Shown in pieces: positions 1-64,000 of a stretch of DNA of 64,000 nucleotides. The DNA lies in NCBI RefSeq assembly GCF_026013645.1, contig NZ_CP110224.1, positions 1,798,001-1,862,000 on the forward strand, in the 5' to 3' direction. This DNA is from Virgibacillus natechei (lineage in GTDB: Bacteria > Bacillota > Bacilli > Bacillales > Amphibacillaceae). Made by a program: the position numbers and the translations under genes. Within the stretch, counting starts at the first letter, position 1, and each line of letters begins with the position of its first letter. The notes beneath the pieces are model-generated. The model did no database searches. It was given only the letters and a program-made list of their open reading frames with translations, and had not been told where the DNA came from.

Positions 1-1
1 A

Positions 2-460
2 GTAGATTTTATGGCAGAAATTTATAAAAAAGAAGAGCATAAATTAATTGGTATTCGCGGAATGCCGCGGGTAGGGAAAACTGAATCTGTTGTTGCTGCG
101 AGTGTTTCGGCAAATAAACACTGGTTATTCGTATCTAGTACACTACTGAAACAAACTGTACGCAGTCAATTAATTGAAGGAGAACATGACCCCAATAATA
201 TTTATATTATTGATGGTGTTCTGTCAAAAAGACAAATAGATGATGAAAAGCATTGGCAATTAATTAGGGAAATTATGCAACTTCCATCTATCAAAGTTGT
301 AGAGCATCCAGATATATTTGTGCAAGCAACACAATATACAATTGATGATTTCGATTACATTATTGAGTTGCGCAGTCATGAAAATGAAGAAATTACATAC
401 GAACCAATAGAAAGACAAGAATTTACTCAAAATGACGGTTTTTCCATGTTTGATTTTTAG
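2..460 (+). CDS. ymfK: YmfK-like DUF3388 protein, 3' part only
   Basis: The reading frame is open to the window edge, so only the C-terminal part is present. It contains a Walker-A-like stretch (GMPRVGKTES), suggesting nucleotide binding. It lies directly before the rodZ/ymfM-pgsA-cinA-recA series, which is where the DUF3388 gene ymfK sits in Bacillus relatives. The identification rests on this gene order and a remembered family resemblance; its function is unknown. The stop codon is 17 bases before the rodZ start, so the two are probably co-transcribed. Confidence 0.6.
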   Translation, partial: VDFMAEIYKKEEHKLIGIRGMPRVGKTESVVAASVSANKHWLFVSSTLLKQTVRSQLIEGEHDPNNIYIIDGVLSKRQIDDEKHWQLIREIMQLPSIKVVEHPDIFVQATQYTIDDFDYIIELRSHENEEITYEPIERQEFTQNDGFSMFDF

Positions 461-477
461 AATAGGCGGTGTTATAT

Positions 478-1380
478 ATGGAATTAGGAGAAAGGCTACG
501 TGAGGCTAGAGAAGCAAAAAACATATCATTGGATAGTTTACAGGAATCGACAAAAATACAAAAAAGATATTTAGCTGCTATAGAAGAAGGCAATTTTGAT
601 ATACTTCCAGGGAAGTTTTATGCTAGAGCCTTTATCAAGGAATATGCTAACGCTGTTGGTATAGATCCAAATGATGTTTTAGAAGAATATAAGGAAGATA
701 TTCCCAAAACGGAAAATGAAAAAGATGTGCAGTATACACGAATACAACGGACGCGAAAAGAAAACAATACAGAAAAGAACCCAGCTATATTCTCACTTAT
801 GCCCACAATAATCGTCGTAATATTAGTAATCGGTATCATTTTGGCAGCATTTTTTTTCTATCAACAAGCGTCCTCTGATGAGGATGAGAGCATAACGCAA
901 GGGGAACAAAATGATAATGAAGTTATTATAACGAACCCTGATGACGAGAATGGAACAGAAGAAGATGATGAGTCAAATGAAGCATCAGAGGACATAGAAG
1001 ATACGCCGTCAGAAGAGGAGGAGGAAGAACAGCCTCAAGCTGAATTTAATTTGACGGAGGAAGGTAGTGGAACAGTACCTGTATCTACTTTTGAATTAAA
1101 TAACGTGGGCGAAGAGCTCTCACTAGTTATGGAAGCAGATGGAAGCTCATGGGTGAGCATAACAAATGAAAATGAAGAAGTTTTGTATACAGATACGTTA
1201 ACGGAGGAAGATTCACCTTTAGAATTAGACCTAACGGGTGAAGATAGAATTGAGTTTAATATTGGCTATACACCAAATATTCAAATTATGATGAACGATG
1301 TTGAATTAGAATATGCGGTTGATCCTGATGATCGAGATCATCAAAGAATATGGGTAGACATCAACAGCGAAACCGAATAA
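478..1380 (+). CDS. rodZ: RodZ (YmfM) cell-shape membrane protein
   Basis: This is a bitopic membrane protein that links the MreB cytoskeleton to the cell-wall elongation machinery. An N-terminal helix-turn-helix of about 70 residues (starting MELGERLREAREAKN) is followed by a charged linker and one membrane helix near residues 103-125. A long acidic, Asp/Glu-rich segment and a C-terminal beta-rich DUF4115-type domain complete it. I start at ATG 478 because AGGCGGTG lies 6-7 bases upstream; a GTG nine bases earlier overlaps that site. The order HTH, membrane helix, extracellular domain is diagnostic of RodZ. A terminator follows immediately. Confidence 0.88.
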   Translation: MELGERLREAREAKNISLDSLQESTKIQKRYLAAIEEGNFDILPGKFYARAFIKEYANAVGIDPNDVLEEYKEDIPKTENEKDVQYTRIQRTRKENNTEKNPAIFSLMPTIIVVILVIGIILAAFFFYQQASSDEDESITQGEQNDNEVIITNPDDENGTEEDDESNEASEDIEDTPSEEEEEEQPQAEFNLTEEGSGTVPVSTFELNNVGEELSLVMEADGSSWVSITNENEEVLYTDTLTEEDSPLELDLTGEDRIEFNIGYTPNIQIMMNDVELEYAVDPDDRDHQRIWVDINSETE

Positions 1381-1388
1381 TGCTTATA

Positions 1389-1423
1389 AACCCTTCCCTA
1401 CATGTATGGTGGAAGGGTTTTAT
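1389..1423 (+). terminator. Intrinsic terminator after rodZ
   Basis: A perfect 9-bp stem (AACCCTTCC with GGAAGGGTT) is followed by a short T-rich tail. It separates rodZ from pgsA. Confidence 0.8.
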
Positions 1424-1458
1424 ACCTTGGAAGATAGGAAATAGGAGGATATGACGTC

Positions 1459-2037
1459 ATGAATATACCAAATAAGATTACCTTGTCACGTATTTTTTTA
1501 ATTCCCGTATTTATTGTTTTATTAAGTGTGCCTTTTGATTGGGGTCAGTGGAATATAGGGGATACACAATTACCTGTTTCTCATTTTGTAGCGGCTTTAC
1601 TGTTCATTTTCGCTGCAGCTACGGATTGGGTAGATGGGTACTATGCCAGGAGGTATAACCTTGTAACTAATTTAGGTAAGTTTCTCGATCCACTTGCAGA
1701 TAAACTGCTTGTATCGGCAGCCTTGATTTTATTAGTAGAAATGGGATTAGCGCCGGCATGGGTTGTTATATTAATTATAAGTAGAGAGTTTGCCGTAACA
1801 GGAATCCGGTTAGTAGCGGCAGGTGAAGGTATAGTACTAGCAGCAAGTAGTATGGGTAAATTAAAAACAGTCACTCAAATTGTTGCAGTTGCAGCCCTGC
1901 TGCTTCATAATTTTCCTTTTTCCGATATAGGATTTCCGTTTGCTACGATTATGCTTTATGTAGCTTTATTTTTCACGGTATATTCTGGTTGTGATTATTT
2001 CGTTAAGAATTGGCATGTTATGAAGGAGTCTAAATAA
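1459..2037 (+). CDS. pgsA: CDP-diacylglycerol--glycerol-3-phosphate 3-phosphatidyltransferase
   Basis: It makes phosphatidylglycerol phosphate from CDP-diacylglycerol and glycerol-3-phosphate, the committed step to phosphatidylglycerol and cardiolipin. The CDP-alcohol phosphotransferase signature is complete: D56, D59, G60, A63, R64, G73, D77 and D81 (DWVDGYYAR...GKFLDPLAD). Several hydrophobic segments fit an integral membrane enzyme, and 192 residues is the usual length. AGGAGG lies about 10 bases before the ATG. The stop overlaps the cinA start by one base (taATG), so the two are translationally coupled. Confidence 0.95.
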   Translation: MNIPNKITLSRIFLIPVFIVLLSVPFDWGQWNIGDTQLPVSHFVAALLFIFAAATDWVDGYYARRYNLVTNLGKFLDPLADKLLVSAALILLVEMGLAPAWVVILIISREFAVTGIRLVAAGEGIVLAASSMGKLKTVTQIVAVAALLLHNFPFSDIGFPFATIMLYVALFFTVYSGCDYFVKNWHVMKESK

Positions 2038-3284
2038 TGAAGAATGTTAAAGCAGAGTTTATTGCAGTTGGTACTGAATTGCTGTTGGGACAAATCGCGA
2101 ATACCAATGCACAATGGTTATCACAACAGCTCGCTCGATATGGAATTAATGTTTATAATCATACAGTGGTCGGTGATAATCTATACCGGGTGGAGGATGC
2201 CTTTTCCGAGGCACAAAGTCGTGCGGATATTATTATAGTTACAGGTGGTCTAGGCCCTACAGAAGACGACTTAACACGTGAAGCATTCCAGCAAATAAGT
2301 GATTTAGAAATTATGGAGCACACACCTTCAATGAATAAAATAGAAGCGTTCTTTGAAAAGCAAAAATCTACGATGACACCAAATAATCGAAGACAAGCAC
2401 GTGTTTTTAAAGGTTCCGAGGTACTCGATAATACAGTTGGAATGGCCCCTGGAATGATTGTCAAATATGAACAAAAAACATGGATTTTCTTACCCGGTGT
2501 TCCAAGGGAGATGAAACAACTTGTAAAAAGTGATGTCATTCCTTATCTTCAAAAACTAACTGGAAATGAAGAAATTATTAAATCAACTATTTTAAAATTC
2601 ACCGGTATAGGTGAGTCCTCCCTAGAGCATGAATTAAGTGATATTATTCAAGCTCAAAGCAACCCAACTATTGCCCCATTAGCTCAGGATGATAGTGTTG
2701 TTATTCGTCTTACAGCAAAAGATCGTTCAAAGGAAAAAGTAGATGAATTACTTAAAGGTACGAAACAGGAGATATTAGCAAAGGTTGGTTCTTATTTCTA
2801 TGGAGTGGATGATCAAACCATTGAAAGCCAGATAGTTGCATTACTGAAAAAGGAAAATAAGCATATTGCTGTTGCTGAAAGTCTAACAGGTGGTATGTTA
2901 ACAGATAAGCTCATTTCAGTGGAAGGCGCTTCTTCTGTTTGTCATGGTGGTATTGTTTGTTATGACACAACAGTAAAACAGGATCTTCTAGGTGTTTCCA
3001 AAGAGCTTATACAAAATAAAGGAACAATTAGCGAGGAATGTGCTTTGGTGATGGCTGAAAATGTACGTGAAAAGTTGAATGCTTCTATAGGAATTAGTTG
3101 TACTGGAGTAGCGGGCCCAGATGAAGTAGAAGGGAAGTCTGCAGGGCTGGTTTATATTGCAATTTGCGATGATACTGGAGAAAAATTTGTTGAAAAGTTT
3201 AACTTTCAAGGTAATCGCAACTCGATTAGACGTCGAACGACTTTAAAAAGTTTAGAAATTCTTTTCAAACATTTAAAAGGCTAA
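2037..3284 (+). CDS. cinA: CinA, competence/damage-inducible protein, NMN amidase family
   Basis: This is a two-domain CinA. The N-terminal molybdopterin-binding-like domain has GGLGPTEDDLT (about residues 68-78) and GVPREM. The C-terminal pyridine-nucleotide amidase domain has AESLTGG (about residue 280) and a GISCTGVAGPD stretch. In the family the C-terminal domain deamidates nicotinamide mononucleotide in the NAD salvage route; the role of the N-terminal domain is less clear. The 415-residue length is typical. It is translationally coupled to pgsA and precedes recA, the conserved cinA-recA pairing of Gram-positive bacteria. Confidence 0.93.
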   Translation: MKNVKAEFIAVGTELLLGQIANTNAQWLSQQLARYGINVYNHTVVGDNLYRVEDAFSEAQSRADIIIVTGGLGPTEDDLTREAFQQISDLEIMEHTPSMNKIEAFFEKQKSTMTPNNRRQARVFKGSEVLDNTVGMAPGMIVKYEQKTWIFLPGVPREMKQLVKSDVIPYLQKLTGNEEIIKSTILKFTGIGESSLEHELSDIIQAQSNPTIAPLAQDDSVVIRLTAKDRSKEKVDELLKGTKQEILAKVGSYFYGVDDQTIESQIVALLKKENKHIAVAESLTGGMLTDKLISVEGASSVCHGGIVCYDTTVKQDLLGVSKELIQNKGTISEECALVMAENVREKLNASIGISCTGVAGPDEVEGKSAGLVYIAICDDTGEKFVEKFNFQGNRNSIRRRTTLKSLEILFKHLKG

Positions 3285-3375
3285 AATAGAAGCTTATTTT
3301 AATAGAAATTGATGTTTTACGATAGGAACCTATTCTATTTATCTATTTTTGAGGGGAAAACATGGCGAAAACCAG

Positions 3376-3389
3376 AGAACGTTTATTCG
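3376..3389 (+). promoter_or_regulatory. LexA (SOS) box upstream of recA
   Basis: AGAACGTTTATTCG matches the Bacillus LexA/DinR box CGAAC-N4-GTTCG at 8 of 10 fixed positions. It lies just upstream of the recA -35 element, where LexA would repress recA until DNA damage. Confidence 0.75.
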
Positions 3390-3396
3390 ATTTTTC

Positions 3397-3425
3397 TTGG
3401 CAAATCTTAAAAAACAATGTATGAT
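3397..3425 (+). promoter_or_regulatory. recA promoter
   Basis: TTGGCA (3397-3402), a 17-base spacer and TATGAT (3420-3425) form a good sigma-A promoter. It is about 30 bases before the recA start and directly follows the LexA box. Confidence 0.75.
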
Positions 3426-3455
3426 GTAAGTAGATAATTAAAGGAGGCAAATACG

Positions 3456-4511
3456 GTGAGCGATAAAAAACAACAGGCTCTAGATATGGCGTTAAAACAA
3501 ATAGAGAAACAATTTGGTAAAGGGTCTATCATGAAATTAGGAGATCAGGAAGTCCAAAAAATAGCAACAATTCCAAGTGGATCACTAGCACTAGATGTAG
3601 CACTGGGAATAGGTGGATACCCACGAGGAAGAGTCGTAGAAATATACGGACCAGAATCATCTGGTAAAACAACGGTGGCGTTACATGCAATTGCAGAAGC
3701 ACAGCGAAAAGGTGGACAAGCTGCATTTATTGATGCAGAACATGCGCTTGATCCGACATATGCAAGGGCGTTAGGCGTGGATATTGAAGAATTACTTTTA
3801 TCACAGCCTGATACTGGTGAGCAAGCGTTAGAGATTGCGGAAGCACTTGTGCGAAGTGGGGCAGTAGATATTGTTGTGGTTGATTCAGTTGCAGCTTTAG
3901 TGCCTAAAGCAGAAATTGAAGGTGATATGGGTGACGCTCACGTTGGGCTGCAGGCTCGTCTTATGTCCCAAGCATTAAGAAAACTATCTGGATCAATTAA
4001 TAAATCGAATACGACTGCTGTGTTCATCAACCAAATTCGTGAAAAAGTTGGTGTGATGTTTGGTAATCCAGAAACAACTCCAGGTGGACGAGCCCTTAAA
4101 TTCTACTCTTCTGTCCGCTTAGAAGTACGTCGTGCGGAAACGTTGAAGCAAGGTAACGATATAATGGGAAATAAAGCTAGAATTAAAGTAGTTAAAAATA
4201 AAGTAGCAGCACCATTTAAGCAAGCAGAGGTCGATATCATGTATGGGGAAGGAATTTCAAAAGAAGGTGAAATTATCGATATTGGATCCGATCTGGAAAT
4301 CGTTCAAAAAAGTGGTGCATGGTATTCATATAATGGAGAAAGACTCGGTCAAGGTCGTGAAAATGCTAAACAATTTTTACAAGAAAATAAAGATATGATG
4401 GCAGAAATCCATGAATCTATTCGTAAACATCATAATTTGGATGAAACGCAAGAAGAACCAGACAAAGAACCAGAAAAAGAATTAGAAAAAGAAAGTACAG
4501 ATGTAAAATAG
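3456..4511 (+). CDS. recA: RecA recombinase
   Basis: RecA is an ATP-dependent strand-exchange protein and the co-protease that triggers LexA self-cleavage. Walker A GPESSGKT is at residues 65-72, and the [14 protein letters not shown]alker B region and the loop preceding [15 protein letters not shown] are intact. The C-terminal tail is unusually acidic with repeated EP/EK units (about residues 330-351), a common feature of RecA tails. Translation starts at GTG 3456, nine bases after AAGGAGG. The LexA box and promoter upstream show SOS control, and a terminator follows. Confidence 0.98.
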
Positions 4512-4532
4512 GTTTATATAGTTCATTACCAG

Positions 4533-4570
4533 TGATCCCCTACCGATATTTAGTAGGGGATCATTTGATT
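4533..4570 (+). terminator. Intrinsic terminator after recA
   Basis: A perfect 11-bp stem (TGATCCCCTAC / GTAGGGGATCA) is followed by a T-rich tail. Confidence 0.88.
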
Positions 4571-4754
4571 TTAACTAATCCCCTACATGATTAGTTGTGA
4601 CGTTTCCTTGACATTAAACATATAGACAATTAAAATTAAGATGTATATTTATAATTTCCATTATAAGATATATTATTATTTATGCATTGAACATGGTACA
4701 TGCCGACAATAATGAATGGTACGTAAAATTTTATAGCAATAGGAGGTGAAAATC

Positions 4755-6320
4755 GTGGACAATCCTTTAATCATCTCCATTTTGCTTGCTCTAATCCTAA
4801 TCGTCGGTATTGTTGTTGGTTATCTGATTCGTAAATCTATTGCTGAAGCTAAGATTTCCAGTGCAGAATTTTTAGCAAAACAGATAGTTGATGAAGCACA
4901 TCGAAATGCGGATGCCGCTAAAAAAGAGGCGCTTCTTGAGGCGAAAGATGAGAATCATAAGCTTCGCCAACAGTCAGAAGAAGAATTACGTGAAAGACGT
5001 TCAGAAGTACAAAAGCAAGAAAATCGTCTGATGCAGAAAGAAGAAAATCTGGACAGAAAAAGTGAAACACTGGACAAGCGTGAACTCTTGTTAGAGGAAA
5101 AAGAACAATCACTTACAGAAAAACAACAACAAATTGAAGAAATGGAAAGCAAAGTGGAAGCTACGAAACAGGAGCAGCAAACTGAGCTTGAGCGCATTTC
5201 GGGATATACAACTGACCAAGCAAAACAGATTATTTTAGAACGAATTGAAAAAGAGGTTACACATGAATCAGCATTAATGGTAAAAGAAGCTGAAAACCGT
5301 GCGAAGGAAGAAGCTGATAAAAAGGCGAAAAATATTCTTTCATTAGCTTTACAGCGTTGTGCTGCGGATCACGTTGCTGAAACTACAGTATCTGTTGTAA
5401 ACCTTCCTAATGATGAAATGAAAGGTCGTATCATCGGTCGTGAAGGTCGTAATATACGAACACTAGAAACATTAACTGGTATTGATTTAATTATTGATGA
5501 TACACCAGAAGCGGTGATTTTATCCGGTTTTGATCCAATACGTCGAGAAACAGCTCGTATGGCGTTAGAAAAACTGGTACAAGATGGCAGAATTCATCCA
5601 GCAAGAATTGAAGAAATGGTGGATAAAGCCAGACGTGAAGTTGATGAATATATACGAGAAATTGGAGAAGAAACAACATTTGAGGTTGGTATACATGGAC
5701 TGCATCCAGATCTAATAAAAATACTCGGTCGTTTAAAATATCGTACAAGTTATGGTCAAAATGTCTTGAAGCACTCAACAGAGGTTGCTTACCTCTCTGG
5801 TTTACTGGCTGCTGAATTAGGTGAAGATGTAACGTTAGCAAGAAGAGCTGGTTTACTTCATGACATTGGAAAAGCAATCGATCATGAAGTGGAAGGTAGT
5901 CACGTTGAAATTGGTAAAGAGCTAGGAGTCAAGTACAAAGAGCATGAAGTAGTCATTAATTCGATTGCTTCTCACCACGGTGATGAAGAAGCAACTTCCG
6001 TCATTTCGGTATTAGTAGCTGCTGCAGACGCTTTATCTGCCGCACGTCCTGGTGCAAGAAGTGAAACATTAGAAAACTATGTGAAGCGTTTGGAAAAGCT
6101 TGAAGAAATTTCGGAGTCTTTTGCAGGTGTAGAGAAATCATTTGCAATTCAGGCCGGAAGAGAAATTCGTATTATGGTTAAACCTGATGAAATCGATGAT
6201 ATTGAATCCGTAAGTATTGCCCGAGATATTCGAAAACAAATTGAAGGGGAACTTGATTATCCAGGTCATATAAAAGTAACTGTTATTAGAGAAACAAGAT
6301 CAGTTGAATATGCGAAATAA
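4755..6320 (+). CDS. rny: Ribonuclease Y
   Basis: RNase Y is the membrane-bound endoribonuclease that initiates mRNA decay in Bacillus. It has an N-terminal membrane helix, a long charged coiled coil (about residues 25-200), a KH RNA-binding domain with [12 protein letters not shown] near residue 224, and a metal-binding HD domain with HDIGK near residue 369. I start at GTG 4755, eight bases after AGGAGG; the in-frame GTG at 4746 overlaps the ribosome site itself. Length 521 is standard. It follows recA as in Bacillus and ends in its own terminator. RicA, encoded at 9575, is a known partner. Confidence 0.95.
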
Positions 6321-6348
6321 AAGCGGTCATATGACCGCTTTTATTTTT
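6321..6348 (+). terminator. Intrinsic terminator after rny
   Basis: A perfect 10-bp stem (AAAGCGGTCA / TGACCGCTTT) directly follows the stop codon and ends in a T-rich tract. Confidence 0.9.
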
Positions 6349-6363
6349 AGGAAGTTTTGATAT

Positions 6364-6450
6364 TTTGGCAGATAGAAAAGCTAAAACTTTGTGTAACAAA
6401 GGCCTAAAGGCTGGCTAATGCCAAGTTTTTCTAAACAATGCATAAGCATT
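6364..6450. repeat. Copy of a dispersed intergenic repeat
   Basis: The GGCAGATAGAAAAG part resembles TGCAGATAGGGAAG near 18183. The CTAAAGGCT...CAAGTTTTTCTAA part resembles CTTTAAAGGCTTATCC and CAAGTTTTCTAATTAAGC near 21714-21750, and CGTTTTCTAATAAG near 18453. The copies are imperfect and always intergenic. The boundaries are by-eye estimates. Confidence 0.45.
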
Positions 6451-6493
6451 ATGAAAAACTGATTCTATTAATGAAGATAGGAGAATTTATACG

Positions 6494-7291
6494 ATGAAGA
6501 TTTTATTTATTGGAGACGTAGTAGGTTCCCCAGGCAGGGATGCGGTACAAGAATATTTACCTAAACTAAAAGAAAAATACAAACCGAATATGACCATTAT
6601 AAATGGAGAAAATGCAGCCTCAGGAAATGGAATTAATGAAAAAATTTATAAACAATTTTTAGAATGGGGAGCCCAAGTTATTACAATGGGAAACCATACA
6701 TGGGATAAGAAAGAGATTTTCGAATTTATTGATGATGCAAAATATATGATTCGACCAGCAAACTTTCCAGAAGGTACACCTGGGAAAGGTTTGGTATTTG
6801 TGAATTTTAACGGAATAGAAATAGCAGTTATTAATCTGCAGGGACGTACATTTCTGCCTCCTATTGATGATCCGTTTCGCAAAGCTGATGAATTAATTGA
6901 TGAAGCCAAAAAACGAACAACTATCATTTTTGTAGATTTTCATGGGGAAGCGACCAGTGAAAAACAAGCTATGGGTTGGTATTTAGATGGTAGAGTAAGC
7001 GCTGTGGTTGGTACGCATACACATACACAAACAGCGGATGAACGCATTTTACCACAAGGGACTGCATATATATCAGATGTGGGGATGACAGGTCCTTATG
7101 ATGGGATATTGGGTGTAGATAAAGATGCAGTGATGAAACGATTTTTGACGTCACTACCAGTACGTTTTGAAATTACAAAAAAGGGTAGAACACAATTAAA
7201 TGGTTTTATGGTTACAGTTGACAATTCCAATGGAAAAGCGACGAAGGTAGAGCGAATTTTAATTAACGATGATCACCCATTCTTCGGTTGA
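6494..7291 (+). CDS. ymdB: YmdB metallophosphodiesterase
   Basis: YmdB hydrolyses 2',3'-cyclic nucleotides and in Bacillus influences biofilm versus motility fate. The metal-ligand motifs of the calcineurin-like fold are all present: GDVVGSPGR at the N-terminus, NGENAA, GNHTWD, DFHGEATSEK and GTHTHTQTAD. Length 265 is normal. The position between rny and spoVS is the conserved one. An ATAGGAG ribosome site precedes the ATG. Confidence 0.92.
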   Translation: MKILFIGDVVGSPGRDAVQEYLPKLKEKYKPNMTIINGENAASGNGINEKIYKQFLEWGAQVITMGNHTWDKKEIFEFIDDAKYMIRPANFPEGTPGKGLVFVNFNGIEIAVINLQGRTFLPPIDDPFRKADELIDEAKKRTTIIFVDFHGEATSEKQAMGWYLDGRVSAVVGTHTHTQTADERILPQGTAYISDVGMTGPYDGILGVDKDAVMKRFLTSLPVRFEITKKGRTQLNGFMVTVDNSNGKATKVERILINDDHPFFG

Positions 7292-7396
7292 TTAATTGAA
7301 ACTTTCAAATTATTGATGCATAATAGGGAATAAGCTAACATCTCCAGGAATATAGTAGCAATAGAACTACAATAGTGAATGAGGGAGGTACTAGTA

Positions 7397-7657
7397 ATGG
7401 ACGTATTAAAAGTTTCAGCAAAATCAAGTCCAAATTCAGTAGCAGGTGCACTTGCGAATGTATTACGTGAAAAAGGCTCAGCGGAGATGCAGGCAATCGG
7501 TGCTGGTGCATTAAATCAATCCGTTAAAGCGGTAGCTATAGCGAGAGGGTTTGTGGCCCCGAGTGGAGTAGATTTAATTTGTATACCGGCATTTACGGAT
7601 ATTATGATTGATGATGAAGAAAGAACAGCAATTAAGTTAATTGTAGAGCCAAGGTAA
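7397..7657 (+). CDS. spoVS: Stage V sporulation protein S
   Basis: SpoVS is a small (86-residue) Alba-like nucleic-acid-binding protein needed for normal coat assembly and for passing stage V. The sequence MDVLKVSAKSSPNSVAG is strongly conserved in the family. I use ATG 7397, with GGGAGG nine bases upstream; an in-frame ATG at 7379 lies before that site and would add six residues unlike the family. The upstream region contains AGGAATAT and GAAC blocks that could belong to a sigma-H promoter, the known control in Bacillus, but the match is weak. Confidence 0.94.
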   Translation: MDVLKVSAKSSPNSVAGALANVLREKGSAEMQAIGAGALNQSVKAVAIARGFVAPSGVDLICIPAFTDIMIDDEERTAIKLIVEPR

Positions 7658-7673
7658 TCCTAAAAATAGTAAT

Positions 7674-7712
7674 AAGTAGTGTTGCGTATATGCGTAGCAC
7701 TATTTTTTATTT
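7674..7712 (+). terminator. Intrinsic terminator after spoVS
   Basis: An imperfect hairpin (AGTGTTGCG / GCGTAGCACT, allowing G-U pairs) is followed by a run of T residues. The rest of the 346-base gap to miaB holds no gene I can recognise, only the promoter below. Confidence 0.7.
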
Positions 7713-7926
7713 TGACTGTTTTTGATTAAGGTCTATAGAACGCGGCTAATCGTAACCTATCGCTGCAGGAAATACATTGCGCGCAACTTAGAGGGCTGAA
7801 GATCTTATTGTTGCTAATGCATTTCGCACCTATCCTATGCCTTTTCTATACCTTACTTAAATATGACGTTTTCATGACAGTTCTTTAAATATGAAGATGT
7901 TTTGTTTGCGCTCAATATAGGATGTA

Positions 7927-7955
7927 TTGTTTAATTTACATATAGCCTTTATACT
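7927..7955 (+). promoter_or_regulatory. Probable miaB-ricA promoter
   Basis: TTGTTT (7927-7932), a 17-base spacer and TATACT (7950-7955) lie about 50 bases before the miaB start. Confidence 0.5.
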
Positions 7956-8003
7956 GAAACAATACAGATTTATACACAGATCTATAATGAAAGGAGATTC
8001 ATT

Positions 8004-9572
8004 ATGAATGAAGAACAGCGAAAACAACAATCGCAAATAAAGCAGGTAGATGTTACAGATGTAAGAACAGATCAACACAAACCCCTGCATGACAAAACAA
8101 GTGATGATTTTGCAAAATATTTCGAGACAACATATGAACCTCCTAATTTAAATAAAGCTCGTAAACGTGGGCGAGATCAAGTGAATGTTCATTATGATTT
8201 CGGTATCCCTGAAGATATGCAAAACATAGGAGAAGGAAAAAAATTCTTAATTCGTACATATGGGTGTCAAATGAATGAACATGACACAGAAGTAATGGCT
8301 GGAATTTTAACTGAAATGGGTTATGAAACAACTTCAGACACAAATGAAGCGGATATTATACTATTAAACACTTGTGCGATTCGGGAAAATGCTGAAAACA
8401 AGGTCTTCGGTGAAATTGGGCACTTAAAGCCACTTAAACTAGAGAATCCGGATTTAATCTTAGGTGTCTGTGGGTGTATGTCCCAAGAAGAATCCGTAGT
8501 AAATAGGATTTTGCAAAAGCACCAGCACGTTGATTTGATTTTTGGAACACATAATATTCACCGCTTACCGCAATTGGTGAAAGAAGCAATGTTTGGCAAA
8601 GAGAAAATAGTTGAAGTGTGGTCTAAAGAGGGAGACATTATTGAAAATCTTCCAAAGCAACGTAAAGGAAAAATTAAAGCATGGGTTAATATCATGTACG
8701 GCTGTGATAAGTTCTGCACCTATTGTATTGTCCCAATGACCCGCGGCAAGGAGCGTAGTCGGCTACCTGAAGATATCATTCAAGAGGTGCGTCATTTAGC
8801 TGCTCAAGGGTATCAGGAAGTTACATTACTTGGACAAAATGTTAATGCATACGGAAAAGATTTTGAGGATATGACTTATGGCCTTGGTGAATTGATGGAT
8901 GATATTCATAAAATCGATATACCACGTGTGCGTTTCACAACATCACATCCAAGAGACTTTGATGATCGTTTAATCGAGGTTTTAGCTCAGGGCGGAAATC
9001 TCCTAGATCATATTCACTTGCCAGTTCAATCTGGGAGTAGTGAAGTTTTAAAGAAAATGAATCGAAAATACACGCGAGAAGAGTATTTAGAGTTAGTTCG
9101 TAAAATACGTGAAGCTATACCAAATGCAACGCTTACTACAGATATTATTGTAGGGTTTCCAAATGAAACAGAAGAACAATTTGAAGAAACAATGACATTG
9201 GTGGAAGAGGTTGGCTTTGAAGCTGCATTTACATTCATTTATTCACCGCGTGACGGCACACCAGCCGCACGTAAAAAAGATGATGTGCCTGAAGAGGTCA
9301 AGAAACAGCGCTTATATCGTTTGAATGATCTTGTAAACAAGCAAGCCGCGGCGTCAATGAAAGAATATGAAAATGAAGTTGTTCAGGTGCTTGTTGATGG
9401 CGAAAGTAAAAAAGACCCAGATGTTCTAGCTGGTTATACAGAAAAGAATAAACTGGTAAACTTCAAAGGCCCAAAATCATCAATTGGTAAAATTGTTGAT
9501 ATCGAAATTACAGAAACCAGAACATGGTCATTGAATGGTAAAATGGTTGAAAACACAGTAGAGGTGAATTAA
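8004..9572 (+). CDS. miaB: tRNA 2-methylthio-N6-isopentenyladenosine synthase
   Basis: MiaB adds a methylthio group to i6A37 of tRNAs, using two Fe-S clusters. The N-terminal UPF0004 domain holds three cluster cysteines ([30 protein letters not shown]). The radical-SAM motif CDKFCTYC is near residues 234-241, and a C-terminal TRAM domain follows. The 522-residue length includes the N-terminal extension typical of Bacillus homologues. AAAGGAG precedes the ATG. The substrate-making enzyme MiaA is encoded in the same region (15832). ricA follows after two bases. Confidence 0.95.
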
Positions 9573-9574
9573 AG

Positions 9575-10003
9575 ATGGTTAAATATACAAGAGCTCAAGT
9601 ATTAGACGAAGCTAAAAAATTAGCAGAAATGCTTGCTAGTACAGAAGAAATTGATCGATTTAAACAAGTGGAAGCAAAAATCAATGATAATAAAAAAGTG
9701 CAGCAATTAATTAAAAAAATAAAAACACTACAAAAACAAGCGGTTAATTTTCAAGCATATGAAAAAACGGAAGCACTCAAGAAAGTAGAGGCTGAAATTG
9801 ACAGGTTACAAGAAGAAATTGATGAAATTCCAGTTGTTCAGGAATTTAAAGAAACGCAAATTGTTGTAAATGATGTCCTGCAGCTAGTATCGGGAACGAT
9901 TGCCAGAGAAGTTACCAATAATGTAATTGAATCAACTGGTGGCGATATTTTAGCAGGAGAAACTGGTTCTAAAGTAAGTAACAGTCCAGGAGGCTGCAGC
10001 TAA
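9575..10003 (+). CDS. ricA: RicA (YmcA), RNase Y specificity factor
   Basis: RicA is part of the RicA-RicF-RicT (YmcA-YlbF-YaaT) complex, which steers RNase Y cleavage and affects competence, biofilm and sporulation. The 142-residue protein is almost entirely helical, with heptad-like Leu/Ile/Lys spacing. It ends in a cysteine-containing tail (PGGCS) like the cluster-binding tail known in the family. It starts two bases after the miaB stop, so both are one transcription unit ended by a strong terminator. Confidence 0.88.
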   Translation: MVKYTRAQVLDEAKKLAEMLASTEEIDRFKQVEAKINDNKKVQQLIKKIKTLQKQAVNFQAYEKTEALKKVEAEIDRLQEEIDEIPVVQEFKETQIVVNDVLQLVSGTIAREVTNNVIESTGGDILAGETGSKVSNSPGGCS

Positions 10004-10005
10004 AT

Positions 10006-10050
10006 AAAGAAACAGACAGGAGGAAAAACACCTGTCTGTTTCTTTATTTT
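10006..10050 (+). terminator. Intrinsic terminator after ricA
   Basis: A perfect 15-bp stem (AAAGAAACAGACAGG / CCTGTCTGTTTCTTT) is followed by a T-rich tail. Confidence 0.92.
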
Positions 10051-10152
10051 TGCTTCATAATTTTATCTTTTCTTGTATTTAAGAAATAGCTATGCACTTT
10101 AGGTATTTGTCTTGCATAAAATGACAATGAAAAAGAGGAGGTAAAAGTAATT

Positions 10153-10716
10153 ATGACTTTTCTTGATAAAGAGTATAGAGAAATCATTACAAAAGCTGTC
10201 TGTGGCAAGGGGCGCAAGTTTACGCAAGCTACTCATTCCATCGCACCATCACATCGCCCGACAAGTATTTTGGGGTGCTGGGTGATTAATCATTTATATA
10301 ATGCCAAGAAAAAATCAGAGGATACGGTAGAAATTAATGGTAGCTATGACATAAATATTTGGTATTCGTATAATGATAATACAAAGACAGAGGTGGTGAC
10401 AGAGAGGGTAACTTACTCTGATATTATTCCACTTTCTGTTAAAGATGATAACAGCATCAATGATGAATACGATGTTATTGCTAAGGTGATCCAACAACCA
10501 AATTGCCTGGAATGCAAAATTGGTAGTAAAGGGCAAAAGATTTCTGTTGAGATTGAGAGAGAATTTGTAGTGCAAGTCATTGGTGAAACCAAGATTAATG
10601 TAAGAGTGGATCCAAAATGGGATAAACACGATGACGATGATGATGGGTGGGATTTTGAATTAACCGATGAAGAGTTGGGTGACGTAGATCCTGATTTCCT
10701 AAATGAAAAGGATTAG
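10153..10716 (+). CDS. cotE: CotE, outer spore-coat morphogenetic protein
   Basis: CotE assembles the outer coat around the forespore. The protein begins [19 protein letters not shown] and ends in a very acidic Asp/Glu tail ([15 protein letters not shown]...), both hallmarks of CotE. Length 187 is normal. GAGGAGG lies upstream, and CATAAAAT near 10118 could be a sigma-E -10 element, fitting mother-cell expression, but no clear -35 is seen. The gene sits in the conserved ricA-cotE-mutS order and has its own terminator. Confidence 0.93.
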
Positions 10717-10719
10717 CTG

Positions 10720-10752
10720 AATTACGAGGGATAATCTTCCTCGTAATTTTTC
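10720..10752 (+). terminator. Intrinsic terminator after cotE
   Basis: A perfect 10-bp stem (AATTACGAGG / CCTCGTAATT) is followed by a T tract. Confidence 0.88.
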
Positions 10753-10833
10753 TGTCGTCTAACATCAACATCTCGATTAACCTGCTAACAATGTGTTATA
10801 GTAGTAGAAGTATATATCGGTTTTGGAGGATAG

Positions 10834-13413
10834 ATGATGGCAAAACACACACCAATGATGGAACAATATTTAAAAATAAAAGCAGAACATCCGGACGCCT
10901 TTTTATTTTATCGATTAGGTGACTTTTATGAGATGTTTTTTGATGACGCAATAAGTGCTGCCAGAGAATTGGAAATAACACTGACGAAACGTGATCCAGG
11001 TCAAAAGGAACCTATTCCTATGTGCGGGGTACCCTATCATGCAGCGGAAAACTATATACAAATTTTAATCGAAAAAGGCTATAAGGTAGCTGTATGCGAA
11101 CAAGTGGAAGATCCAAAAACATCAAAAGGCGTTGTGAAAAGAGAAGTTGTACAACTTGTCACACCAGGAACTGTAATGGAAAGTAAAATGTTAAATGAAG
11201 GTGAGAATAATTACATTGTCAGCCTGTCGCATTTTAGCGATGGGTCATATGTCATTGTATATAATGATTTGTCTACAGGCGAAAATCGGATTGCGCTTAT
11301 TACAAATGGTTGGAATGCCGTTATTCATGAATTATATAATCAACCGGTTAGTGAAATTGTCATTTCCTCCAATTTACCAGAGGATTTAAAAGAACAGTTA
11401 CGTGATCGGTTGCAGGTTACATTATCTTATCAGGATGACGTTAAGTTCAATGCTGAATTTCGTATGCTTAGTGAAAATTTAAATGATGAACGGTTAATGA
11501 AAGCTTTTAGTAGACTATTGAATTATATTCAACATACGCAGAAGCGTTCGCTTGATCATCTACAACAGGTGGAGGTGATTGAACTAGATCATTATATGTC
11601 ACTTGATATGTATTCAAAACGTAATCTTGAATTAACAGAAACGATTTTAAAAAAAGGAAAGCATGGTAGTTTATTATGGGTTCTTGATAGATCAGTAACG
11701 GCTATGGGCTCACGAATGCTAAAAAAATGGTTGGAGCGGCCTTTATTAAATCAGAAGCATATTGAAGAAAGGCTTGAAATTGTAGAAGGTTTTTATCAGG
11801 GCTTTATGGAACGTGATACATTACGTGATATCTTAAAATCAGTTTATGACCTAGAGCGTCTTGCTGGACGTATTGCTTTTGGTAATGTGAATGCTCGCGA
11901 TCTTATTCAATTAAAACAGTCACTACAGAAGATTCCTGAGCTAAAATCAACCCTGGATCAGTTTCCTCATGAAGAGATTAAAGCAGTAGCTGATAACCTG
12001 GTTTATCCTGAACATTTAGTAGATTTATTACATTCAAGTTTAGTAGATAACCCGCCAATATCCGTTAAGGAAGGATCACTTATTAAAGATGGATACAACG
12101 AGCAGCTTGATACCTATCGATATGCTTCTAGAAACGGAAAAAACTGGATTGCCCAACTGGAGCAAAAGGAGAAGCAGGAAACACAAATTAAATCTCTTAA
12201 AATTGGTTATAATCGAGTATTTGGGTACTATATTGAAGTGACAAAAGCGAATTTACATCTATTACCAGAAGGAAGATATGAGAGGAAACAGACACTAACG
12301 AATGCTGAACGTTATATAACACCAGAGTTAAAAGAGAAAGAGCAACTAATATTAGATGCCGAGGAACAAAGTGTAGAACTGGAGTACAATCTATTTATCG
12401 AAATTCGTGAACAAATCAAAGAAGATATACCACGGTTACAATATTTGGCGGATATGGTTAGTACGATTGATGTACTGCAGGCCTTTGCAACAGTGAGTGA
12501 AGCAAATAATTATAAGCGGCCTCAATTTGGGAAGAATCATCTAACAATAACGAGTGGTCGACACCCTGTGATTGAACAGGTTATGAAAGAAGGTTCATTT
12601 GTTCCTAATGATATTTCATTGAATGATAACAAAAATATATTATTAATAACCGGACCCAATATGTCGGGAAAAAGCACCTATATGCGTCAATTGGCATTAA
12701 CAGTAATTATGGGGCAAATTGGATGTTTTGTTCCGAGTGACGAAGCCGAGTTAATTATATTCGATCAAATTTTTACAAGAATTGGGGCTGCTGATGATCT
12801 TGTATCTGGCCAGAGTACGTTTATGGTAGAAATGCTTGAAGCGAATCATGCGATTGCCAATGCGACCGACAGAAGTTTAATTCTACTAGATGAGATCGGT
12901 CGAGGGACAAGTACATATGATGGAATGGCATTAGCACAATCAATTGTTGAATATATTCATAATAATATCCAAGCTAAGACGCTTTTTTCAACCCATTATC
13001 ACGAATTAACAACTTTGGAAGAATCCTTATCAAATTTGAAGAATATTCATGTACGTGCTGAAGAACATGAAGGAAGTGTCGTTTTTTTGCATCAAATTAA
13101 AGATGGGGCAGCAGATGAAAGCTACGGAATTCATGTAGCTAAATTAGCAGATCTTCCGGAGCCTTTAATTGAACGGGCAAGTTCGATTTTAGAGGAATTA
13201 GAAAGCAATGATAAGCCCAAACCAATTACAGGGAAAATAGAGTCTGGACAGTTATCATTTTTCGTAGAAGAAAAGAAATCAGCAAAGAGAGAAGTTATAC
13301 CTGAATCCAATGAAAAAGTAATTGATGATTTAAAAGAGTTGAATCTATTTGAAATGACTCCTTTAGAAGCCATGAATGCATTGTATAAATTACAAAAAAA
13401 CGTAAAAAAGTAA
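10834..13413 (+). CDS. mutS: DNA mismatch repair protein MutS
   Basis: MutS recognises mismatches and bulges and recruits MutL. The mismatch-contact motif is in the N-terminal domain (FYRLGDFYEMFFDDA). The ABC-type ATPase domain has Walker A GPNMSGKST near residue 607, the signature and Walker B LILLDEIGRGTST, and the STHYHELT switch histidine. A C-terminal tail with QLSFF provides a possible beta-clamp-binding peptide. Length 859 is normal. Two adjacent ATG codons (10834 and 10837) follow GGAGG. mutL follows within 30 bases. Confidence 0.97.
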   Translation: MMAKHTPMMEQYLKIKAEHPDAFLFYRLGDFYEMFFDDAISAARELEITLTKRDPGQKEPIPMCGVPYHAAENYIQILIEKGYKVAVCEQVEDPKTSKGVVKREVVQLVTPGTVMESKMLNEGENNYIVSLSHFSDGSYVIVYNDLSTGENRIALITNGWNAVIHELYNQPVSEIVISSNLPEDLKEQLRDRLQVTLSYQDDVKFNAEFRMLSENLNDERLMKAFSRLLNYIQHTQKRSLDHLQQVEVIELDHYMSLDMYSKRNLELTETILKKGKHGSLLWVLDRSVTAMGSRMLKKWLERPLLNQKHIEERLEIVEGFYQGFMERDTLRDILKSVYDLERLAGRIAFGNVNARDLIQLKQSLQKIPELKSTLDQFPHEEIKAVADNLVYPEHLVDLLHSSLVDNPPISVKEGSLIKDGYNEQLDTYRYASRNGKNWIAQLEQKEKQETQIKSLKIGYNRVFGYYIEVTKANLHLLPEGRYERKQTLTNAERYITPELKEKEQLILDAEEQSVELEYNLFIEIREQIKEDIPRLQYLADMVSTIDVLQAFATVSEANNYKRPQFGKNHLTITSGRHPVIEQVMKEGSFVPNDISLNDNKNILLITGPNMSGKSTYMRQLALTVIMGQIGCFVPSDEAELIIFDQIFTRIGAADDLVSGQSTFMVEMLEANHAIANATDRSLILLDEIGRGTSTYDGMALAQSIVEYIHNNIQAKTLFSTHYHELTTLEESLSNLKNIHVRAEEHEGSVVFLHQIKDGAADESYGIHVAKLADLPEPLIERASSILEELESNDKPKPITGKIESGQLSFFVEEKKSAKREVIPESNEKVIDDLKELNLFEMTPLEAMNALYKLQKNVKK

Positions 13414-13440
13414 GTGATTTTCTCAGAAAGGATTGTTTGC

Positions 13441-15300
13441 ATGAAAATTGTACAAATGCCTGATGCATTAGCTAATAAAATCGCGGCTGGCGAAGTTGTT
13501 GAACGGCCTGCATCTGTTGTGAAGGAATTAGTGGAAAACAGTATTGATGCAAACAGTACATGGATTAAAATTGAAATCTCGGAGGCAGGATTACAGCAAA
13601 TAAAAATAACGGATGATGGGGATGGCATGTCTGAAGAGGATGGTGAAAAAGCCTTTTTACCTCATGCCACAAGCAAAATAAAAGAAGAAAATGACTTGTT
13701 TCATGTAAAAACACTTGGTTTTCGTGGGGAAGCACTTGCCAGTATTGCATCAGTTAGCCGATTAACTGTAAAGACATCTCAAGGGGACGCGGCAGGTACT
13801 TTGTTATCATTAGAAGGCGGAAAAATCGTCGATAAAACAAAAAGTGATGCGCGAAGGGGTTCAGAAATTGTTGTTAACGATTTGTTTTATAATACACCAG
13901 CAAGGTTAAAATATATGAAAAGTCTTCATACGGAACTAGGACATATTACAGACCTGCTTAATCGAATAGCCTTAGCTCATCCTGAAATAAGGTTTGAAGC
14001 AACACATAATGGGAAATCGCTGTTTCATACGCCTGGTACTGGTGACATGCTTAACGTTATTTCACAGGTATATGGGATGGGTACAGCAAAAAAAATGTTA
14101 CGAATTAAACAGGAGACACTTGATTTTTCTATTCAGGGTTATATCGCTAGACCGGAAGTGACAAGGGCGTCAAGATCCTATATTTCTACTATTATCAATG
14201 GTCGTTTCGTTAAAAGCATTCCGCTAAATAAGGCTATTATTCAAGCCTATCACACCTTATTGCCAATTGGTCGTTCGCCAATTGTTGTGCTATCCATTCA
14301 AATGGACCCTATTTTAGTTGATGTTAATGTACACCCAACAAAGCAGGAAGTCCGCTTTAGTAAAGAAAAGGAATTATTTGCAGCAATTGAAGAGACGATT
14401 AAAAATAAATTCAGAGAAATAACCCTAATTCCAGAAGTGCATAAACAGCAATTCAAAAAGGATAAATCCGAGCAACATACCATGCGTTTTGAAGAACCCA
14501 TTAACCAAGCTCAGTCATCTGTAAGGACTACAGACGACACCATAATCAATGAACCGCAACCTGTAATGATGGACAATCAACAGCAGGAACCGCACAGTGG
14601 AACACCATTTCTTCAGAAAAGTGTTCAAACGGAGCAGTCACCATTAGAAGCAGAAGCAGAAGCAGAAGCAGAGTTAAAGGATAACTCGAATTATAAGGAA
14701 GAGGAGTTCACGAAACAACGCATTCCTGCCATGTACCCAATTGGTCAACTGCAAGGAACCTATATACTAGCGCAAAATGAAAATGGCTTGTATATGGTAG
14801 ATCAGCATGCTGCCCAGGAACGAATTAAATATGAATTCTTTAAGAAAAAATTAGGGGATACGAATAATGAATTACAGCAACTGTTACTCCCACTAACATT
14901 TGAATTCTCCAAACAAGAATCTATTTTTATAGAACAATATAAAGCGGAATTAGAGAATGTAGGTTTATTTTTTGAATCGTTTGGTCAGCAAAGCTATATT
15001 ATACGTTCACATCCAAATTGGTTCCCGAATGGATTTGAAGAAGAGGTAATACGGGAAATGATTGACCAAATTATGCAAGACGAAAAAGTTAATGTAGAAA
15101 TAATTAGAGAAGACGCGGCAATTTTAATGTCGTGCAAACGATCGATTAAGGCAAATCATTATTTAAATCATGATGATATGTTTCGGTTATTGGATGATTT
15201 ACGGCAATCAACAGATCCATTTACATGTCCACATGGTAGACCGATAATTGTACACTTTTCTACGTATGAACTCGAAAAGATGTTTAAACGTGTGATGTAA
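13441..15300 (+). CDS. mutL: DNA mismatch repair protein MutL
   Basis: MutL couples mismatch recognition to strand nicking. The GHKL ATPase domain has [15 protein letters not shown] and GFRGEAL. The C-terminal endonuclease motif [12 protein letters not shown] (D-Q-H-A-x2-E-x4-E) is intact, as expected in bacteria lacking MutH. I start at ATG 13441, preceded by AGAAAGGA, giving 619 residues. The linker contains a short in-frame (GAAGCA) repeat near 14648-14673 encoding EAEAEAEAE, which could vary in length without a frameshift. It is downstream of and probably co-transcribed with mutS. Confidence 0.97.
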
Positions 15301-15358
15301 GATGTATAAATAATCTGTGCCACGTTAAAGCTATAAAAAAAGCAAAACGAGGTGCACG

Positions 15359-15808
15359 ATGGAAAATCAAAAGCTTGTTAATTTCTTGAATCAATTATTA
15401 TCAAATCACTTTGTTATGTACGTTAAGTTACATCGATATCATTGGTTTGTTCAAGGACGGCATTTCTTTGTGTTACATGAAAAGTTCGAAGAGTTGTATC
15501 AGGGTTTCGCAGAAGATCTTGATGAAATTGCGGAGCGTATACTAATGATAGGCGGGAAGCCCCTGGCAACCATGAGTAAATTTTTGAAAGAAGCAACTTT
15601 AATTGAAGCGAATGCAGATGATAAGGAAGATGAAATGATAGCCCAGCTCATCCAGGACTTTGAACAAATAATTTCAGAAATTCGTAATGAAGGGATGACT
15701 TATGCAGAGGATCAAAAAGATGAACCTACTATTGATCTGCTAATTTCTATTCAAGCGAAAATGGAGAAACATATTTGGATGCTTAGGGCTTATCAAGCAT
15801 ATGAATAA
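15359..15808 (+). CDS. Dps-family ferritin-like protein
   Basis: Dps proteins form 12-subunit cages that oxidise and store iron with hydrogen peroxide, protecting DNA. The ferroxidase ligands are recognisable: HRYHWFVQGRHFF, then a His-x-x-Phe...Glu helix, then DLDEIAERI. The 149-residue length is standard. It has a GAGGTG ribosome site and lies between mutL and miaA, a place where the B. subtilis model carries other genes. No PerR-like box is visible upstream. Which Dps paralogue it is cannot be decided by eye. Confidence 0.9.
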   Translation: MENQKLVNFLNQLLSNHFVMYVKLHRYHWFVQGRHFFVLHEKFEELYQGFAEDLDEIAERILMIGGKPLATMSKFLKEATLIEANADDKEDEMIAQLIQDFEQIISEIRNEGMTYAEDQKDEPTIDLLISIQAKMEKHIWMLRAYQAYE

Positions 15809-15831
15809 AAGGATCATTTAGGGGAATACGA

Positions 15832-16767
15832 ATGAAAAAAACGGTAATAGTCATTGTCGGACCAACTGCAGTAGGTAAAACTAAATTAAGTATTGAAATT
15901 GCCAAACGATTTAATGGTGAGATTATTAGCGGTGACTCTATGCAGGTCTATAAGGGCATGGATATAGGTACAGCAAAAATTACTGAAGAGGAAATGCAGG
16001 GAATTAAACATTATATGATTGATATGAAAAATCCTGATGAAGATTTTTCTGTGGCTGACTTTCAATATTACGTTCAAACATATATTAATGAAATTTCTGC
16101 TCGCGGAAAAACACCTATTATAGTTGGAGGCAGTGGTTTATACATTCAGGCTGCACTATATAATTATAATTTCTCCAATCAAAAAAGAGATGATTCTGTT
16201 ACAAATTATTTGGAGAAAGTAATAGAGAAGGAGGGAATTCAGCCTCTTTACGATCGCTTGAGAAAATTAGATCCAGGTCAGGCTGATAAAATTCATCCAA
16301 ATAATCATCGCCGGGTTATTCGAGCGCTGGAAATCTATGAAACAACAGGCATGACGATGACTGAATACCAGCAAGAACAAAAACGTGATTCAGTATATAA
16401 CGAAATCATGATTGGATTGGAGATGGATAGAGAACTTCTATATAAGAGAATCAACCAGCGTATTGATGTGATGTTGGAAAGTGGCTTAGTAAATGAAGTG
16501 AAGCATTTATATGAACAAGGCTTTGAAAAATGTCAATCCCTGAAAGCAATTGGCTATAAAGAATTTATACCTTACATAAATGGGGAGCAACAAATTGGTC
16601 AGTGTATTGAGTTACTAAAACGAAATTCCAGAAGGTATGCCAAACGCCAATATACATGGTTTAAAAATAAAATGGATATTACATGGTATGGCCTTACACC
16701 AGAAACAAGTGATATAACATTTGAAATAATTTTAAATGAACTAGCAGGAGTTTTAAAAAACAAATAG
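15832..16767 (+). CDS. miaA: tRNA dimethylallyltransferase
   Basis: MiaA transfers a dimethylallyl group to A37 of tRNAs reading UNN codons; MiaB later thiomethylates it. The P-loop GPTAVGKT is near the N-terminus, followed by SGDSMQVYKGMDIGTAK and, later, the RRVIRALEIYETTG and SLKAIGYKE motifs. Length 311 is normal. It lies 23 bases after dps and is followed by hfq, the conserved miaA-hfq pair. Confidence 0.96.
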   Translation: MKKTVIVIVGPTAVGKTKLSIEIAKRFNGEIISGDSMQVYKGMDIGTAKITEEEMQGIKHYMIDMKNPDEDFSVADFQYYVQTYINEISARGKTPIIVGGSGLYIQAALYNYNFSNQKRDDSVTNYLEKVIEKEGIQPLYDRLRKLDPGQADKIHPNNHRRVIRALEIYETTGMTMTEYQQEQKRDSVYNEIMIGLEMDRELLYKRINQRIDVMLESGLVNEVKHLYEQGFEKCQSLKAIGYKEFIPYINGEQQIGQCIELLKRNSRRYAKRQYTWFKNKMDITWYGLTPETSDITFEIILNELAGVLKNK

Positions 16768-16805
16768 AATTATATAGATATAGATAGAAAAGAGGAGGAA
16801 GGGTT

Positions 16806-17030
16806 ATGGCTCAAACAGTGAATATCCAAGATCAATATTTAAATCAACTAAGGAAAAATCACATCTCAGCTACTTTATTTTTAACAAATGGATTTCAATT
16901 GAGAGGAATTGTTAAAGCTTTTGACAATTTCACTATAGTGTTTGAAACGGATGGAAAAGAGCAACTTATTTATAAACACGCGATATCTACATTTGCGCCT
17001 TCTAAAAATATTAGCCTTGAAAAAGAATGA
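16806..17030 (+). CDS. hfq: RNA chaperone Hfq
   Basis: Hfq is a hexameric Sm-like RNA-binding protein. Both Sm motifs are clear: the N-terminal [11 protein letters not shown], then [18 protein letters not shown], and the Sm2 [13 protein letters not shown]. The 74-residue length is that of the short Gram-positive Hfq without a long disordered tail. AGAGGAGG lies before the ATG. A very strong terminator begins directly at the stop codon. Confidence 0.96.
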
Positions 17031-17072
17031 AAATAAAGAACAGACGCGGCAACGCGTCTGTTCTTTATTTTT
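17031..17072 (+). terminator. Intrinsic terminator after hfq
   Basis: A perfect 18-bp stem closed by a GCAA (GNRA-type) tetraloop runs from 17031 to 17070 and ends in T residues. The following TTATCGCAGTTTAAC recurs near 23889. Confidence 0.93.
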
Positions 17073-17181
17073 ATCGCAGTTTAACGAGCAGTAAAACCCT
17101 CACTGAATAAGTTTTACTTTATAGGCATTTGTCACAACATTTTATATACAGCGTATACTGTTTTGAATAAGGAGTGATGGT

Positions 17182-18126
17182 ATGGAGACACAAATGATTC
17201 GAAATAAAAATGGAAAAATTAATATCGTGCTACAGGATAAAAAAGAATTGAAAATGGAAAACCACAATCAAGTGCACTATATTGAAAACAGTCCATATTC
17301 TCATATCGATCAGCAATTTTCATCGTTTATAGCTATGAATGAATTGAAACGAACGATAAAGGAAATATATGCTACTATTATAATTAACGAAAAGCGAAAA
17401 GAAATAGGATTAATCAGTTCAAAGCAAGTGCTTCATATGCTTTTTAAGGGTAACCCAGGTACAGGTAAAACAACGGTTGCAAGAAAACTTGCTAAAATAT
17501 ACTTTGAGATGAACCTTTTATCAAAAGGACATTTTATTGAAGCAGAAAGAGCTGATCTGGTAGGTGAATACATTGGTCAAACTGCGCAGAAAACGCGAGC
17601 TATTATTCAAAAATCAATGGGTGGAATATTATTTATTGATGAAGCCTATTCATTAGCACGTGGTGGCGAAAAAGATTTTGGCAAAGAAGCAATTGATACA
17701 TTAGTAAAACACATGGAAGATGATCATAATGATTTTGTGTTGATTTTAGCAGGATATCCATATGAAATGGATCGCTTTTTAACATTAAATCCTGGGCTTC
17801 AATCCAGGTTTCCATTTATCCTGGATTTTGAGGATTATGAGGTGGATCAACTAATGGATATTGCCAGGCAAATGGCTTCAGAAAGAGAATACAGGTTAAC
17901 CAAGGAAGCTGAATGGGAATTAAGAAGTCGGTTATATAAAAAAACGACTGAAATGAAAAGAAACTTTTCTAATGCACGTTATGTGCGAAATGTTATTGAG
18001 AACGCAATTAGAAAGCATGCAGTGAGATTATTGGCGCAGAATCAAATTTCCACCGAAGATTTAATTCAGTTAAGTTGGAAGGATATAAAAGGAGAATTAT
18101 CGGATTCACAGTCGAGGTATATATAG
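17182..18126 (+). CDS. spoVK: SpoVK, AAA+ stage V sporulation protein
   Basis: SpoVK is a CbbX-type AAA+ ATPase of the mother cell needed for spore maturation. Walker A GNPGTGKTT is near residue 91 and Walker B GGILFIDEAY near residue 152; a sensor/arginine-finger region LNPGLQSRFPF follows. Length 314 is in the family range. AAGGAG precedes the ATG. Control by sigma-E is known in Bacillus; I could not find a convincing sigma-E promoter here. It stands next to hfq, as in relatives. Confidence 0.93.
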   Translation: METQMIRNKNGKINIVLQDKKELKMENHNQVHYIENSPYSHIDQQFSSFIAMNELKRTIKEIYATIIINEKRKEIGLISSKQVLHMLFKGNPGTGKTTVARKLAKIYFEMNLLSKGHFIEAERADLVGEYIGQTAQKTRAIIQKSMGGILFIDEAYSLARGGEKDFGKEAIDTLVKHMEDDHNDFVLILAGYPYEMDRFLTLNPGLQSRFPFILDFEDYEVDQLMDIARQMASEREYRLTKEAEWELRSRLYKKTTEMKRNFSNARYVRNVIENAIRKHAVRLLAQNQISTEDLIQLSWKDIKGELSDSQSRYI

Positions 18127-18235
18127 CTTTTTGTACTATGCATTCTTTGGTATGATATAAAGTATAGCATTATGATGTTCTTGCAGATAGGGAAGTATAA
18201 CTTACCTACTGCTCACTGGATAAACCGTCATGTCC

Positions 18236-18307
18236 TGGGACTGCGCGTAAATGCTCGCCCCACCGAAAATCATTGGGACTGCGCGTAAATGCTCGCCCCA
18301 CCGAAAA
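18236..18307. repeat. Tandem 34-bp repeat in the spoVK-hflX gap
   Basis: Two exact 34-bp copies (18236-18269 and 18274-18307) begin TGGGACTGCGCGTAAATG and are spaced 38 bp apart. A third partial copy with the same first 18 bases is at 24280. The whole 367-base gap 18127-18493 is free of genes. It also carries copies of the CAGATAGGGAAG and GTTTTCTAATAAG repeat parts seen near 6400 and 21700. It looks like a composite intergenic repeat unit. Confidence 0.7.
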
Positions 18308-18493
18308 ACAGTGTCGAAATGCTGGCATTAGCAAGCACGTCGTATGCGTCATAAGTGCGGGCTAGGACATTCGACTAAAGTTTTGCACTCCAAGTATAAG
18401 GGAGTCTAAGAAAGCAATGAACTTATTTCTAAGAATCCCTTTAACGAAAGCCACGTTTTCTAATAAGTGTGTTACAGAAAGAGGTTAGCATAA

Positions 18494-19729
18494 ATGTCAG
18501 AAGAAAAAATACTAATCATTGCAGTTAAAAGTCCAGAACAGACCGATGTACGGTTCCAATCCTCTCTAGAAGAGTTGGTAGCTTTGAGTAAAACAGCGGG
18601 TGGTACAGTTAATAAAGTTATGACTCAAAATCGTAGTCGTATCCATCCTGCTACTTACATTGGTGAGGGAAAAATCGATGAAATTAAACGAGAGATAGAT
18701 GAATTTGATATTGATCTAGTTATATCTAATGATGAATTATCTTCAGGGCAATTGAGAAACTTAGGTAATCGTTTTGGTACTCGGCTAATTGATCGCAGTC
18801 AGCTTATTTTGGACATTTTTGCACAACGTGCCCAAACAAAAGAAGGAAAACTCCAAGTGGAACTTGCTCAATTGGAATATCTGTTACCAAGACTTCATGG
18901 TCAAGGTGAAGCAATGTCACGCCTGGGGGCAGGAATTGGTACTAGAGGGCCTGGTGAAACAAAATTAGAAACAGACCAACGTCATATCAGACGCAAAATA
19001 TATGATGTTAAAAGACGATTGAAATTAGTTATAGCCCAACGTGAACAATATCGCAAACGAAGAAAATCAAATGAGGTTTTCCAAATAGCTATTGTAGGCT
19101 ATACAAATGCAGGAAAGTCCACTTTGTTTAACCAGTTAACCAATAGTAATTCATTAGAAGAAAATAAATTATTCGCCACACTTGATCCATTAACACGTGA
19201 AATACAGCTTCCATCTGGTTTTCACTCCTTAGTTACAGATACAGTAGGATTTCTTCAGGATCTGCCTACATCCTTAATCGCATCCTTTCGTTCTACTTTG
19301 GAAGAAGTTACCGAAGCAGATTTCATATTGCATGTTGTAGATAGTTCACATCCCGACCAAGTACAGCAACAAGATATTGTGATGAAGCAACTCGAGGATT
19401 TAGAGGCTCAACATATACCAATGCTTACCATTTACAATAAAAAAGATTTAGTTATGAATGATATAATTCCAGTTAATCATCCGTATATCTTTATAAGTGC
19501 ATATGAAAGACCTGATTTACAATCGGTACTGGAGAAAATAGAAGCTATTTTAAAAGAACAATGGGATAGATATACAATAAAATTAGAACCTCATGAGGGT
19601 AGAACACTTAAGCGCCTTGAATATGAGACCATCGTAATAGATCAATATTTCGATGAAGAAACGGACCAATATATTACGAAAGGCTTTATGAGGAAGGCAC
19701 ACCCATTCACAGGATTGTTAAAGGAGTAG
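18494..19729 (+). CDS. hflX: GTPase HflX
   Basis: HflX is a ribosome-associated GTPase that splits stalled or heat-damaged ribosomes. An N-terminal HflX domain with RGPGETKLETDQR is followed by the G domain: G1 GYTNAGKST near residue 203, G3 DTVGF, and G4 near YNKKDL. Length 411 is typical. AGAGGTTAG lies before the ATG. ynbB starts nine bases after it, matching the conserved hflX-ynbB-glnR-glnA series. Confidence 0.95.
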   Translation: MSEEKILIIAVKSPEQTDVRFQSSLEELVALSKTAGGTVNKVMTQNRSRIHPATYIGEGKIDEIKREIDEFDIDLVISNDELSSGQLRNLGNRFGTRLIDRSQLILDIFAQRAQTKEGKLQVELAQLEYLLPRLHGQGEAMSRLGAGIGTRGPGETKLETDQRHIRRKIYDVKRRLKLVIAQREQYRKRRKSNEVFQIAIVGYTNAGKSTLFNQLTNSNSLEENKLFATLDPLTREIQLPSGFHSLVTDTVGFLQDLPTSLIASFRSTLEEVTEADFILHVVDSSHPDQVQQQDIVMKQLEDLEAQHIPMLTIYNKKDLVMNDIIPVNHPYIFISAYERPDLQSVLEKIEAILKEQWDRYTIKLEPHEGRTLKRLEYETIVIDQYFDEETDQYITKGFMRKAHPFTGLLKE

Positions 19730-19738
19730 TAGCAACAA

Positions 19739-20971
19739 ATGATTGACCACATGATAAAACAGGCAGAAGAAGATTGCGATATCGAATACAAAAAAATCAA
19801 TTCCATAGTTGAGAAAAACCAAAAGCGGGTTCTCGATGCATTCAAGAAAAACAGGATAAGTGATGGCCACTTTAGTTCAACTACAGGTTATGGTTATGAT
19901 GACTTAGGGCGTGAAGGTTTAGAAGCGGTCTACGCAGACGTATTTGGAGGAGAAGATTCCTTAGTAAGGCCGCAGCTAGTTTCAGGAACACACGCAATAT
20001 CCACTGCTTTATTCGGCTTATTGCGTCCAGGTAATGAACTACTGTATATAACAGGTAAACCTTACGATACTTTAGAAGAAGTGATAGGCAAGAGAGGGGA
20101 TAACACCGGTTCATTAATGGATTTTAATATTACATACAATGAAGTGAATTTAAATGAAAATGGAACTGTCGATTTTGAAGCGGTCAAACATCATATTTCC
20201 AACCAAACGAAGGTTATCGGGATACAACGCTCCAAAGGTTATGATGAACGTCCATCTTTTACAATAGCTGAAATTGAAAAAATGGTTCGCTTCATCAAAA
20301 ATTTAAATGAAGACTTAATTGTTTTTGTAGATAACTGTTATGGAGAATTTGTGGAAGAAAAGGAACCACTACATGTAGGTGCAGATATTATTGCAGGATC
20401 ATTAATTAAAAACCCAGGAGGAGGCATTGTTCGTGCAGGAGGCTATATTGCCGGAAATGAGGAATTGGTTTTTCAGTGTGCGAACCATTTAACAGCGCCA
20501 GGTCTGGGAAAGGAAACTGGCGCAACCTTAAACATGTTGCAAGAAATGTATCAGGGTTTCTTCTTAGCTCCGCATATTGTAGGCGAAGCATTAAAAGGTG
20601 CAGTTTTCACGGCTAGATTTTTGGAATTAAACGGTTATTTAACTGTTCCTCATTATCAAGCCAAACGGACAGACCTCATTCAATCGGTTACATTTAAGCA
20701 ACCGGATCAAATGATAGCTTTTTGCCAAGCCATACAGCAAAACTCTCCAATCAATTCTTATGTAACACCGTATCCAAGTGCTATGCCTGGGTATGAGGAT
20801 GAGGTTATTATGGCAGCAGGGACTTTCATTCAAGGAGCAAGCATTGAATTATCAGCTGATGGCCCTATTAGAGAGCCCTACACCGCCTTTGTGCAAGGTG
20901 GGCTTACATATGCTCATGTTAAGCTTGCATTAATTGAATCTGTAAAAGTATTGGAAAGGAATAACCGTTAG
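19739..20971 (+). CDS. ynbB: YnbB, PLP-dependent methionine-gamma-lyase-like protein
   Basis: This is a member of the family once labelled aluminium resistance protein and now methionine gamma-lyase family; its true substrate is not established. It shows the fold-type-I PLP pattern: LVSGTHAIS near residue 82, VDNCYGEFVE with the PLP-contact Asp, and the Schiff-base lysine in GSLIKNPGGG. Length 410 is normal. ATG 19739 is about 12 bases after GGAG; ATG 19751 is an alternative. It has a strong terminator and probably shares the hflX transcript. Confidence 0.9.
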   Translation: MIDHMIKQAEEDCDIEYKKINSIVEKNQKRVLDAFKKNRISDGHFSSTTGYGYDDLGREGLEAVYADVFGGEDSLVRPQLVSGTHAISTALFGLLRPGNELLYITGKPYDTLEEVIGKRGDNTGSLMDFNITYNEVNLNENGTVDFEAVKHHISNQTKVIGIQRSKGYDERPSFTIAEIEKMVRFIKNLNEDLIVFVDNCYGEFVEEKEPLHVGADIIAGSLIKNPGGGIVRAGGYIAGNEELVFQCANHLTAPGLGKETGATLNMLQEMYQGFFLAPHIVGEALKGAVFTARFLELNGYLTVPHYQAKRTDLIQSVTFKQPDQMIAFCQAIQQNSPINSYVTPYPSAMPGYEDEVIMAAGTFIQGASIELSADGPIREPYTAFVQGGLTYAHVKLALIESVKVLERNNR

Positions 20972-20973
20972 CG

Positions 20974-21013
20974 AAAAAGAAGAGATCATTCATGAATGTT
21001 CTCTTCTTTTTTA
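20974..21013 (+). terminator. Intrinsic terminator after ynbB
   Basis: AAAAGAAGAGA pairs with TCTCTTCTTTT, with an inner CATT/AATG extension, followed by a T run. Confidence 0.9.
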
Positions 21014-21138
21014 ATGCAGGATCTTTCGTAAGTATTATTGTATTTATATTGTCGGATTGATATAAAAGACGACGTAACTACTGTTCTTTTCGGTGTGACG
21101 AGTAACCGCAGTCACAATCTTTTAGAAAACAGCCTTAA

Positions 21139-21178
21139 TGTAAGAAATACTAACATAAAATTGACACATTATCTCACA
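21139..21178 (+). promoter_or_regulatory. GlnR/TnrA operators of glnRA
   Basis: TGTAA-N7-TAACA (21139-21155) matches the TGTNA-N7-TNACA consensus exactly. A second, one-mismatch site TGACA-N7-TCACA (21162-21178) overlaps the promoter -35 and spacer. Two adjacent sites match the known autoregulation of glnRA by GlnR in complex with feedback-inhibited glutamine synthetase. Confidence 0.85.
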
Positions 21179-21189
21179 TCAAATATACT
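21161..21189 (+). promoter_or_regulatory. glnRA promoter
   Basis: TTGACA (21161-21166), a 17-base spacer and TATACT (21184-21189) form a near-consensus sigma-A promoter about 30 bases before glnR. Confidence 0.88.
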
Positions 21190-21217
21190 ACTAATAAAAG
21201 GTTAGGAGGATTACTGA

Positions 21218-21613
21218 TTGAATGATAAAGATCGTCGTTCTATGCCCTTGTTTGGAATAAGTATTGTTAGAAAGCTCACGGATCTGACAGCTAGACAAAT
21301 TAGATATTATGAAGAGCATAATTTAATTCGTCCAGAGCGAACGTCGGGAAATCACCGTTTATTTTCTTTCAATGATGTCGATCGCCTGCTGGAAATTAAA
21401 AATTTATTAGATAAGAGACATAATGTAGCGGGTATTAAATTGTTGTTTGATACAGGAGAGAATAAGAAAGTTGGATCACCCAAACAATCCAACTTATCGG
21501 ACAAAGAACTTAGAAAAATATTAAGAAATGAATTAGTTGACGCTGGAAGGTATGGGAAAACTAGTCTAAGGCAAGGTGAGTTATCTGGTTTTTTGACACA
21601 TAGGAAAGCATAA
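21218..21613 (+). CDS. glnR: GlnR nitrogen repressor
   Basis: GlnR is a MerR-family repressor of glutamine synthesis under nitrogen excess. The N-terminal winged helix contains LTARQIRYYEEHNLI, and the C-terminal tail of about 40 residues senses glutamine synthetase. Translation starts at TTG 21218, seven bases after GGAGG; the nearby ATG is out of frame. The start fits the family (residues RRSMPLFGI follow). It represses its own operon through the boxes just upstream. Confidence 0.95.
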   Translation: MNDKDRRSMPLFGISIVRKLTDLTARQIRYYEEHNLIRPERTSGNHRLFSFNDVDRLLEIKNLLDKRHNVAGIKLLFDTGENKKVGSPKQSNLSDKELRKILRNELVDAGRYGKTSLRQGELSGFLTHRKA

Positions 21614-21854
21614 TACCTTTGTATGAAAACACATATATTTTACAGGATAAATGCCTACTACGTGAAGCGGATCCATTGGTTTCCTATCTGTATAAATGCA
21701 ACTAAAGAAATCCTTTAAAGGCTTATCCACGTCAAGTTTTCTAATTAAGCATTAAGGGTATCAAAAAAACATAAGCCCTGTTTTTAACTTAAGACTAAGA
21801 ATTAGCTCAGATCTCTGAGTACATACTTATAATAAATCCTTAGGAGGAATATGA

Positions 21855-23192
21855 ATGGGAAATAGATTTTCAAAAAAAGAAATCATGAAACAAATTGAAG
21901 AGGAAAACGTTAGGTTTATCCGCTTGCAATTTACTGATATCCTTGGAACAATTAAGAATGTGGAAATTCCGCTCAGCCAATTGGATAAAGCTTTGGATAA
22001 TAAAATGATGTTTGATGGATCTTCAATTGAAGGGTTTGTTCGCATCGAAGAGTCTGATATGTATTTATATCCTGACTTAGATACTTTTGTCGTATTTCCA
22101 TGGACATCTGAGAAAGGGAAAGTAGCACGTTTTATTTGTGATATTTATAACACAGATGGTACTCCTTTTGCTGGTTGCCCAAGGTATAACTTAAAAAGAA
22201 ATGTCGAGAAGATGGAAGAATTAGGCTTTGATGCCTTTAACATCGGAACAGAGCCGGAGTTCTTTTTATTTAAGTTGGACGAAGCAGGCAACCCTTCATT
22301 AGAGCTTAATGACCATGGTGGTTATTTTGATTTAGCCCCGACAGATTTAGGAGAAAATTGCCGTAGAGATATTGTTCTTGAATTAGAAGAAATGGGTTTT
22401 GAAATTGAAGCTTCTCACCATGAAGTAGCACCAGGACAACATGAAATTGATTTTAAATATGCAGAAGCTGTTAAACATGCAGACGATATTCAAACATTTA
22501 AATTAGTTGTAAAAACAATTGCTAGAAGGCATAACCTGCATGCGACATTTATGCCCAAGCCATTATTCGGTGTAAATGGATCAGGAATGCACGTTAATAT
22601 GTCTTTATTTAAAAACGGTGTAAATGCATTTTTTGATAAACAAGGTGAAATGGAATTAAGTGATATTGCATATCAATTTACAGCGGGAATTATTAAACAT
22701 GCTACGAACTTTACAGCCATTACAAACCCGACAGTAAACTCATTTAAAAGACTAGTGCCTGGATTCGAAGCCCCTTCTTATGTCGCATGGTCCGCAACAA
22801 ATAGAAGTCCATTAATTCGTATACCATATTCAAGAGGAGTGAGTACGCGAATTGAAGTTCGAAGTGTTGATCCTTCCGCTAATCCATATATGGCTTTGGC
22901 AGTTTTGCTTGCTGCAGGTTTAGATGGTGTGGAAAATAAACTAACACCACCAACAGCTGTTGATCGAAATATTTACGTGATGACGAAAGCTGAGCGCGAG
23001 GAAATCGGAGTAAAAGATTTACCAGCAACATTGATGGATGCATTGAACCAACTACAAGAAAGTAAAGTAATTGTAAATGCTCTAGGTGAACATTTATTTG
23101 AACACTTCATCGAAGCGAAAGAGATTGAATGGGATATGTTCCGTACACAAGTTCACCCATGGGAGAGAGAACAGTACTTGAGAACTTACTAG
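21855..23192 (+). CDS. glnA: Glutamine synthetase, type I
   Basis: It makes glutamine from glutamate, ammonia and ATP, and in Bacillus also signals nitrogen status to GlnR and TnrA. Catalytic-domain motifs are present: [27 protein letters not shown], the [17 protein letters not shown] loop and the [20 protein letters not shown] region. Length 445 is that of the GSI-alpha class without adenylylation. GGAGG is eight bases before ATG 21855. A 241-base gap separates it from glnR and contains pieces of the dispersed repeat (near 21714-21750) but no gene. Confidence 0.97.
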
Positions 23193-23201
23193 GATTGGAA
23201 T

Positions 23202-23240
23202 TAAAAATAAGCTGCCTATTAAACAGGCAGCTTATTTTTA
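23202..23240. terminator. Bidirectional terminator between glnA and lexA
   Basis: A perfect 16-bp stem with A and T tracts on either side serves the converging glnA and lexA genes; it overlaps the lexA stop codon. Confidence 0.93.
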
Positions 23241-23861
23241 GTGAATATTACGATACAGACCAATAACTTTACCAAGAATAGTGACATTATTGTAAAGTAA
23301 TGGATCCATGGTTGCATTTTCAGGTTGCAGACGTATGTGGTCTTTTTCTTTGAAGAAGCGTTTTACTGTAGCTTCATTCTCTTCGGTCATTGCAACGATA
23401 ATATCGCTATTTTGTGCTGTGTTTTGTTGTTTAACAATAACCATATCTCCATCTAATATTCCGGCCTCAATCATGCTTTCACCATCAATCGCAAGTATAA
23501 ATAAATTGTCATCTGGACTAGCAGTTGAGGTTGGTAATGGTATGAACTCTTCTATATTTTCAACTGCAGTAATAGGAAGACCTGCTGTAACCTTACCAAT
23601 TACTGGTGCATATCTTGGTGCTTCTCTCGGAATATCGCTACCTTCTGATAGATCTAACACTTCAATTGCTCTTGGTTTAGTTGGATCCCTTCTAATATAG
23701 CCCTTATCTTCAATTCTAGCAAGATGGCCGTGTACGGTGGAGCTTGAGGCTAGTCCAACTGCTACTGCTATTTCACGTACGGAAGGGGGATAGCCTTTTT
23801 TACTTACTTCATCTTTAATGTACTCAAGTATCATTTGCTGTCTTTTAGAAAGTTTTGTCAT
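23238..23861 (-). CDS. lexA: LexA SOS repressor
   Basis: LexA represses DNA-damage genes and cleaves itself when RecA filaments form. A winged-helix DNA-binding domain covers residues 1-65 ([20 protein letters not shown]). The Ala93-Gly94 cleavage site lies in GKVTAGLP, and the catalytic pair is Ser129 (GESM) and Lys167 (TVKRFF). Length 207 is normal. A LexA box upstream at 24067-24080 shows autoregulation. Confidence 0.97.
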
Positions 23862-24040
23862 CTTGTAACACCTCGCTTATAGGATTTTATCGCAGTTTAA
23901 CTGGCGGGTTGTCTAAATACGGCGCGCATCCTTGAAACAGAAAACCACCTTTTTGCGTGTGATGTTTCTCAAGGGGCCTGTGCCAACCTCTGCACTAGCA
24001 CGTCATGTGCATTGAAAACTTCCAATGAATCATTAATTAT

Positions 24041-24080
24041 AGTTTACCATTTTCATACAATGAATGCAAACGTTCGTTCG
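24041..24080 (-). promoter_or_regulatory. lexA promoter and LexA box
   Basis: On the minus strand, CGAACGAACGTTTG (24067-24080) matches the LexA box at 9 of 10 fixed positions. It abuts TTGCAT (24064-24069), a 17-base spacer and TAAACT (24041-24046). The 514-base gap 23862-24375 between lexA and yneB has no gene; it holds this site and repeat copies. Confidence 0.75.
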
Positions 24081-24279
24081 AATTATTATTGACATGATAC
24101 GACAGTTCATGCAATACTATATAAAATTCGTTTAGTTCTTTTAGGTGTATAAACATAAATTGTAGAAATATATTCCAAGTATATCATACCACTAGTTTCT
24201 CGTAAGTGCTTTAATACAACCCACGTCGTGTGGATCGAACAAACATTCAGTGGGGAGGCAGACTAAATACGCCACGTCC

Positions 24280-24310
24280 TGGGACTGCGCGTAAATGTTC
24301 GGGCACCGAA
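24280..24310. repeat. Third copy of the TGGGACTGCGCG repeat
   Basis: TGGGACTGCGCGTAAATG is identical to the start of both copies at 18236 and 18274, and the preceding four bases (GTCC) match the first copy too. The rest diverges. Upstream at 24256-24270 GGCAGACTAAATACG resembles TTGTCTAAATACGG near 23909. Confidence 0.65.
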
Positions 24311-24342
24311 ACCATTTGTGCGCCGGAACCCCTACTGAATGA

Positions 24343-25014
<672 letters not shown>

Positions 25015-25127
25015 TAATAGGGTATAATAAAGAGTGACTCACGGGACGGGCTGTCAAAAAGGCAAAATTTTATTTTTGACCTTTTACTATATAATTTAAA
25101 GTAATTCTACCTGGAGGTTAAAGCTAA

Positions 25128-25361
25128 ATGCTGTCCAAAGAAAAAATAGAACGTATAAATAAACTATCGAAAAAATCCAAAGAAAATGGTTTAACCAATG
25201 AAGAAAAAGAAGAGCAGAAAGAGCTTCGTGAAGCATATCTCAAAAATGTACGCAGTTCATTTAAAAATCAACTCAAATCTGTGAAAGTAATGGATCCTGA
25301 AGGAAAAGATGTTACGCCTGAAAAAGTAAAAAATATGCAAGATCGAAATAATAAACATTAG
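25128..25361 (+). CDS. ynzC: YnzC, DUF896 protein
   Basis: This small helical protein (77 residues) of unknown function has the family signature IERINKLSKKSKENGLTNEEKEEQ and ends with a basic tail. CTGGAGG lies upstream of the ATG. It keeps its usual place after yneB and before tkt. A hairpin (GTCAAAAA...TTTTTGAC, 25056-25080) lies in the yneB-ynzC gap and may be an internal terminator. Confidence 0.9.
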   Translation: MLSKEKIERINKLSKKSKENGLTNEEKEEQKELREAYLKNVRSSFKNQLKSVKVMDPEGKDVTPEKVKNMQDRNNKH

Positions 25362-25408
25362 AGCAAACGCTAATGTAACGGATTTTTTTAAAAGCTTCTT
25401 CTTATTAC

Positions 25409-25437
25409 TTGTGACAGAAGGAGTTTCATTATAGAAT
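25409..25437 (+). promoter_or_regulatory. Probable tkt promoter
   Basis: TTGTGA (25409-25414), 17 bases and TAGAAT (25432-25437) lie 50 bases before the tkt start. Confidence 0.45.
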
Positions 25438-25486
25438 AGTATAGGGGATAAACTAATTAGTCGTTAAACACGAAAGGAGAATAAAA

Positions 25487-27490
25487 TTGTCAAATAATAC
25501 AGAGCAACTATCAATTAATACAATTCGAACTATCTCTATTGATGCAATAGAAAATGCCAATTCTGGTCATCCTGGCCTTCCGATGGGTGCAGCGCCTATG
25601 GCTTATACTTTATGGACAGATTTTATGAATCACAACCCAAAGAATTCAAAATGGTTTAATAGAGATAGGTTTGTTCTTTCTGCAGGCCATGGATCAATGC
25701 TTTTATATAGCTTACTTCATTTATCTGGCTACAATGTAACAATGGATGATTTAAAAGGATTCCGTCAGTGGGAATCAAAGACTCCAGGACATCCTGAAGT
25801 ACACCATACAGATGGAGTAGAAGCTACAACTGGCCCTCTTGGTCAAGGATTGGGTATGTCTGTTGGGATGGCAATGGCAGAAGCGCATCTCGCTGCCAAA
25901 TTTAATAAAGAAGATATTTCAGTTGTTGATCATCATACATATGCTATTGTGAGTGATGGTGACCTAATGGAAGGTATTTCTCATGAAGCAGCTTCTTTAG
26001 CAGGCCATCTTGGTCTAGGAAAGTTAATAGCTCTATACGATTCCAATGATATATCACTAGATGGTGATTTAGATCGTTCATTTTCCGATAATACGGAGCA
26101 AAGATTTAAGTCATATGGTTGGCAGGTTATTCGTGTCGAAGATGGCAATGATGTAAAAGCGATAAGAAATGCAATTAGTGAGGCACAAAATAATACGGAG
26201 CAACCAACATTAATTGAAATTAAAACAGTTATCGGGTATGGGTCACCCAATAAATCAGCTTCGGCAGCTTCACACGGAGCCCCACTAGGTGAAGATGAAG
26301 TAAAACTTACAAAAGAATATTACAAGTGGACACACGAGGATTTCCAGGTACCAGAAGAAGTGTACTCAGATTTTAATGAGAAAATCGTTAAAAAAGGTGC
26401 CGAAGTAGAGCGTGAATGGAATCAACGACTAAAGAAATATAATGAGAAGTATCCAGAGCTTGCAAATGACCTGGAACTTTCAATGAAAGGTGAACTTCCT
26501 GCACAATGGGAAAAAGAATTACCAGTATTTGAACCTGAAAAGGATACAGTTGCGACAAGAGCCTCTTCAGGTAAAGTTCTAAATGCAATTGCTAAAACGA
26601 TACCGAATTTATTTGGAGGTAGTGCGGATTTAGCCGGTTCAAATAAAACAACACTTAATGATGATGATGATTTCACGCGTGAGAATCCAGCAGGCAGAAA
26701 TATATGGTTTGGTGTACGAGAGCATGCAATGGCAGCTGCCTTAAATGGCATGGCATTACATGGTGGATTGAAAGTTTATGCTGGAACATTCTTTGTCTTT
26801 AGCGATTATTTAAGACCATCGCTTCGTCTCTCGTCAATCATGAATACACCAGTCACATATGTATTCACACATGATTCAATAGCAGTCGGTGAAGATGGTC
26901 CAACACATGAACCTGTTGAGCATTTAGCTGCATTACGTGCAATCCCTGGTTTTTCACTAATTCGACCAGCAGATGGTAATGAAACTCAAGCAGCGTGGAG
27001 GTTATCTATGGAATCAGTAGATCAGCCAACTGCATTAGTTTTAACTAGACAGAACCTTCCTACTTTAGAAGGAACAAAAGAAAAAGCATATGAAGGTGTG
27101 AAAAAAGGTGCCTATGTAATAAGTAATTCTGAAAAAGAGACACCTGACGCCCTATTACTTGCAACAGGATCAGAAGTACAATTAGCTGTTGATTCACAAA
27201 AAGCACTGACAGAAAAGGGAATTGACGTACGAGTGGTTAGTATGCCTTCATGGGATCGATTCAATGCTCAAGATAAAGCATATAGAAATGAAGTGATTCC
27301 TGCACAAGTGAAAAGTCGGTTGGCCATTGAAATGGCCTCACCATTTGGCTGGGAACGCTACGTGGGTGATGAAGGAAAAGTGTTAGGTATTGATACATTT
27401 GGAGCTTCTGCAAATGGAGATAAAGTAATTGAAGAATATGGTTTCACAGTTGAGAATGTAGTTCAACATGTAGAATCATTAATTAAGTAG
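25487..27490 (+). CDS. tkt: Transketolase
   Basis: This thiamine-diphosphate enzyme of the pentose phosphate pathway moves two-carbon units between sugar phosphates. The N-terminal domain has [20 protein letters not shown] and the ThDP motif [23 protein letters not shown] region near residue 155. The central domain has GSADLAGSN and the catalytic Glu in WFGVREHAM. The C-terminal domain covers LLATGSEV onward. Length 667 is standard. It starts at TTG 25487 behind AAAGGAG. A perfect terminator follows. Confidence 0.97.
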
Positions 27491-27495
27491 AAATT

Positions 27496-27534
27496 AGAAA
27501 AGATGGTTCCATATATTATGGAACCATCTTTTCT
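27496..27534 (+). terminator. Intrinsic terminator after tkt
   Basis: A perfect 18-bp stem (arms 27496-27513 and 27517-27534) begins just after the tkt stop, with AAAAGA/TCTTTT at its base supplying the T tract. Confidence 0.9.
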
Positions 27535-27539
27535 GTGTG

Positions 27540-27546
27540 TTCGACA
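27540..27546 (-). promoter_or_regulatory. Spo0A box upstream of sirA
   Basis: TTCGACA is the exact reverse complement of the 0A box TGTCGAA, and lies about 90 bases before sirA. sirA is a known direct target of phosphorylated Spo0A in Bacillus. A TATAAT at about 27601 could be the -10 element. Confidence 0.6.
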
Positions 27547-27631
27547 AAACTAGTGAAATCCAGCACTATAAACTGACATGATTTTAAAAATAGAATACGT
27601 ATAATAGATTGTAAAAAGGGGACTGGCTACA

Positions 27632-28060
27632 ATGTATGAGTATTCTGTTTTTTGGATAAAAGAAGATATTGCCAAACATTACTTTCATAAAAGTGATATC
27701 TTATATCGTTTTATTAAAGCGTATCAAAAAAGTCATGATAGAATCGACTTGAAGAAACAATATGACTATATTACAAATGATTTCCCTGAAACCGAATTGA
27801 TCTCACACATGAAAAATTATCATCTGAATAATGTTGCAGTTCAAGTAGAAGGATCCCAAATTAAATTAAACAAGAATTTACATCTAATTTCTTTACATAT
27901 CAGTGAAAAACATTTAAAATTTCGTTGTGAAACATTGCAGGATGCTGAAGAAACATTATTCCCTATCCTGAGACAGTTTCAGTCAATTCTTTTCATTATA
28001 GGAAATAATATAGAAAATTACGGATGGATTTCCCCAGTACCTTATATTAGCAAATATTAA
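27632..28060 (+). CDS. sirA: SirA, sporulation inhibitor of DNA replication
   Basis: SirA binds DnaA domain I and blocks new rounds of replication during sporulation. The 142-residue protein shows the family pattern: an N-terminal YSVFWIKEDIAKHYF block and a C-terminal YGWISPV block corresponding to YGWLNPV of B. subtilis SirA. Its place between tkt and yneF is the conserved one, and a perfect 0A box lies upstream. Sequence similarity by eye is modest; context makes the call firm. Confidence 0.85.
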   Translation: MYEYSVFWIKEDIAKHYFHKSDILYRFIKAYQKSHDRIDLKKQYDYITNDFPETELISHMKNYHLNNVAVQVEGSQIKLNKNLHLISLHISEKHLKFRCETLQDAEETLFPILRQFQSILFIIGNNIENYGWISPVPYISKY

Positions 28061-28135
28061 AGGGTACAAGTATTGTATTCTTGTATGTAATTTACTATAC
28101 TATGTAAGGGACAACACGAAGGAGGAAAGCAAGAC

Positions 28136-28372
28136 ATGAACACAATATGGGTTGTATTAATAGCTATAGCAGCATTAATTGCTGGTGTTGCGCTTGGGTT
28201 TTTTATCGCAAGAAAATATATGATGAATTATTTGAAAAAGAATCCACCAATCAATGAGCAAATGCTGCGTACAATGATGATGCAAATGGGACAAAAACCA
28301 TCACAGAAAAAAATTAATCAGATGATGCGTTCAATGGAAAACCAAAATCAATCTGATAAAGGAAAAAAATAA
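28136..28372 (+). CDS. yneF: YneF, UPF0154 membrane protein
   Basis: This 78-residue protein has one N-terminal membrane helix ([19 protein letters not shown]) and a cytoplasmic Met/Gln/Lys-rich tail containing [16 protein letters not shown], typical of UPF0154. Its function is unknown. GGAGG precedes the ATG. It is the last chromosomal gene before the prophage; its transcript ends in the hairpin at 28456-28503. Confidence 0.92.
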
Positions 28373-28455
28373 CGCAATATGCTGTTATGCCAACCTTTAT
28401 AAAGCTATAATTAATTTTTTTCATCACTTAAAACTTGATCCGATTGATTTTTTAG

Positions 28456-28503
28456 AACCACTTTTTCTGCTAGGAAAGATAAAGCAGAGAAGGTGGTTTT
28501 TTT
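28456..28503 (+). terminator. yneF terminator overlapping the integrase start
   Basis: Bases 28456-28471 pair with 28483-28498 over 16 bp (two G-U pairs, both of the kind that forms only in plus-strand RNA), followed by seven T residues (28497-28503). The 3' arm contains AGAAGGTGG, the integrase ribosome site. The left attachment junction probably lies in or next to this symmetric element. Confidence 0.85.
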
Positions 28504-29407
28504 GTTGTTATTAGAAGATGTTTTAGAAGAATATTACTATCACTGTTTAGCAAGTGGATTCACAGATAAAACAATGATCAACAAAAATCAGGAATATAAG
28601 CAACTTAACAAATTCATTATCGAGGAAAGACAAGTAACAGAATTAGAATCTATCACACATCACGATTTAAAAAGCTATATCAGATCAAAGCAGATGAGTG
28701 GACTTCAACCATCATCTATCGTATCGATGTCAAAGCAAGTGAGAGCATTCTTCAGTTGGTGTGTAAAAGAAGAATATATACAGATTAATCCTATGGATAA
28801 AGTTACGCTTCCTAAAGTTGGTACAAAGATGCTTACTGGATATACAACACAGGAAGTCACAACGATGATCAATTGCTTCAACAATAAAGAATATTTAGAG
28901 ATACGTAACAAGGCTATAGTCTCATTAATGGCAGATTGTGGCTTACGCTCAATTGAGATCAGGAGATTCACTCATTCATCTATTCACGACAATTTTATAT
29001 TGATCAGTGGAAAAGGAAACAAAGAGAGAATAGTCAATCTCAGCTCTATCGTCAAGAAAACACTGATCAAGTATGAGCGTGTGAAAAAGCAATATTTTAA
29101 AGGAAAAAATGTCCCATACGAGAATTATTTTCTGAATTATCGTGGGGAAGAGATGAGTCATGTTGGCATTCACAATCTAGTTAAAGAAGCTGGCAGACGA
29201 GCAAAAGTTAAAGAGGCTAGACCGCATAAATTTAGGCATTTCTTTGCTGTTCAGAGTTTGTTGAATGGGATCGATATTTATAGTTTATCTAAGTTGTTGG
29301 GACACTCAGAAGTGAATACAACTGAGCGCTATCTCACTAGTCTCAACGTAAAGGATTTGCTTGAGGATTCAGTTAAAACTAGTCCATTGACTAATATGAA
29401 AAAATAA
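28502..29407 (+). CDS. int: Phage tyrosine integrase
   Basis: It catalyses site-specific integration and excision. An N-terminal SAM-like core-binding domain covers about residues 1-95. The catalytic domain has Arg149 (CGLRSIEI), a Lys in GKGNKERIV, the H-x-x-R box His242/Arg245, His268 (LGHSE) and the nucleophile Tyr277. I start at TTG 28502, seven bases after AGAAGGTGG; TTG 28505 and GTG 28493 are alternatives. The SD lies inside the 3' arm of the upstream terminator, so transcripts reading in from yneF would both stop here and hide the SD. Confidence 0.93.
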   Translation: MLLLEDVLEEYYYHCLASGFTDKTMINKNQEYKQLNKFIIEERQVTELESITHHDLKSYIRSKQMSGLQPSSIVSMSKQVRAFFSWCVKEEYIQINPMDKVTLPKVGTKMLTGYTTQEVTTMINCFNNKEYLEIRNKAIVSLMADCGLRSIEIRRFTHSSIHDNFILISGKGNKERIVNLSSIVKKTLIKYERVKKQYFKGKNVPYENYFLNYRGEEMSHVGIHNLVKEAGRRAKVKEARPHKFRHFFAVQSLLNGIDIYSLSKLLGHSEVNTTERYLTSLNVKDLLEDSVKTSPLTNMKK

Positions 29408-29411
29408 CACA

Positions 29412-29494
29412 AAAAAGGCTCAGTAGGTGCTACCAACACCACTCAGCCAACGGATTATCAAAGCTTCACAACGCTAATTGAATAGGCTCTGATA
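29412..29494 (-). ncRNA. Candidate short minus-strand RNA
   Basis: A sigma-A promoter (29501-29529) points left and an intrinsic terminator lies 50-80 bases downstream (29417-29448), defining an RNA of about 80 nt with no reading frame of note. It overlaps the 3' flank of int in antisense and the presumed 5' side of the larger plus-strand RNA. Inferred from promoter and terminator only. Confidence 0.4.
29417..29448 (-). terminator. Minus-strand terminator behind int
   Basis: On the minus strand GGCTGAGT...GGTG pairs with CACC...ACTGAGCC (one mismatch, one bulge) and is followed by TTTTTT (plus-strand A run 29411-29416). In the plus direction there is no T tract. Confidence 0.7.
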
Positions 29495-29500
29495 CCTTTC

Positions 29501-29529
29501 ATTATACCATTTAATCTGGTGTATGGCAA
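29501..29529 (-). promoter_or_regulatory. Strong minus-strand promoter
   Basis: Read leftward: TTGCCA (29524-29529), exactly 17 bases, TATAAT (29501-29506). Confidence 0.55.
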
Positions 29530-29970
29530 GGTGTTTGAGCAGACGTGGACTGCCCAATAATACGTCTATAATCTAACCTTGATATGTTACGGCTTATCAG
29601 ATGCATAAACTAAGCCTAGGATACAAAAACACCTCCCTGTTGGTGTGGTATCTGAAGGGTGAAAGCTACCATAACGCTGATCGAAGGAAGGGTATGCATC
29701 TAAGGATGCGTAGGACAAGCCACATACAATCAAACTCTGATTATCGGAGTTTGATTCAACTGTCAGGGATACTTGAAACAGTAGGCTTGTTTAGAAGAGA
29801 TTCTAACGATAATAGGGGTGCTATACGGATACTTCGGGTCAGACTAGACCATATATCACAATCGGCTGCTACTTACATTGATAATTTTATATTTTTATCC
29901 GTGTAGGTAGTCGATTTGTGTCTAGCCGTTGCTTGGTATCGCCTACCCATATATGGGGAAGTCAAGAGAT
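29503..29970 (+). ncRNA. Candidate large structured phage RNA
   Basis: Many stems can be drawn in plus-strand RNA: 29503-29509/29517-29523; 29527-29532/29576-29581 enclosing 29541-29546/29562-29567; 29591-29596/29611-29616; 29620-29624/29648-29652 enclosing 29629-29633/29642-29646; 29693-29700/29705-29712; 29715-29721/29784-29790 enclosing 29728-29737/29747-29756 and 29759-29763/29778-29782; 29791-29796/29801-29806 with a GAGA loop; and long-range 29821-29830/29897-29906. Four of these contain U-G pairs that would be A-C mismatches on the other strand, so the RNA is plus-sense. The 101-codon frame inside resembles no protein I know. Size and location in a prophage recall the GOLLD and ROOL ornate RNAs, but I cannot assign a family; both ends are estimates. 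Confidence 0.6.
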
Positions 29971-30057
29971 AAAGTCAAGTAATAACAACCATATAAGATA
30001 ATTAATTATGGTCTGATGGTGGACGTGTCATATTTCAGCTAGCTAGCGCAAAGGTTT

Positions 30058-30077
30058 TTGAGAAGTATACTTCTCAA
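30058..30077. repeat. Perfect 20-bp palindrome
   Basis: TTGAGAAGTATACTTCTCAA is fully self-complementary. It could be an operator or, with the following short T stretch, the 3' end hairpin of the structured RNA. The remainder up to 30190 holds no gene. Confidence 0.6.
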
Positions 30078-30192
30078 TTTGATTACAACCACCTTAAATG
30101 CACTTTAAATCTATAAGCTGTAACACTAACACATTAAATGTACCTTAAGTCTGCATTAAGAATTAAAATATATCGCCAAGAAATCTTAGCGA

Positions 30193-30225
30193 TAAAAAAG
30201 ACTGAGCAACATAAGTCACTCAGTC
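30193..30225 (-). terminator. Terminator of the XRE regulator gene
   Basis: On the minus strand GACTGAG (30219-30225) pairs with CTCAGTC (30200-30206), followed by TTTTTT. It overlaps the stop codon and keeps leftward transcription out of the structured-RNA region. Confidence 0.85.
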
Positions 30226-30432
30226 ATCATCCGATACAAATTCAACAATATCACACGAAGAATCTACATCCAGAGCCTTACAAAGTAGATCCAGTGTCTC
30301 AAACTGTATTCCATTAGAATTGCCATTGAGTAGCTTGCTGATAGTATTACGATGTACTCCAGTCAATTCAACTAATTTAGAAGTTGATAATCCTTTTGTC
30401 TCCATTTGGTATCTTAAATTTAATTTAATCAT
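30220..30432 (-). CDS. XRE-family phage regulator (small Cro/CI type)
   Basis: This 70-residue protein is essentially one helix-turn-helix domain: YQMETKGLSTSKLVELTGV, then the recognition helix HRNTISKLLNG, then a C-terminal acidic tail. It is divergent from the early genes and faces a promoter pair with two matching operators, so it is most likely the lysogeny repressor or a Cro-like switch protein. It lacks the dimerisation or peptidase domain of large CI repressors. Confidence 0.85.
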   Translation of the reverse strand: MIKLNLRYQMETKGLSTSKLVELTGVHRNTISKLLNGNSNGIQFETLDLLCKALDVDSSCDIVEFVSDDD

Positions 30433-30461
30433 GTTAGCCTCCAGTTCATGTGTCTGACCTT

Positions 30462-30491
30462 AGTATACATCATGATGTGCATTTATTACAA
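30462..30491 (-). promoter_or_regulatory. Leftward promoter with operator O1
   Basis: Read leftward: TTGTAA (30486-30491), an 18-base spacer, TATACT (30462-30467). O1 (30464-30481) has the form TATACA-N6-TGTGCA, overlaps the -10 and spacer, and contains the 12-bp palindrome ACATCATGATGT (30467-30478). Confidence 0.7.
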
Positions 30492-30498
30492 ATAGATG

Positions 30499-30527
30499 TT
30501 GACATGCACACTATGATGTGCAATAAT
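30499..30527 (+). promoter_or_regulatory. Rightward early promoter with operator O2
   Basis: TTGACA (30499-30504), a 17-base spacer, AATAAT (30522-30527). The perfect inverted repeat TGCACA-N6-TGTGCA (30505-30522) fills the spacer exactly. O1 and O2 centres are 41 bp apart, about four helical turns. Confidence 0.8.
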
Positions 30528-30569
30528 AAGGTTAGTTAAGAAATACGAAAAAAACAGGAGGTATTTAAT

Positions 30570-30704
30570 ATGAAGCTGATTTATAAAATGAACAACTATT
30601 TCTTTGATGAAGATACAATCCTACTATCAGATGCACTATGGTTCTATGCTCTAGTACCATCATCTATGATTATCGTCTTAATTATGCTGGGAGGTCTCAC
30701 ATGA
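30570..30704 (+). CDS. 44-residue early phage membrane peptide
   Basis: The first gene of the rightward early operon is preceded by CAGGAGG. It encodes a short polar N-terminus followed by one hydrophobic helix (LWFYALVPSSMIIVLIML). No known family was recognised. The stop overlaps the start of the next gene (ATGA), so translation is coupled. Confidence 0.65.
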   Translation: MKLIYKMNNYFFDEDTILLSDALWFYALVPSSMIIVLIMLGGLT

Positions 30705-30805
30705 ATAACCAAGAGTGGACTGAGTTAATCAAAGAAGCAAAAAATCTAGGATTAACAAAGGAAGAAATATCACATTTTCTAAAACGTGAAGGAGGTCTCA
30801 GATGA
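30701..30805 (+). CDS. SinI-like antirepressor peptide
   Basis: The protein has only 34 residues. The sequence EWTELIKEAKNLGLTKEEI resembles the Sin dimerisation domain of SinI (compare EWVELMVEAKEANISPEEI in B. subtilis). Small Sin-domain proteins bind and disable SinR-type regulators. GGGAGG lies upstream, and both ends overlap neighbours by four bases (ATGA). The phage XRE regulator nearby lacks a visible Sin domain, so the target may be a host SinR-like protein; that is inference. Confidence 0.7.
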   Translation: MNNQEWTELIKEAKNLGLTKEEISHFLKREGGLR

Positions 30806-31008
30806 AGATTGAAAAATATTTTGCAAAGGATAACAACTATATTCGTCAACTATCAGTAGAATCTTCAGAAGAAATGACTGCAATAGAATTAGCATTGCAG
30901 CAATACAAGCAGACTTTAAATGATCTCAATGCTGATCAAGAAACTGGCCACATGAGAAAAATATATAACGCAACTTGTCGCATGATTGATGAGATTGAAA
31001 AGAAATAG
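30802..31008 (+). CDS. Early phage protein, 68 residues, unknown
   Basis: It is coupled to the SinI-like gene by an ATGA overlap and has GGAGG upstream. The protein is soluble, helical and charged (SVESSEEMTAIELALQQYKQ). I do not recognise a family. It probably belongs to the same early transcript. Confidence 0.7.
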   Translation: MKIEKYFAKDNNYIRQLSVESSEEMTAIELALQQYKQTLNDLNADQETGHMRKIYNATCRMIDEIEKK

Positions 31009-31017
31009 GAGGGAAAT

Positions 31018-31521
31018 ATGGACATACTTAAAAAGCGTTTAGATGTCATTCTGGCAGTAATTGTAGTAGTAGGTATTTGCATCGGGTTACTCATTTCAGC
31101 CATTCAAGAGGATATGGAAGTGGCTTCTAATGAGGAACCTGAGATAGTTGGAGATGAAAGTGTAGTAGAAGCTGGAAAAAGAGAATCAATACCAATATCA
31201 CTGGAAGATTTTTTATATGAATATACTCTAATCGCTATCAATAAAAACATGACTTATCCTGATACCGACAGTGACAAAACGCATATTTCTTCGGCTAACA
31301 CTACGCTTTATGTTGAAGGAGAGTCTGACGAAGCAACAATCATGATTAGTTTTGAAGATGACGATAGTTACACGGTTAATAGCATCACATGCTTTGACTG
31401 TACGCAAGAATACAGAAAAGCGATAAACGATTCCTTAGAAATAAATGGGTTAGAAGTTGATGAGGATTATAATATCGGATATAAAAAGGAAACAAAGTCC
31501 TTGTTAATCAGAGGGATTTAA
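31018..31521 (+). CDS. Membrane-anchored early phage protein, unknown
   Basis: A single N-terminal membrane helix (about residues 10-28, ILAVIVVVGICIGLLISAI) is followed by an acidic, mostly extracytoplasmic domain of about 135 residues. That domain has one Cys-x2-Cys pair (CFDCTQ). No lipobox and no recognised family. AGGAGG precedes the ATG. A role in altering the lysogen surface is possible but unproven. Confidence 0.75.
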   Translation: MDILKKRLDVILAVIVVVGICIGLLISAIQEDMEVASNEEPEIVGDESVVEAGKRESIPISLEDFLYEYTLIAINKNMTYPDTDSDKTHISSANTTLYVEGESDEATIMISFEDDDSYTVNSITCFDCTQEYRKAINDSLEINGLEVDEDYNIGYKKETKSLLIRGI

Positions 31522-31551
31522 TGTGACAAAATTGTGAACAAATATAGAGTT

Positions 31552-31572
31552 TTATACCATGTATAGTATAAG
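31552..31572. repeat. TTATACCA dyad, copy 1
   Basis: TTATACCATGTATAGTATAA is a near-palindrome whose half-site TTATACCA recurs at 32755-32861. It lies 20 bases before a strong promoter, as expected for an operator. Confidence 0.5.
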
Positions 31573-31590
31573 AATATTCTGACAAGTCTA

Positions 31591-31619
31591 TTGACAATTA
31601 ATAGAAACCGATGTAATAT
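31591..31619 (+). promoter_or_regulatory. Promoter before 31662 gene
   Basis: TTGACA (31591-31596), a 17-base spacer, TAATAT (31614-31619), about 40 bases before the next start codon. Confidence 0.75.
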
Positions 31620-31661
31620 AGTAGATAGATACAAAATAATAATAGAAAAAGGGGACATAAC

Positions 31662-32306
31662 ATGACAACAACTGCAAAAGAAATCCCGCATTTTAAAGGA
31701 TGGTCTAAAATTCCTGAAGGTTACTATACAAAAACAGCCTTAAAACGTGACATGAAATTAAAGCCAGTTGACGAAAGCAAGCATGATGCTACATTGTGGG
31801 CAGTAGGTGGTGGAAAATGGAAAGATTTTGTTCTGTATCACATTGATAACACTATTGAGATTAAGCAGCGTAAAGTGAAATTATTGGACGTTACAGACAA
31901 GAATATTGCTGAAGCGCTTTACACAATAAATAAATCAGCTAAATTAAGTAGGGATACGAAGCAATCAAGCTATCACAATAAAAACTTTCAAGTGGTCGGT
32001 GCATCGAAAACTAGGCAAAATAAACTGTATGATCTTAAAGATGAGGTAATTAAGAAGTTGTTAAATGAAGATAGAATGAATATTGAAGGGTATCATGAAC
32101 AAGAATCTTACAATGGAGATACAAATTATTTAATGATGTTAAAACTGGAAGGTTTTACTTTTCACATTCCGACTAGTGAAAAAGAAACAGCTGGCTTAAA
32201 ATCACTCGGTGAAATAGGTGTGATATCGGCAGAAAAAACTAGAAGTACAACTATTAATTTCTATGAGTCTGAAAAGCTACTAAATCACTTTGTAAATAAT
32301 CAATAA
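31662..32306 (+). CDS. Early phage protein, 214 residues, unknown
   Basis: The N-terminal ~60 residues (KTALKRDMKLKP...AVGGGKWKDFVLYHID) resemble a small beta-rich module often placed at the front of mobile-element proteins, but I cannot name it. The C-terminal half is Lys-rich. No catalytic motif is visible. It has its own promoter at 31591 and a GGGG-type ribosome site. Confidence 0.75.
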   Translation: MTTTAKEIPHFKGWSKIPEGYYTKTALKRDMKLKPVDESKHDATLWAVGGGKWKDFVLYHIDNTIEIKQRKVKLLDVTDKNIAEALYTINKSAKLSRDTKQSSYHNKNFQVVGASKTRQNKLYDLKDEVIKKLLNEDRMNIEGYHEQESYNGDTNYLMMLKLEGFTFHIPTSEKETAGLKSLGEIGVISAEKTRSTTINFYESEKLLNHFVNNQ

Positions 32307-32336
32307 AAATAACAACACAAAAGGGGATAAACTAAC

Positions 32337-32573
32337 ATGAAAACAATCAATGATGTAAAATTCAACCAGAAAAACCAAGAGGATAACACATATTATGGAG
32401 AAATCACATTGTCGGTAGCGATTAAATCATCTGATCCACTTCACGAAATCCAATCTAAGCTAGATGAAGATGGACTCAGAGCAGAACTATCATTAGATCC
32501 AGTAGGAGGCAACAAAGTAAATACTGAAGTATTAGCCGTATGGAAAACCGAATGGAGCAACATGGATGACTAA
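32337..32573 (+). CDS. Small acidic phage protein, unknown
   Basis: The protein has 78 residues, with alternating beta-strand and helix character (YYGEITLSVAIKSSDPLHEIQ). It starts 30 bases after the preceding gene with a weak AAAAGGGG site and is probably co-transcribed with it. No family recognised. Confidence 0.65.
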   Translation: MKTINDVKFNQKNQEDNTYYGEITLSVAIKSSDPLHEIQSKLDEDGLRAELSLDPVGGNKVNTEVLAVWKTEWSNMDD

Positions 32574-32618
32574 CACAACAGTATTTACAACACAAATAAA
32601 CCCAGCTAATGTAGGTGT

Positions 32619-32644
32619 TTGACGAAACTATTAATCTATGTTAA
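32619..32644 (+). repeat. TTGAC-AATCT-GTTAA element, copy 1
   Basis: TTGACGAAACTATTAATCTATGTTAA has close relatives at 37879 and 63939. It is promoter-like (TTGACG and TAAGCT 17 bases apart). The 392-base gap 32574-32965 around it holds only this element, a hairpin GGCTGTTGAACAGCC near 32700, the TTATACCA dyads and a 15-codon leader. Confidence 0.5.
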
Positions 32645-32754
32645 GCTAGAGAGTACGTATGATATACATTGACAGACGTATATACTTATAGAATGTGAGG
32701 GCTGTTGAACAGCCTTCTAGTTTCTTTTACTATTTTTTTGGGAGGATATAGTTT

Positions 32755-32861
32755 ACCACTATGTATGGTATAACTCGATGATATTTCTTATTATATAGCT
32801 TAGTTTTCTGAATGTCAATGTTATACCACCATGAATTTAATTTTTATACCACCATACAATT
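32755..32861. repeat. Cluster of TTATACCA half-sites
   Basis: A dyad of TTTACCAC and TGGTATAA half-sites (about 32753-32773) is followed by two direct half-sites, TTATACCACCATGAA (from 32821) and TTATACCACCATACAA (from 32844). With the copy at 31552 they look like operators for a phage regulator. Confidence 0.5.
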
Positions 32862-32878
32862 TTTTAAGGAGGTGATCT

Positions 32879-32926
32879 ATGAGTAAGGACAAGTTGATTC
32901 ATTACCTAGACACAATGTCACTATAG
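32879..32926 (+). CDS. Possible 15-codon leader peptide
   Basis: A near-ideal ribosome site (AAGGAGGTGATCT) precedes an ATG followed by only 15 codons (MSKDKLIHYLDTMSL) and TAG. It lies 40 bases before the next gene. Either a regulatory leader or the remnant of a longer gene. Confidence 0.35.
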   Translation: MSKDKLIHYLDTMSL

Positions 32927-32965
32927 CCAATAAGGAAAAATAATAATAAAAAAGGGGAAATTAAA

Positions 32966-33511
32966 ATGACAAAAGTATACAGCTTTGAGAATGCGGTAAA
33001 AGCTAAAACAAAATTAGAGCAAGTTAAAGAACAACTAGTTGGTGGGAATGTGTCGGATGCTATCAAGGATCAGATTTCAAATGTGATTGAAGAATTATTT
33101 CAGGAATCATCTGAGGGCATGGAAGGAATAACTGAGAGCTTGGAGGGAATATCTGAGGGATATAAGAAACTAACTATTCAAGCACAGGATCAGGCTGAAG
33201 AGGCAATCAGAAACTTTAATAAAGTGAGTGAAAACAATGAATGGCTCACTGAAAAATTTCACACAGCTCACAATATAATCGAACGACGAACAGCTGAAAA
33301 TGCATTACTTACCTACTTTATCGATAAACAGGACTTACATGGAGAATTTCTGAGTTTTGTTCAACACATAGCTGACACTGAGAATGATCGAGAAGATATT
33401 AAACAGGCTGCCAATGATTTATATAGAGATCATGAAGACTACATGTTTGCTGAATATAGGTGGTATCGAGAAGAAAAGGAAAATGAAATAGAGATGGCTG
33501 AGACTGAATGA
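32966..33511 (+). CDS. Coiled-coil phage protein, unknown
   Basis: The 181-residue protein is predicted all-helical from heptad-like spacing: Lys/Glu-rich N-terminus, GITESLEGISEGYKKL centre and a strongly acidic C-terminus. No motif suggests a catalytic role. AAAAGGGG is upstream. Other genes in this region have the same GGGG ribosome sites, so it is probably an early gene. Confidence 0.75.
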   Translation: MTKVYSFENAVKAKTKLEQVKEQLVGGNVSDAIKDQISNVIEELFQESSEGMEGITESLEGISEGYKKLTIQAQDQAEEAIRNFNKVSENNEWLTEKFHTAHNIIERRTAENALLTYFIDKQDLHGEFLSFVQHIADTENDREDIKQAANDLYRDHEDYMFAEYRWYREEKENEIEMAETE

Positions 33512-33583
33512 TGGTTGCGGGGCAGTATCTGCCTCTGATTATTATATTGCGGTATTAATATTAGAAAGGGGAGGAATGTTGAA

Positions 33584-33778
33584 ATGGAACAACAACTAAC
33601 TAAGAATTACGTAGTATTTTCACAAACAATGGCAGGTTACATGATGTTAAACGGTTGTAGATTAATAAAGGCTGCACCACATCGGAAACAGCCTACTAAG
33701 AATGTATACTACTTCCCTGACACAGAATACGTTAGGGAATTTGCCAACAATTACATAGAATTACGAAAGAATGCTTAA
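33584..33778 (+). CDS. Small phage protein, DUF5659-like
   Basis: The 64-residue protein has the pattern (Y/F)xxFSxTMAGYMMLNGCRL...KNVYYFPDTEYVREF. This resembles small DUF5659-type phage proteins in which a hydrophobic gene-name-like repeat is followed by a Y-F-D/E strand. The match is from memory and weak. GGGGAGG precedes the ATG. Confidence 0.65.
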   Translation: MEQQLTKNYVVFSQTMAGYMMLNGCRLIKAAPHRKQPTKNVYYFPDTEYVREFANNYIELRKNA

Positions 33779-33823
33779 ACATAATAAACTAATCTAAGAA
33801 ATCAATCAGAAGGAGAAAATTAC

Positions 33824-34756
33824 ATGAGCAATACATACGAGGAAATTATAGAAATATTGAATTATAGAGAACAAGAAAAAATACACTTTATGCCCAATGA
33901 AATATTTGAGGATTTGCAGACAAATTTATCTAAGAGTCCTCATATTACATTTGCGTATAGTTACTATTATTTAATTAGTTGGCTATATAGAAATGCCAAA
34001 TATGGTACACAGAGTATAGATGTTGCAACGATTAAGCAACTATTAGGATACAGCCCAACCACCAAAACAATCAATCATATCATCAAGAATGGTGGTGTAT
34101 TGGATTTGTTGGGATATACAGAAACAACTAGTAATTATCCAATAGCTTGGGGAATGGATGAATACAATGATCCTGAATTCTTCTTGATTGATGATGCAGA
34201 TTATTTCATGAAGAAAGAAATAAGAATGGAAAATGGCAATAGGTTTACTGCGAAATATCCAATTAAGCATCTTCATATCAATCAAGAAGATTATGAGGAT
34301 GAGATGAAAACTGGTGTATTCTATGATGTTAGTAATACTCATATGATTGACTTTGAGACATTTATACATTGTATGAGTATAGAAAAATTAGGAGTTACAG
34401 GCTTCTATTTATATGGCTTCTTAAAGAATAAAAATCAGATATATGGTGAGGGATATGATGTTCCTTTGCCTAAGTTATGCGAAGAGACTCAGCTATCATA
34501 TCAGTCATTAGTCAGCTACTTAGATGCTCTGAGAAAATACAACCTTATCGATGTTGTACATAATCAAGATTATTATGCGCCGGGCTTAGAGGATGAATAT
34601 AGGAAAGCTAATACATACATAACAAACGATCCAATTAGATTTACTTTCATAGAACAAGGATATAAGAAGATGAATGTTAAGACTTATGATGAACATATCA
34701 AGATAATTTCTAAGAAGAAAAAGAAGGTTGCATTTGGAGAATTACCATTCAATTAA
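33824..34756 (+). CDS. Winged-helix phage protein, possible replication initiator
   Basis: In this 310-residue protein the region near residues 205-240 (LPKLCEETQLSYQSLVSYLDALRKYNLI) has winged-helix character, and the N-terminal half (SKSPHITFAYSYYYLISWLYRN) resembles plasmid/phage initiator or DnaD-like proteins. The C-terminus is basic (KKKKK). A dense array of direct and inverted repeats starts ten bases after its stop, as expected for an initiator next to its origin. No family assignment is certain; a transcription regulator is the alternative. Confidence 0.7.
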   Translation: MSNTYEEIIEILNYREQEKIHFMPNEIFEDLQTNLSKSPHITFAYSYYYLISWLYRNAKYGTQSIDVATIKQLLGYSPTTKTINHIIKNGGVLDLLGYTETTSNYPIAWGMDEYNDPEFFLIDDADYFMKKEIRMENGNRFTAKYPIKHLHINQEDYEDEMKTGVFYDVSNTHMIDFETFIHCMSIEKLGVTGFYLYGFLKNKNQIYGEGYDVPLPKLCEETQLSYQSLVSYLDALRKYNLIDVVHNQDYYAPGLEDEYRKANTYITNDPIRFTFIEQGYKKMNVKTYDEHIKIISKKKKKVAFGELPFN

Positions 34757-34765
34757 TGCAAACCT

Positions 34766-34975
34766 GAAAGGTAGTTTATTTGTACAAGATGAAACTCGGT
34801 TTAACAGTAGTATTCCGAAAGGTAGTTTATTTGTACAAGATGGAATCCAGGTCATAACTTAGATTTATATTAACAATATACAAATAATAACAACTATATA
34901 ATATGTATTATATGTAGTCAAAATAAACTACCTTTCAAAAATAACAACTAGTAGATAACTGTATTATATGTAGTC
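34766..34975. repeat. Direct/inverted repeat array, candidate phage origin
   Basis: Two direct 26-bp copies (34766-34791 and 34817-34842) begin GAAAGGTAGTTTATTTGTAC. An exact 16-bp inverted copy (AAATAAACTACCTTTC) lies at 34921-34936 and a degenerate one near 34978. Two direct TGTATTATATGTAGTC copies lie at 34904-34919 and 34960-34975. The DNA between is very A/T-rich. The gap 34757-35130 holds no gene. Iteron-like arrays beside an initiator-like gene suggest a replication origin; a multi-operator region is the alternative. Confidence 0.6.
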
Positions 34976-35130
34976 CAAATAAGCAACCTTTTGGATTCTA
35001 TAGTTTAATCAATGTAAATACAATGTTACTAAAAAGCGTTACATAAATCAAGGGGAAACTAGCTAAGTCAGACATTCAATCTGACTTAGCCGACCAAAAA
35101 ACACATAAATCATAAAGGGGAAATTATATA

Positions 35131-37869
35131 ATGGCTAACTTAACGAATCAAGTATTAGTATACTCAGTTTCAACAGATGCATTTTTCAATAACGAGGAAA
35201 ATCAAATTGGCAGCAAGCTAATGGATCTACGTATAAAAAAGAATGAGCTATTGTCTTCCGAAGAGAATACAGGTGAGGTTGATGATCTACTCAAAGATGT
35301 CAACGAATCGATCAACACTTTAAGCAAAGAATTAAATGTTCTACTGGATAACAATAAGGATATCAGAACACTCAGACGTGACCATCTATATACATATAAT
35401 AAAGAACAGAAGAAAGAAGTCAACAAATCTAACAAAGTTGTAGCACTGTTTGAATCATCATTTACTAGGCTACTAGGATTGAGTACAAAGGATGTAAATG
35501 AAAGTGTTGTTATCGTCAAGGCTTACCATTATAAGGCTCTTGAGAATCTTATTAATAAAGGGTTCTACTACGGTGATGATAATGAAGAGTTTGTGTTTTG
35601 GTCATCAAGTGCTGGCCAAATGAAAAATAAAAAATGTGTTTTCGTCAAGAAGACAATTTTGGATCAGAAAAGGGTTAATGATCAAGGTGTAGAATATACA
35701 GCCAAGGATTCTCTAATCGCTGGACTGGATTGGGGTAGGATCAATAACACTAAGTTTAATAAAGGTGAAGATGTTGAATATGGCATCAATATTAATAAGT
35801 ATCTGGCATATTTAAGTCTACAGAATACAGCAACTGTTAAATGGGATGATTTTGATATAAATCAAGTTATAGTTGTTCCTGACTTAGAGATTGATGTTAC
35901 TGATACAGTTGAATTTATCGACAGAGATACGTATCAGATACATCCACCAGAAGAGAAAACATTGCCTATGAATGTATCTGATGGAGTTGGATTAATTTTA
36001 CCCACTTTAGCTGATAAGAATTTTCAGTTTAGGATTCCGTTTGGGAAAGGACTTTTATCTCCGTATGACTTCTTGGCACATGCTAAAAAGGTTGGTAATT
36101 ATGAGGTTGTAGATGTTTGGGGAGAAACACATCATTTAGTTAACGATAACGTGAAAATTATATTATCTGCAAGCCAATTAAAGACTTGGAAATATTATAA
36201 CAGTATGGAAGAATATCGTGAGTTGTTCCGGAAGTACGAGTGTGAAGCCGGCAAATGCAACGAAGAAGTTGTGACAAAGGATATTCATCTTAACTATCAG
36301 TACATACAGAGTTTAGACATGGAGTTTGACGAGCTTGAAAAAATTGCTGAGAAAACAAATGATGATATTAAGCAACTAGGAAACAAGAAAAATGTAATGT
36401 TACGGTCATTAGGAGCGACAGAGGAAAATGAGAAGAAGAATAATTTCCAACAAGCATTGTTAATGTATGACAACTTGTTAAATGATTCCCATGCTAAAGA
36501 AATGATCAAAAGTAAGAAGTCATCAATGGTTAAGGATGCTAAATCAGGAACGTTGAGAGCAGATGGAAAAAGAATGTTTATACTGCCTGATTTGTATGCT
36601 TACTGTGAGTTTTTACTAACAGGTAATAAGAATCCCGAAGGTTTGTTAAATAAAGGTGAGGTGTATACCAAGAAGATTAAAGCAGGTACTGTTGATATTC
36701 TAAGATCACCACAGCTCTACAGAGAGCATGGGATACAGAAGAATACTAGAGGTAGTGATTTGAGCAAATGGTTTAACACTGGTGCTATTTATATTAACAA
36801 TAAAAATTTTCTCGCACGTTTGCTTCAATGTGACTTCGATGGGGATCAAGTTAATGTGGTCAACCCAAATACTAAATTTGTAGAAGTTGCCAAACGTAAC
36901 ATGGAAGCTGATAAGATTGTTCCATTGTACTATGAGATGTCTACAGCGCCTTTACAGACGTTATCTGAGAAGTCTATATACACTAGTCTCATATCCAGTT
37001 TTGGGTCTGCCATAGGGTCGATTAGTAATGATGTGACGAAGGTGTGGAACTCGGGAAAACTGGACAAGGATAAACAGGATGCAATAAAATTTTTGACCAT
37101 GTATAACAACTTTATGATAGATTTTAGTAAGACTAATTTCTTGCCGAAGCCAAAAGGTGATGCTAAGAGACTGATACGACAATACACTAAAGCCAAGTCT
37201 CCATACTTTTTCCAGTGGGCAAAGGATAAAGAAGTATTCGAAGATAAAGTTGTTGCTGAGACAGAAAAGGATGTAGATGAAAATGGCAAAGAGTATGACA
37301 AAGTGATTAGTGAGTACATGCCAGTTATGAATATGCTAGAAGATATTATTGTAGATAAAAGGATTACATTCAAGAGTGTGGCCGACACATTCGATTACAC
37401 TAAGCTGATGAGTGTGGTTAATTTTAAAAGTGAGGGCAAGGATCTAGACAAAGCTATTGTCAGTGCCTATAAGAAAATCAACAGAAGAAAAAAGTCTATG
37501 ATCGATCAAAACTCTGAGACAGATAAGGAAAATAAGTATGTGTACGCTGCTAGAGCAATGAAGGATGAGATAATGGATGCCGCAAGAGAAATAGAAGAAG
37601 ATGTGTCTGATGTTTATGTTGCTGATTGCTTGATTTATCATTTTCATGTAACAAATAAGAATGGCAATAAGAAGACAATGTGGGAAGCATTTGGAGATAT
37701 TATAGTGACAAATTTAAACTATAAGCTGAATGGAATTAAGATTTGTCAGTATTGTAGTGATGGATTTAAGGCTAAGAGTCATAAGAATAAGTATTGTTCT
37801 GATGCGTGTTCTAAAGAAGGAGAGAAGATTATTAAGAAGGTTAAGAGAAAAAAAGCAAAAAATAATTAA
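35131..37869 (+). CDS. YonO-like single-chain RNA polymerase
   Basis: The protein has 912 residues. DFDGDQV at residues 568-574 matches the catalytic metal-binding loop of multisubunit RNA polymerase beta-prime (DFDGDQM). It is preceded by VDILRSPQLYREHG (about residues 525-540), in the place of the R-x-P block that precedes the catalytic loop in cellular and QDE-1-like polymerases. An SQLKTWKYYNSMEEY block (about residue 348) resembles the corresponding region of the two-barrel RNA-dependent polymerase family. Overall size agrees with SPbeta YonO, a known phage DNA-dependent RNA polymerase. The C-terminus adds a zinc-finger-like Cys872/875/889/893. It most likely transcribes phage genes. Polymerase activity is inferred from motif, size and order only. 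Confidence 0.75.
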   Translation: MANLTNQVLVYSVSTDAFFNNEENQIGSKLMDLRIKKNELLSSEENTGEVDDLLKDVNESINTLSKELNVLLDNNKDIRTLRRDHLYTYNKEQKKEVNKSNKVVALFESSFTRLLGLSTKDVNESVVIVKAYHYKALENLINKGFYYGDDNEEFVFWSSSAGQMKNKKCVFVKKTILDQKRVNDQGVEYTAKDSLIAGLDWGRINNTKFNKGEDVEYGININKYLAYLSLQNTATVKWDDFDINQVIVVPDLEIDVTDTVEFIDRDTYQIHPPEEKTLPMNVSDGVGLILPTLADKNFQFRIPFGKGLLSPYDFLAHAKKVGNYEVVDVWGETHHLVNDNVKIILSASQLKTWKYYNSMEEYRELFRKYECEAGKCNEEVVTKDIHLNYQYIQSLDMEFDELEKIAEKTNDDIKQLGNKKNVMLRSLGATEENEKKNNFQQALLMYDNLLNDSHAKEMIKSKKSSMVKDAKSGTLRADGKRMFILPDLYAYCEFLLTGNKNPEGLLNKGEVYTKKIKAGTVDILRSPQLYREHGIQKNTRGSDLSKWFNTGAIYINNKNFLARLLQCDFDGDQVNVVNPNTKFVEVAKRNMEADKIVPLYYEMSTAPLQTLSEKSIYTSLISSFGSAIGSISNDVTKVWNSGKLDKDKQDAIKFLTMYNNFMIDFSKTNFLPKPKGDAKRLIRQYTKAKSPYFFQWAKDKEVFEDKVVAETEKDVDENGKEYDKVISEYMPVMNMLEDIIVDKRITFKSVADTFDYTKLMSVVNFKSEGKDLDKAIVSAYKKINRRKKSMIDQNSETDKENKYVYAARAMKDEIMDAAREIEEDVSDVYVADCLIYHFHVTNKNGNKKTMWEAFGDIIVTNLNYKLNGIKICQYCSDGFKAKSHKNKYCSDACSKEGEKIIKKVKRKKAKNN

Positions 37870-37878
37870 AAATGGCGA

Positions 37879-37933
37879 TTGACAAAATTTCAATCTGTTA
37901 AAATACCGATCAATACTATGTTTTAACAGATTG
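37879..37933 (+). repeat. TTGAC-AATCT-GTTAA element copy 2 with 13-bp inverted repeat
   Basis: TTGACA is followed by CAATCTGTTAAAA (37891-37903), which is exactly inverted at 37921-37933. It is the first of several signals in the gene-free stretch 37870-38465. Confidence 0.6.
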
Positions 37934-38049
37934 AGATAATCGACTATATAGGGGAGAGCAGACAGAAGATTAATAGATCACAAAGAGTTTATAAGTCTGC
38001 TTTTCCTTTTATTATTTTTAACTAAAATTGTACATAGGTAATTTTATTA

Positions 38050-38258
38050 TATCACAGGTTAAATAACATTACAAGCAAAATATCAAAATTAATCAAAAGA
38101 AATTTTACAGGAGTTTCACTTCCTTTAAACGTGAGCTTTAAAATACATACTGACAGAACCCACCACGCCTCTTCACAATGCGTACCAAGGTGGGACTATT
38201 TATTTTTTATTTAAATTTATTTATACGATTCCGTAATTAAATATTATCACAGGTTAAA
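38050..38258. repeat. Direct repeat TATCACAGGTTAAA
   Basis: Exact 14-bp copies at 38050-38063 and 38245-38258, both in very A/T-rich DNA, flank the terminator at 38159. No reading frame of note is present. Confidence 0.55.
38159..38206 (+). terminator. Intrinsic terminator in the 37.9-38.5 kb gap
   Basis: CCCACC pairs with GGTGGG, with an inner ACGC/GCGT helix, followed by a T-rich tract. Confidence 0.7.
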
Positions 38259-38395
38259 AGTAAAGTAAAGAGGTAAATTAAAATAAATTAAAATAGTACA
38301 AGTGTTCTTATTATGTCGTTGATTCAGCGACTATAAATAAGTGGATTCCCCGATTAAACCACGCAACATTTCCCCGAATTTAATAGTCAATAACT

Positions 38396-38433
38396 GGCTG
38401 AGATCATTATCCCCTTTTTGATCTTGGCTTTTT
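38396..38433 (+). terminator. Intrinsic terminator before the free-standing HNH gene
   Basis: GGCTGAGATCA pairs with TGATCTTGGCT over 11 bp including two G-U pairs and is followed by five T residues. It sits 30 bases before the HNH ribosome site, so it may act as an attenuator. Confidence 0.75.
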
Positions 38434-38465
38434 GTTGATTAAAAAAATTTAGAGGAGATAGGAAA

Positions 38466-39038
38466 ATGGAAAAGACAGTAGAAAATTTTAGAGACGATTT
38501 AATCATAGTAGATGGGCAGGAACTATATCCTATTCCAAATTTCAGCAGGTATTATGTTGATCTTGATGAAGGCAGAATATGGAATAACAAATCTGAAAGA
38601 TGGATAACTGCCAATCCAAATTATCTTGGATACTGTTACGCAAGAGTGAAGGCAGATGACGAGGGAAAAAGTAAATCTATATCAGTACATAATTTAGTCA
38701 TGATGGCTATGACAGGAAAAGATAAGACGATGTGGAGATCACAAGGACTAGAAGTGCATCACATAGATAATGATACGAAAAATAACGAAGCGACCAATTT
38801 AATGCTTGTCTCTAGAAGTCAACAATATCAAGACCCAATCACAAAAATTACGCTATCAAATCGAAGTAATAAGCGATTAACTAAAATTGATGTGATTGCT
38901 ATTAAAACTGATTGGATTGAATGGGAAGGTAGAAAAGGCGAGTTTTATAGTAAGTGGGCAGATGAGTTAGGGATGCATACACGAGGAATACAAGATGTCA
39001 TTTTGGGTAACACATGGAAGAATGTTGAGGTTGAATAA
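38466..39038 (+). CDS. Free-standing HNH homing endonuclease with NUMOD4-like domain
   Basis: In this 190-residue protein the N-terminal part (YPIPNFSRYYVDLDEGRIWN) resembles NUMOD4, which precedes HNH nucleases. The HNH core has HHIDNDTKNNEATNLMLVSRS (about residues 98-118). The C-terminal helix-turn-helix-like region (SKWADELGMHTRGIQDVI) fits DNA recognition. No intron or intein is evident around it, so it looks like a free-standing, selfish nuclease gene placed between early modules. AGAGGAG precedes the ATG. Confidence 0.88.
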   Translation: MEKTVENFRDDLIIVDGQELYPIPNFSRYYVDLDEGRIWNNKSERWITANPNYLGYCYARVKADDEGKSKSISVHNLVMMAMTGKDKTMWRSQGLEVHHIDNDTKNNEATNLMLVSRSQQYQDPITKITLSNRSNKRLTKIDVIAIKTDWIEWEGRKGEFYSKWADELGMHTRGIQDVILGNTWKNVEVE

Positions 39039-39350
39039 ATGAATAAAGAGACCAGAGGAGAACTTTTAATTCGTATGGAAGCCGCATTAGATCGTATGGA
39101 GTTAGATGGAGCTAAAGAGGAAAAAGATGAGGATTACATAAAATTTAAACGTAAGTATGATGCCATAAAGGATGGAGCAGATTATACGGTTAGAAGCGTA
39201 GCACTAGAAATGATTGCAGCATATGCTTGTATGATACCTTTATGTAATTATGGCTTTAACAACAAACCTATTAAACCTAGAGGTGATATACGTAAGGTGG
39301 TAGAAAATGCATCTGCTTTTGTGAAGGAATTAAATGGGTGGAAACAATGA
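39039..39350 (+). CDS. Phage protein, 103 residues, unknown
   Basis: It starts directly after the HNH stop codon and is helical and charged, with one hydrophobic stretch (MIAAYACMIPLCNYGF). No family recognised. Its stop overlaps the next short gene by four bases (ATGA), indicating an operon. Confidence 0.7.
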   Translation: MNKETRGELLIRMEAALDRMELDGAKEEKDEDYIKFKRKYDAIKDGADYTVRSVALEMIAAYACMIPLCNYGFNNKPIKPRGDIRKVVENASAFVKELNGWKQ

Positions 39351-39463
39351 CTTCTCAATCAGAGTTGTTCAATAAGCTTAGGAGAATAGTACAGAATCAG
39401 ATGAAAGAGACAGATACTACATATCAAGATGTGCTGGATGTTATTAAGAAAGAGAATACATAA
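39347..39463 (+). CDS. 38-residue phage peptide, unknown
   Basis: This very short gene overlaps the previous one by ATGA. The peptide (MTSQSELFNKLRRIVQNQM...) is amphipathic helical. Its placement and translational coupling support expression; no function can be assigned. Confidence 0.5.
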   Translation: MTSQSELFNKLRRIVQNQMKETDTTYQDVLDVIKKENT

Positions 39464-39609
39464 TAAAATTTTCAAGAGTGTAAACATTTTGTATACATAG
39501 GATAAATTACTACATATTAATATAAAATAGTAAAATGGTAGAAGGAATATAGTCATACCTTGTCGAATATTGGTAGTGGAAGATAATATTTGATAAGGGG
39601 TGTTGTTGG

Positions 39610-39927
39610 ATGAGCGCTGAGGACATAAGAACACAAGTTACAGATGAGTGGTTACAAGAGTTAAAAAAAGAATTACAGGATAAAAAAATGGAACTGGAGA
39701 AAAAGGAAACAAAGTTACAAAGGTTAGAGGTAATGAAAAAGACAATCAATACTGTTTCATCCTGCTTTTCAAATGAAGAAGGATATCAGGACAAATATCT
39801 ACAGTTTTTCAATTTTGATGAATTGCTCAGTGAAGTAGAAACTATAAATGAAGGAAGAAATGACCTTGAAACCAACGATGAATTATATTTTTTGAAAACT
39901 ACTATAGATGAATTGGAAAGAAAATAA
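39610..39927 (+). CDS. Coiled-coil phage protein, 105 residues, unknown
   Basis: The first 50 residues form a Lys/Glu-rich heptad coiled coil (ELQDKKMELEKKETKLQRLE). The rest is acidic with a FFNFDELLSEV block. It is preceded by a 146-base gap without a gene and followed by its own terminator, so it is probably a separate transcription unit. No family recognised. Confidence 0.7.
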   Translation: MSAEDIRTQVTDEWLQELKKELQDKKMELEKKETKLQRLEVMKKTINTVSSCFSNEEGYQDKYLQFFNFDELLSEVETINEGRNDLETNDELYFLKTTIDELERK

Positions 39928-39937
39928 ATTAAATTAA

Positions 39938-39964
39938 GGCACTCGCTAATGTGGGTGTCTTTTC
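39938..39964 (+). terminator. Intrinsic terminator
   Basis: GGCACTCGC pairs with GTGGGTGTC around TAAT (with G-U pairs), followed by TTTT. Confidence 0.8.
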
Positions 39965-40029
39965 ACCTAGCTTATATTGCAAAATACTTTCATCTAAATC
40001 ATAATAAGCTTATGAAGGAGGTTTGTAGG

Positions 40030-40428
40030 ATGAAGAAGATATTGTTGATGCTATCATTATCTTTAATATTATTATCTGCTTGCAATAGCGTGAACATACA
40101 TGAAGATGTAGATGAAGAAGTAGCAGAAGATGCATTGCAGTTGATGGATGTTGTTACTACCAATGTTGACAAAGGAACACTATACGAAGATGCAAGCAGC
40201 GAAGATCAAAACGTTGTTGATAGTTACTATAGTAAATATATGGGTGAGTTTAGCACTAAGAAAGATTTGTATGATGATGTAGACGAAGACATATTAATCA
40301 TATCTAACGCAACAACAGCAAGATATATGGAAGGAATAACCCTAGAAACTGAAAAGGATAGTTTAAAAGATAGCGAAGAACGATTGAAAGAATTTGTTGA
40401 GTCTGGTGAAGGATATAATATTGATTAG
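40030..40428 (+). CDS. Phage-encoded lipoprotein
   Basis: A type II signal peptide (MKKILLMLSLSLILLSAC) carries the lipobox LSAC with the modified cysteine at residue 18. A small acidic domain of about 115 residues follows. I start at ATG 40030, seven bases after AAGGAGG. It is flanked by terminators on both sides, a monocistronic cargo-type gene. Prophage lipoproteins often act in superinfection exclusion, but nothing in this sequence proves that role. Confidence 0.8.
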   Translation: MKKILLMLSLSLILLSACNSVNIHEDVDEEVAEDALQLMDVVTTNVDKGTLYEDASSEDQNVVDSYYSKYMGEFSTKKDLYDDVDEDILIISNATTARYMEGITLETEKDSLKDSEERLKEFVESGEGYNID

Positions 40429-40430
40429 TT

Positions 40431-40460
40431 AAGACACTTGCTATTGCGAGTGTCTTTTAT
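40431..40460 (+). terminator. Intrinsic terminator after the lipoprotein gene
   Basis: An 11-bp stem (AAGACACTTGC / GCGAGTGTCTT, one G-U pair) with a TATT loop, followed by T residues. Confidence 0.88.
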
Positions 40461-40493
40461 TATGGACAAATTTAGTTATTGGAGGAAGCTGAG

Positions 40494-40688
40494 ATGTTAA
40501 AAATTGGAATTGAATCTGAAGGTGCTAATTATTTTGTTTTTATAGATTTTCCTCCTGATATGGGAATGGTTGGATTTAATACATTAGAAGATGCTGAAAA
40601 GTATTTGGCTGAACAAAAGTTAAATTCAGTTGATGACAGTGTTCTTGATCATTACATTGTTAAATTTGTAAAAAAGGAATCGTTTTGA
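40494..40688 (+). CDS. Small phage protein, 64 residues, unknown
   Basis: A compact alpha/beta-looking protein (LKIGIESEGANYFVFIDFPPD...). I start at ATG 40494, nine bases after TTGGAGG; an upstream in-frame TTG overlaps that site. No family recognised. Confidence 0.65.
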   Translation: MLKIGIESEGANYFVFIDFPPDMGMVGFNTLEDAEKYLAEQKLNSVDDSVLDHYIVKFVKKESF

Positions 40689-40723
40689 ATTAGTGAGTTT
40701 AAAAAATAAAGGGGATATGGATA

Positions 40724-41014
40724 ATGGACTATGAATTTTTATATGGCAAGGATGCAGAAGATTTAACATCAAGAAATTACTACAGTCACTATCACATTAT
40801 AAATAATATGAGGAATAAACTCATAGAAATTGGTTGTATCAAGGAAAGTGAGATTACAGCAGAGGTCATTAAAGACATTGATATGATTAAAAGATTGACC
40901 GATCAACTGGACTCAAAGATTGATCAAGTCAAAGATACATGGAGGGTTATTGAAAAGGTTGAAGATAGTGAAATGAATGAAGAAGAATTAGAAAAGTTAA
41001 AGGGGAATGGATAA
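40724..41014 (+). CDS. Phage protein, 96 residues, unknown
   Basis: A helical, charged protein with a Lys/Asp-rich middle (DIDMIKRLTDQLDSKIDQVKD). It has GGGG-type ribosome site spacing and its stop overlaps the next start by one base (taATG). No family recognised. Confidence 0.7.
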   Translation: MDYEFLYGKDAEDLTSRNYYSHYHIINNMRNKLIEIGCIKESEITAEVIKDIDMIKRLTDQLDSKIDQVKDTWRVIEKVEDSEMNEEELEKLKGNG

Positions 41015-41229
41015 TGAGTAAAATTGATAAGTTGGTAGTTTGGCATGTGAGCTTAATAATAGGATTACTGATGATAATAGGAATGATATCTATCGTTAAT
41101 ACTATATTCGGGATCAGTGTGAGTTATACAGTTGCAGCTATTGTGTATGTAGTTGTTAAGATTATTGATTCGGTTGTGAGTAGTCTGAGGGAACGGTCAC
41201 AGTCTGTGAAGGTGGTAAGCGATGAGTGA
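41014..41229 (+). CDS. Small two-helix phage membrane protein
   Basis: A 71-residue protein with two hydrophobic helices (about residues 12-32 and 36-55) and a basic tail. It is coupled to both neighbours by overlaps. Function unknown; far from the lysis cassette, so a holin role is not suggested by position. Confidence 0.65.
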   Translation: MSKIDKLVVWHVSLIIGLLMIIGMISIVNTIFGISVSYTVAAIVYVVVKIIDSVVSSLRERSQSVKVVSDE

Positions 41230-41594
41230 GCCAGATGATTAGTAAGAAGCCATTGAAGCCATGCAATAAGTCTGGGTGTGCTGAATTGGTACGTGATGGA
41301 GCATATTGTGATAAGCATAAAAACGATAGAGTTAAACAGTATGATAGGTATGAACGGAATCAAGAGAGTAGGAAGTTTTATCAGAGCAGCAATTGGAAGA
41401 AGGTTAGAGATTACATAAAGGCTAGAGATGATGGATTGTGTCAGTGGTGCTTAAAGGATAAGAAGATAACTAAGGCTGATGTTGTCCATCATATTATAGA
41501 GTTGACTGAGGACATGAGTAAGGCATTAGAGCCTAGTAACTTAGAGTGTGTCTGTCATTCATGCCACAACGAACATCATAGTAGTAAAGGATAA
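41226..41594 (+). CDS. HNH endonuclease of the packaging module
   Basis: Cys-rich N-terminus (CNKSGCAELVRDGAYCDKH) and HNH core CQWC...ADVVHHIIELTED...SNLECVCHSCHNEHH. HNH proteins of this kind encoded beside terS are known to act with the terminase in cos cleavage of HK97-type phages. GTG 41226 (ATGA-type overlap) or ATG 41235 may be the start. The 122-residue length fits the family. Confidence 0.9.
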   Translation: MSQMISKKPLKPCNKSGCAELVRDGAYCDKHKNDRVKQYDRYERNQESRKFYQSSNWKKVRDYIKARDDGLCQWCLKDKKITKADVVHHIIELTEDMSKALEPSNLECVCHSCHNEHHSSKG

Positions 41595-41625
41595 CAATAA
41601 TATAATAGAAGGAGATTGATTAATA

Positions 41626-41874
41626 ATGGAACAAAACAAAGAGAAGTTACTGGTAATAGAGTTGGATAAGGTAAAGAGTTTGCCGAGAGTATACTACAAA
41701 GGTGAAGAGATCAATATGAAACAGAAGATACAGTTTGAATGGGAAACTGGAGATGAGTCTGATGAAGGGTTTGCGGAGTTTTTAATACAAAATGTTACAG
41801 ATGATCTGACTACAGAGATTGCTAAGAGTATACATAATTCTTTTCGTAGTAAGTCGAGGATCAAAGGAGAGTAA
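41626..41874 (+). CDS. Phage protein, 82 residues, unknown
   Basis: An acidic small protein located between the HNH gene and terS. AAGGAG precedes the ATG. The alternating pattern (LLVIELDKVKSLPRVYYKGEE) suggests a beta-rich fold. No family recognised. Confidence 0.65.
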   Translation: MEQNKEKLLVIELDKVKSLPRVYYKGEEINMKQKIQFEWETGDESDEGFAEFLIQNVTDDLTTEIAKSIHNSFRSKSRIKGE

Positions 41875-41877
41875 AGA

Positions 41878-42042
41878 ATGAGCATAGAGAGATTAGAAGA
41901 TAAGATGGATAGATTGATTGAGAAGCATGAAGAAACAATGAAACGATTCGATGAGGTTGTTAGTAGGACTGATAGCATATTAGAAGAAATGAAATATCAG
42001 AGTCGTTTATATAGGAAAAAAGAAGGAATCGAATATCGATAA
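41878..42042 (+). CDS. 54-residue coiled-coil phage peptide
   Basis: It begins four bases after the previous stop, with AAGGAGAG upstream. The whole peptide is a heptad-like helix (MSIERLEDKMDRLIEKHEE...). Function unknown. Confidence 0.55.
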   Translation: MSIERLEDKMDRLIEKHEETMKRFDEVVSRTDSILEEMKYQSRLYRKKEGIEYR

Positions 42043-42117
42043 ATAGAATATCGATAAAATAAAATCATAAAAAAGTAAAAAGTTGGAAAATAAATTTGAA
42101 AAAGAGGATCGGGGCTT

Positions 42118-42215
42118 GGTAGAAACTTTATTTAGATTTCGCTCTAGACCCCCTGCCAATCAACTGTGCAACTTTTTGAGGTTTTTAATAGGGGCGGTTT
42201 CAAAATTTTACAAAA
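42118..42215. other. Candidate cos region upstream of terS
   Basis: Locally GC-rich islands in A/T-rich DNA: GACCCCCTGCC (about 42148-42158) and TAGGGGCGG (about 42189-42197) can pair through CCCCT/AGGGG. The position between an HNH gene and terS is where cos sites of HNH-using siphoviruses lie. The exact nick sites cannot be read from sequence. Confidence 0.4.
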
Positions 42216-42232
42216 AAGTAGGTGAAAATCAT

Positions 42233-42613
42233 ATGGAAGAAATTAAACCACCAACATTTTTAAACGCAGCTACAAAAAAGAAATATATTCAAGTAGCTCA
42301 AATGTTGATGGAAGATGGGAATTGGAAAGATGGTGATGATATAGCTCTGTCAGCTTTATTTGCTAATTACCAGAGATGGATTCAAGCAGAACGAGCCATC
42401 AAGAAAAATAAAAGTTTAACATTTACCACAGACTCAAATTATTCTCAACAAATACCAGAGATATCAATCGCAAACAATGCCATGAAGTCGATGCTATCAT
42501 TCATTAAAGAGTTTGGCTTATCACCAAAAGAGCGAAAAAAATTAAAGGATACATTAATGGGGGATGGGTCGAGTGGTGGAGATGATGAGTTAAACAACAT
42601 GATTGTAAAATAG
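42233..42613 (+). CDS. terS: Terminase small subunit, P27-like
   Basis: It binds the packaging site and hands DNA to the large subunit. The 126-residue protein (MEEIKPPTFLNAATKKKYIQ... and a C-terminal SPKERKKLKDTL helix) resembles the P27 small-terminase family. I choose ATG 42233, preceded by AGTAGGTGA; the frame is open 150 bases further upstream, but that part encodes an Arg/Pro-rich stretch over the putative cos region and has no ribosome site. Confidence 0.82.
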   Translation: MEEIKPPTFLNAATKKKYIQVAQMLMEDGNWKDGDDIALSALFANYQRWIQAERAIKKNKSLTFTTDSNYSQQIPEISIANNAMKSMLSFIKEFGLSPKERKKLKDTLMGDGSSGGDDELNNMIVK

Positions 42614-42629
42614 AAAAAGGTGAAGAAAG

Positions 42630-44210
42630 GTGGAAAATAACAAGTATTATTTTGATGAAAATGAAGCAGAAAATGTAATCAAATTTATAGAAAAGTTAAA
42701 CTTACCCAAAGGAAAACAAGGTCAGAAAATTAAATTGTTGCCATACCAGAAGAAAATTATAACAGATTTAATCGCTACTAAACGTGTTAAAGATGATTTA
42801 AGACGTTACAGAGAAGCCTTTATTACAATGGGTAGGAAGAACTCTAAATCATTCATAGTAGCCTGTCTGTTTGTCTATGTGTTATTTACTGACAAGGAAA
42901 CTGGACAGGAAAATATTATAGTAGCCAACTCCAAAGATCAAGCGAACAATATTTATAATATGGTTGAGTTCATGATTAGAACGAATAAAACATTGGCTAA
43001 ACATTGTACAATCGTGAATAGCAGAAGAAAAATCTTAAGGAAAACTACAGATTCCTATATACAAATCTTATCCTCTGATACATCTAAACTTGACGGATAT
43101 AATCCTTATTTTGCTGTAGCCGATGAAACACACGAGGATAAAACAGGTGGCAACAACTATACTAAATTACAAACAGGTATGGGCGCACGTAAACAGCCTC
43201 TAATGATTAGTGTTACAACAGCAAGTAACGGACAAGACGAATATAATACTGAATATAAAAAGTATCAATATGCCTTAAAGGTAATCAATGGTGAAGTAGA
43301 AGATGATTCATTTTATTCAGCTATCTTTGCAGCAGATGATGACTGTAGATTGGATGATGTAGAACAATGGTTAAAATCAAATCCTGCATTAGATACAGAA
43401 GAAGGTGGCTTTAGATCATCGGAAGAGTTGGAAAGGTTATCTAAGCAAGCACTTGCTAATCCAATTGAAGAAGCATCATTCAGACGTTATTACCTTAATC
43501 AACACGTTGTACTGGATAATGAGCAAGCTATCAATATGTCTAAGTGGAAACTCTGTGGTAAAGACTTTGATATGTCATTCTTAAAAGGAAAAGAATGCTA
43601 TGCTGGACTAGATTTATCAATCAAAAAAGACTTCTCAGCATTTGTAATGGTATTCCCAATTGACGATAATTACTATATCGTTCCCCATTTATTCAAGCCT
43701 GCCGATACACTTCAAACTGATGAAAAATTAGATAGATTCCCTTATGTTAAATATGCTAATCAAGAACGTTTACATGCTACAAAAGGTGATCATGTTAACT
43801 TTAGATATGTTCGACAAATCATAAATGAATTAAGCATGGAGTATGATATCAAACAGATTGCATTGGATAAATTTGCTAGTGGTGGCATTGCTTCAGATTT
43901 AATGAATGATGGGCATATTATGGTAGATACTAAACAAGGATTCTATTTAAGCCCAACTATATCAGACTTCTATGAGTTGCTATTTGATCAAAAGCTAGTA
44001 CATAACAACAATCCTGTTATGAATTGGATGGCTCAGAATGTTGTCGCAAAGGAAAATCCAAACGGAAAAATTATGTTTGATAGGGAGAAGGCTAGTTTTA
44101 AGATTGATGGAATAATAGCTTTGTTGATGGGATTGAATAGAGCTGTGTTAAGTCAGAAAAATAGTGATTATGATTCAAACGAAGCAATTGATGACTGGCT
44201 TGATATGTAG
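42630..44210 (+). CDS. terL: Terminase large subunit
   Basis: This is the ATP-driven DNA packaging motor and nuclease. The variant Walker A GRKNSKS is at residues 68-74 and the Walker B/catalytic Glu in VADETHED at about residue 163-170. A C-terminal RNase-H-like nuclease has GLDLSIKKDFSAF. Length 526 and the motifs place it in the Terminase_1 group of HK97-like phages. It starts at GTG 42630. Confidence 0.95.
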   Translation: MENNKYYFDENEAENVIKFIEKLNLPKGKQGQKIKLLPYQKKIITDLIATKRVKDDLRRYREAFITMGRKNSKSFIVACLFVYVLFTDKETGQENIIVANSKDQANNIYNMVEFMIRTNKTLAKHCTIVNSRRKILRKTTDSYIQILSSDTSKLDGYNPYFAVADETHEDKTGGNNYTKLQTGMGARKQPLMISVTTASNGQDEYNTEYKKYQYALKVINGEVEDDSFYSAIFAADDDCRLDDVEQWLKSNPALDTEEGGFRSSEELERLSKQALANPIEEASFRRYYLNQHVVLDNEQAINMSKWKLCGKDFDMSFLKGKECYAGLDLSIKKDFSAFVMVFPIDDNYYIVPHLFKPADTLQTDEKLDRFPYVKYANQERLHATKGDHVNFRYVRQIINELSMEYDIKQIALDKFASGGIASDLMNDGHIMVDTKQGFYLSPTISDFYELLFDQKLVHNNNPVMNWMAQNVVAKENPNGKIMFDREKASFKIDGIIALLMGLNRAVLSQKNSDYDSNEAIDDWLDM

Positions 44211-44226
44211 GAAAGGAATGTGATAA

Positions 44227-44394
44227 ATGAAATTTATTAATAATTACATAGTAGAAATTTTAGTGATATTAGGGGTGCTGCTGATCATAACAGCTACTGC
44301 ATTGATTAATCCAATTGCAGCAGTGTATGTATCTGGAGTGCTTTTTATTTTGTCTGCCATTTGGTTGATGAAATGGACAAAACCTAATGATTGA
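44227..44394 (+). CDS. Small phage membrane protein between terL and portal
   Basis: A 55-residue protein with two hydrophobic helices (IVEILVILGVLLIITATAL and AAVYVSGVLFILSAIWLM). Small membrane proteins (DUF1056-like) at this exact place are common in HK97-type phages of Firmicutes. Start ATG 44227 follows GGAATG. Confidence 0.65.
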   Translation: MKFINNYIVEILVILGVLLIITATALINPIAAVYVSGVLFILSAIWLMKWTKPND

Positions 44395-44408
44395 ATGGGG
44401 GTGAATAA

Positions 44409-45680
44409 ATGAATCTATTTGGAAGAGAAATAAGAAGTAACAGTAAAACAAGAACAACATTTACATCTGATGATGCAGCATTTGCAAAGGCATTAGGAAT
44501 TGATATAGACGGTATCTCAGCAGATAAAGCAAAGGAAGCAACCTTTTATACTTGCTTAAGAATACTGTCTGATGCAGTCTCTAAATTGCCCTTAAAGTTA
44601 CATCAGTCAAGTGATGAAGGTACAACAAAAGAGAATAAACATTACCTATATAATCTACTTAAATTAAGACCGAATCCAATTATGTCCAGTTCTACATTTT
44701 GGAAAACAGTTGAATTCCAACGCAATTATTTTGGCCATGCGATTGTAGCTATTGATTATCACAAGTTTGGTAAAGATGCAGGAAAAGTTAAATCTTTAAT
44801 TCCTCTCGATATGTCCACTGTAGATATTTGGATCGATGACAGAGGAATATTAGGCAGTGAAAATAATGCTATTTACTATATTTATATTGATCAAAGAGGA
44901 CATCAGTATAAATTTAAAAATAGTGAAGTGTTGCATTTCATCGGAATGACTAAAGATGGTATGCAAGGAATGGCAATCAAAGACTACTTAAAGACACTTG
45001 TTGAAAATGCTCAAGCTAGTACATCGTACACAAATAACTACTGGAAAAATGGTTTACATAGTAAAGGGATAATTAAATATATCGGTGATTTAGATGAAGG
45101 AAAACAGAAACAGCTACAGGAAAAAATGAGCCGTATTAGTGGGGGGATTGCCAATAGTGGAAAAATAATGCCATTACCCATAGGCTTTGATTATCAATCA
45201 ATTAGCACGAGTATGGCAGATGCTCAATTTACCGAGCTATCACAATTAAACATAACACAGATTGCTTCAGCATTTGGAGTGAAGATGCATCAACTAGGAA
45301 GCCTCGAAAGATCCACAAATAGCAACATAGAACATCAAAATAAAGAGTTCTATGTTGATACGTTACAACCAATTCTCACAAATTATGAACAAGAATTAAC
45401 TTACAAACTACTCACTTCTAATGAGGTTAGCAGCGGTTACTTTTTCAGATTTAATGTTGACTCAATCCTGAGAAGCAACACAAAAGAAAGAGCGGAGTAT
45501 CTCACGACATTTGTTGAAAAGGGTGTAATGACACCAGCAGAAGCTAGAAAGCAGATTGATCTACCTCATTTAGATGGATCAGATCAATTAATTGTTAATG
45601 GTAGCTACCTCAGCTTAGAAGATGCTGTTAACGGTGCTAACTATGATAGAACAGGCTTGGAAGGGGGTGAAAATGAATGA
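44409..45680 (+). CDS. Portal protein, HK97 family
   Basis: It forms the 12-subunit ring at the capsid vertex. The family pattern is present: an N-terminal CLRILSDAVSKLPLKLHQ, a central SLIPLDMSTVDIW, and the FGVKMHQLGSLERSTNSNIE segment. Length 423 is normal. The gene order terL-portal-protease-capsid supports the call. It overlaps the protease gene by four bases (ATGA). Confidence 0.95.
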   Translation: MNLFGREIRSNSKTRTTFTSDDAAFAKALGIDIDGISADKAKEATFYTCLRILSDAVSKLPLKLHQSSDEGTTKENKHYLYNLLKLRPNPIMSSSTFWKTVEFQRNYFGHAIVAIDYHKFGKDAGKVKSLIPLDMSTVDIWIDDRGILGSENNAIYYIYIDQRGHQYKFKNSEVLHFIGMTKDGMQGMAIKDYLKTLVENAQASTSYTNNYWKNGLHSKGIIKYIGDLDEGKQKQLQEKMSRISGGIANSGKIMPLPIGFDYQSISTSMADAQFTELSQLNITQIASAFGVKMHQLGSLERSTNSNIEHQNKEFYVDTLQPILTNYEQELTYKLLTSNEVSSGYFFRFNVDSILRSNTKERAEYLTTFVEKGVMTPAEARKQIDLPHLDGSDQLIVNGSYLSLEDAVNGANYDRTGLEGGENE

Positions 45681-46273
45681 GTGAGAAAGAAATTAGAATG
45701 TTGGATAGCCAAATAGAGATAAGAACAATTGGCGAAGAAGATGAGAAAAAGGATGTCATTGTAGGCTATGCCTTGCGCTTTAACACCTACTCAGAGGATT
45801 TAGGAGGCTTTATTGAGACTATCGAGCCTAGAGCACTAGATCAAGCTAGAATGGATAATGTGGTAGCTTTAATCAACCACGATAGTTCACTGGTATTAGG
45901 TAGATCAACAAGTGGTACTTTGAAACTTGAAACTGATGAGTTTGGATTAAAATATACTATTGATCCACCAAATACTTCTTATGCCAGAGATTTAATGGAG
46001 TCTATGAAACGTGGTGATATTAGTCAATCAAGTTTTGCATTCTCGTTAGATTATGCCGATGACGGTGACGAAAGTTGGGCACACGATAGGGATAGAGATA
46101 TCTACATACGCACAATTAAGCGATTCAAGAGTATCTCAGACGTATCTGTGGTGACTGTTCCTGCCTACAGTGATACTCAAGTAGTAGTTGCTCAGAGGTC
46201 TTTAAATGAACACAAGAGCGAGCTACAAAATGAAATAAACAAACGGAAAATGTTAATCGAGTTAGAGCTATAA
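45677..46273 (+). CDS. Prohead protease, HK97 U35 type
   Basis: This serine protease removes the capsid delta domain during maturation. The catalytic His lies in ALINHDSSLVLGRS and the Ser region in DISQSSFAFSL; both correspond to the U35 family. Length 198 is typical. Translationally coupled to the portal. A terminator-like hairpin spans its stop codon. Confidence 0.93.
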   Translation: MSEKEIRMLDSQIEIRTIGEEDEKKDVIVGYALRFNTYSEDLGGFIETIEPRALDQARMDNVVALINHDSSLVLGRSTSGTLKLETDEFGLKYTIDPPNTSYARDLMESMKRGDISQSSFAFSLDYADDGDESWAHDRDRDIYIRTIKRFKSISDVSVVTVPAYSDTQVVVAQRSLNEHKSELQNEINKRKMLIELEL

Positions 46274-46287
46274 GCTCTATTTTTTTA
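46263..46287 (+). terminator. Terminator-like hairpin between protease and capsid genes
   Basis: TAGAGC (46263-46268) pairs with GCTCTA (46274-46279), followed by eight T residues. The stem is short, so partial termination is likely. Confidence 0.65.
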
Positions 46288-46326
46288 TGTCAAAAATACA
46301 AAACAATTTTAAAGGAGACAAAATAC

Positions 46327-47457
46327 ATGGACAAATTACAAGAACTACGTCAGCAACTAGCAGCAAATAAAGAAGAGGTACGAGGACTTCTCAACGACAA
46401 CAAAGTAGAAGATGCAGAAGCAAAAATGGAAGAGGTACGAAACTTAGAGAAGACGATTGAATTGCAAGTTGAGCTGGACAAAGAAGAAGAGCGTGAAATG
46501 GACAACAAGTTTAAAGAAGAAAAGCGTGAAAATAAAGGAGACAGCAAAGTGGAAAAAAGAGAAGCATTTTTAAAAGCAGTGCGAGGAGTTAAATTAACAG
46601 ATGAGGAACGTGCTCTAGTAGTGACAAGTCCAGATGAAGATGGTGGTTATCTAGTTCCTGAGACAGTATCTACTACTATTGAAGAGTTGAAACGTAACTA
46701 CAAATCAGCAAAATCATTAGTCGATGTAGTACCGACAAGCACGAAGGCAGGCTCATTCCCTGTTGAAAAAGGTGGAAACAACACTGAGCTAGTTAATTTT
46801 GATGAGGATAATACTGGTTTAGCAGAACAAACACCTAAATTTACAAATGTTGAATATAGTGTTGCTGCTTACGGTGCTATCACTCCACTTTCTAATTCCT
46901 TCCTACAAGACGAAGCAGGCAACTTCATGAGCTATTTGAATCGTCTATTCGCTAAGAAAGCTATTAAAACTGAGAATAGCAAGATTTTTGCAGCATTGAA
47001 ACAAGGTAAAACAGCTAAATCAGTTACAGATATTAAAAGTATTAAAGCATTGTTCAATAAAGATTTAGATGCAGCGATTGCTGAGAATGCACGTGTGATT
47101 ACTAACCAGACTGGCTTCCAATTCCTAGATGAAATGGAAGATAAGCAAGGTCGTCCACTATTACAGCCAAATCCAGCTAATGCTACTCAGAAGCTATTGC
47201 AAGGTCGTGTAGTAGAAGTGTTCTCCGATAAGGAATTGCCTAACGTTTCAGGAAAAGCGCCTATCTATGTAGGCTCATTTACCGATGCAATCAAAATGTT
47301 TGATCGTGGAGTTTACGAAGTGGCTATTTCTAAGGAAGCAGGATTTACTAAGAACCAAACAGTGGCACGTGTAATTGAGCGCTTTGATGTGAAGAAAGCT
47401 GATGCAGATGCTTACGTATACGCTACTCTAGCTGAGCCTGCTGAACCTACAGAGTAA
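46327..47457 (+). CDS. Major capsid protein, HK97 fold
   Basis: An N-terminal scaffolding (delta) coiled coil covers about residues 1-80 and is expected to be cut off by the protease. The HK97 capsid domain follows from about residue 95 (TSPDEDGGYLVPETV...). GVYEVAISKEAGFTKNQ near the C-terminus is typical. Length 376 is normal. AAGGAGA lies upstream. Confidence 0.95.
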   Translation: MDKLQELRQQLAANKEEVRGLLNDNKVEDAEAKMEEVRNLEKTIELQVELDKEEEREMDNKFKEEKRENKGDSKVEKREAFLKAVRGVKLTDEERALVVTSPDEDGGYLVPETVSTTIEELKRNYKSAKSLVDVVPTSTKAGSFPVEKGGNNTELVNFDEDNTGLAEQTPKFTNVEYSVAAYGAITPLSNSFLQDEAGNFMSYLNRLFAKKAIKTENSKIFAALKQGKTAKSVTDIKSIKALFNKDLDAAIAENARVITNQTGFQFLDEMEDKQGRPLLQPNPANATQKLLQGRVVEVFSDKELPNVSGKAPIYVGSFTDAIKMFDRGVYEVAISKEAGFTKNQTVARVIERFDVKKADADAYVYATLAEPAEPTE

Positions 47458-47474
47458 GAAAGAGGTGATAGCTA

Positions 47475-47747
47475 ATGTTGGAATTGGCTAAGGAGTACAT
47501 AAGAATAGATGGAAGTGATGAGGATTTAACTATTCAAATGCTCATTGATACAGCTAAACAATATATCAAATCAGCAACTAATGTTGACTTCACAGAGAAC
47601 AATCATGCTTACAAAATGGTTGTTCTCTTATTGGTTGTACGCTGGTATGAAAATAGAGGTATGGAACAGGCAGATGAATTAGATTTTACTCTATCTTCTA
47701 TGTTGCTTCAGATCGAGCTAGAAGGTGTAAAAGATGAAACCAATTAA
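47475..47747 (+). CDS. Head-tail connector, gp6-like
   Basis: A helical 90-residue adaptor (LELAKEYIRIDGSDEDLTIQ...YIKSATN) that matches the gp6-like DNA-packaging connector family in pattern. It overlaps the next gene by 14 bases and follows the capsid gene, the standard place for connectors. Confidence 0.85.
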   Translation: MLELAKEYIRIDGSDEDLTIQMLIDTAKQYIKSATNVDFTENNHAYKMVVLLLVVRWYENRGMEQADELDFTLSSMLLQIELEGVKDETN

Positions 47748-48072
47748 TCCTGCAAAATATCGTAATCGCATTTCATTTCAACGTGAAGATGAGTATCAAA
47801 CTGATGAAGGGCATTGGGTAACTGAATGGATAGATGTAGCTGAAATAGGCAAAGTTTGGGCTGAGATTAAGAGTGTCAGAGGCAATGAATTTATCATGGC
47901 TGGAGCTAACGCAGTAGATGTCACAGCACGTATAACAATTAGATACAACAAGCGTGTTACCGATGATATGAAAATTAAATACGGTGATCGAATGTATGAT
48001 ATTACCTTCATAAATAATCTCGAAGAAAGAAATATCGAGCTAGAAATTCTAGCTAGTGAGATACGACAATGA
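47734..48072 (+). CDS. Head-tail adaptor/joining protein
   Basis: The 112-residue protein (MKPINPAKYRNRISFQREDEYQ... and EIKSVRGNEFI, YGDRMYDITFI) matches the Phage_H_T_join (SPP1 gp16-type stopper) pattern. It overlaps neighbours on both sides. Confidence 0.9.
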   Translation: MKPINPAKYRNRISFQREDEYQTDEGHWVTEWIDVAEIGKVWAEIKSVRGNEFIMAGANAVDVTARITIRYNKRVTDDMKIKYGDRMYDITFINNLEERNIELEILASEIRQ

Positions 48073-48458
48073 GCAGAATGAAAATGGAAATTGAGGGCTT
48101 TGACGAGCTTGTTCAACACTTTGAGAAGATGGGCAATGGAGCTAAAAGGTTAGAAGCAGAAGCCTTAAAAGAAGGTGGAGAGGTAATAGCAGAACATCAA
48201 AGAAAAGGTGTTAATCGTTCTGCTAAGAATCAGCCACACATTGAGGATAATATCGAAGTGGGAAGAGTGACAAATACTCAAGAAGGCTCAAAGGTGATTA
48301 TCAGACCCAACAAAAAGGTAAGATGGAGAGCAAAGTTTTTGGAGTATGGTACTTCTAAGATGCCTCCTAAACCTTTTATAGAAAGAAGCGGAGAATTAGG
48401 ACAGGCAGAAGCTTATGAATTAATGCAGGCTAAATTTGAGGAGGTCATCAATGACTAA
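48069..48458 (+). CDS. HK97 gp10-family tail completion protein
   Basis: The 129-residue protein contains EIEGFDELVQHFEKMG and the FLEYGTSKMPPKPFIERS motif that is highly characteristic of the gp10 family. It overlaps the preceding gene by four bases. Confidence 0.92.
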   Translation: MSRMKMEIEGFDELVQHFEKMGNGAKRLEAEALKEGGEVIAEHQRKGVNRSAKNQPHIEDNIEVGRVTNTQEGSKVIIRPNKKVRWRAKFLEYGTSKMPPKPFIERSGELGQAEAYELMQAKFEEVIND

Positions 48459-48834
48459 ATTTAAACACTATGATGCTCAAGTAGAATTACTGCAAGCATT
48501 GAGAAGTAACGAGGAATTGACTAGATTAGTCGTTGGCGGCTTCCACAATATGGTTGCTAGACAGACTTCTAGTTTTCCTCGAATTGTATACACAGAAATT
48601 AAGAATGCTGATGAGGATTTTAAGGACAATGAGCTGAGTATGGCAGTTGTCAATTTCCAAGTCAGTATTTTTTGTGATGAGAAAACAATCATTGATCAGA
48701 CAGCAATTACAAAGGAAGTTGCTAGGACAATGAGTGAAATTGAGTATCACAAATATGACCAAGAAAATTTATACGAAGAGGATACAGAGTTGTATCACAG
48801 AGCAATGAGATTCACGAAAAATATTTATTTATAA
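48451..48834 (+). CDS. Tail terminator-like protein
   Basis: The 127-residue protein sits between gp10 and the major tail protein, which is where the tail terminator (DUF3168 or gpU-like) is encoded. YHRAMRFTKNIYL near the C-terminus fits that group. I use ATG 48451, eight bases after GAGGAGG. Confidence 0.78.
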   Translation: MTKFKHYDAQVELLQALRSNEELTRLVVGGFHNMVARQTSSFPRIVYTEIKNADEDFKDNELSMAVVNFQVSIFCDEKTIIDQTAITKEVARTMSEIEYHKYDQENLYEEDTELYHRAMRFTKNIYL

Positions 48835-48866
48835 AACTATAAAAAATGAAAAGGAATGATTTAAAA

Positions 48867-49463
48867 ATGGAAAACAAAACAAAATTGGTACACGGACTAT
48901 CGGACTTTCACATCGCAATTTTAACAGAGGATGATAAAACAGCAGTTGAGTATGAATCACCTGAGGAGTTGGAGGGAGCAGTTGATGTTAGTGTGAATCC
49001 TAACACTGAAACTAACACTAAATATGCAGACAATGGTGCATTTGGTGTCTTGAATAGTTTGGGGGATATTGATGTTGATCTAACAGCAGTTGATCTACCA
49101 CAACACATTCAAACGAAAATATTCGGTCATGACCAGTCTGGCGATGTTGTATTCAGTAACGTTGCAGACGAAGCATCAGAGTTGGCACTAGGATTTAAAG
49201 CTCAAATCCAAGGTGGCGGACATAGGTTCTACTGGTTGTTAAAAGGTAAGCCAGAATTGACTAATATCGAGCATTCAACTGATGAAGGAACGGTAGAAAG
49301 TCAAGATACACAGTTAACACTGAGGTTTACACCTTTGCGACACAATGGCAACTGGAAAGCACAATTAGACAGCAAAGAAGTTACATCAGCAAAATGGTTT
49401 GAAAATGTTGTTTACGATGAAGAAACTGCAACAGCCGTACAAGGAACTGAAACAACTGAATAA
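48867..49463 (+). CDS. Major tail protein
   Basis: The 198-residue protein resembles the phi13-type major tail tube family: VHGLSDFHIAIL start, EGAVDVSVNPNTET, GFKAQIQGGGHRFYWLLKG and QDTQLTLRFTPLR. I start at ATG 48867 with AAAGGAATG upstream; an earlier ATG (48846) overlaps that site. A terminator hairpin follows the stop codon. Confidence 0.9.
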   Translation: MENKTKLVHGLSDFHIAILTEDDKTAVEYESPEELEGAVDVSVNPNTETNTKYADNGAFGVLNSLGDIDVDLTAVDLPQHIQTKIFGHDQSGDVVFSNVADEASELALGFKAQIQGGGHRFYWLLKGKPELTNIEHSTDEGTVESQDTQLTLRFTPLRHNGNWKAQLDSKEVTSAKWFENVVYDEETATAVQGTETTE

Positions 49464-49472
49464 TAGCACAGT

Positions 49473-49503
49473 AGAGAGTCATTAATTTGGCTCTCTTTTT
49501 TTA
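49473..49503 (+). terminator. Terminator after the major tail protein gene
   Basis: An 8-bp stem (AGAGAGTC / GGCTCTCT, one G-U pair) followed by seven or more T residues. Confidence 0.85.
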
Positions 49504-49534
49504 ATGAAATTTTAACTATAAAGGAGAATGTTAA

Positions 49535-49873
49535 ATGGAAAATTTCACAATCGAACTAAAAATAGATGGCAAGAAAAAGAGATTTACAACACCTGCATTT
49601 GTTAAGGGCGGACTGTTTAGACAAGCGGTAGAAATATCTCAAAGTATAGAAAATGAGGTATTTGATATAAACAAATTTGATGGATATATCCAATTTGTAA
49701 CAGAAGTGTTTGGTGAAAAATTTACAGTAGATGAATTTGAAAATGGGATTGATGGACGTGAGTTACTGAAAACCATATATGCTACAACCTTCTTTGTTTT
49801 AGATCAGGTAAGCACAGCTACCAAGATGCTAGCAGGAGATACAGAAGCAAAGCAAGATGATGGAAAAAAATAA
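49535..49873 (+). CDS. Tail assembly chaperone gpG
   Basis: The 112-residue protein has the RQAVEISQSIENEVFDINKFDGY-type region typical of Firmicutes gpG proteins. In the normal frame it ends at TAA 49871-49873 directly after a run of seven A residues. It precedes the tape-measure gene, its conserved position. It is also the N-terminal part of the frameshift product. Confidence 0.9.
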   Translation: MENFTIELKIDGKKKRFTTPAFVKGGLFRQAVEISQSIENEVFDINKFDGYIQFVTEVFGEKFTVDEFENGIDGRELLKTIYATTFFVLDQVSTATKMLAGDTEAKQDDGKK

Positions 49874-50067
49874 GTCTGGGTGAGTCTGTGAAAGACATGT
49901 ATTCCTCTCTAATTGAGTTGGGCTACACTCAGAATCAAATTGATGAAATGGATATTATCTATCATATGAAATTGTTAGCACATAGAAAAGCAAACAGAAA
50001 AACAAAAGGAAAAGGTAAACAATCGAATCAATCACAAGTCACGATTGATCAAATACCCGGATTCTAA
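49535..50067 (+). CDS. gpGT chaperone made by -1 frameshift
   Basis: A AAA AAA (49864-49870) is in the phase needed for -1 slippage, immediately before the gpG stop. Reading resumes at 49870 as ISLGESVKDMYSSLIELGY... and runs 65 codons to TAA 50065-50067, 22 bases before the tape-measure start. Lambda-type phages make gpGT in this way, and both proteins guide tape-measure folding and tail assembly. Confidence 0.88.
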
Positions 50068-50089
50068 CTTAGAAAGAGGGTGAGAATAA

Positions 50090-51067
50090 ATGTCAAGAGA
50101 TATGGGAATTAATCTCATAGCTAATACGAGTCAGTTTAAATCTGATATGAGCGCTGTTAATAGGTCTATGCGAACGGTTAAGACTGAAATGGAAGCAGCA
50201 AGAAATGAAACAGATGAATATGGAAATAAGATTCAGGATAATGAAACAAAGGTTCAGAGCTTAACAAAGCAAATGGACAATCATAGAGAAAGAGTCAGTC
50301 TACTCGAAAAAGCACATGCTGATTCTGCTGAACAAACTGGTGAAAATTCTAAGGAAACTCAAGAGTTGGAAGCTAGGCTAAACAAAGCAAACAGTGAGAT
50401 GAATAAAACTGAGGGTCAGTTAAAACAAACTCAAGCTGAAATGGAAGAGTTAGAGTCTGCCACTGAAGATGCTGGAATGAGCTTTGAGGAATTTGATCAG
50501 AAATTCCGCGATGTCGGCGGAACAATGCGAAATGTTGGTGGAACAATTGCAGGGGTCTCTGGTGTTGCATTAGCAGGATTGGTCAAGCCTATGCGGGATG
50601 CAGCTGAGGTTGCTATAGACTTCGAATCTCAGATGAGCAGTGTAGAATCTATAAGTGGAGCAACAGGTAGTGAATTGGAAGCCTTAGAGGATCAAGCTAA
50701 GGAACTTGGCCAAACAACAAAATATTCAGCGAGTGAAAGCGCAGAAGGCATGGAGATGTTAGCCCGCGCAGGATTCGATACAAGCGAAATTATTTCCAGT
50801 ATGCCAGGGCTGCTTGATCTAGCTGCATCATCTAATATGGATTTAGGTAGAGCTGCGGATATAACTTCCAATATCATCTCAGGATTTGGAATGGAAGCTG
50901 AAGAGGCAGGTCGAGTATCTGATGTACTAGCAGCAGGAGCAGCATCTGCAAATCTCGATGTGGAAGGTTTGGGAAACAGCATGGCTACTGTTGCCCCAAT
51001 TGCTGAAGGTTTAGGTATAGGCTTTGAAGATTTAGCAGCAGCGACAGGTATCATGGCAGATTCGGGT
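50090..51067 (+). CDS. Tape measure protein, exon 1
   Basis: It encodes the first 326 residues: a helical, heptad-rich start (SLTKQMDNHRERVSLLEKA) and the TMP-domain region (GATGSELEALEDQAKELGQTTKYSASE, FEDLAAATGIMADSG). The normal family sequence continues as I-x-G-x-K-x-G. Exon 1 ends after Gly326 at base 51067 (GGGT), where the group I intron begins; without splicing, translation would stop at 51103. Confidence 0.93.
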
Positions 51068-51169
51068 ATTTTTTTAATGCCCCTTATGCAAGCAATTGCA
51101 TAACGACAATTGAGGAAAATCGGTGAAGGCTAAGGTTATTGGTTTATTAATCAACTCTAATCGGTAGGA

Positions 51170-52024
51170 GTGATTAATATAATAGAAGAAAAAGAGTGTA
51201 GTAAATGTAATGAGATTAAGAGTTTAACAGAGTTTTATAAAGACAAAAACAATAATGATGGTTGCGACTACTATTGTAAGAAATGTCAGAGGGAAAAGAA
51301 AAACAAGTATATCATTACTTGCAAAACGTGTGGGAATGAACATAAAACAGCTAATAAGAAAGTTAAGTATTGTAGTAATAAATGTAAACCTCAAAACGCA
51401 TCACAAAAAATAAAAGTTGAATGTTTTATATGCAAAGATACCAAGGAGATTAAACCATCTCAGAAGCTGGGGAAAAAGCACCATTATTGCTCTGAGAAAT
51501 GTAAGAATAAAGGATATAGTCTACTGTATGCTGGAGAAAACAGTAAAAGGTATAACCAAGTTTCGGTCAATTGTGATACTTGTAAAAAGGAATTTAAAAA
51601 AGTAAAATCGCAATCAGAAACGTATGAGATTAGTTACTGTTCCAATGAGTGTAAAGCAATAGGTCAATCTAAAAGGTTTGCAGGTGAAAATCATCCTAGA
51701 TGGGATAGTTCTATTACCAATGAAGAAAGAATAACAACTAGAAAATACCCTGCATATCACCAATGGAGAAATGACACGTTCAGACGTGACAATTATACCT
51801 GTCAATGTTGCAACGATAGTAAGGGTGGAAACCTAGTTGCACACCACATTTTAAACTACTCCGAACATAAAACCCTCAGAACAGAGTTATCAAACTCTAT
51901 CACCCTCTGTAAAACATGCCACAAATTATTCCATGATACATACGGATACACGAAAAATAACTTAGAACAATTAAATAAATTTATGGATAACACTCAAAAG
52001 AGTGTTATTTTTTATGCTTATTAA
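51170..52024 (+). CDS. Intron-encoded HNH endonuclease with zinc-finger repeats
   Basis: This homing nuclease probably spreads the intron. It carries several Cys-x2-Cys...Tyr-Cys-Ser-x2-Cys modules (about residues 9-35, 48-69, 79-107 and 121-150), then GENHPRW (NUMOD3-like), then an HNH core with CQCC...LVAHHILNYSEH...LCKTCHKLFHDTYG. Length 284. The GTG start at 51170 is uncertain since its GGTAGGA site abuts it. It lies in the loop of the P6 helix, and its stop codon falls inside the 3' strand of that helix. Confidence 0.9.
   Translation: MINIIEEKECSKCNEIKSLTEFYKDKNNNDGCDYYCKKCQREKKNKYIITCKTCGNEHKTANKKVKYCSNKCKPQNASQKIKVECFICKDTKEIKPSQKLGKKHHYCSEKCKNKGYSLLYAGENSKRYNQVSVNCDTCKKEFKKVKSQSETYEISYCSNECKAIGQSKRFAGENHPRWDSSITNEERITTRKYPAYHQWRNDTFRRDNYTCQCCNDSKGGNLVAHHILNYSEHKTLRTELSNSITLCKTCHKLFHDTYGYTKNNLEQLNKFMDNTQKSVIFYAY
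51987..52013 (+). terminator. Terminator hairpin inside the intron ORF
   Basis: A perfect 9-bp stem (ATAACACTC / GAGTGTTAT, AAAA loop) is followed by six T residues, within the 3' end of the endonuclease gene. Confidence 0.75.
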
Positions 52025-52241
52025 TAAACCAATAACTAAGCTAATACCGAGAGGGCTTGTATCACAAGTCTTTGTAACGCATAGGGAATGAGCGATATGA
52101 TAGCAAAAATTTCCCCAAGAGTCTTCAACAACCTACTAATTAGGTTGAAAATATATGCTGAGCTAAGGATGAATTGACATCCTATAATGCGAGGAAACTC
52201 CTAGAACTAGAGGATAAAAAGCCTTTAGGATAACAAAACTG

Positions 52242-55200
52242 ATTGAAGGTCAAAAATCTGGACGTATGCTAAGACAAGGTTTACTAAGACTATCCGATCC
52301 AACAGGTGAAGCTGGCGATCTCATCGAAGAATTAGGTATTAACGTGTTTGATGCAGACGGCAACATGAAGGAAATGCATGATGTAGTAGGTGAGTTAGAA
52401 GGCGGATTAGATGGAATGTCTTCCCAAGCAGAAACTGCTGCATTATCTACTATATTCGGTTCAGAGTCTACAGCGGGTTGGTCAGCTTTATTAGCTGAAG
52501 GATCAGATGAACTTGAAGATTACACAGGAGAGCTTGAAAACTCTGAAGGCGCTGCATCTGACATGGCTGATACAATGCAAGATAATGCACAGGGTTCTAT
52601 TGAAGAGTTTCAATCAGCAGTCGAAGGCTTAAAAATAGAATTTGGTGAGGAGTTATTACCAGTTTTTGGTAATGCAGTCGATGGATTAACTGATTTGGTC
52701 AGAGGGTTCACGGAAATGGATGACGCAACTACTACAACAATAGCACAGACAGCTTTAATGGCTGCAGGTGTGTTAGGTGTTGTTACAGCAGTAGCATCAT
52801 TAACAGCAGGTATTGGAGCTTTGATGGCATTTGCAGGGCCGGTTGGATTGGCGATAGTAGGGTTGACCGCTGGACTTGGCGCAATAGGAACAGGCATATA
52901 TGCAGCCACCACTTACACGGAAGAAAATAAGAAAGCTAACTTAGATAATGTTGAAGCTCTAAATGATCAAGCAGTCGCATTAGAAAACAGTGCTGACACA
53001 TTTGATAGATTATCAGAAAAAGCAAATATAAGTAACAGTGAACTCGGTGAACTCTACGATATTAACCAACAAATCGCTGATGCCACACATAGCGAAGAAG
53101 TAGATAAGTTGCAATCACAGTATGACAACTTAGCAGAAAAATCTGGCTTATCGCATGAAGAGTTAGACACTCTATTTGAAGCTAACGAAGACCTCATTGA
53201 ACAATCTCCGAATATTGAATCCTCTATATCAGATCAAGGTAATGCGTTTGTAGACAACACAGATGCAGTAAGAGAGTATATTGATTCTCTGCATGAAGCT
53301 ACTATGGTTGAAATGGAAACTGAAAGAAATAAGGCATTAGAACAAGAAACAGAACTAAGAAAAGAGATTAAAGCAGAACAAGAAGAGATTAACTATTTAA
53401 TCGATCAGCAAGGTATATATACCAATGCCATTGATATGTCTGAATCAGAAATAAGAGACAGAAAGGCAGAAATTAAAGAGCTTCAGAAAGATACAATAGC
53501 TGGTAGTGAAGAAGAAAAACGTTTACAGGACGAATATACAGCATTGTTAGATGTTGAAAACGGTCATTATCTTGAAGGTGTTGAACGCTTACAAGAACAA
53601 GTCAAAGAAAAAAGAGAATCTGTTGACGCTTCTGAAGAAGAGTTGGCTAAGATTGAAGCATTGGATGAAGGTTTAGCAGATATACTGCTTAAACGTGAAG
53701 GTATTAGTGAAACTGGTCAAGAAGGTATTATCACACTAGAAGAAACAATAGCTAAAAATAAAGAAAAACTATCTGACTTAGATGAAGAGCTAGAAAAAAA
53801 TGGTGAACTTTCTGATGATCAACAGGAGAAGTATGACAGTTTAGTTGAGCAAAATGGAGAGTTAGCAGAAGCACAAAACTATATAACTGATGAATTAGAA
53901 TTATATGGTACTGTCAATTCTTTAGTGGAATCTCAGCGTGATAGTTTAAGCGAAGGAACACAGGAAAAATTAGAAAGTTTAGAAGCTACCCACGATATTG
54001 AAGTTGCTGAAGGTAATATCCTTGAACAAATTCAGAATAAAAATGGAAAGCTTATTGAGGAAAGAGAACAACTTGTTGAGAACAGAAAAGAACAAGGTGC
54101 TAATAAAGATGAAATAGATGAGCAGATTGAAGCTATTGATAGGAAGATAGACAAAGGCGAAGGCGTTGCCCTTCAGATGCTTAAAGAGTTGGATATACTC
54201 GAACTAGTCAGAGATGGTATTCAGCTTAACGGTGATCAATTAGTCGAACATCTTGAGCAATTAGGTTACACGACTGAAGAAGCTTATCAACTAGCTTCAG
54301 ACTTGTCTGGTGAAACTGTTGAAGCACTTAAAGAAGGAACAGAAGAATCTGGACAAGCTGGTAAGGATAAAGGTGATGCCCACAAAGATGGCATTGACTC
54401 AACACTAGATGATAACGTAAACTCAGCACGAAATATAATTGGTTCTACTGACAGCGAGCTAGGCAAGGGAAATCCCGAATCTAAACAACATGGTAAAAAC
54501 AAAGGTGATAACCACAGCTCAGGCATAATCGGTACTAGAATGAATAACATTAACAGCGCATGGGAGATCATTAACTCATCTGTTGATACCTTAGGTGAAG
54601 GAACAGCACAGTCTCAAAAAGCTGGTGAGAACAAAGGTAGCAGTCATGATACAGGGCTAGCGAGCACTATTGGATTAAACTTAAGAACTGGTAGGAATCT
54701 ATCCTCTGACGTAACTGGTGCACTTGGAAGCACCACTGATGGCGGTGGTGGAAGTAGTGCAGGTTCAATGTTTAATACAGGTTTAGGAAACTGGTCAAGT
54801 CGAATAAGAGGTACAGGTAGCTCAGTTGCAAGCAATGGTCGAAGTGGATTAAATTCTGTTAGTACAACTGGCGCAGGAACTAACTTTGCTTCAGGATTCC
54901 AACGAGGGATGAATAATAGAAGTGACTCTATCTGGAGCACAGCTTGGAGCATGGGTCAAAATGCATTAAGCGCATTAAGCTCATCTATACGTACTGCCTC
55001 ACCTTCAAGGGAAACTGCAATAACAGGTGGATTCTTTACAGATGGCTTTGCGATTGGTATAGAAGATCAAGAAGAAGAAGCCAAGAAATCAGCCACATCG
55101 ATGGCTCAGAATACACATAAAGCTATGACAGATGAAATAGATGGTTTGGCACGTACTTTTAATGGCGCTGCTTATGAGATACAGGCTAACAAAGATGTCT

Positions 55201-55463
55201 TACAGGTTGAACATCAAATAAACAATAGTGGCATGGAATCAAGGATGGAACAATTAAGTGATTCATTAGATCAACTTACTGAGTTATTTGCAAACGTACT
55301 GGGACAACAACAGCAGCAAATCGAATCGAGTAACCGCCCTATCAATATTACTATGGATAAGGAAAAAGTTGGTCGAGGTGTTTACGACACAGTGGATAAA
55401 ACTCAAATGGATAAAACTGATATACAAATGATATTAAACGGTTTCAGACCTAGTTCGGATTAA
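52242..55463 (+). CDS. Tape measure protein, exon 2
   Basis: It continues in frame from exon 1 as IEGQKSGRMLRQGLLRLSDP, and encodes 1073 more residues; the spliced protein is about 1399 residues. It has TMP-domain end (LSDPTGEAGDLIEELGINVFD), a double hydrophobic stretch (about residues 160-205 of this part), long coiled coils, and a Gly/Ser/Thr-rich region with three near-repeats of AG(K/E)(D/N)KG. Length sets tail length; by the usual rule of about 1.5 angstrom per residue it suggests a tail of some 200 nm. Confidence 0.93.
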   Translation: MEGQKSGRMLRQGLLRLSDPTGEAGDLIEELGINVFDADGNMKEMHDVVGELEGGLDGMSSQAETAALSTIFGSESTAGWSALLAEGSDELEDYTGELENSEGAASDMADTMQDNAQGSIEEFQSAVEGLKIEFGEELLPVFGNAVDGLTDLVRGFTEMDDATTTTIAQTALMAAGVLGVVTAVASLTAGIGALMAFAGPVGLAIVGLTAGLGAIGTGIYAATTYTEENKKANLDNVEALNDQAVALENSADTFDRLSEKANISNSELGELYDINQQIADATHSEEVDKLQSQYDNLAEKSGLSHEELDTLFEANEDLIEQSPNIESSISDQGNAFVDNTDAVREYIDSLHEATMVEMETERNKALEQETELRKEIKAEQEEINYLIDQQGIYTNAIDMSESEIRDRKAEIKELQKDTIAGSEEEKRLQDEYTALLDVENGHYLEGVERLQEQVKEKRESVDASEEELAKIEALDEGLADILLKREGISETGQEGIITLEETIAKNKEKLSDLDEELEKNGELSDDQQEKYDSLVEQNGELAEAQNYITDELELYGTVNSLVESQRDSLSEGTQEKLESLEATHDIEVAEGNILEQIQNKNGKLIEEREQLVENRKEQGANKDEIDEQIEAIDRKIDKGEGVALQMLKELDILELVRDGIQLNGDQLVEHLEQLGYTTEEAYQLASDLSGETVEALKEGTEESGQAGKDKGDAHKDGIDSTLDDNVNSARNIIGSTDSELGKGNPESKQHGKNKGDNHSSGIIGTRMNNINSAWEIINSSVDTLGEGTAQSQKAGENKGSSHDTGLASTIGLNLRTGRNLSSDVTGALGSTTDGGGGSSAGSMFNTGLGNWSSRIRGTGSSVASNGRSGLNSVSTTGAGTNFASGFQRGMNNRSDSIWSTAWSMGQNALSALSSSIRTASPSRETAITGGFFTDGFAIGIEDQEEEAKKSATSMAQNTHKAMTDEIDGLARTFNGAAYEIQANKDVLQVEHQINNSGMESRMEQLSDSLDQLTELFANVLGQQQQQIESSNRPINITMDKEKVGRGVYDTVDKTQMDKTDIQMILNGFRPSSD

Positions 55464-55484
55464 ATTCTGTGTTAGGTCTTTTTA
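55446..55484 (+). terminator. Terminator after the tape measure gene
   Basis: AGACCTA (55446-55452) pairs with TAGGTCT (55473-55479) across the stop codon, followed by TTTTT. Confidence 0.65.
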
Positions 55485-55508
55485 AAACAATAAGAAAGGA
55501 TTGATTAA

Positions 55509-56291
55509 ATGGCAGCAGAAAATGAGAAGTTAGTAACTGCTAAGAATAGCGAAGGAATGCCTGTTCCTGCACCTCAACATTACAATAGTAAAGCAGACAG
55601 ATACGAACATGCAACAGGGGAAGATGGAGCAAGTCATGTCAATGTTAGCAATTTACCTACCAACCAAGACGTAACTATTACAAATCAAAAGGATACGCAA
55701 ACGGTAGATGGATCAGTTGAAGTCGATAATTTTCCAGAAAATCAACCTGTGAGCGATGCAGAAGTATTAAATAAGCTAAATGAGTTGGATGCAATCAAAG
55801 AAACACAAGGGCAGATAATCGATGTTTTACAAAACACAAATGAAAGTTTATTAGCAACAAATGAAAAGCTAAGTAGTGTTATTGAGGATGGTAGGTTACA
55901 AAGTGATACTCAACTAACTGGGAGTAATGTTGAAAACGTAGTGTTTATAGAAGTGTTTGAAAGACATACAGAAATAGGTGCGGGATCAAGGGTGAGAACT
56001 ATGGTTGATCCTGACGGCTTTAGCTTTAATCAATTTTCTGAAGCGATTTTTGTTACGAACTTTGAAACAAGTCCAGAAGAATGGAAAGTTGGAATAGCTC
56101 AAAAACAATTTAATTCTTCGTCTAGTAGAGATATTAAAGTCTTATTAGATGAAGGAGATATTACATCCATAAGGGCGGAATTTGATGCCTTCAGAATTAT
56201 CGTTGAGCCTTATTTTTTAAGTGTAGAAATCTATAATGAAGGTGAAAGTGATGCCGTTTTAGGTGTATCGGGATTATATTTAATTAGATAG
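55509..56291 (+). CDS. Phage tail/baseplate-region structural protein, unknown family
   Basis: In this 260-residue protein the N-terminal part has repeated V-x-N-(F/L)-P units (HVNVSNLPTNQDV, SVEVDNFPENQPV), a coiled coil covers about residues 85-125, and a beta-rich C-terminal domain follows. Such layouts occur in tail-associated structural proteins of Bacillus phages. AGAAAGG precedes the ATG. It sits between tape measure and baseplate genes, unlike the usual direct TMP-Dit order. Confidence 0.75.
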   Translation: MAAENEKLVTAKNSEGMPVPAPQHYNSKADRYEHATGEDGASHVNVSNLPTNQDVTITNQKDTQTVDGSVEVDNFPENQPVSDAEVLNKLNELDAIKETQGQIIDVLQNTNESLLATNEKLSSVIEDGRLQSDTQLTGSNVENVVFIEVFERHTEIGAGSRVRTMVDPDGFSFNQFSEAIFVTNFETSPEEWKVGIAQKQFNSSSSRDIKVLLDEGDITSIRAEFDAFRIIVEPYFLSVEIYNEGESDAVLGVSGLYLIR

Positions 56292-56304
56292 GGAGTGAAA
56301 TTAA

Positions 56305-56487
56305 ATGGATAAAGGAAAGTTTAAAGATTTAATCATAAAAACCTCAGAAGAGCATTCCATTATACTGAAAAAAATTCCACTGACAACATCAAACATAGAA
56401 GTGGTTGAAACACAGGTAGAAAAAGAAGGAACAACAACTTTTTGGAAAGAAATTATAGGTAAATGGAATCAAGAAGGACGTATTTAA
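56305..56487 (+). CDS. Small phage protein, 60 residues, unknown
   Basis: A basic, Ile/Thr-rich short protein starting 13 bases after the preceding stop with GGGAGTG upstream. No family recognised. A terminator follows at 56524. Confidence 0.65.
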   Translation: MDKGKFKDLIIKTSEEHSIILKKIPLTTSNIEVVETQVEKEGTTTFWKEIIGKWNQEGRI

Positions 56488-56523
56488 TACTCAACTAACG
56501 CACGTCGTATGATGAACAATTCT

Positions 56524-56552
56524 AGAGTCACTTTTTAGTGGCTCTTTTTTAT
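56524..56552 (+). terminator. Intrinsic terminator
   Basis: AGAGTCAC pairs with GTGGCTCT (8 bp, one G-U), followed by six or more T residues. Confidence 0.85.
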
Positions 56553-56581
56553 TTATATATTTATGAAAGGAAGTGATCAAT

Positions 56582-56707
56582 TTGAACCAAGTTGATGTAA
56601 AAGAGAAATATAACAAAGTAGATATTAAATTGATCCGCATTCATTCTGATTATTATTTTCTTAGGAATAATCAAATTATCACTGATAATAAGAAGGTGGA
56701 GCAATGA
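56582..56707 (+). CDS. 41-residue phage peptide, unknown
   Basis: It starts at TTG 56582 four bases after AAAGGAAGTGA and its stop overlaps the next start (ATGA). The peptide (MNQVDVKEKYNKVDIKLIRI...) has no recognised family. Coupling supports it being real. Confidence 0.5.
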   Translation: MNQVDVKEKYNKVDIKLIRIHSDYYFLRNNQIITDNKKVEQ

Positions 56708-57027
56708 CGGTTCACATTAAACAGTACGATAGTAGGTATGCTATTGAAGCTACTTTATCTAACGAAAGTGGCGCAGTAGATTTAACCAATACCACCATAA
56801 AATTTTCCATGCATAGCTACAGTGGAAGCAAAGTAATAAACCGTGTAGCAGAAATTAAGGATGCAAATAATGAGGTTGTATGGGCTATATTACAAGGCAC
56901 TGATACAGCAGAAGCGGGTATGTTCAAAGGAGAGTTTACAGCTACTTTTGCTGACGGTAGAAAAGCCACTTTTCCAAGCAAGGACTATGTAAGAATTAAT
57001 ATTCAAAAGGGTCTTGGAGGTGAATAG
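56704..57027 (+). CDS. BppU-type baseplate upper protein, N-terminal domain
   Basis: The 107-residue beta-rich protein (DSRYAIEATLSNESGAVDLTNTTIKFSMHS..., TFPSKDYVRINIQKGL) matches the N-terminal domain of BppU-family baseplate proteins. It would attach the receptor-binding part to the baseplate. Here it exists as a stand-alone short form. Confidence 0.8.
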   Translation: MTVHIKQYDSRYAIEATLSNESGAVDLTNTTIKFSMHSYSGSKVINRVAEIKDANNEVVWAILQGTDTAEAGMFKGEFTATFADGRKATFPSKDYVRINIQKGLGGE

Positions 57028-57843
57028 ATGGATTTAACTATAATCAAAAATGGTTATGAAGTTGATTTATCAGAATTAGGGTTAGATTGTTTATCCTTTC
57101 AAGTTGATTCCTTATCTTCAGAGCACAACAACGAAAATATAGAGGGGAAAGATGGACAAGTAGACAATGGCACTACTTACAGTAGCAGAATGATACACAC
57201 TCGGTTCCTTTTTAAGGTTGATTCTCATGTTGATTTCCATGATAAGAAAGATGAAGTTTACAAGCTATTTGAATCAAAGGTTGAGCTAATCTTGATCGAT
57301 GAAAGACAACCCTATAAACGTTGGAAAGTAAAAGTTAATTCAGATTTTATCATCGATAATGAGGAATCGCCTTCATGGAAGGAATTTGAGGTTGATTTCA
57401 TATCGTTTTCCCCTTACGCAGAGTCTAGAGAGACAATGACAACCACACGTAATACACGAGTTACAGAATATTATTTCCTTAAAAACACACAAGTCAATCA
57501 GAACCAACAAGTAGATGAAACAGGTTCATTCTATGTTTTTAACACAGGTACAATCTCTATTGATCCAAGACAGTATAATTTACTGATCAAATTTACAGGT
57601 GCGTCCGACAGGCTTAGGATTCTTAATCGAATGAATGATACACAGTGGCAATACTATGGCACTACAACAACATCTGATGTACTTACATTTAGAAATACTT
57701 ATGTAGACAAGAATGATGAATCCGTCTTTCGAGACACAAATTATGGCTTCATTGAATTAGAAGTGGGCAGTAATGAACTACAAATTTATGGGGCAACAGG
57801 AGACTGGGAAATTTACTTTGAGTATCGCCCATTGTATATATAA
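57028..57843 (+). CDS. Distal tail protein (Dit)
   Basis: The 271-residue protein contains the N-terminal Dit pattern (MDLTIIKNGYEVDLSELGLD...SRMIHTRFLFKVDSH) and a C-terminal galectin-like beta domain (YFLKNTQVNQNQQ..., GNELQIYGATGDWEIYFEYRPLYI). It forms the baseplate hub at the tail tip. It starts directly at the preceding stop and lies before the Tal gene. Confidence 0.9.
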   Translation: MDLTIIKNGYEVDLSELGLDCLSFQVDSLSSEHNNENIEGKDGQVDNGTTYSSRMIHTRFLFKVDSHVDFHDKKDEVYKLFESKVELILIDERQPYKRWKVKVNSDFIIDNEESPSWKEFEVDFISFSPYAESRETMTTTRNTRVTEYYFLKNTQVNQNQQVDETGSFYVFNTGTISIDPRQYNLLIKFTGASDRLRILNRMNDTQWQYYGTTTTSDVLTFRNTYVDKNDESVFRDTNYGFIELEVGSNELQIYGATGDWEIYFEYRPLYI

Positions 57844-57869
57844 AAATTTTGCAAGAAAGGAGGTAACCA

Positions 57870-60800
57870 ATGTTAATAATAAGTGACATACATGGCAACA
57901 CAGAGCCACTAGTTGATTGCGAGCCACCAAAAAGAACAAGAGGAGTTAACAGAGATCACATATTAGAGGTTGCTATCCAATCAACTGATCGCAACGAAAG
58001 AGCCTTTAATCTCATAAAAAATGAATCTACTGTTACATGTGATGGAAGAGATTATATTATTAAACAATCACAAAGATCGATGGTTGGTGACAAAGTAGGA
58101 ATTATTCTAACTGCTGTACATAAGTTTTTCGCAACAACGCTGGATAATTACCAGTATGATGTAATTGCAGGTGAAAGAGTATTATCATTGCATCAAGCAT
58201 TAGAACATGCTTTAGCTGGTACAGATTACACTTTTACCATAACAGATAATTTTGATGGCTATTCATTTGAGGATTTTGGCGACGATAACTCTTTGTCATT
58301 GTTCAATAACGCTCAAGATAACTTTGGTTTTGAATATTTAATTGAAAATAAATTGATTACAGTTTATCAACAAATCGGGATAGAAACAGATGAACAAGTA
58401 AGATGGAAACATAATATTAAAACTATATCGGCAGATGAAGATACAAATGATTTTGCAACTTATATACGTGGTACTGGAAAACCTGCAGAAGATGAAGATG
58501 GAAGAGAAGTAGAAGGCGAGTATGTAGTTGAAGCTGAATACACGTCACCTAATGCTGAAATATTTGGTGTTCGACATGCACCACCGGTTGCGGATAATCG
58601 TTTTGTTGATGAGGATGCATTGATTAATTACATAAAATCACATCTAAATGATTATCCTCAAACTGAATATCAAATTGAGTATGAAGAATTAAGTAGCAAT
58701 GGATTGAATGAAGTGTTAAACGTAGGTGATAGATTATTTCTTATTCACGAGCCACTAGATCTAGCATTCTTTACACGTATCATTGAAATTATTGATTATC
58801 CTCTAAACCCTCAACTTAAGCCTACATATACACTATCCTCTAAAAAGGAAACAACAGCAAACAGAGCAGTTACTGATAGAAAGAGTAATAAAGAAATCAA
58901 ACAAGAGCTAAACAAGGTGACAGGCAGACAAACTGAGCTTAACCACAATCTTGAGGAGACGGCACAAGCTGTATCAGAAGTAGAAAATGCTATGGTGTTT
59001 GTCAATGAGGAAATGGAACGATTAGAAAATGAAGTTAGACAAGAGATAGAACAAGCTGTGGACGATACAAAGATCCTCAAACAAGTTAATCCCCCTCATC
59101 CCATACCAGCCTCCAATTTATGGTGGGATACTTCTGTCAATCCTCCAAGGCTTATGAGATGGGATGAATCTGATGGGCAATGGGATCCACTAGCACCTAC
59201 AGAATCAGAAATAGATCAGCTTATAGAAGTCATGAGAGATGAGGCAATACAACAAGGAGAAACTTACACAAACGAAGAAATAGAAGCTACTGAATCAGCT
59301 ATACTGGATGAATTGAACGAACAGACAGACGGAATCAATACCATAATCAGTGAATTAGATGTATCCGTTGATGGTATATTAGGACGTGTATCAAGTACAG
59401 AATCGGAAATCGATACTTTAAGTGGTGAAATAACTTCTACTCAAAGCAATCTATCCGAATTAAGTGTAGATGTCAATGGGATTAGCGGAAGCGTAAGCAG
59501 TATTACAGATGACTTAAGCGGTACACAAAGACAATTATCTGAATTGAGTGTAGATGTTGAAGGTATCACCAGTACTGTTAGTGACATAAAAATTGATGCT
59601 GATGAAGTAGAAAGTCGCATGTCATCAGCAGAATCATCCATAGAGCAAAATGCAACTAGCATTGAGGCAAAAGTAGATGTAGACGGTGTAGTAAACTCTA
59701 TCAACCTATCCAATGAAGGCTTAACAATTGATGCTAATATGGTTGATATTCATGGATTAGTGTCATTCATCAACTCTGACGGAACAGCAGGAACAGCTAT
59801 TGATGGAAGCACATTGGTTACTGGGAGTGTCACAGCAAACGAATTAAATGTTGACGAAATATTTGCCAACTCTGCTGTCGTAAGTGAAATCCGTTCAGGA
59901 ATTATTCAAACTACAGACTTAGATGCTTCCAATATTACAACTGGTACATTGAACGCTGGAGACGTATCTATAATAAATCTTTCTGCTTCCAATATTACAG
60001 CTGGTACATTAGATGCTTCTCAAGTTAACGTGGAAAACCTAAATGCATCTTCCATTAAAACTGGTATTTTATCTGGTTTGGTGATTGATGGTGGAGCAAT
60101 AACACAGAGTTCTGATGGAGCTGAACTTCAGATAGTGAATGGTGTTGTTAGCTCGTATTGGAATAATCAGTTATCCATGTCGTTTGGTCAGTACAGTTTA
60201 GAATTCTACAACAAGTCAGATGATCCATTAGGTAGAATTATACCTATATCCGAAGTGGGGTCGAATAAAAGAGGACTAGGGTTTATTATTGATAATGATA
60301 TACTAAACATTGGTTTTGAACACAATAATCTTTATCGAGGTATCCTTAGAGCGGATATGGATGACAGTGTAACCACTATAACAGGCCCTTATAATAACCA
60401 AAATGATGGGGCAACACTACGACTGCTTGCTAACCGAAGGGCTGTTTCTGAAGGTAGATTCACATCGCATGACCAACCTGCTATCATACTTGATCAATCT
60501 GATACTACTAACGATGTGGACATATGGTTCGGTGGATTTAACAGAAGATCAAACGCAAGCACATACTTCCGCCACCGCTCGTCTGATAGCACGTATTCCA
60601 CTTCTATGAGAGTATCAGGAAATTATGTACGTGTTTATGATGAGTTAAGAGTTGGAGGTGCGAACAATCCATCTGGCATTCTTCCGTATAGTAACAGCGT
60701 TCACTGGAGGTACAACACCAACAATTATATTCGGCAACAAAGCGATGGTAGAGTCAGTTTTTATATGGGAAATAATCAACGGCAAACGTTTAGTCCTGAA

Positions 60801-61274
60801 GGCGGAGCTGAGTTTCCCGGAAACGTGGCGGTTGAAGGAGATATTAGGTATAGAGGTCATAGGACAACTTCTAACTCGGTCAACACGCATATTTTTAGCA
60901 ATACAGGCAGAATTGCAAGGTCGACATCCGCAAGAAAGTATAAGTCTGATATACAATTAGCAAGTGATGTTGATTATGAAAAAATATTAGATTTGAACGT
61001 AAAAAGTTGGTATGACAAGGAAGAAGTAAACGGAAATGTCGAAGAACAAGAAGAGGCAACGAGATTTTATGGTCTGATTGCAGATGAATTTGAAGAAGTG
61101 GGATTAGGAGAATTTGGTGTTTATGTTAATGGAGAAATTGAGAACTACAGCGATAGAGCATGGACACTGTTAATCCCTATAGCTAAGGATCACGACAATG
61201 ACATAAATGACTTAAAAGTAGAAAATCAGATGCTAAAAGAACGTGTTAGACGATTGGAAAGTAAATTGGCTTAG
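57870..61274 (+). CDS. Tail-associated protein (Tal) with C-terminal S74 chaperone
   Basis: The N-terminal ~330 residues form a prophage endopeptidase-tail (gp18-like) domain. A coiled coil, a WWDTSVNPPRLMRWDESDGQWD-like module and several SELSVDV-(N/E)-GI repeats (about residues 480-580) follow. A fibre segment has three (T/I)DLDASNITTGTLNAG-type repeats. At the C-terminus an intramolecular chaperone auto-processing domain (peptidase S74) has SARKYKSDIQ and GLIADEFEEVG; its Ser-Lys pair would cut it off after trimer folding. The final coiled coil closes the trimer. Length 1134. Confidence 0.9.
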   Translation: MLIISDIHGNTEPLVDCEPPKRTRGVNRDHILEVAIQSTDRNERAFNLIKNESTVTCDGRDYIIKQSQRSMVGDKVGIILTAVHKFFATTLDNYQYDVIAGERVLSLHQALEHALAGTDYTFTITDNFDGYSFEDFGDDNSLSLFNNAQDNFGFEYLIENKLITVYQQIGIETDEQVRWKHNIKTISADEDTNDFATYIRGTGKPAEDEDGREVEGEYVVEAEYTSPNAEIFGVRHAPPVADNRFVDEDALINYIKSHLNDYPQTEYQIEYEELSSNGLNEVLNVGDRLFLIHEPLDLAFFTRIIEIIDYPLNPQLKPTYTLSSKKETTANRAVTDRKSNKEIKQELNKVTGRQTELNHNLEETAQAVSEVENAMVFVNEEMERLENEVRQEIEQAVDDTKILKQVNPPHPIPASNLWWDTSVNPPRLMRWDESDGQWDPLAPTESEIDQLIEVMRDEAIQQGETYTNEEIEATESAILDELNEQTDGINTIISELDVSVDGILGRVSSTESEIDTLSGEITSTQSNLSELSVDVNGISGSVSSITDDLSGTQRQLSELSVDVEGITSTVSDIKIDADEVESRMSSAESSIEQNATSIEAKVDVDGVVNSINLSNEGLTIDANMVDIHGLVSFINSDGTAGTAIDGSTLVTGSVTANELNVDEIFANSAVVSEIRSGIIQTTDLDASNITTGTLNAGDVSIINLSASNITAGTLDASQVNVENLNASSIKTGILSGLVIDGGAITQSSDGAELQIVNGVVSSYWNNQLSMSFGQYSLEFYNKSDDPLGRIIPISEVGSNKRGLGFIIDNDILNIGFEHNNLYRGILRADMDDSVTTITGPYNNQNDGATLRLLANRRAVSEGRFTSHDQPAIILDQSDTTNDVDIWFGGFNRRSNASTYFRHRSSDSTYSTSMRVSGNYVRVYDELRVGGANNPSGILPYSNSVHWRYNTNNYIRQQSDGRVSFYMGNNQRQTFSPEGGAEFPGNVAVEGDIRYRGHRTTSNSVNTHIFSNTGRIARSTSARKYKSDIQLASDVDYEKILDLNVKSWYDKEEVNGNVEEQEEATRFYGLIADEFEEVGLGEFGVYVNGEIENYSDRAWTLLIPIAKDHDNDINDLKVENQMLKERVRRLESKLA

Positions 61275-61284
61275 GAGGAATAAA

Positions 61285-61734
61285 GTGGAAGTAAAAATTA
61301 AAAATGTATTATTAGAGAAGTCCATTGGGCTTCTCTTTAATTTGTCGTTAAAAGGTAAGCAGAGTAGGCATAGAACTAAGTTTATCAAACGATTAGAAGA
61401 AAGGTTGCAAGAGGTAGCTGAGGAAGATAAACAACTACTTCAGCAACATTGTCGTTTAGATGAGCAAGGAAATCCTAAGATAATCAATGGTGAACGTTAT
61501 GATGTAAAGGATATTGAAGCATTTAGCAAGGACAAACAAGAGTTGTACAACGAAGAGTTAGTTATCGATGATGGTGACAGTCAAGCAATATTAAATACAG
61601 TCAGAACCATCCTAGATGAATGTAATGTTGAATTTAAAGATCAACAAGCTACACTGTACGATTATCTATGTGATCAGTTTAAAGTAGATGAAACTATAGA
61701 AGAAAACAATAAAAATGAAAAGGATGTTGGATAA
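61285..61734 (+). CDS. DUF1617-like phage protein
   Basis: The 149-residue protein contains LSLKGKQSRHRTKFIKRLEERL, typical of DUF1617 proteins encoded after tail genes in Firmicutes phages. I use GTG 61285, which follows AGGAGG by about eight bases. The hairpin at 61314 overlaps its first codons. Confidence 0.85.
   Translation: MEVKIKNVLLEKSIGLLFNLSLKGKQSRHRTKFIKRLEERLQEVAEEDKQLLQQHCRLDEQGNPKIINGERYDVKDIEAFSKDKQELYNEELVIDDGDSQAILNTVRTILDECNVEFKDQQATLYDYLCDQFKVDETIEENNKNEKDVG
61314..61340 (+). terminator. Terminator-like hairpin at the start of the DUF1617 gene
   Basis: A 10-bp stem (61314-61323 with 61327-61336, one G-U) with an ATT loop is followed by TTTAATTT. Confidence 0.6.
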
Positions 61735-61735
61735 A

Positions 61736-61969
61736 ATGAGAATAGAAATAAATTCAGTAAATGTAAGCTACAACGATAAAAATATCGAGAGTGTAAGAGT
61801 TAACTTTAATGGAAGAAATGATGACAGAAGTATTAATGTGAATGGTAATTTGCGATTATCTGAAGATGAATATAAAGGTAATGAATCATTGGATATACTG
61901 GAAGAAATGGTTAGGGATTACGTTGTAACTGAGCTAACTGAAGATAATGGAGATAACACTGCTGAATAA
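61736..61969 (+). CDS. Small phage protein, 77 residues, unknown
   Basis: It begins two bases after the DUF1617 stop; ATG 61715 is an earlier in-frame alternative. An alternating beta pattern (RIEINSVNVSYNDKNIESVRVNF) is followed by an acidic helix. No family recognised. Its stop lies in the loop of a terminator. Confidence 0.7.
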   Translation: MRIEINSVNVSYNDKNIESVRVNFNGRNDDRSINVNGNLRLSEDEYKGNESLDILEEMVRDYVVTELTEDNGDNTAE

Positions 61970-61985
61970 GTAGTGTTATTTTTTA
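61953..61985 (+). terminator. Intrinsic terminator before the lysis genes
   Basis: ATAACACT pairs with AGTGTTAT (8 bp), followed by six T residues. Confidence 0.85.
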
Positions 61986-62009
61986 TGTCTGAAATACAGG
62001 GGGTTGAGT

Positions 62010-62300
62010 ATGAGTGAAGAAAATCAGTGGTATACGAATAAAGAATTATTTGAACAGTTAAATGGCATGAGAGGTGAATTTAATAACCTTAGAGTAGAAA
62101 TGAAAGAAACCAGATCACTGATGAAGCAGTATAACGGTTTACGTGAAGAAATAGGCATCGTCAAGGAAAAAGTTGAACATATGGAAGCTGAGAAAAAAGG
62201 TAGAAGCTCAGTAGGTTCAGGTATTAGAAACTGGGGCGGTTGGATAATTTCATTTATTACATTGATTATCCTATTAGCCAAATTTTATGGAGGTGCTTAA
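62010..62300 (+). CDS. XhlA-like membrane protein of the lysis cassette
   Basis: The 96-residue protein has a soluble coiled coil (about residues 12-60) and one C-terminal membrane helix (GWIISFITLIILLAKFYGG). This layout is that of XhlA-type proteins that work with the holin and amidase. I use ATG 62010 after GGGGG. It ends directly before the holin start. Confidence 0.8.
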   Translation: MSEENQWYTNKELFEQLNGMRGEFNNLRVEMKETRSLMKQYNGLREEIGIVKEKVEHMEAEKKGRSSVGSGIRNWGGWIISFITLIILLAKFYGGA

Positions 62301-62537
62301 ATGAAAAAAGATAACACAATAGTAAGGCTAATTGTAATGTTGTTAGTAGGTGCTAACAGTATTGGCACGATGTATGGGTATAGCTTAATCCCATTTACAG
62401 ATGAAGAGATTAGTATGGGTATCTCTGCAGTCGCATTGGTTGTTAGTGAAGTATGGAATCACTTTAAGAATAATAACTACTCAAAAGAAGCTAAGGAAAC
62501 TCAGCAAGTGTTGGATAGGAAGAAGAAACAAAAATAA
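62301..62537 (+). CDS. Phage holin
   Basis: The 78-residue protein has two hydrophobic segments (IVRLIVMLLVGANSIGTMYG and MGISAVALVVSEVWNHF) and a charged Lys-rich tail, matching the SPP1-type holin family (NNNYSKEAKETQQVL is characteristic). It lies directly before the endolysin. Confidence 0.9.
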   Translation: MKKDNTIVRLIVMLLVGANSIGTMYGYSLIPFTDEEISMGISAVALVVSEVWNHFKNNNYSKEAKETQQVLDRKKKQK

Positions 62538-62549
62538 ATACATAACTTT

Positions 62550-62580
62550 GAGGGGTGTCATATTTGACACTCCTTTTTTT
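62550..62580 (+). terminator. Intrinsic terminator between holin and endolysin
   Basis: AGGGGTGTCA pairs with TGACACTCCT (one G-U pair) around TATT, followed by seven T residues. Confidence 0.88.
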
Positions 62581-62607
62581 ATGGGGAAAATAAGGAGACG
62601 ATTATTA

Positions 62608-63615
62608 ATGGTTAAAACTCAAGATGTAAGATCACAGATGCCCGGTGGAAATAGTAAACGTAACATCTCACAGATTAAAAACATTGCAAGACATCATAGC
62701 GCAACTACAGAAGGCACAGCACAATCATTTGCCAACTATCATGTTAATCATCATGGTTGGAACACATCAGGCTATCATGAGGTTATATTACGTGATGGCA
62801 CAGTGCAAATAGCTTACGATGATAACGTTGTAACGAATGGTGTAGGAGGTCATAATACACCAACTTATCACATTTGTGTGGTTGGTAGTGGCTCATTTAC
62901 AGACAAACAAGAAGAAGCGTTCGAGGAACGTGCTAAAGAGGCTATGAGTCGATTTGGTTTAGATGTTGGCGATGTATTAGGTCACAATGAATTCTCTAAT
63001 ACAAATGGATATAGTCATAGTTCTAATAGTTGCCCTGGTATTGATATGGACAAAGTTCGTGGATGGTTAGGTGGTAGTAGTACGAGCAATTCTAAACCTT
63101 CCACAAGCTCATCTGCAAGTGGTAGAGTAGAATCTAAAGTAAATGGATTACGTTTCTACAGTAAGCCGTCATGGTCAGATAGTGATGTTGCAGGACGAGT
63201 AGATGAAGGAATAGGCTTCCCTAACATTGTGAGAAAGATTAAAGTTGGAAATGGTTATCAATATGAGGTGAAGAATTCAAAGGGTGCTACATATTATATT
63301 ACCGCTGCTAGCAAGTATGTAACAACAACAAGTGGATCTACATCATCCACATCAAGCTCAGGGGGAACGAAATTAAGTTTACCTACAGGTGTCTACAGCA
63401 TGAGTAGAAACAGTAGTGAACAATTAGCCGATGTCAAACTGATACAAGCAGCCTTAAACGCAGCTAACTTTAATTGTGGTGAAGAGGATGGCTATTTCGG
63501 AGCGAAGACAGATGATGCATTGAGAAGATTTCAATCGGTGTATCTACCGTATGAAATTGATGGTGTGTATGGGCAAAACAGTAGACGTGAATTAGATAAA
63601 GTTGTAAATGGATAA
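62608..63615 (+). CDS. Endolysin, N-acetylmuramoyl-L-alanine amidase
   Basis: The 335-residue lysin starts at ATG 62608 after AAGGAG. An amidase-2/PGRP domain has zinc ligands His29/30, His126 (GHNEFS) and Cys142 (NSCPG). A Ser/Thr-rich linker and an SH3-like region (VNGLRFYSKPSWSDSDVAGR, about residues 175-240) follow. It ends in a peptidoglycan-binding-1 domain (VKLIQAALNAANFNCGEEDG). It cleaves the amide between muramic acid and peptide once the holin opens the membrane. Confidence 0.94.
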   Translation: MVKTQDVRSQMPGGNSKRNISQIKNIARHHSATTEGTAQSFANYHVNHHGWNTSGYHEVILRDGTVQIAYDDNVVTNGVGGHNTPTYHICVVGSGSFTDKQEEAFEERAKEAMSRFGLDVGDVLGHNEFSNTNGYSHSSNSCPGIDMDKVRGWLGGSSTSNSKPSTSSSASGRVESKVNGLRFYSKPSWSDSDVAGRVDEGIGFPNIVRKIKVGNGYQYEVKNSKGATYYITAASKYVTTTSGSTSSTSSSGGTKLSLPTGVYSMSRNSSEQLADVKLIQAALNAANFNCGEEDGYFGAKTDDALRRFQSVYLPYEIDGVYGQNSRRELDKVVNG

Positions 63616-63626
63616 ATAATATTATA

Positions 63627-63662
63627 GATGCTACTCATTAAATTGGGTAGCATCTTTTTTTC
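63627..63662 (+). terminator. Intrinsic terminator after the endolysin gene
   Basis: A perfect 8-bp stem (GATGCTAC / GTAGCATC) is followed by seven T residues. Confidence 0.9.
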
Positions 63663-64000
63663 CTTTTTTAAGTGTAATACACAGTAGAATAACACAGGAA
63701 TCATTTAGAGGGATGTAGGAGAGTAACAGTATAGTTTGAATGTAATATGTCTAGTTGTAATACTATTGTTGTTCTATGACTCTGTGTGTGATTCGGTTTT
63801 TGTTAGGCTTTCCGTCAAATTAGACGTATAGGTTTCCCAATCTTAGGAGAAAGTAATAAGCATAAAATTTAAAGATATATATACACTATATAATAGGAAG
63901 AAACTCGACAGAAGGATTAATCGTTTTTCTGATTAAACTGGACAAACCTATCAATCTGTGTTAAATTTTACTTAGCAGAAAAAGTGATCGGATAAGTTGG
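63663..64000. other. Gene-free A/T-rich prophage flank
   Basis: No convincing reading frame or tRNA is present. A TATATAATAGG near 63890 could be a -10 element. At 63939-63966 the segment TGGACAAACC...GTGTTAAAT is the third relative of the elements at 32619 and 37879. TAGCAGAAAAAGTG (63973-63986) is the inverse of part of the left-end hairpin. The right attachment site was not found. Confidence 0.5.

Follow-up and report, generated by a model that had tools for sequence, protein, structure and literature searches.

The closest described system is SPbeta, whose YonO is a processive DNA-dependent RNA polymerase. According to Forrest et al. (2017, PMC5467207), a change in its aspartate triad abolishes extension, and 37 SPbeta late genes are silent without YonO. 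That study and a second paper (PMC7824862) relate YonO both to the QDE-1-type RNA-dependent RNA polymerases and to the beta/beta' subunits of the multisubunit enzymes. On the B. subtilis 168 chromosome, Forrest et al. mapped the start of YonO transcription to base 2225998 but left its promoter open (PMC5467207). Beyond that study I found no YonO promoter in the literature searched, most subscription journals and preprints lying outside it, nor any account there of YonO in a small-phage setting.

Here I describe a YonO relative encoded in a 64,000-nucleotide stretch of the Virgibacillus natechei genome (hereafter the window). It adds a divergent member to a polymerase family already known; the main interest lies in a conserved element just behind the gene, E1, which is new here.

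The polymerase and its prophage

The window gene encodes a protein of 912 residues in one intact, uninterrupted frame. In protein-family searches (Pfam and PHROGs), PHROG 8308 matched residues 4-896 over 847 positions (E 2.7e-188), and SPBc2 YonO is 38.0% identical to the window protein over 97% of its length (E 1e-166). No Pfam model scored above its cut-off, and PDB sequence searches gave no credible chain; the best that the alignment profile could find was an annexin, at E 0.0033. A sequence-only reading of this DNA had proposed a YonO-type single-chain polymerase from a DFDGDQV motif at residues 568-574 and a preceding R-S-P block; both are in place, the block at residues 525-527, and D568, D570, D572, R525 and P527 are identical in every row of alignments of 13 and then 100 sequences. 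With the single chain of roughly 100 kDa, the aspartate triad and a Cys4 tail all shared with SPbeta YonO, the window protein is almost certainly a YonO-family single-chain RNA polymerase, and DNA-dependent RNA polymerase activity is to be expected of it, judging from its sequence.

The residue after DGD is lysine in 79 of the 100 rows, whereas the window protein (DFDGDQ) is one of only 3 with glutamine, the residue found in host RpoC. Host RpoC also carries a D-x-D-G-D motif and an R-x-P block, a likeness that extends to the QDE-1-type and multisubunit beta/beta' enzymes; PDB searches and an RpoC profile nevertheless gave no significant sequence match between these enzymes and window YonO. 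When the YonO profile was compared with 30 RpoC barrels by hhalign, DFDGD fell on DFDGD at a probability of 0.6% and E 0.1, which is not significant, and the link to the multisubunit enzymes therefore rests on the YonO literature.

The four cysteines of the zinc-finger-like tail (872, 875, 889 and 893) are the only ones past residue 850. The same reading was right that they are present, but wrong to regard them as an extra module added to the polymerase, because all four occur in 98 of the 100 aligned rows (one row has none aligned, another the first alone) and, in the smaller alignment, in every one of the 13 homologues, among them SPbeta YonO. The tail is a feature of the family.

The gene lies in a prophage bordered by identical 101-bp direct repeats, a unit of 35,748 bp (Table 1), so the earlier description of a complete, divergent copy in a mid-size siphovirus prophage agrees with both the full-length match and these borders. 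An integrase and a small early region come ahead of yonO. Behind it, on one strand, follow HNH, terminase, portal, protease, head, connector, tail and endolysin genes, with a tape measure gene among the structural genes matched by Pfam or PHROGs. As in SPbeta, the genes for packaging and virion structure come directly after yonO and share its strand, and E1 lies behind the gene. The prophage is a complete HK97-type siphovirus, distinct from the SPbeta phage: its terminase and structural genes are other than those of SPBc2, a 134-kb phage, and no ORF of L118, a locus spanning 19.4 kb of this prophage, has one of the 10 SPbeta genes tried as its listed best match at E 1e-4. It lacks the combination of yonR to yonD genes and a genome of about 130 kb that marks Spbetavirus, its att-bounded length being 35.7 kb. 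The regulator gene upstream of yonO, for which "DnaD-like" is my own label, has a relative in locus L029 that likewise stands upstream of yonO.

Table 1. Positions of the prophage, polymerase and non-coding features, numbered from the first letter of the window.
Feature	Position	Strand	Evidence or remark
Left 101-bp attachment repeat	28278..28378		right copy 64026-64126, just past window end
Tyrosine integrase	28493..29407	+	PF00589, 1e-24
Regulator gene upstream of yonO	33824..34756	+	phrog_19047, 4e-59; 43% relative in L029
yonO-family single-chain RNA polymerase gene, 912 aa	35131..37869	+	phrog_8308 and SPBc2 YonO matches
R-S-P of catalytic region, residues 525-527	36703..36711	+	R525, P527 in 100/100 relatives
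Catalytic DFDGD, residues 568-572	36832..36846	+	D568/D570/D572 in 100/100 aligned relatives
Cys4 zinc-finger-like tail, C872/875/889/893	37744..37809	+	four Cys in 98/100 relatives
17-nt inverted repeat I1 (hairpin) between yonO stop and E1	37887..37937	+	94% complementary
Element E1, GATAATCGACTATATAGGGGAGAG and hairpin; proposed YonO start element	37934..38008	+	profile of 12 other copies
E2, first, partial copy (GTAATT...TATCACAGGTTAAA)	38038..38063	+	direct repeat D3, 85% over 26 nt
abiF RNA (RF03085)	38159..38195	+	42.5 bits, gathering 37
E2, second, full copy (ACGATTCCGTAATTAAATATTATCACAGGTTAAA)	38225..38258	+	yonO-linked E2 pattern in viral contigs
TAATAGTC, possible second start	38381..38388	+	sole + strand match to TAATNGTC beyond base 28000; weak
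HNH endonuclease, first gene past E1/E2 gap	38466..39038	+	PF13392, phrog_59
HNH endonuclease adjoining terminase	41226..41594	+	phrog_144, 6.6e-38
Terminase small subunit	42083-42613	+	phrog_83
Terminase large subunit	42630-44210	+	phrog_9
Portal, head protease, major head protein	44409..47457	+	profile matches
Connector, tail and lysis genes up to endolysin	47475..63615	+	10 ORFs of stretch searched

Relatives of YonO and the phages that carry them

YonO relatives were present in 35 of 50,697 phage records, 24 of them covering at least 80% of the window protein. The window gene is the only match in its own genome and YonO is absent from the two other genomes of the genus; with the genome itself counted each time, 3 of 159 family genomes and 7 of 397 genomes sampled from the order carry one. 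The sequence-only reading had placed the gene in a poorly sampled polymerase class, a wording that the counts do not support: a YonO relative was confirmed in 310 IMG/VR stretches and in 98 stretches from a set of one genome per species, 80 of each being listed. Among the matches listed, most isolate contigs measure about 100-200 kb and some about 30-36 kb. Small-phage genes are present in L125, L177, L179 and L184 of the shorter class; L147, L178 and L182, also of about 30-36 kb, may be merely cut contigs.

By shared genes I sorted the loci into an SPbeta type, an HK97-type small phage and a second small type. The sorting is my own, and for L072, L077 and L107 of the second type its only basis is a match or two, each weak or short. 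Small YonO prophages of the HK97 type include L125 (a 33.8-kb contig), L029/L021, L042, L048, L064 and L115, and those of the second type L011/L026, L073, L074, L177 and L184, several second-type loci also having arbitrium genes. Like the window, the small prophages carry YonO ahead of the packaging genes, and many of them have E1. The window stands apart from them in that its YonO is at most 43% identical to any of 99 aligned relatives, and in having a further element, E2, which only some of them share.

Mapped onto a quick tree of 59 selected YonO proteins, the phage types must change 8 times where 2 would be the fewest possible, which suggests that YonO has passed from one phage backbone to another. 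The window YonO groups with L021 and L125, both HK97-type small phages (SH-aLRT 98), on a long branch of 1.45 changes per column whose placement the tree program flagged as unsure.

Element E1 behind yonO

E1 was noticed by reading the stretch behind yonO in 171 loci. It is a conserved element of about 60 nt on the yonO strand, just 3' of the gene, and its consensus from 34 copies begins with TAATNGTCTTTAAGGGA, continues through a variable stretch to CTAATNTACAAA and AAGAG, and closes with TCCC. Because RNAalifold gave no consensus pair, the model made of these 34 copies (R1, with the window in the training set) uses sequence only. Searched against 122 sources (2.3 Mb), R1 gave 49 matches at E<0.01, every one on the yonO strand behind yonO, and no site away from yonO; the other 73 sources, the window included, have no R1 match at this threshold. 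The matches begin 29-151 nt past the yonO stop in 47 cases, and the two distant ones lie 1155 nt (L191) and 2362 nt (L101) past it, behind what I read as an inserted gene and an interrupted yonO, respectively. Sixteen of the 49 fall outside the training set; 11 of these belong to the non-redundant set and the remaining 5 are near relatives of training copies.

The window copy, which reads TAATCGAC where the consensus has TAATNGTC, is weak in the general models (E 0.44 with R1, 0.19 with a joint profile that includes large-phage copies). With a profile built from 12 further copies, picked by eye from small-phage loci (11) and one SPbeta-type locus (L007), it is found at 37934-38007 with E 9.9e-5, the next match having E 16. 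Being weak in the former and strong in the latter, the window E1 is, on sequence grounds, a divergent member of a small-phage subtype. The window copy also bears a likeness to a T7-type promoter, which I treat as coincidence since the T7 polymerase is unrelated. No Rfam family scored above its gathering score for E1, and at E up to 1 the sole match touching the edge of the element is at chance level and on the other strand.

R1 reaches the large and the HK97-type small phages. When eight HK97-type copies, that of the window among them, were made into a profile, its best hit lay where E1 was expected in 6 of the 13 loci of the second small type, four of them at E<0.01 (L114 8.7e-5, L025 3.7e-4, L166 5.2e-4, L075 6.7e-3, L020 0.018, L090 0.088); the 7 loci that it missed include some that are near copies of one another. 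E1 is common to phages with different terminases, large ones and two kinds of small ones, and so goes with yonO and not with packaging. A loose E1 pattern was discarded as finding mostly chance sites, with YonO upstream in 9 of 80 among the matches listed (at least 80 loci). A stricter loop pattern found 7 stretches, 4 of them behind YonO; L250 holds a full E1 with no YonO in the 2.8 kb upstream, and I read the matches in L251 and L252 as chance.

Where the polymerase may start

Very probably the window polymerase transcribes the late genes (packaging, head, tail and lysis) of its own 35.7-kb prophage. YonO would be made from host transcription after induction, would start at E1 directly behind its own gene, near 37938 by analogy with SPbeta, and would then transcribe the + strand genes lying between 38.5 and 63.6 kb. 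I favour this whole reading, late-gene transcription beginning at E1, with some reserve; that E1 itself is the YonO start element, with a putative start site within it, I put at about even chances. The broader proposal is tentative, at slightly under even: E1 would be the missing YonO start element, and polymerase, promoter and hairpin leader (GAT|AATNGTC...AAGGGA-hairpin) would form a portable module, passed between large SPbeta-like and at least two small siphovirus prophage kinds as a ready-made late-gene switch.

The mapped SPbeta start bears on these proposals in both directions. Genome G575 (4,215,606 bp) matches the SPBc2 stretch at 100%, and its base 2225998 lies inside GATAATAGTCATTTATGAGGG, upstream of yonK and outside E1, 790 bp beyond the SPbeta copy, which counts against E1. 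In favour of E1, the pattern GATAATNGTCAT, taken from the 5' part of the SPbeta copy with a single letter left open, has five matches in the whole of G575; two lie between yonO and yonK, and one of these two (2225995-2226006) spans the published start; reversed, the pattern occurs once, and because it was made after the likeness had been seen its rarity is indicative only, without a formal probability. A hairpin at the SPbeta start is kept in SPbeta relatives and is found within two mismatches in 14 of 171 loci, against four mismatches for the best match on the other strand. Against E1, this hairpin is present in BUCT082 too, a phage with a YonO only 24% identical to that of the window and with no E1 in the one gap examined, behind the gene after yonO.

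E1 could instead be where the yonO transcript ends, or a small regulatory RNA; the hairpin would then end or protect the host-made yonO mRNA, with the late start elsewhere, as upstream of yonK in SPbeta. In 33 of 43 copies the GGGA on the 5' side does fold onto the 3' arm as a long-range stem, and 14 of the 43 have a T-rich tail behind it, as in a terminator; the window hairpin is strong (z -4.2, with z -3.0 in a separate fold of the element), and the mapped SPbeta start does lie past E1. However, the mean fold z of the 43 copies is only -0.84, RNAalifold found no consensus pair, and conservation is highest in TAATNGTC and in the loop CTAATNTACAAA, neither of which belongs to the stem or is needed by a terminator; the TAATNGTC part also recurs at the published start. 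I consider this alternative unlikely, if the most serious of those weighed here. In the window an inverted repeat, I1, runs into E1 and shares its first 4 nt. A role in packaging or in other processing of phage DNA would suit a non-coding element near terminase genes, but hardly one that is common to different terminase types and so closely placed behind the yonO stop in 47 of 49 matches, and I give that explanation almost no credence. Only slightly more plausible, and still very improbable, is that the window protein is an inactive or re-purposed YonO relative, as its long branch and low identity to the 99 relatives might suggest; its frame is intact over 912 residues, all invariant residues are kept, and it sits in a prophage with att repeats and a full structural gene set.

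The late start might also be E2 (ACGATWCCGTAATTATAWTTTAWCACA), E1 then having another role. In the copies printed, E2 sits 134-379 nt behind yonO. A scan of IMG/VR with the E2 core gave 35 contigs, 31 of which have YonO upstream on the same strand, 3 being too short to judge and 1 without; the distance from the YonO end to the site is 136-399 nt in 18 of the 31 and 1180-2135 nt in the other 13. In the window one partial and one full copy flank an abiF RNA, which also speaks for E2. Against this, a matrix built from such sites finds E2 in only 7 of 115 non-redundant loci, though in all three phage types, and SPBc2 lacks it despite a YonO 84% identical to that of the E2-bearing L121. I therefore rejected E2 as a universal promoter and regard a late start there as improbable; E2 may serve as the binding place of a regulator. 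Across the 159 family genomes, E2 matches at the window site alone. No AbiF (Abi_2) gene stands beside the abiF RNA, the genome's Abi_2 matches being only at 3.03 and 3.08 Mb. The 14-nt repeat TATCACAGGTTAAA was likewise dropped as a promoter common to these phages: within 3.5 kb downstream of yonO, 0 of 170 other loci have it with fewer than two mismatches, and 5 of the 170 have it with two, in scattered places.

If E1 is the start element, the open question of the YonO promoter becomes testable with purified YonO and short templates, and the 36-kb YonO phages would be compact models for that work. If the proposal is true, a phage can replace its late-gene control by gaining one polymerase together with its start site, across differing packaging and head genes.

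The gap behind yonO

Downstream of the prophage's YonO-family polymerase gene lies an abiF RNA (RF03085), flanked on either side by copies of E2, a motif that is nearly confined to the stretch behind yonO and is present in three phage types (loci L022, L025, L064, L114, L121 and L011 besides the window). No AbiF gene was found adjoining this RNA. On the host chromosome Abi_2 is matched twice, at 3.03 Mb and at 3.08 Mb, but a search near these sites gave no abiF RNA that attained the gathering score. The lone abiF RNA of the window could act as a decoy with which the phage counters the host's AbiF.

Coordinates of features in the window and at compared loci
Feature	Sequence	Positions
Attachment repeat	window	28278-28378 and 64026-64126
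abiF RNA	window	38159-38195
E2 (about 27 bp)	window	38038-38063 and 38225-38258
30-nt repeat, two copies, 83% alike	window	39934-39963 and 40429-40458
Sites in BUCT082	L009	3260-6034 and 7641
Small prophage	L026 (NZ_CP083716)	2933-10604
Full E1 element	L250	2747-2925

YonO and its elements in other phages and genomes

The SPbeta-type Bacillus phage BUCT082 has the same start hairpin upstream of yonK as SPbeta, despite a YonO that shares only 24% identity with that of the window. A full copy of E1, the proposed YonO start element, was also found on L250, where the 2.8 kb that precede it gave no match to YonO; in its place stands an ORF that appears integrase-like by eye. Matches to phage records, once joined, suggest that an insert splits yonO into two parts in phages Goe11, Goe14, BUCT083 and SPbetaL4-L7, and also in L101; at this place BUCT083 has an annotated GIY-YIG nuclease gene.

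Among the matches listed, two IMG/VR genomes (2912874417 and 2923073944) each have a large and a small YonO contig (L127 with L177; L153 with L179), and Cytobacillus kochii AcN7-3 has two YonO loci (L049 and L077). The small Bacillus velezensis prophage of L026 encodes a YonO of 967 aa together with the arbitrium genes aimR/aimP.

Attachment repeat and late operon

The attachment repeat codes for the end of a short host protein that resembles yneF and whose gene is flanked by transketolase and a ccdA-like gene. Within the prophage, both copies of the 30-nt repeat lie inside what is presumed to be the late operon, and the copy at 40431 forms a terminator-like hairpin. A polymerase transcribing the late genes would have to read past this hairpin.
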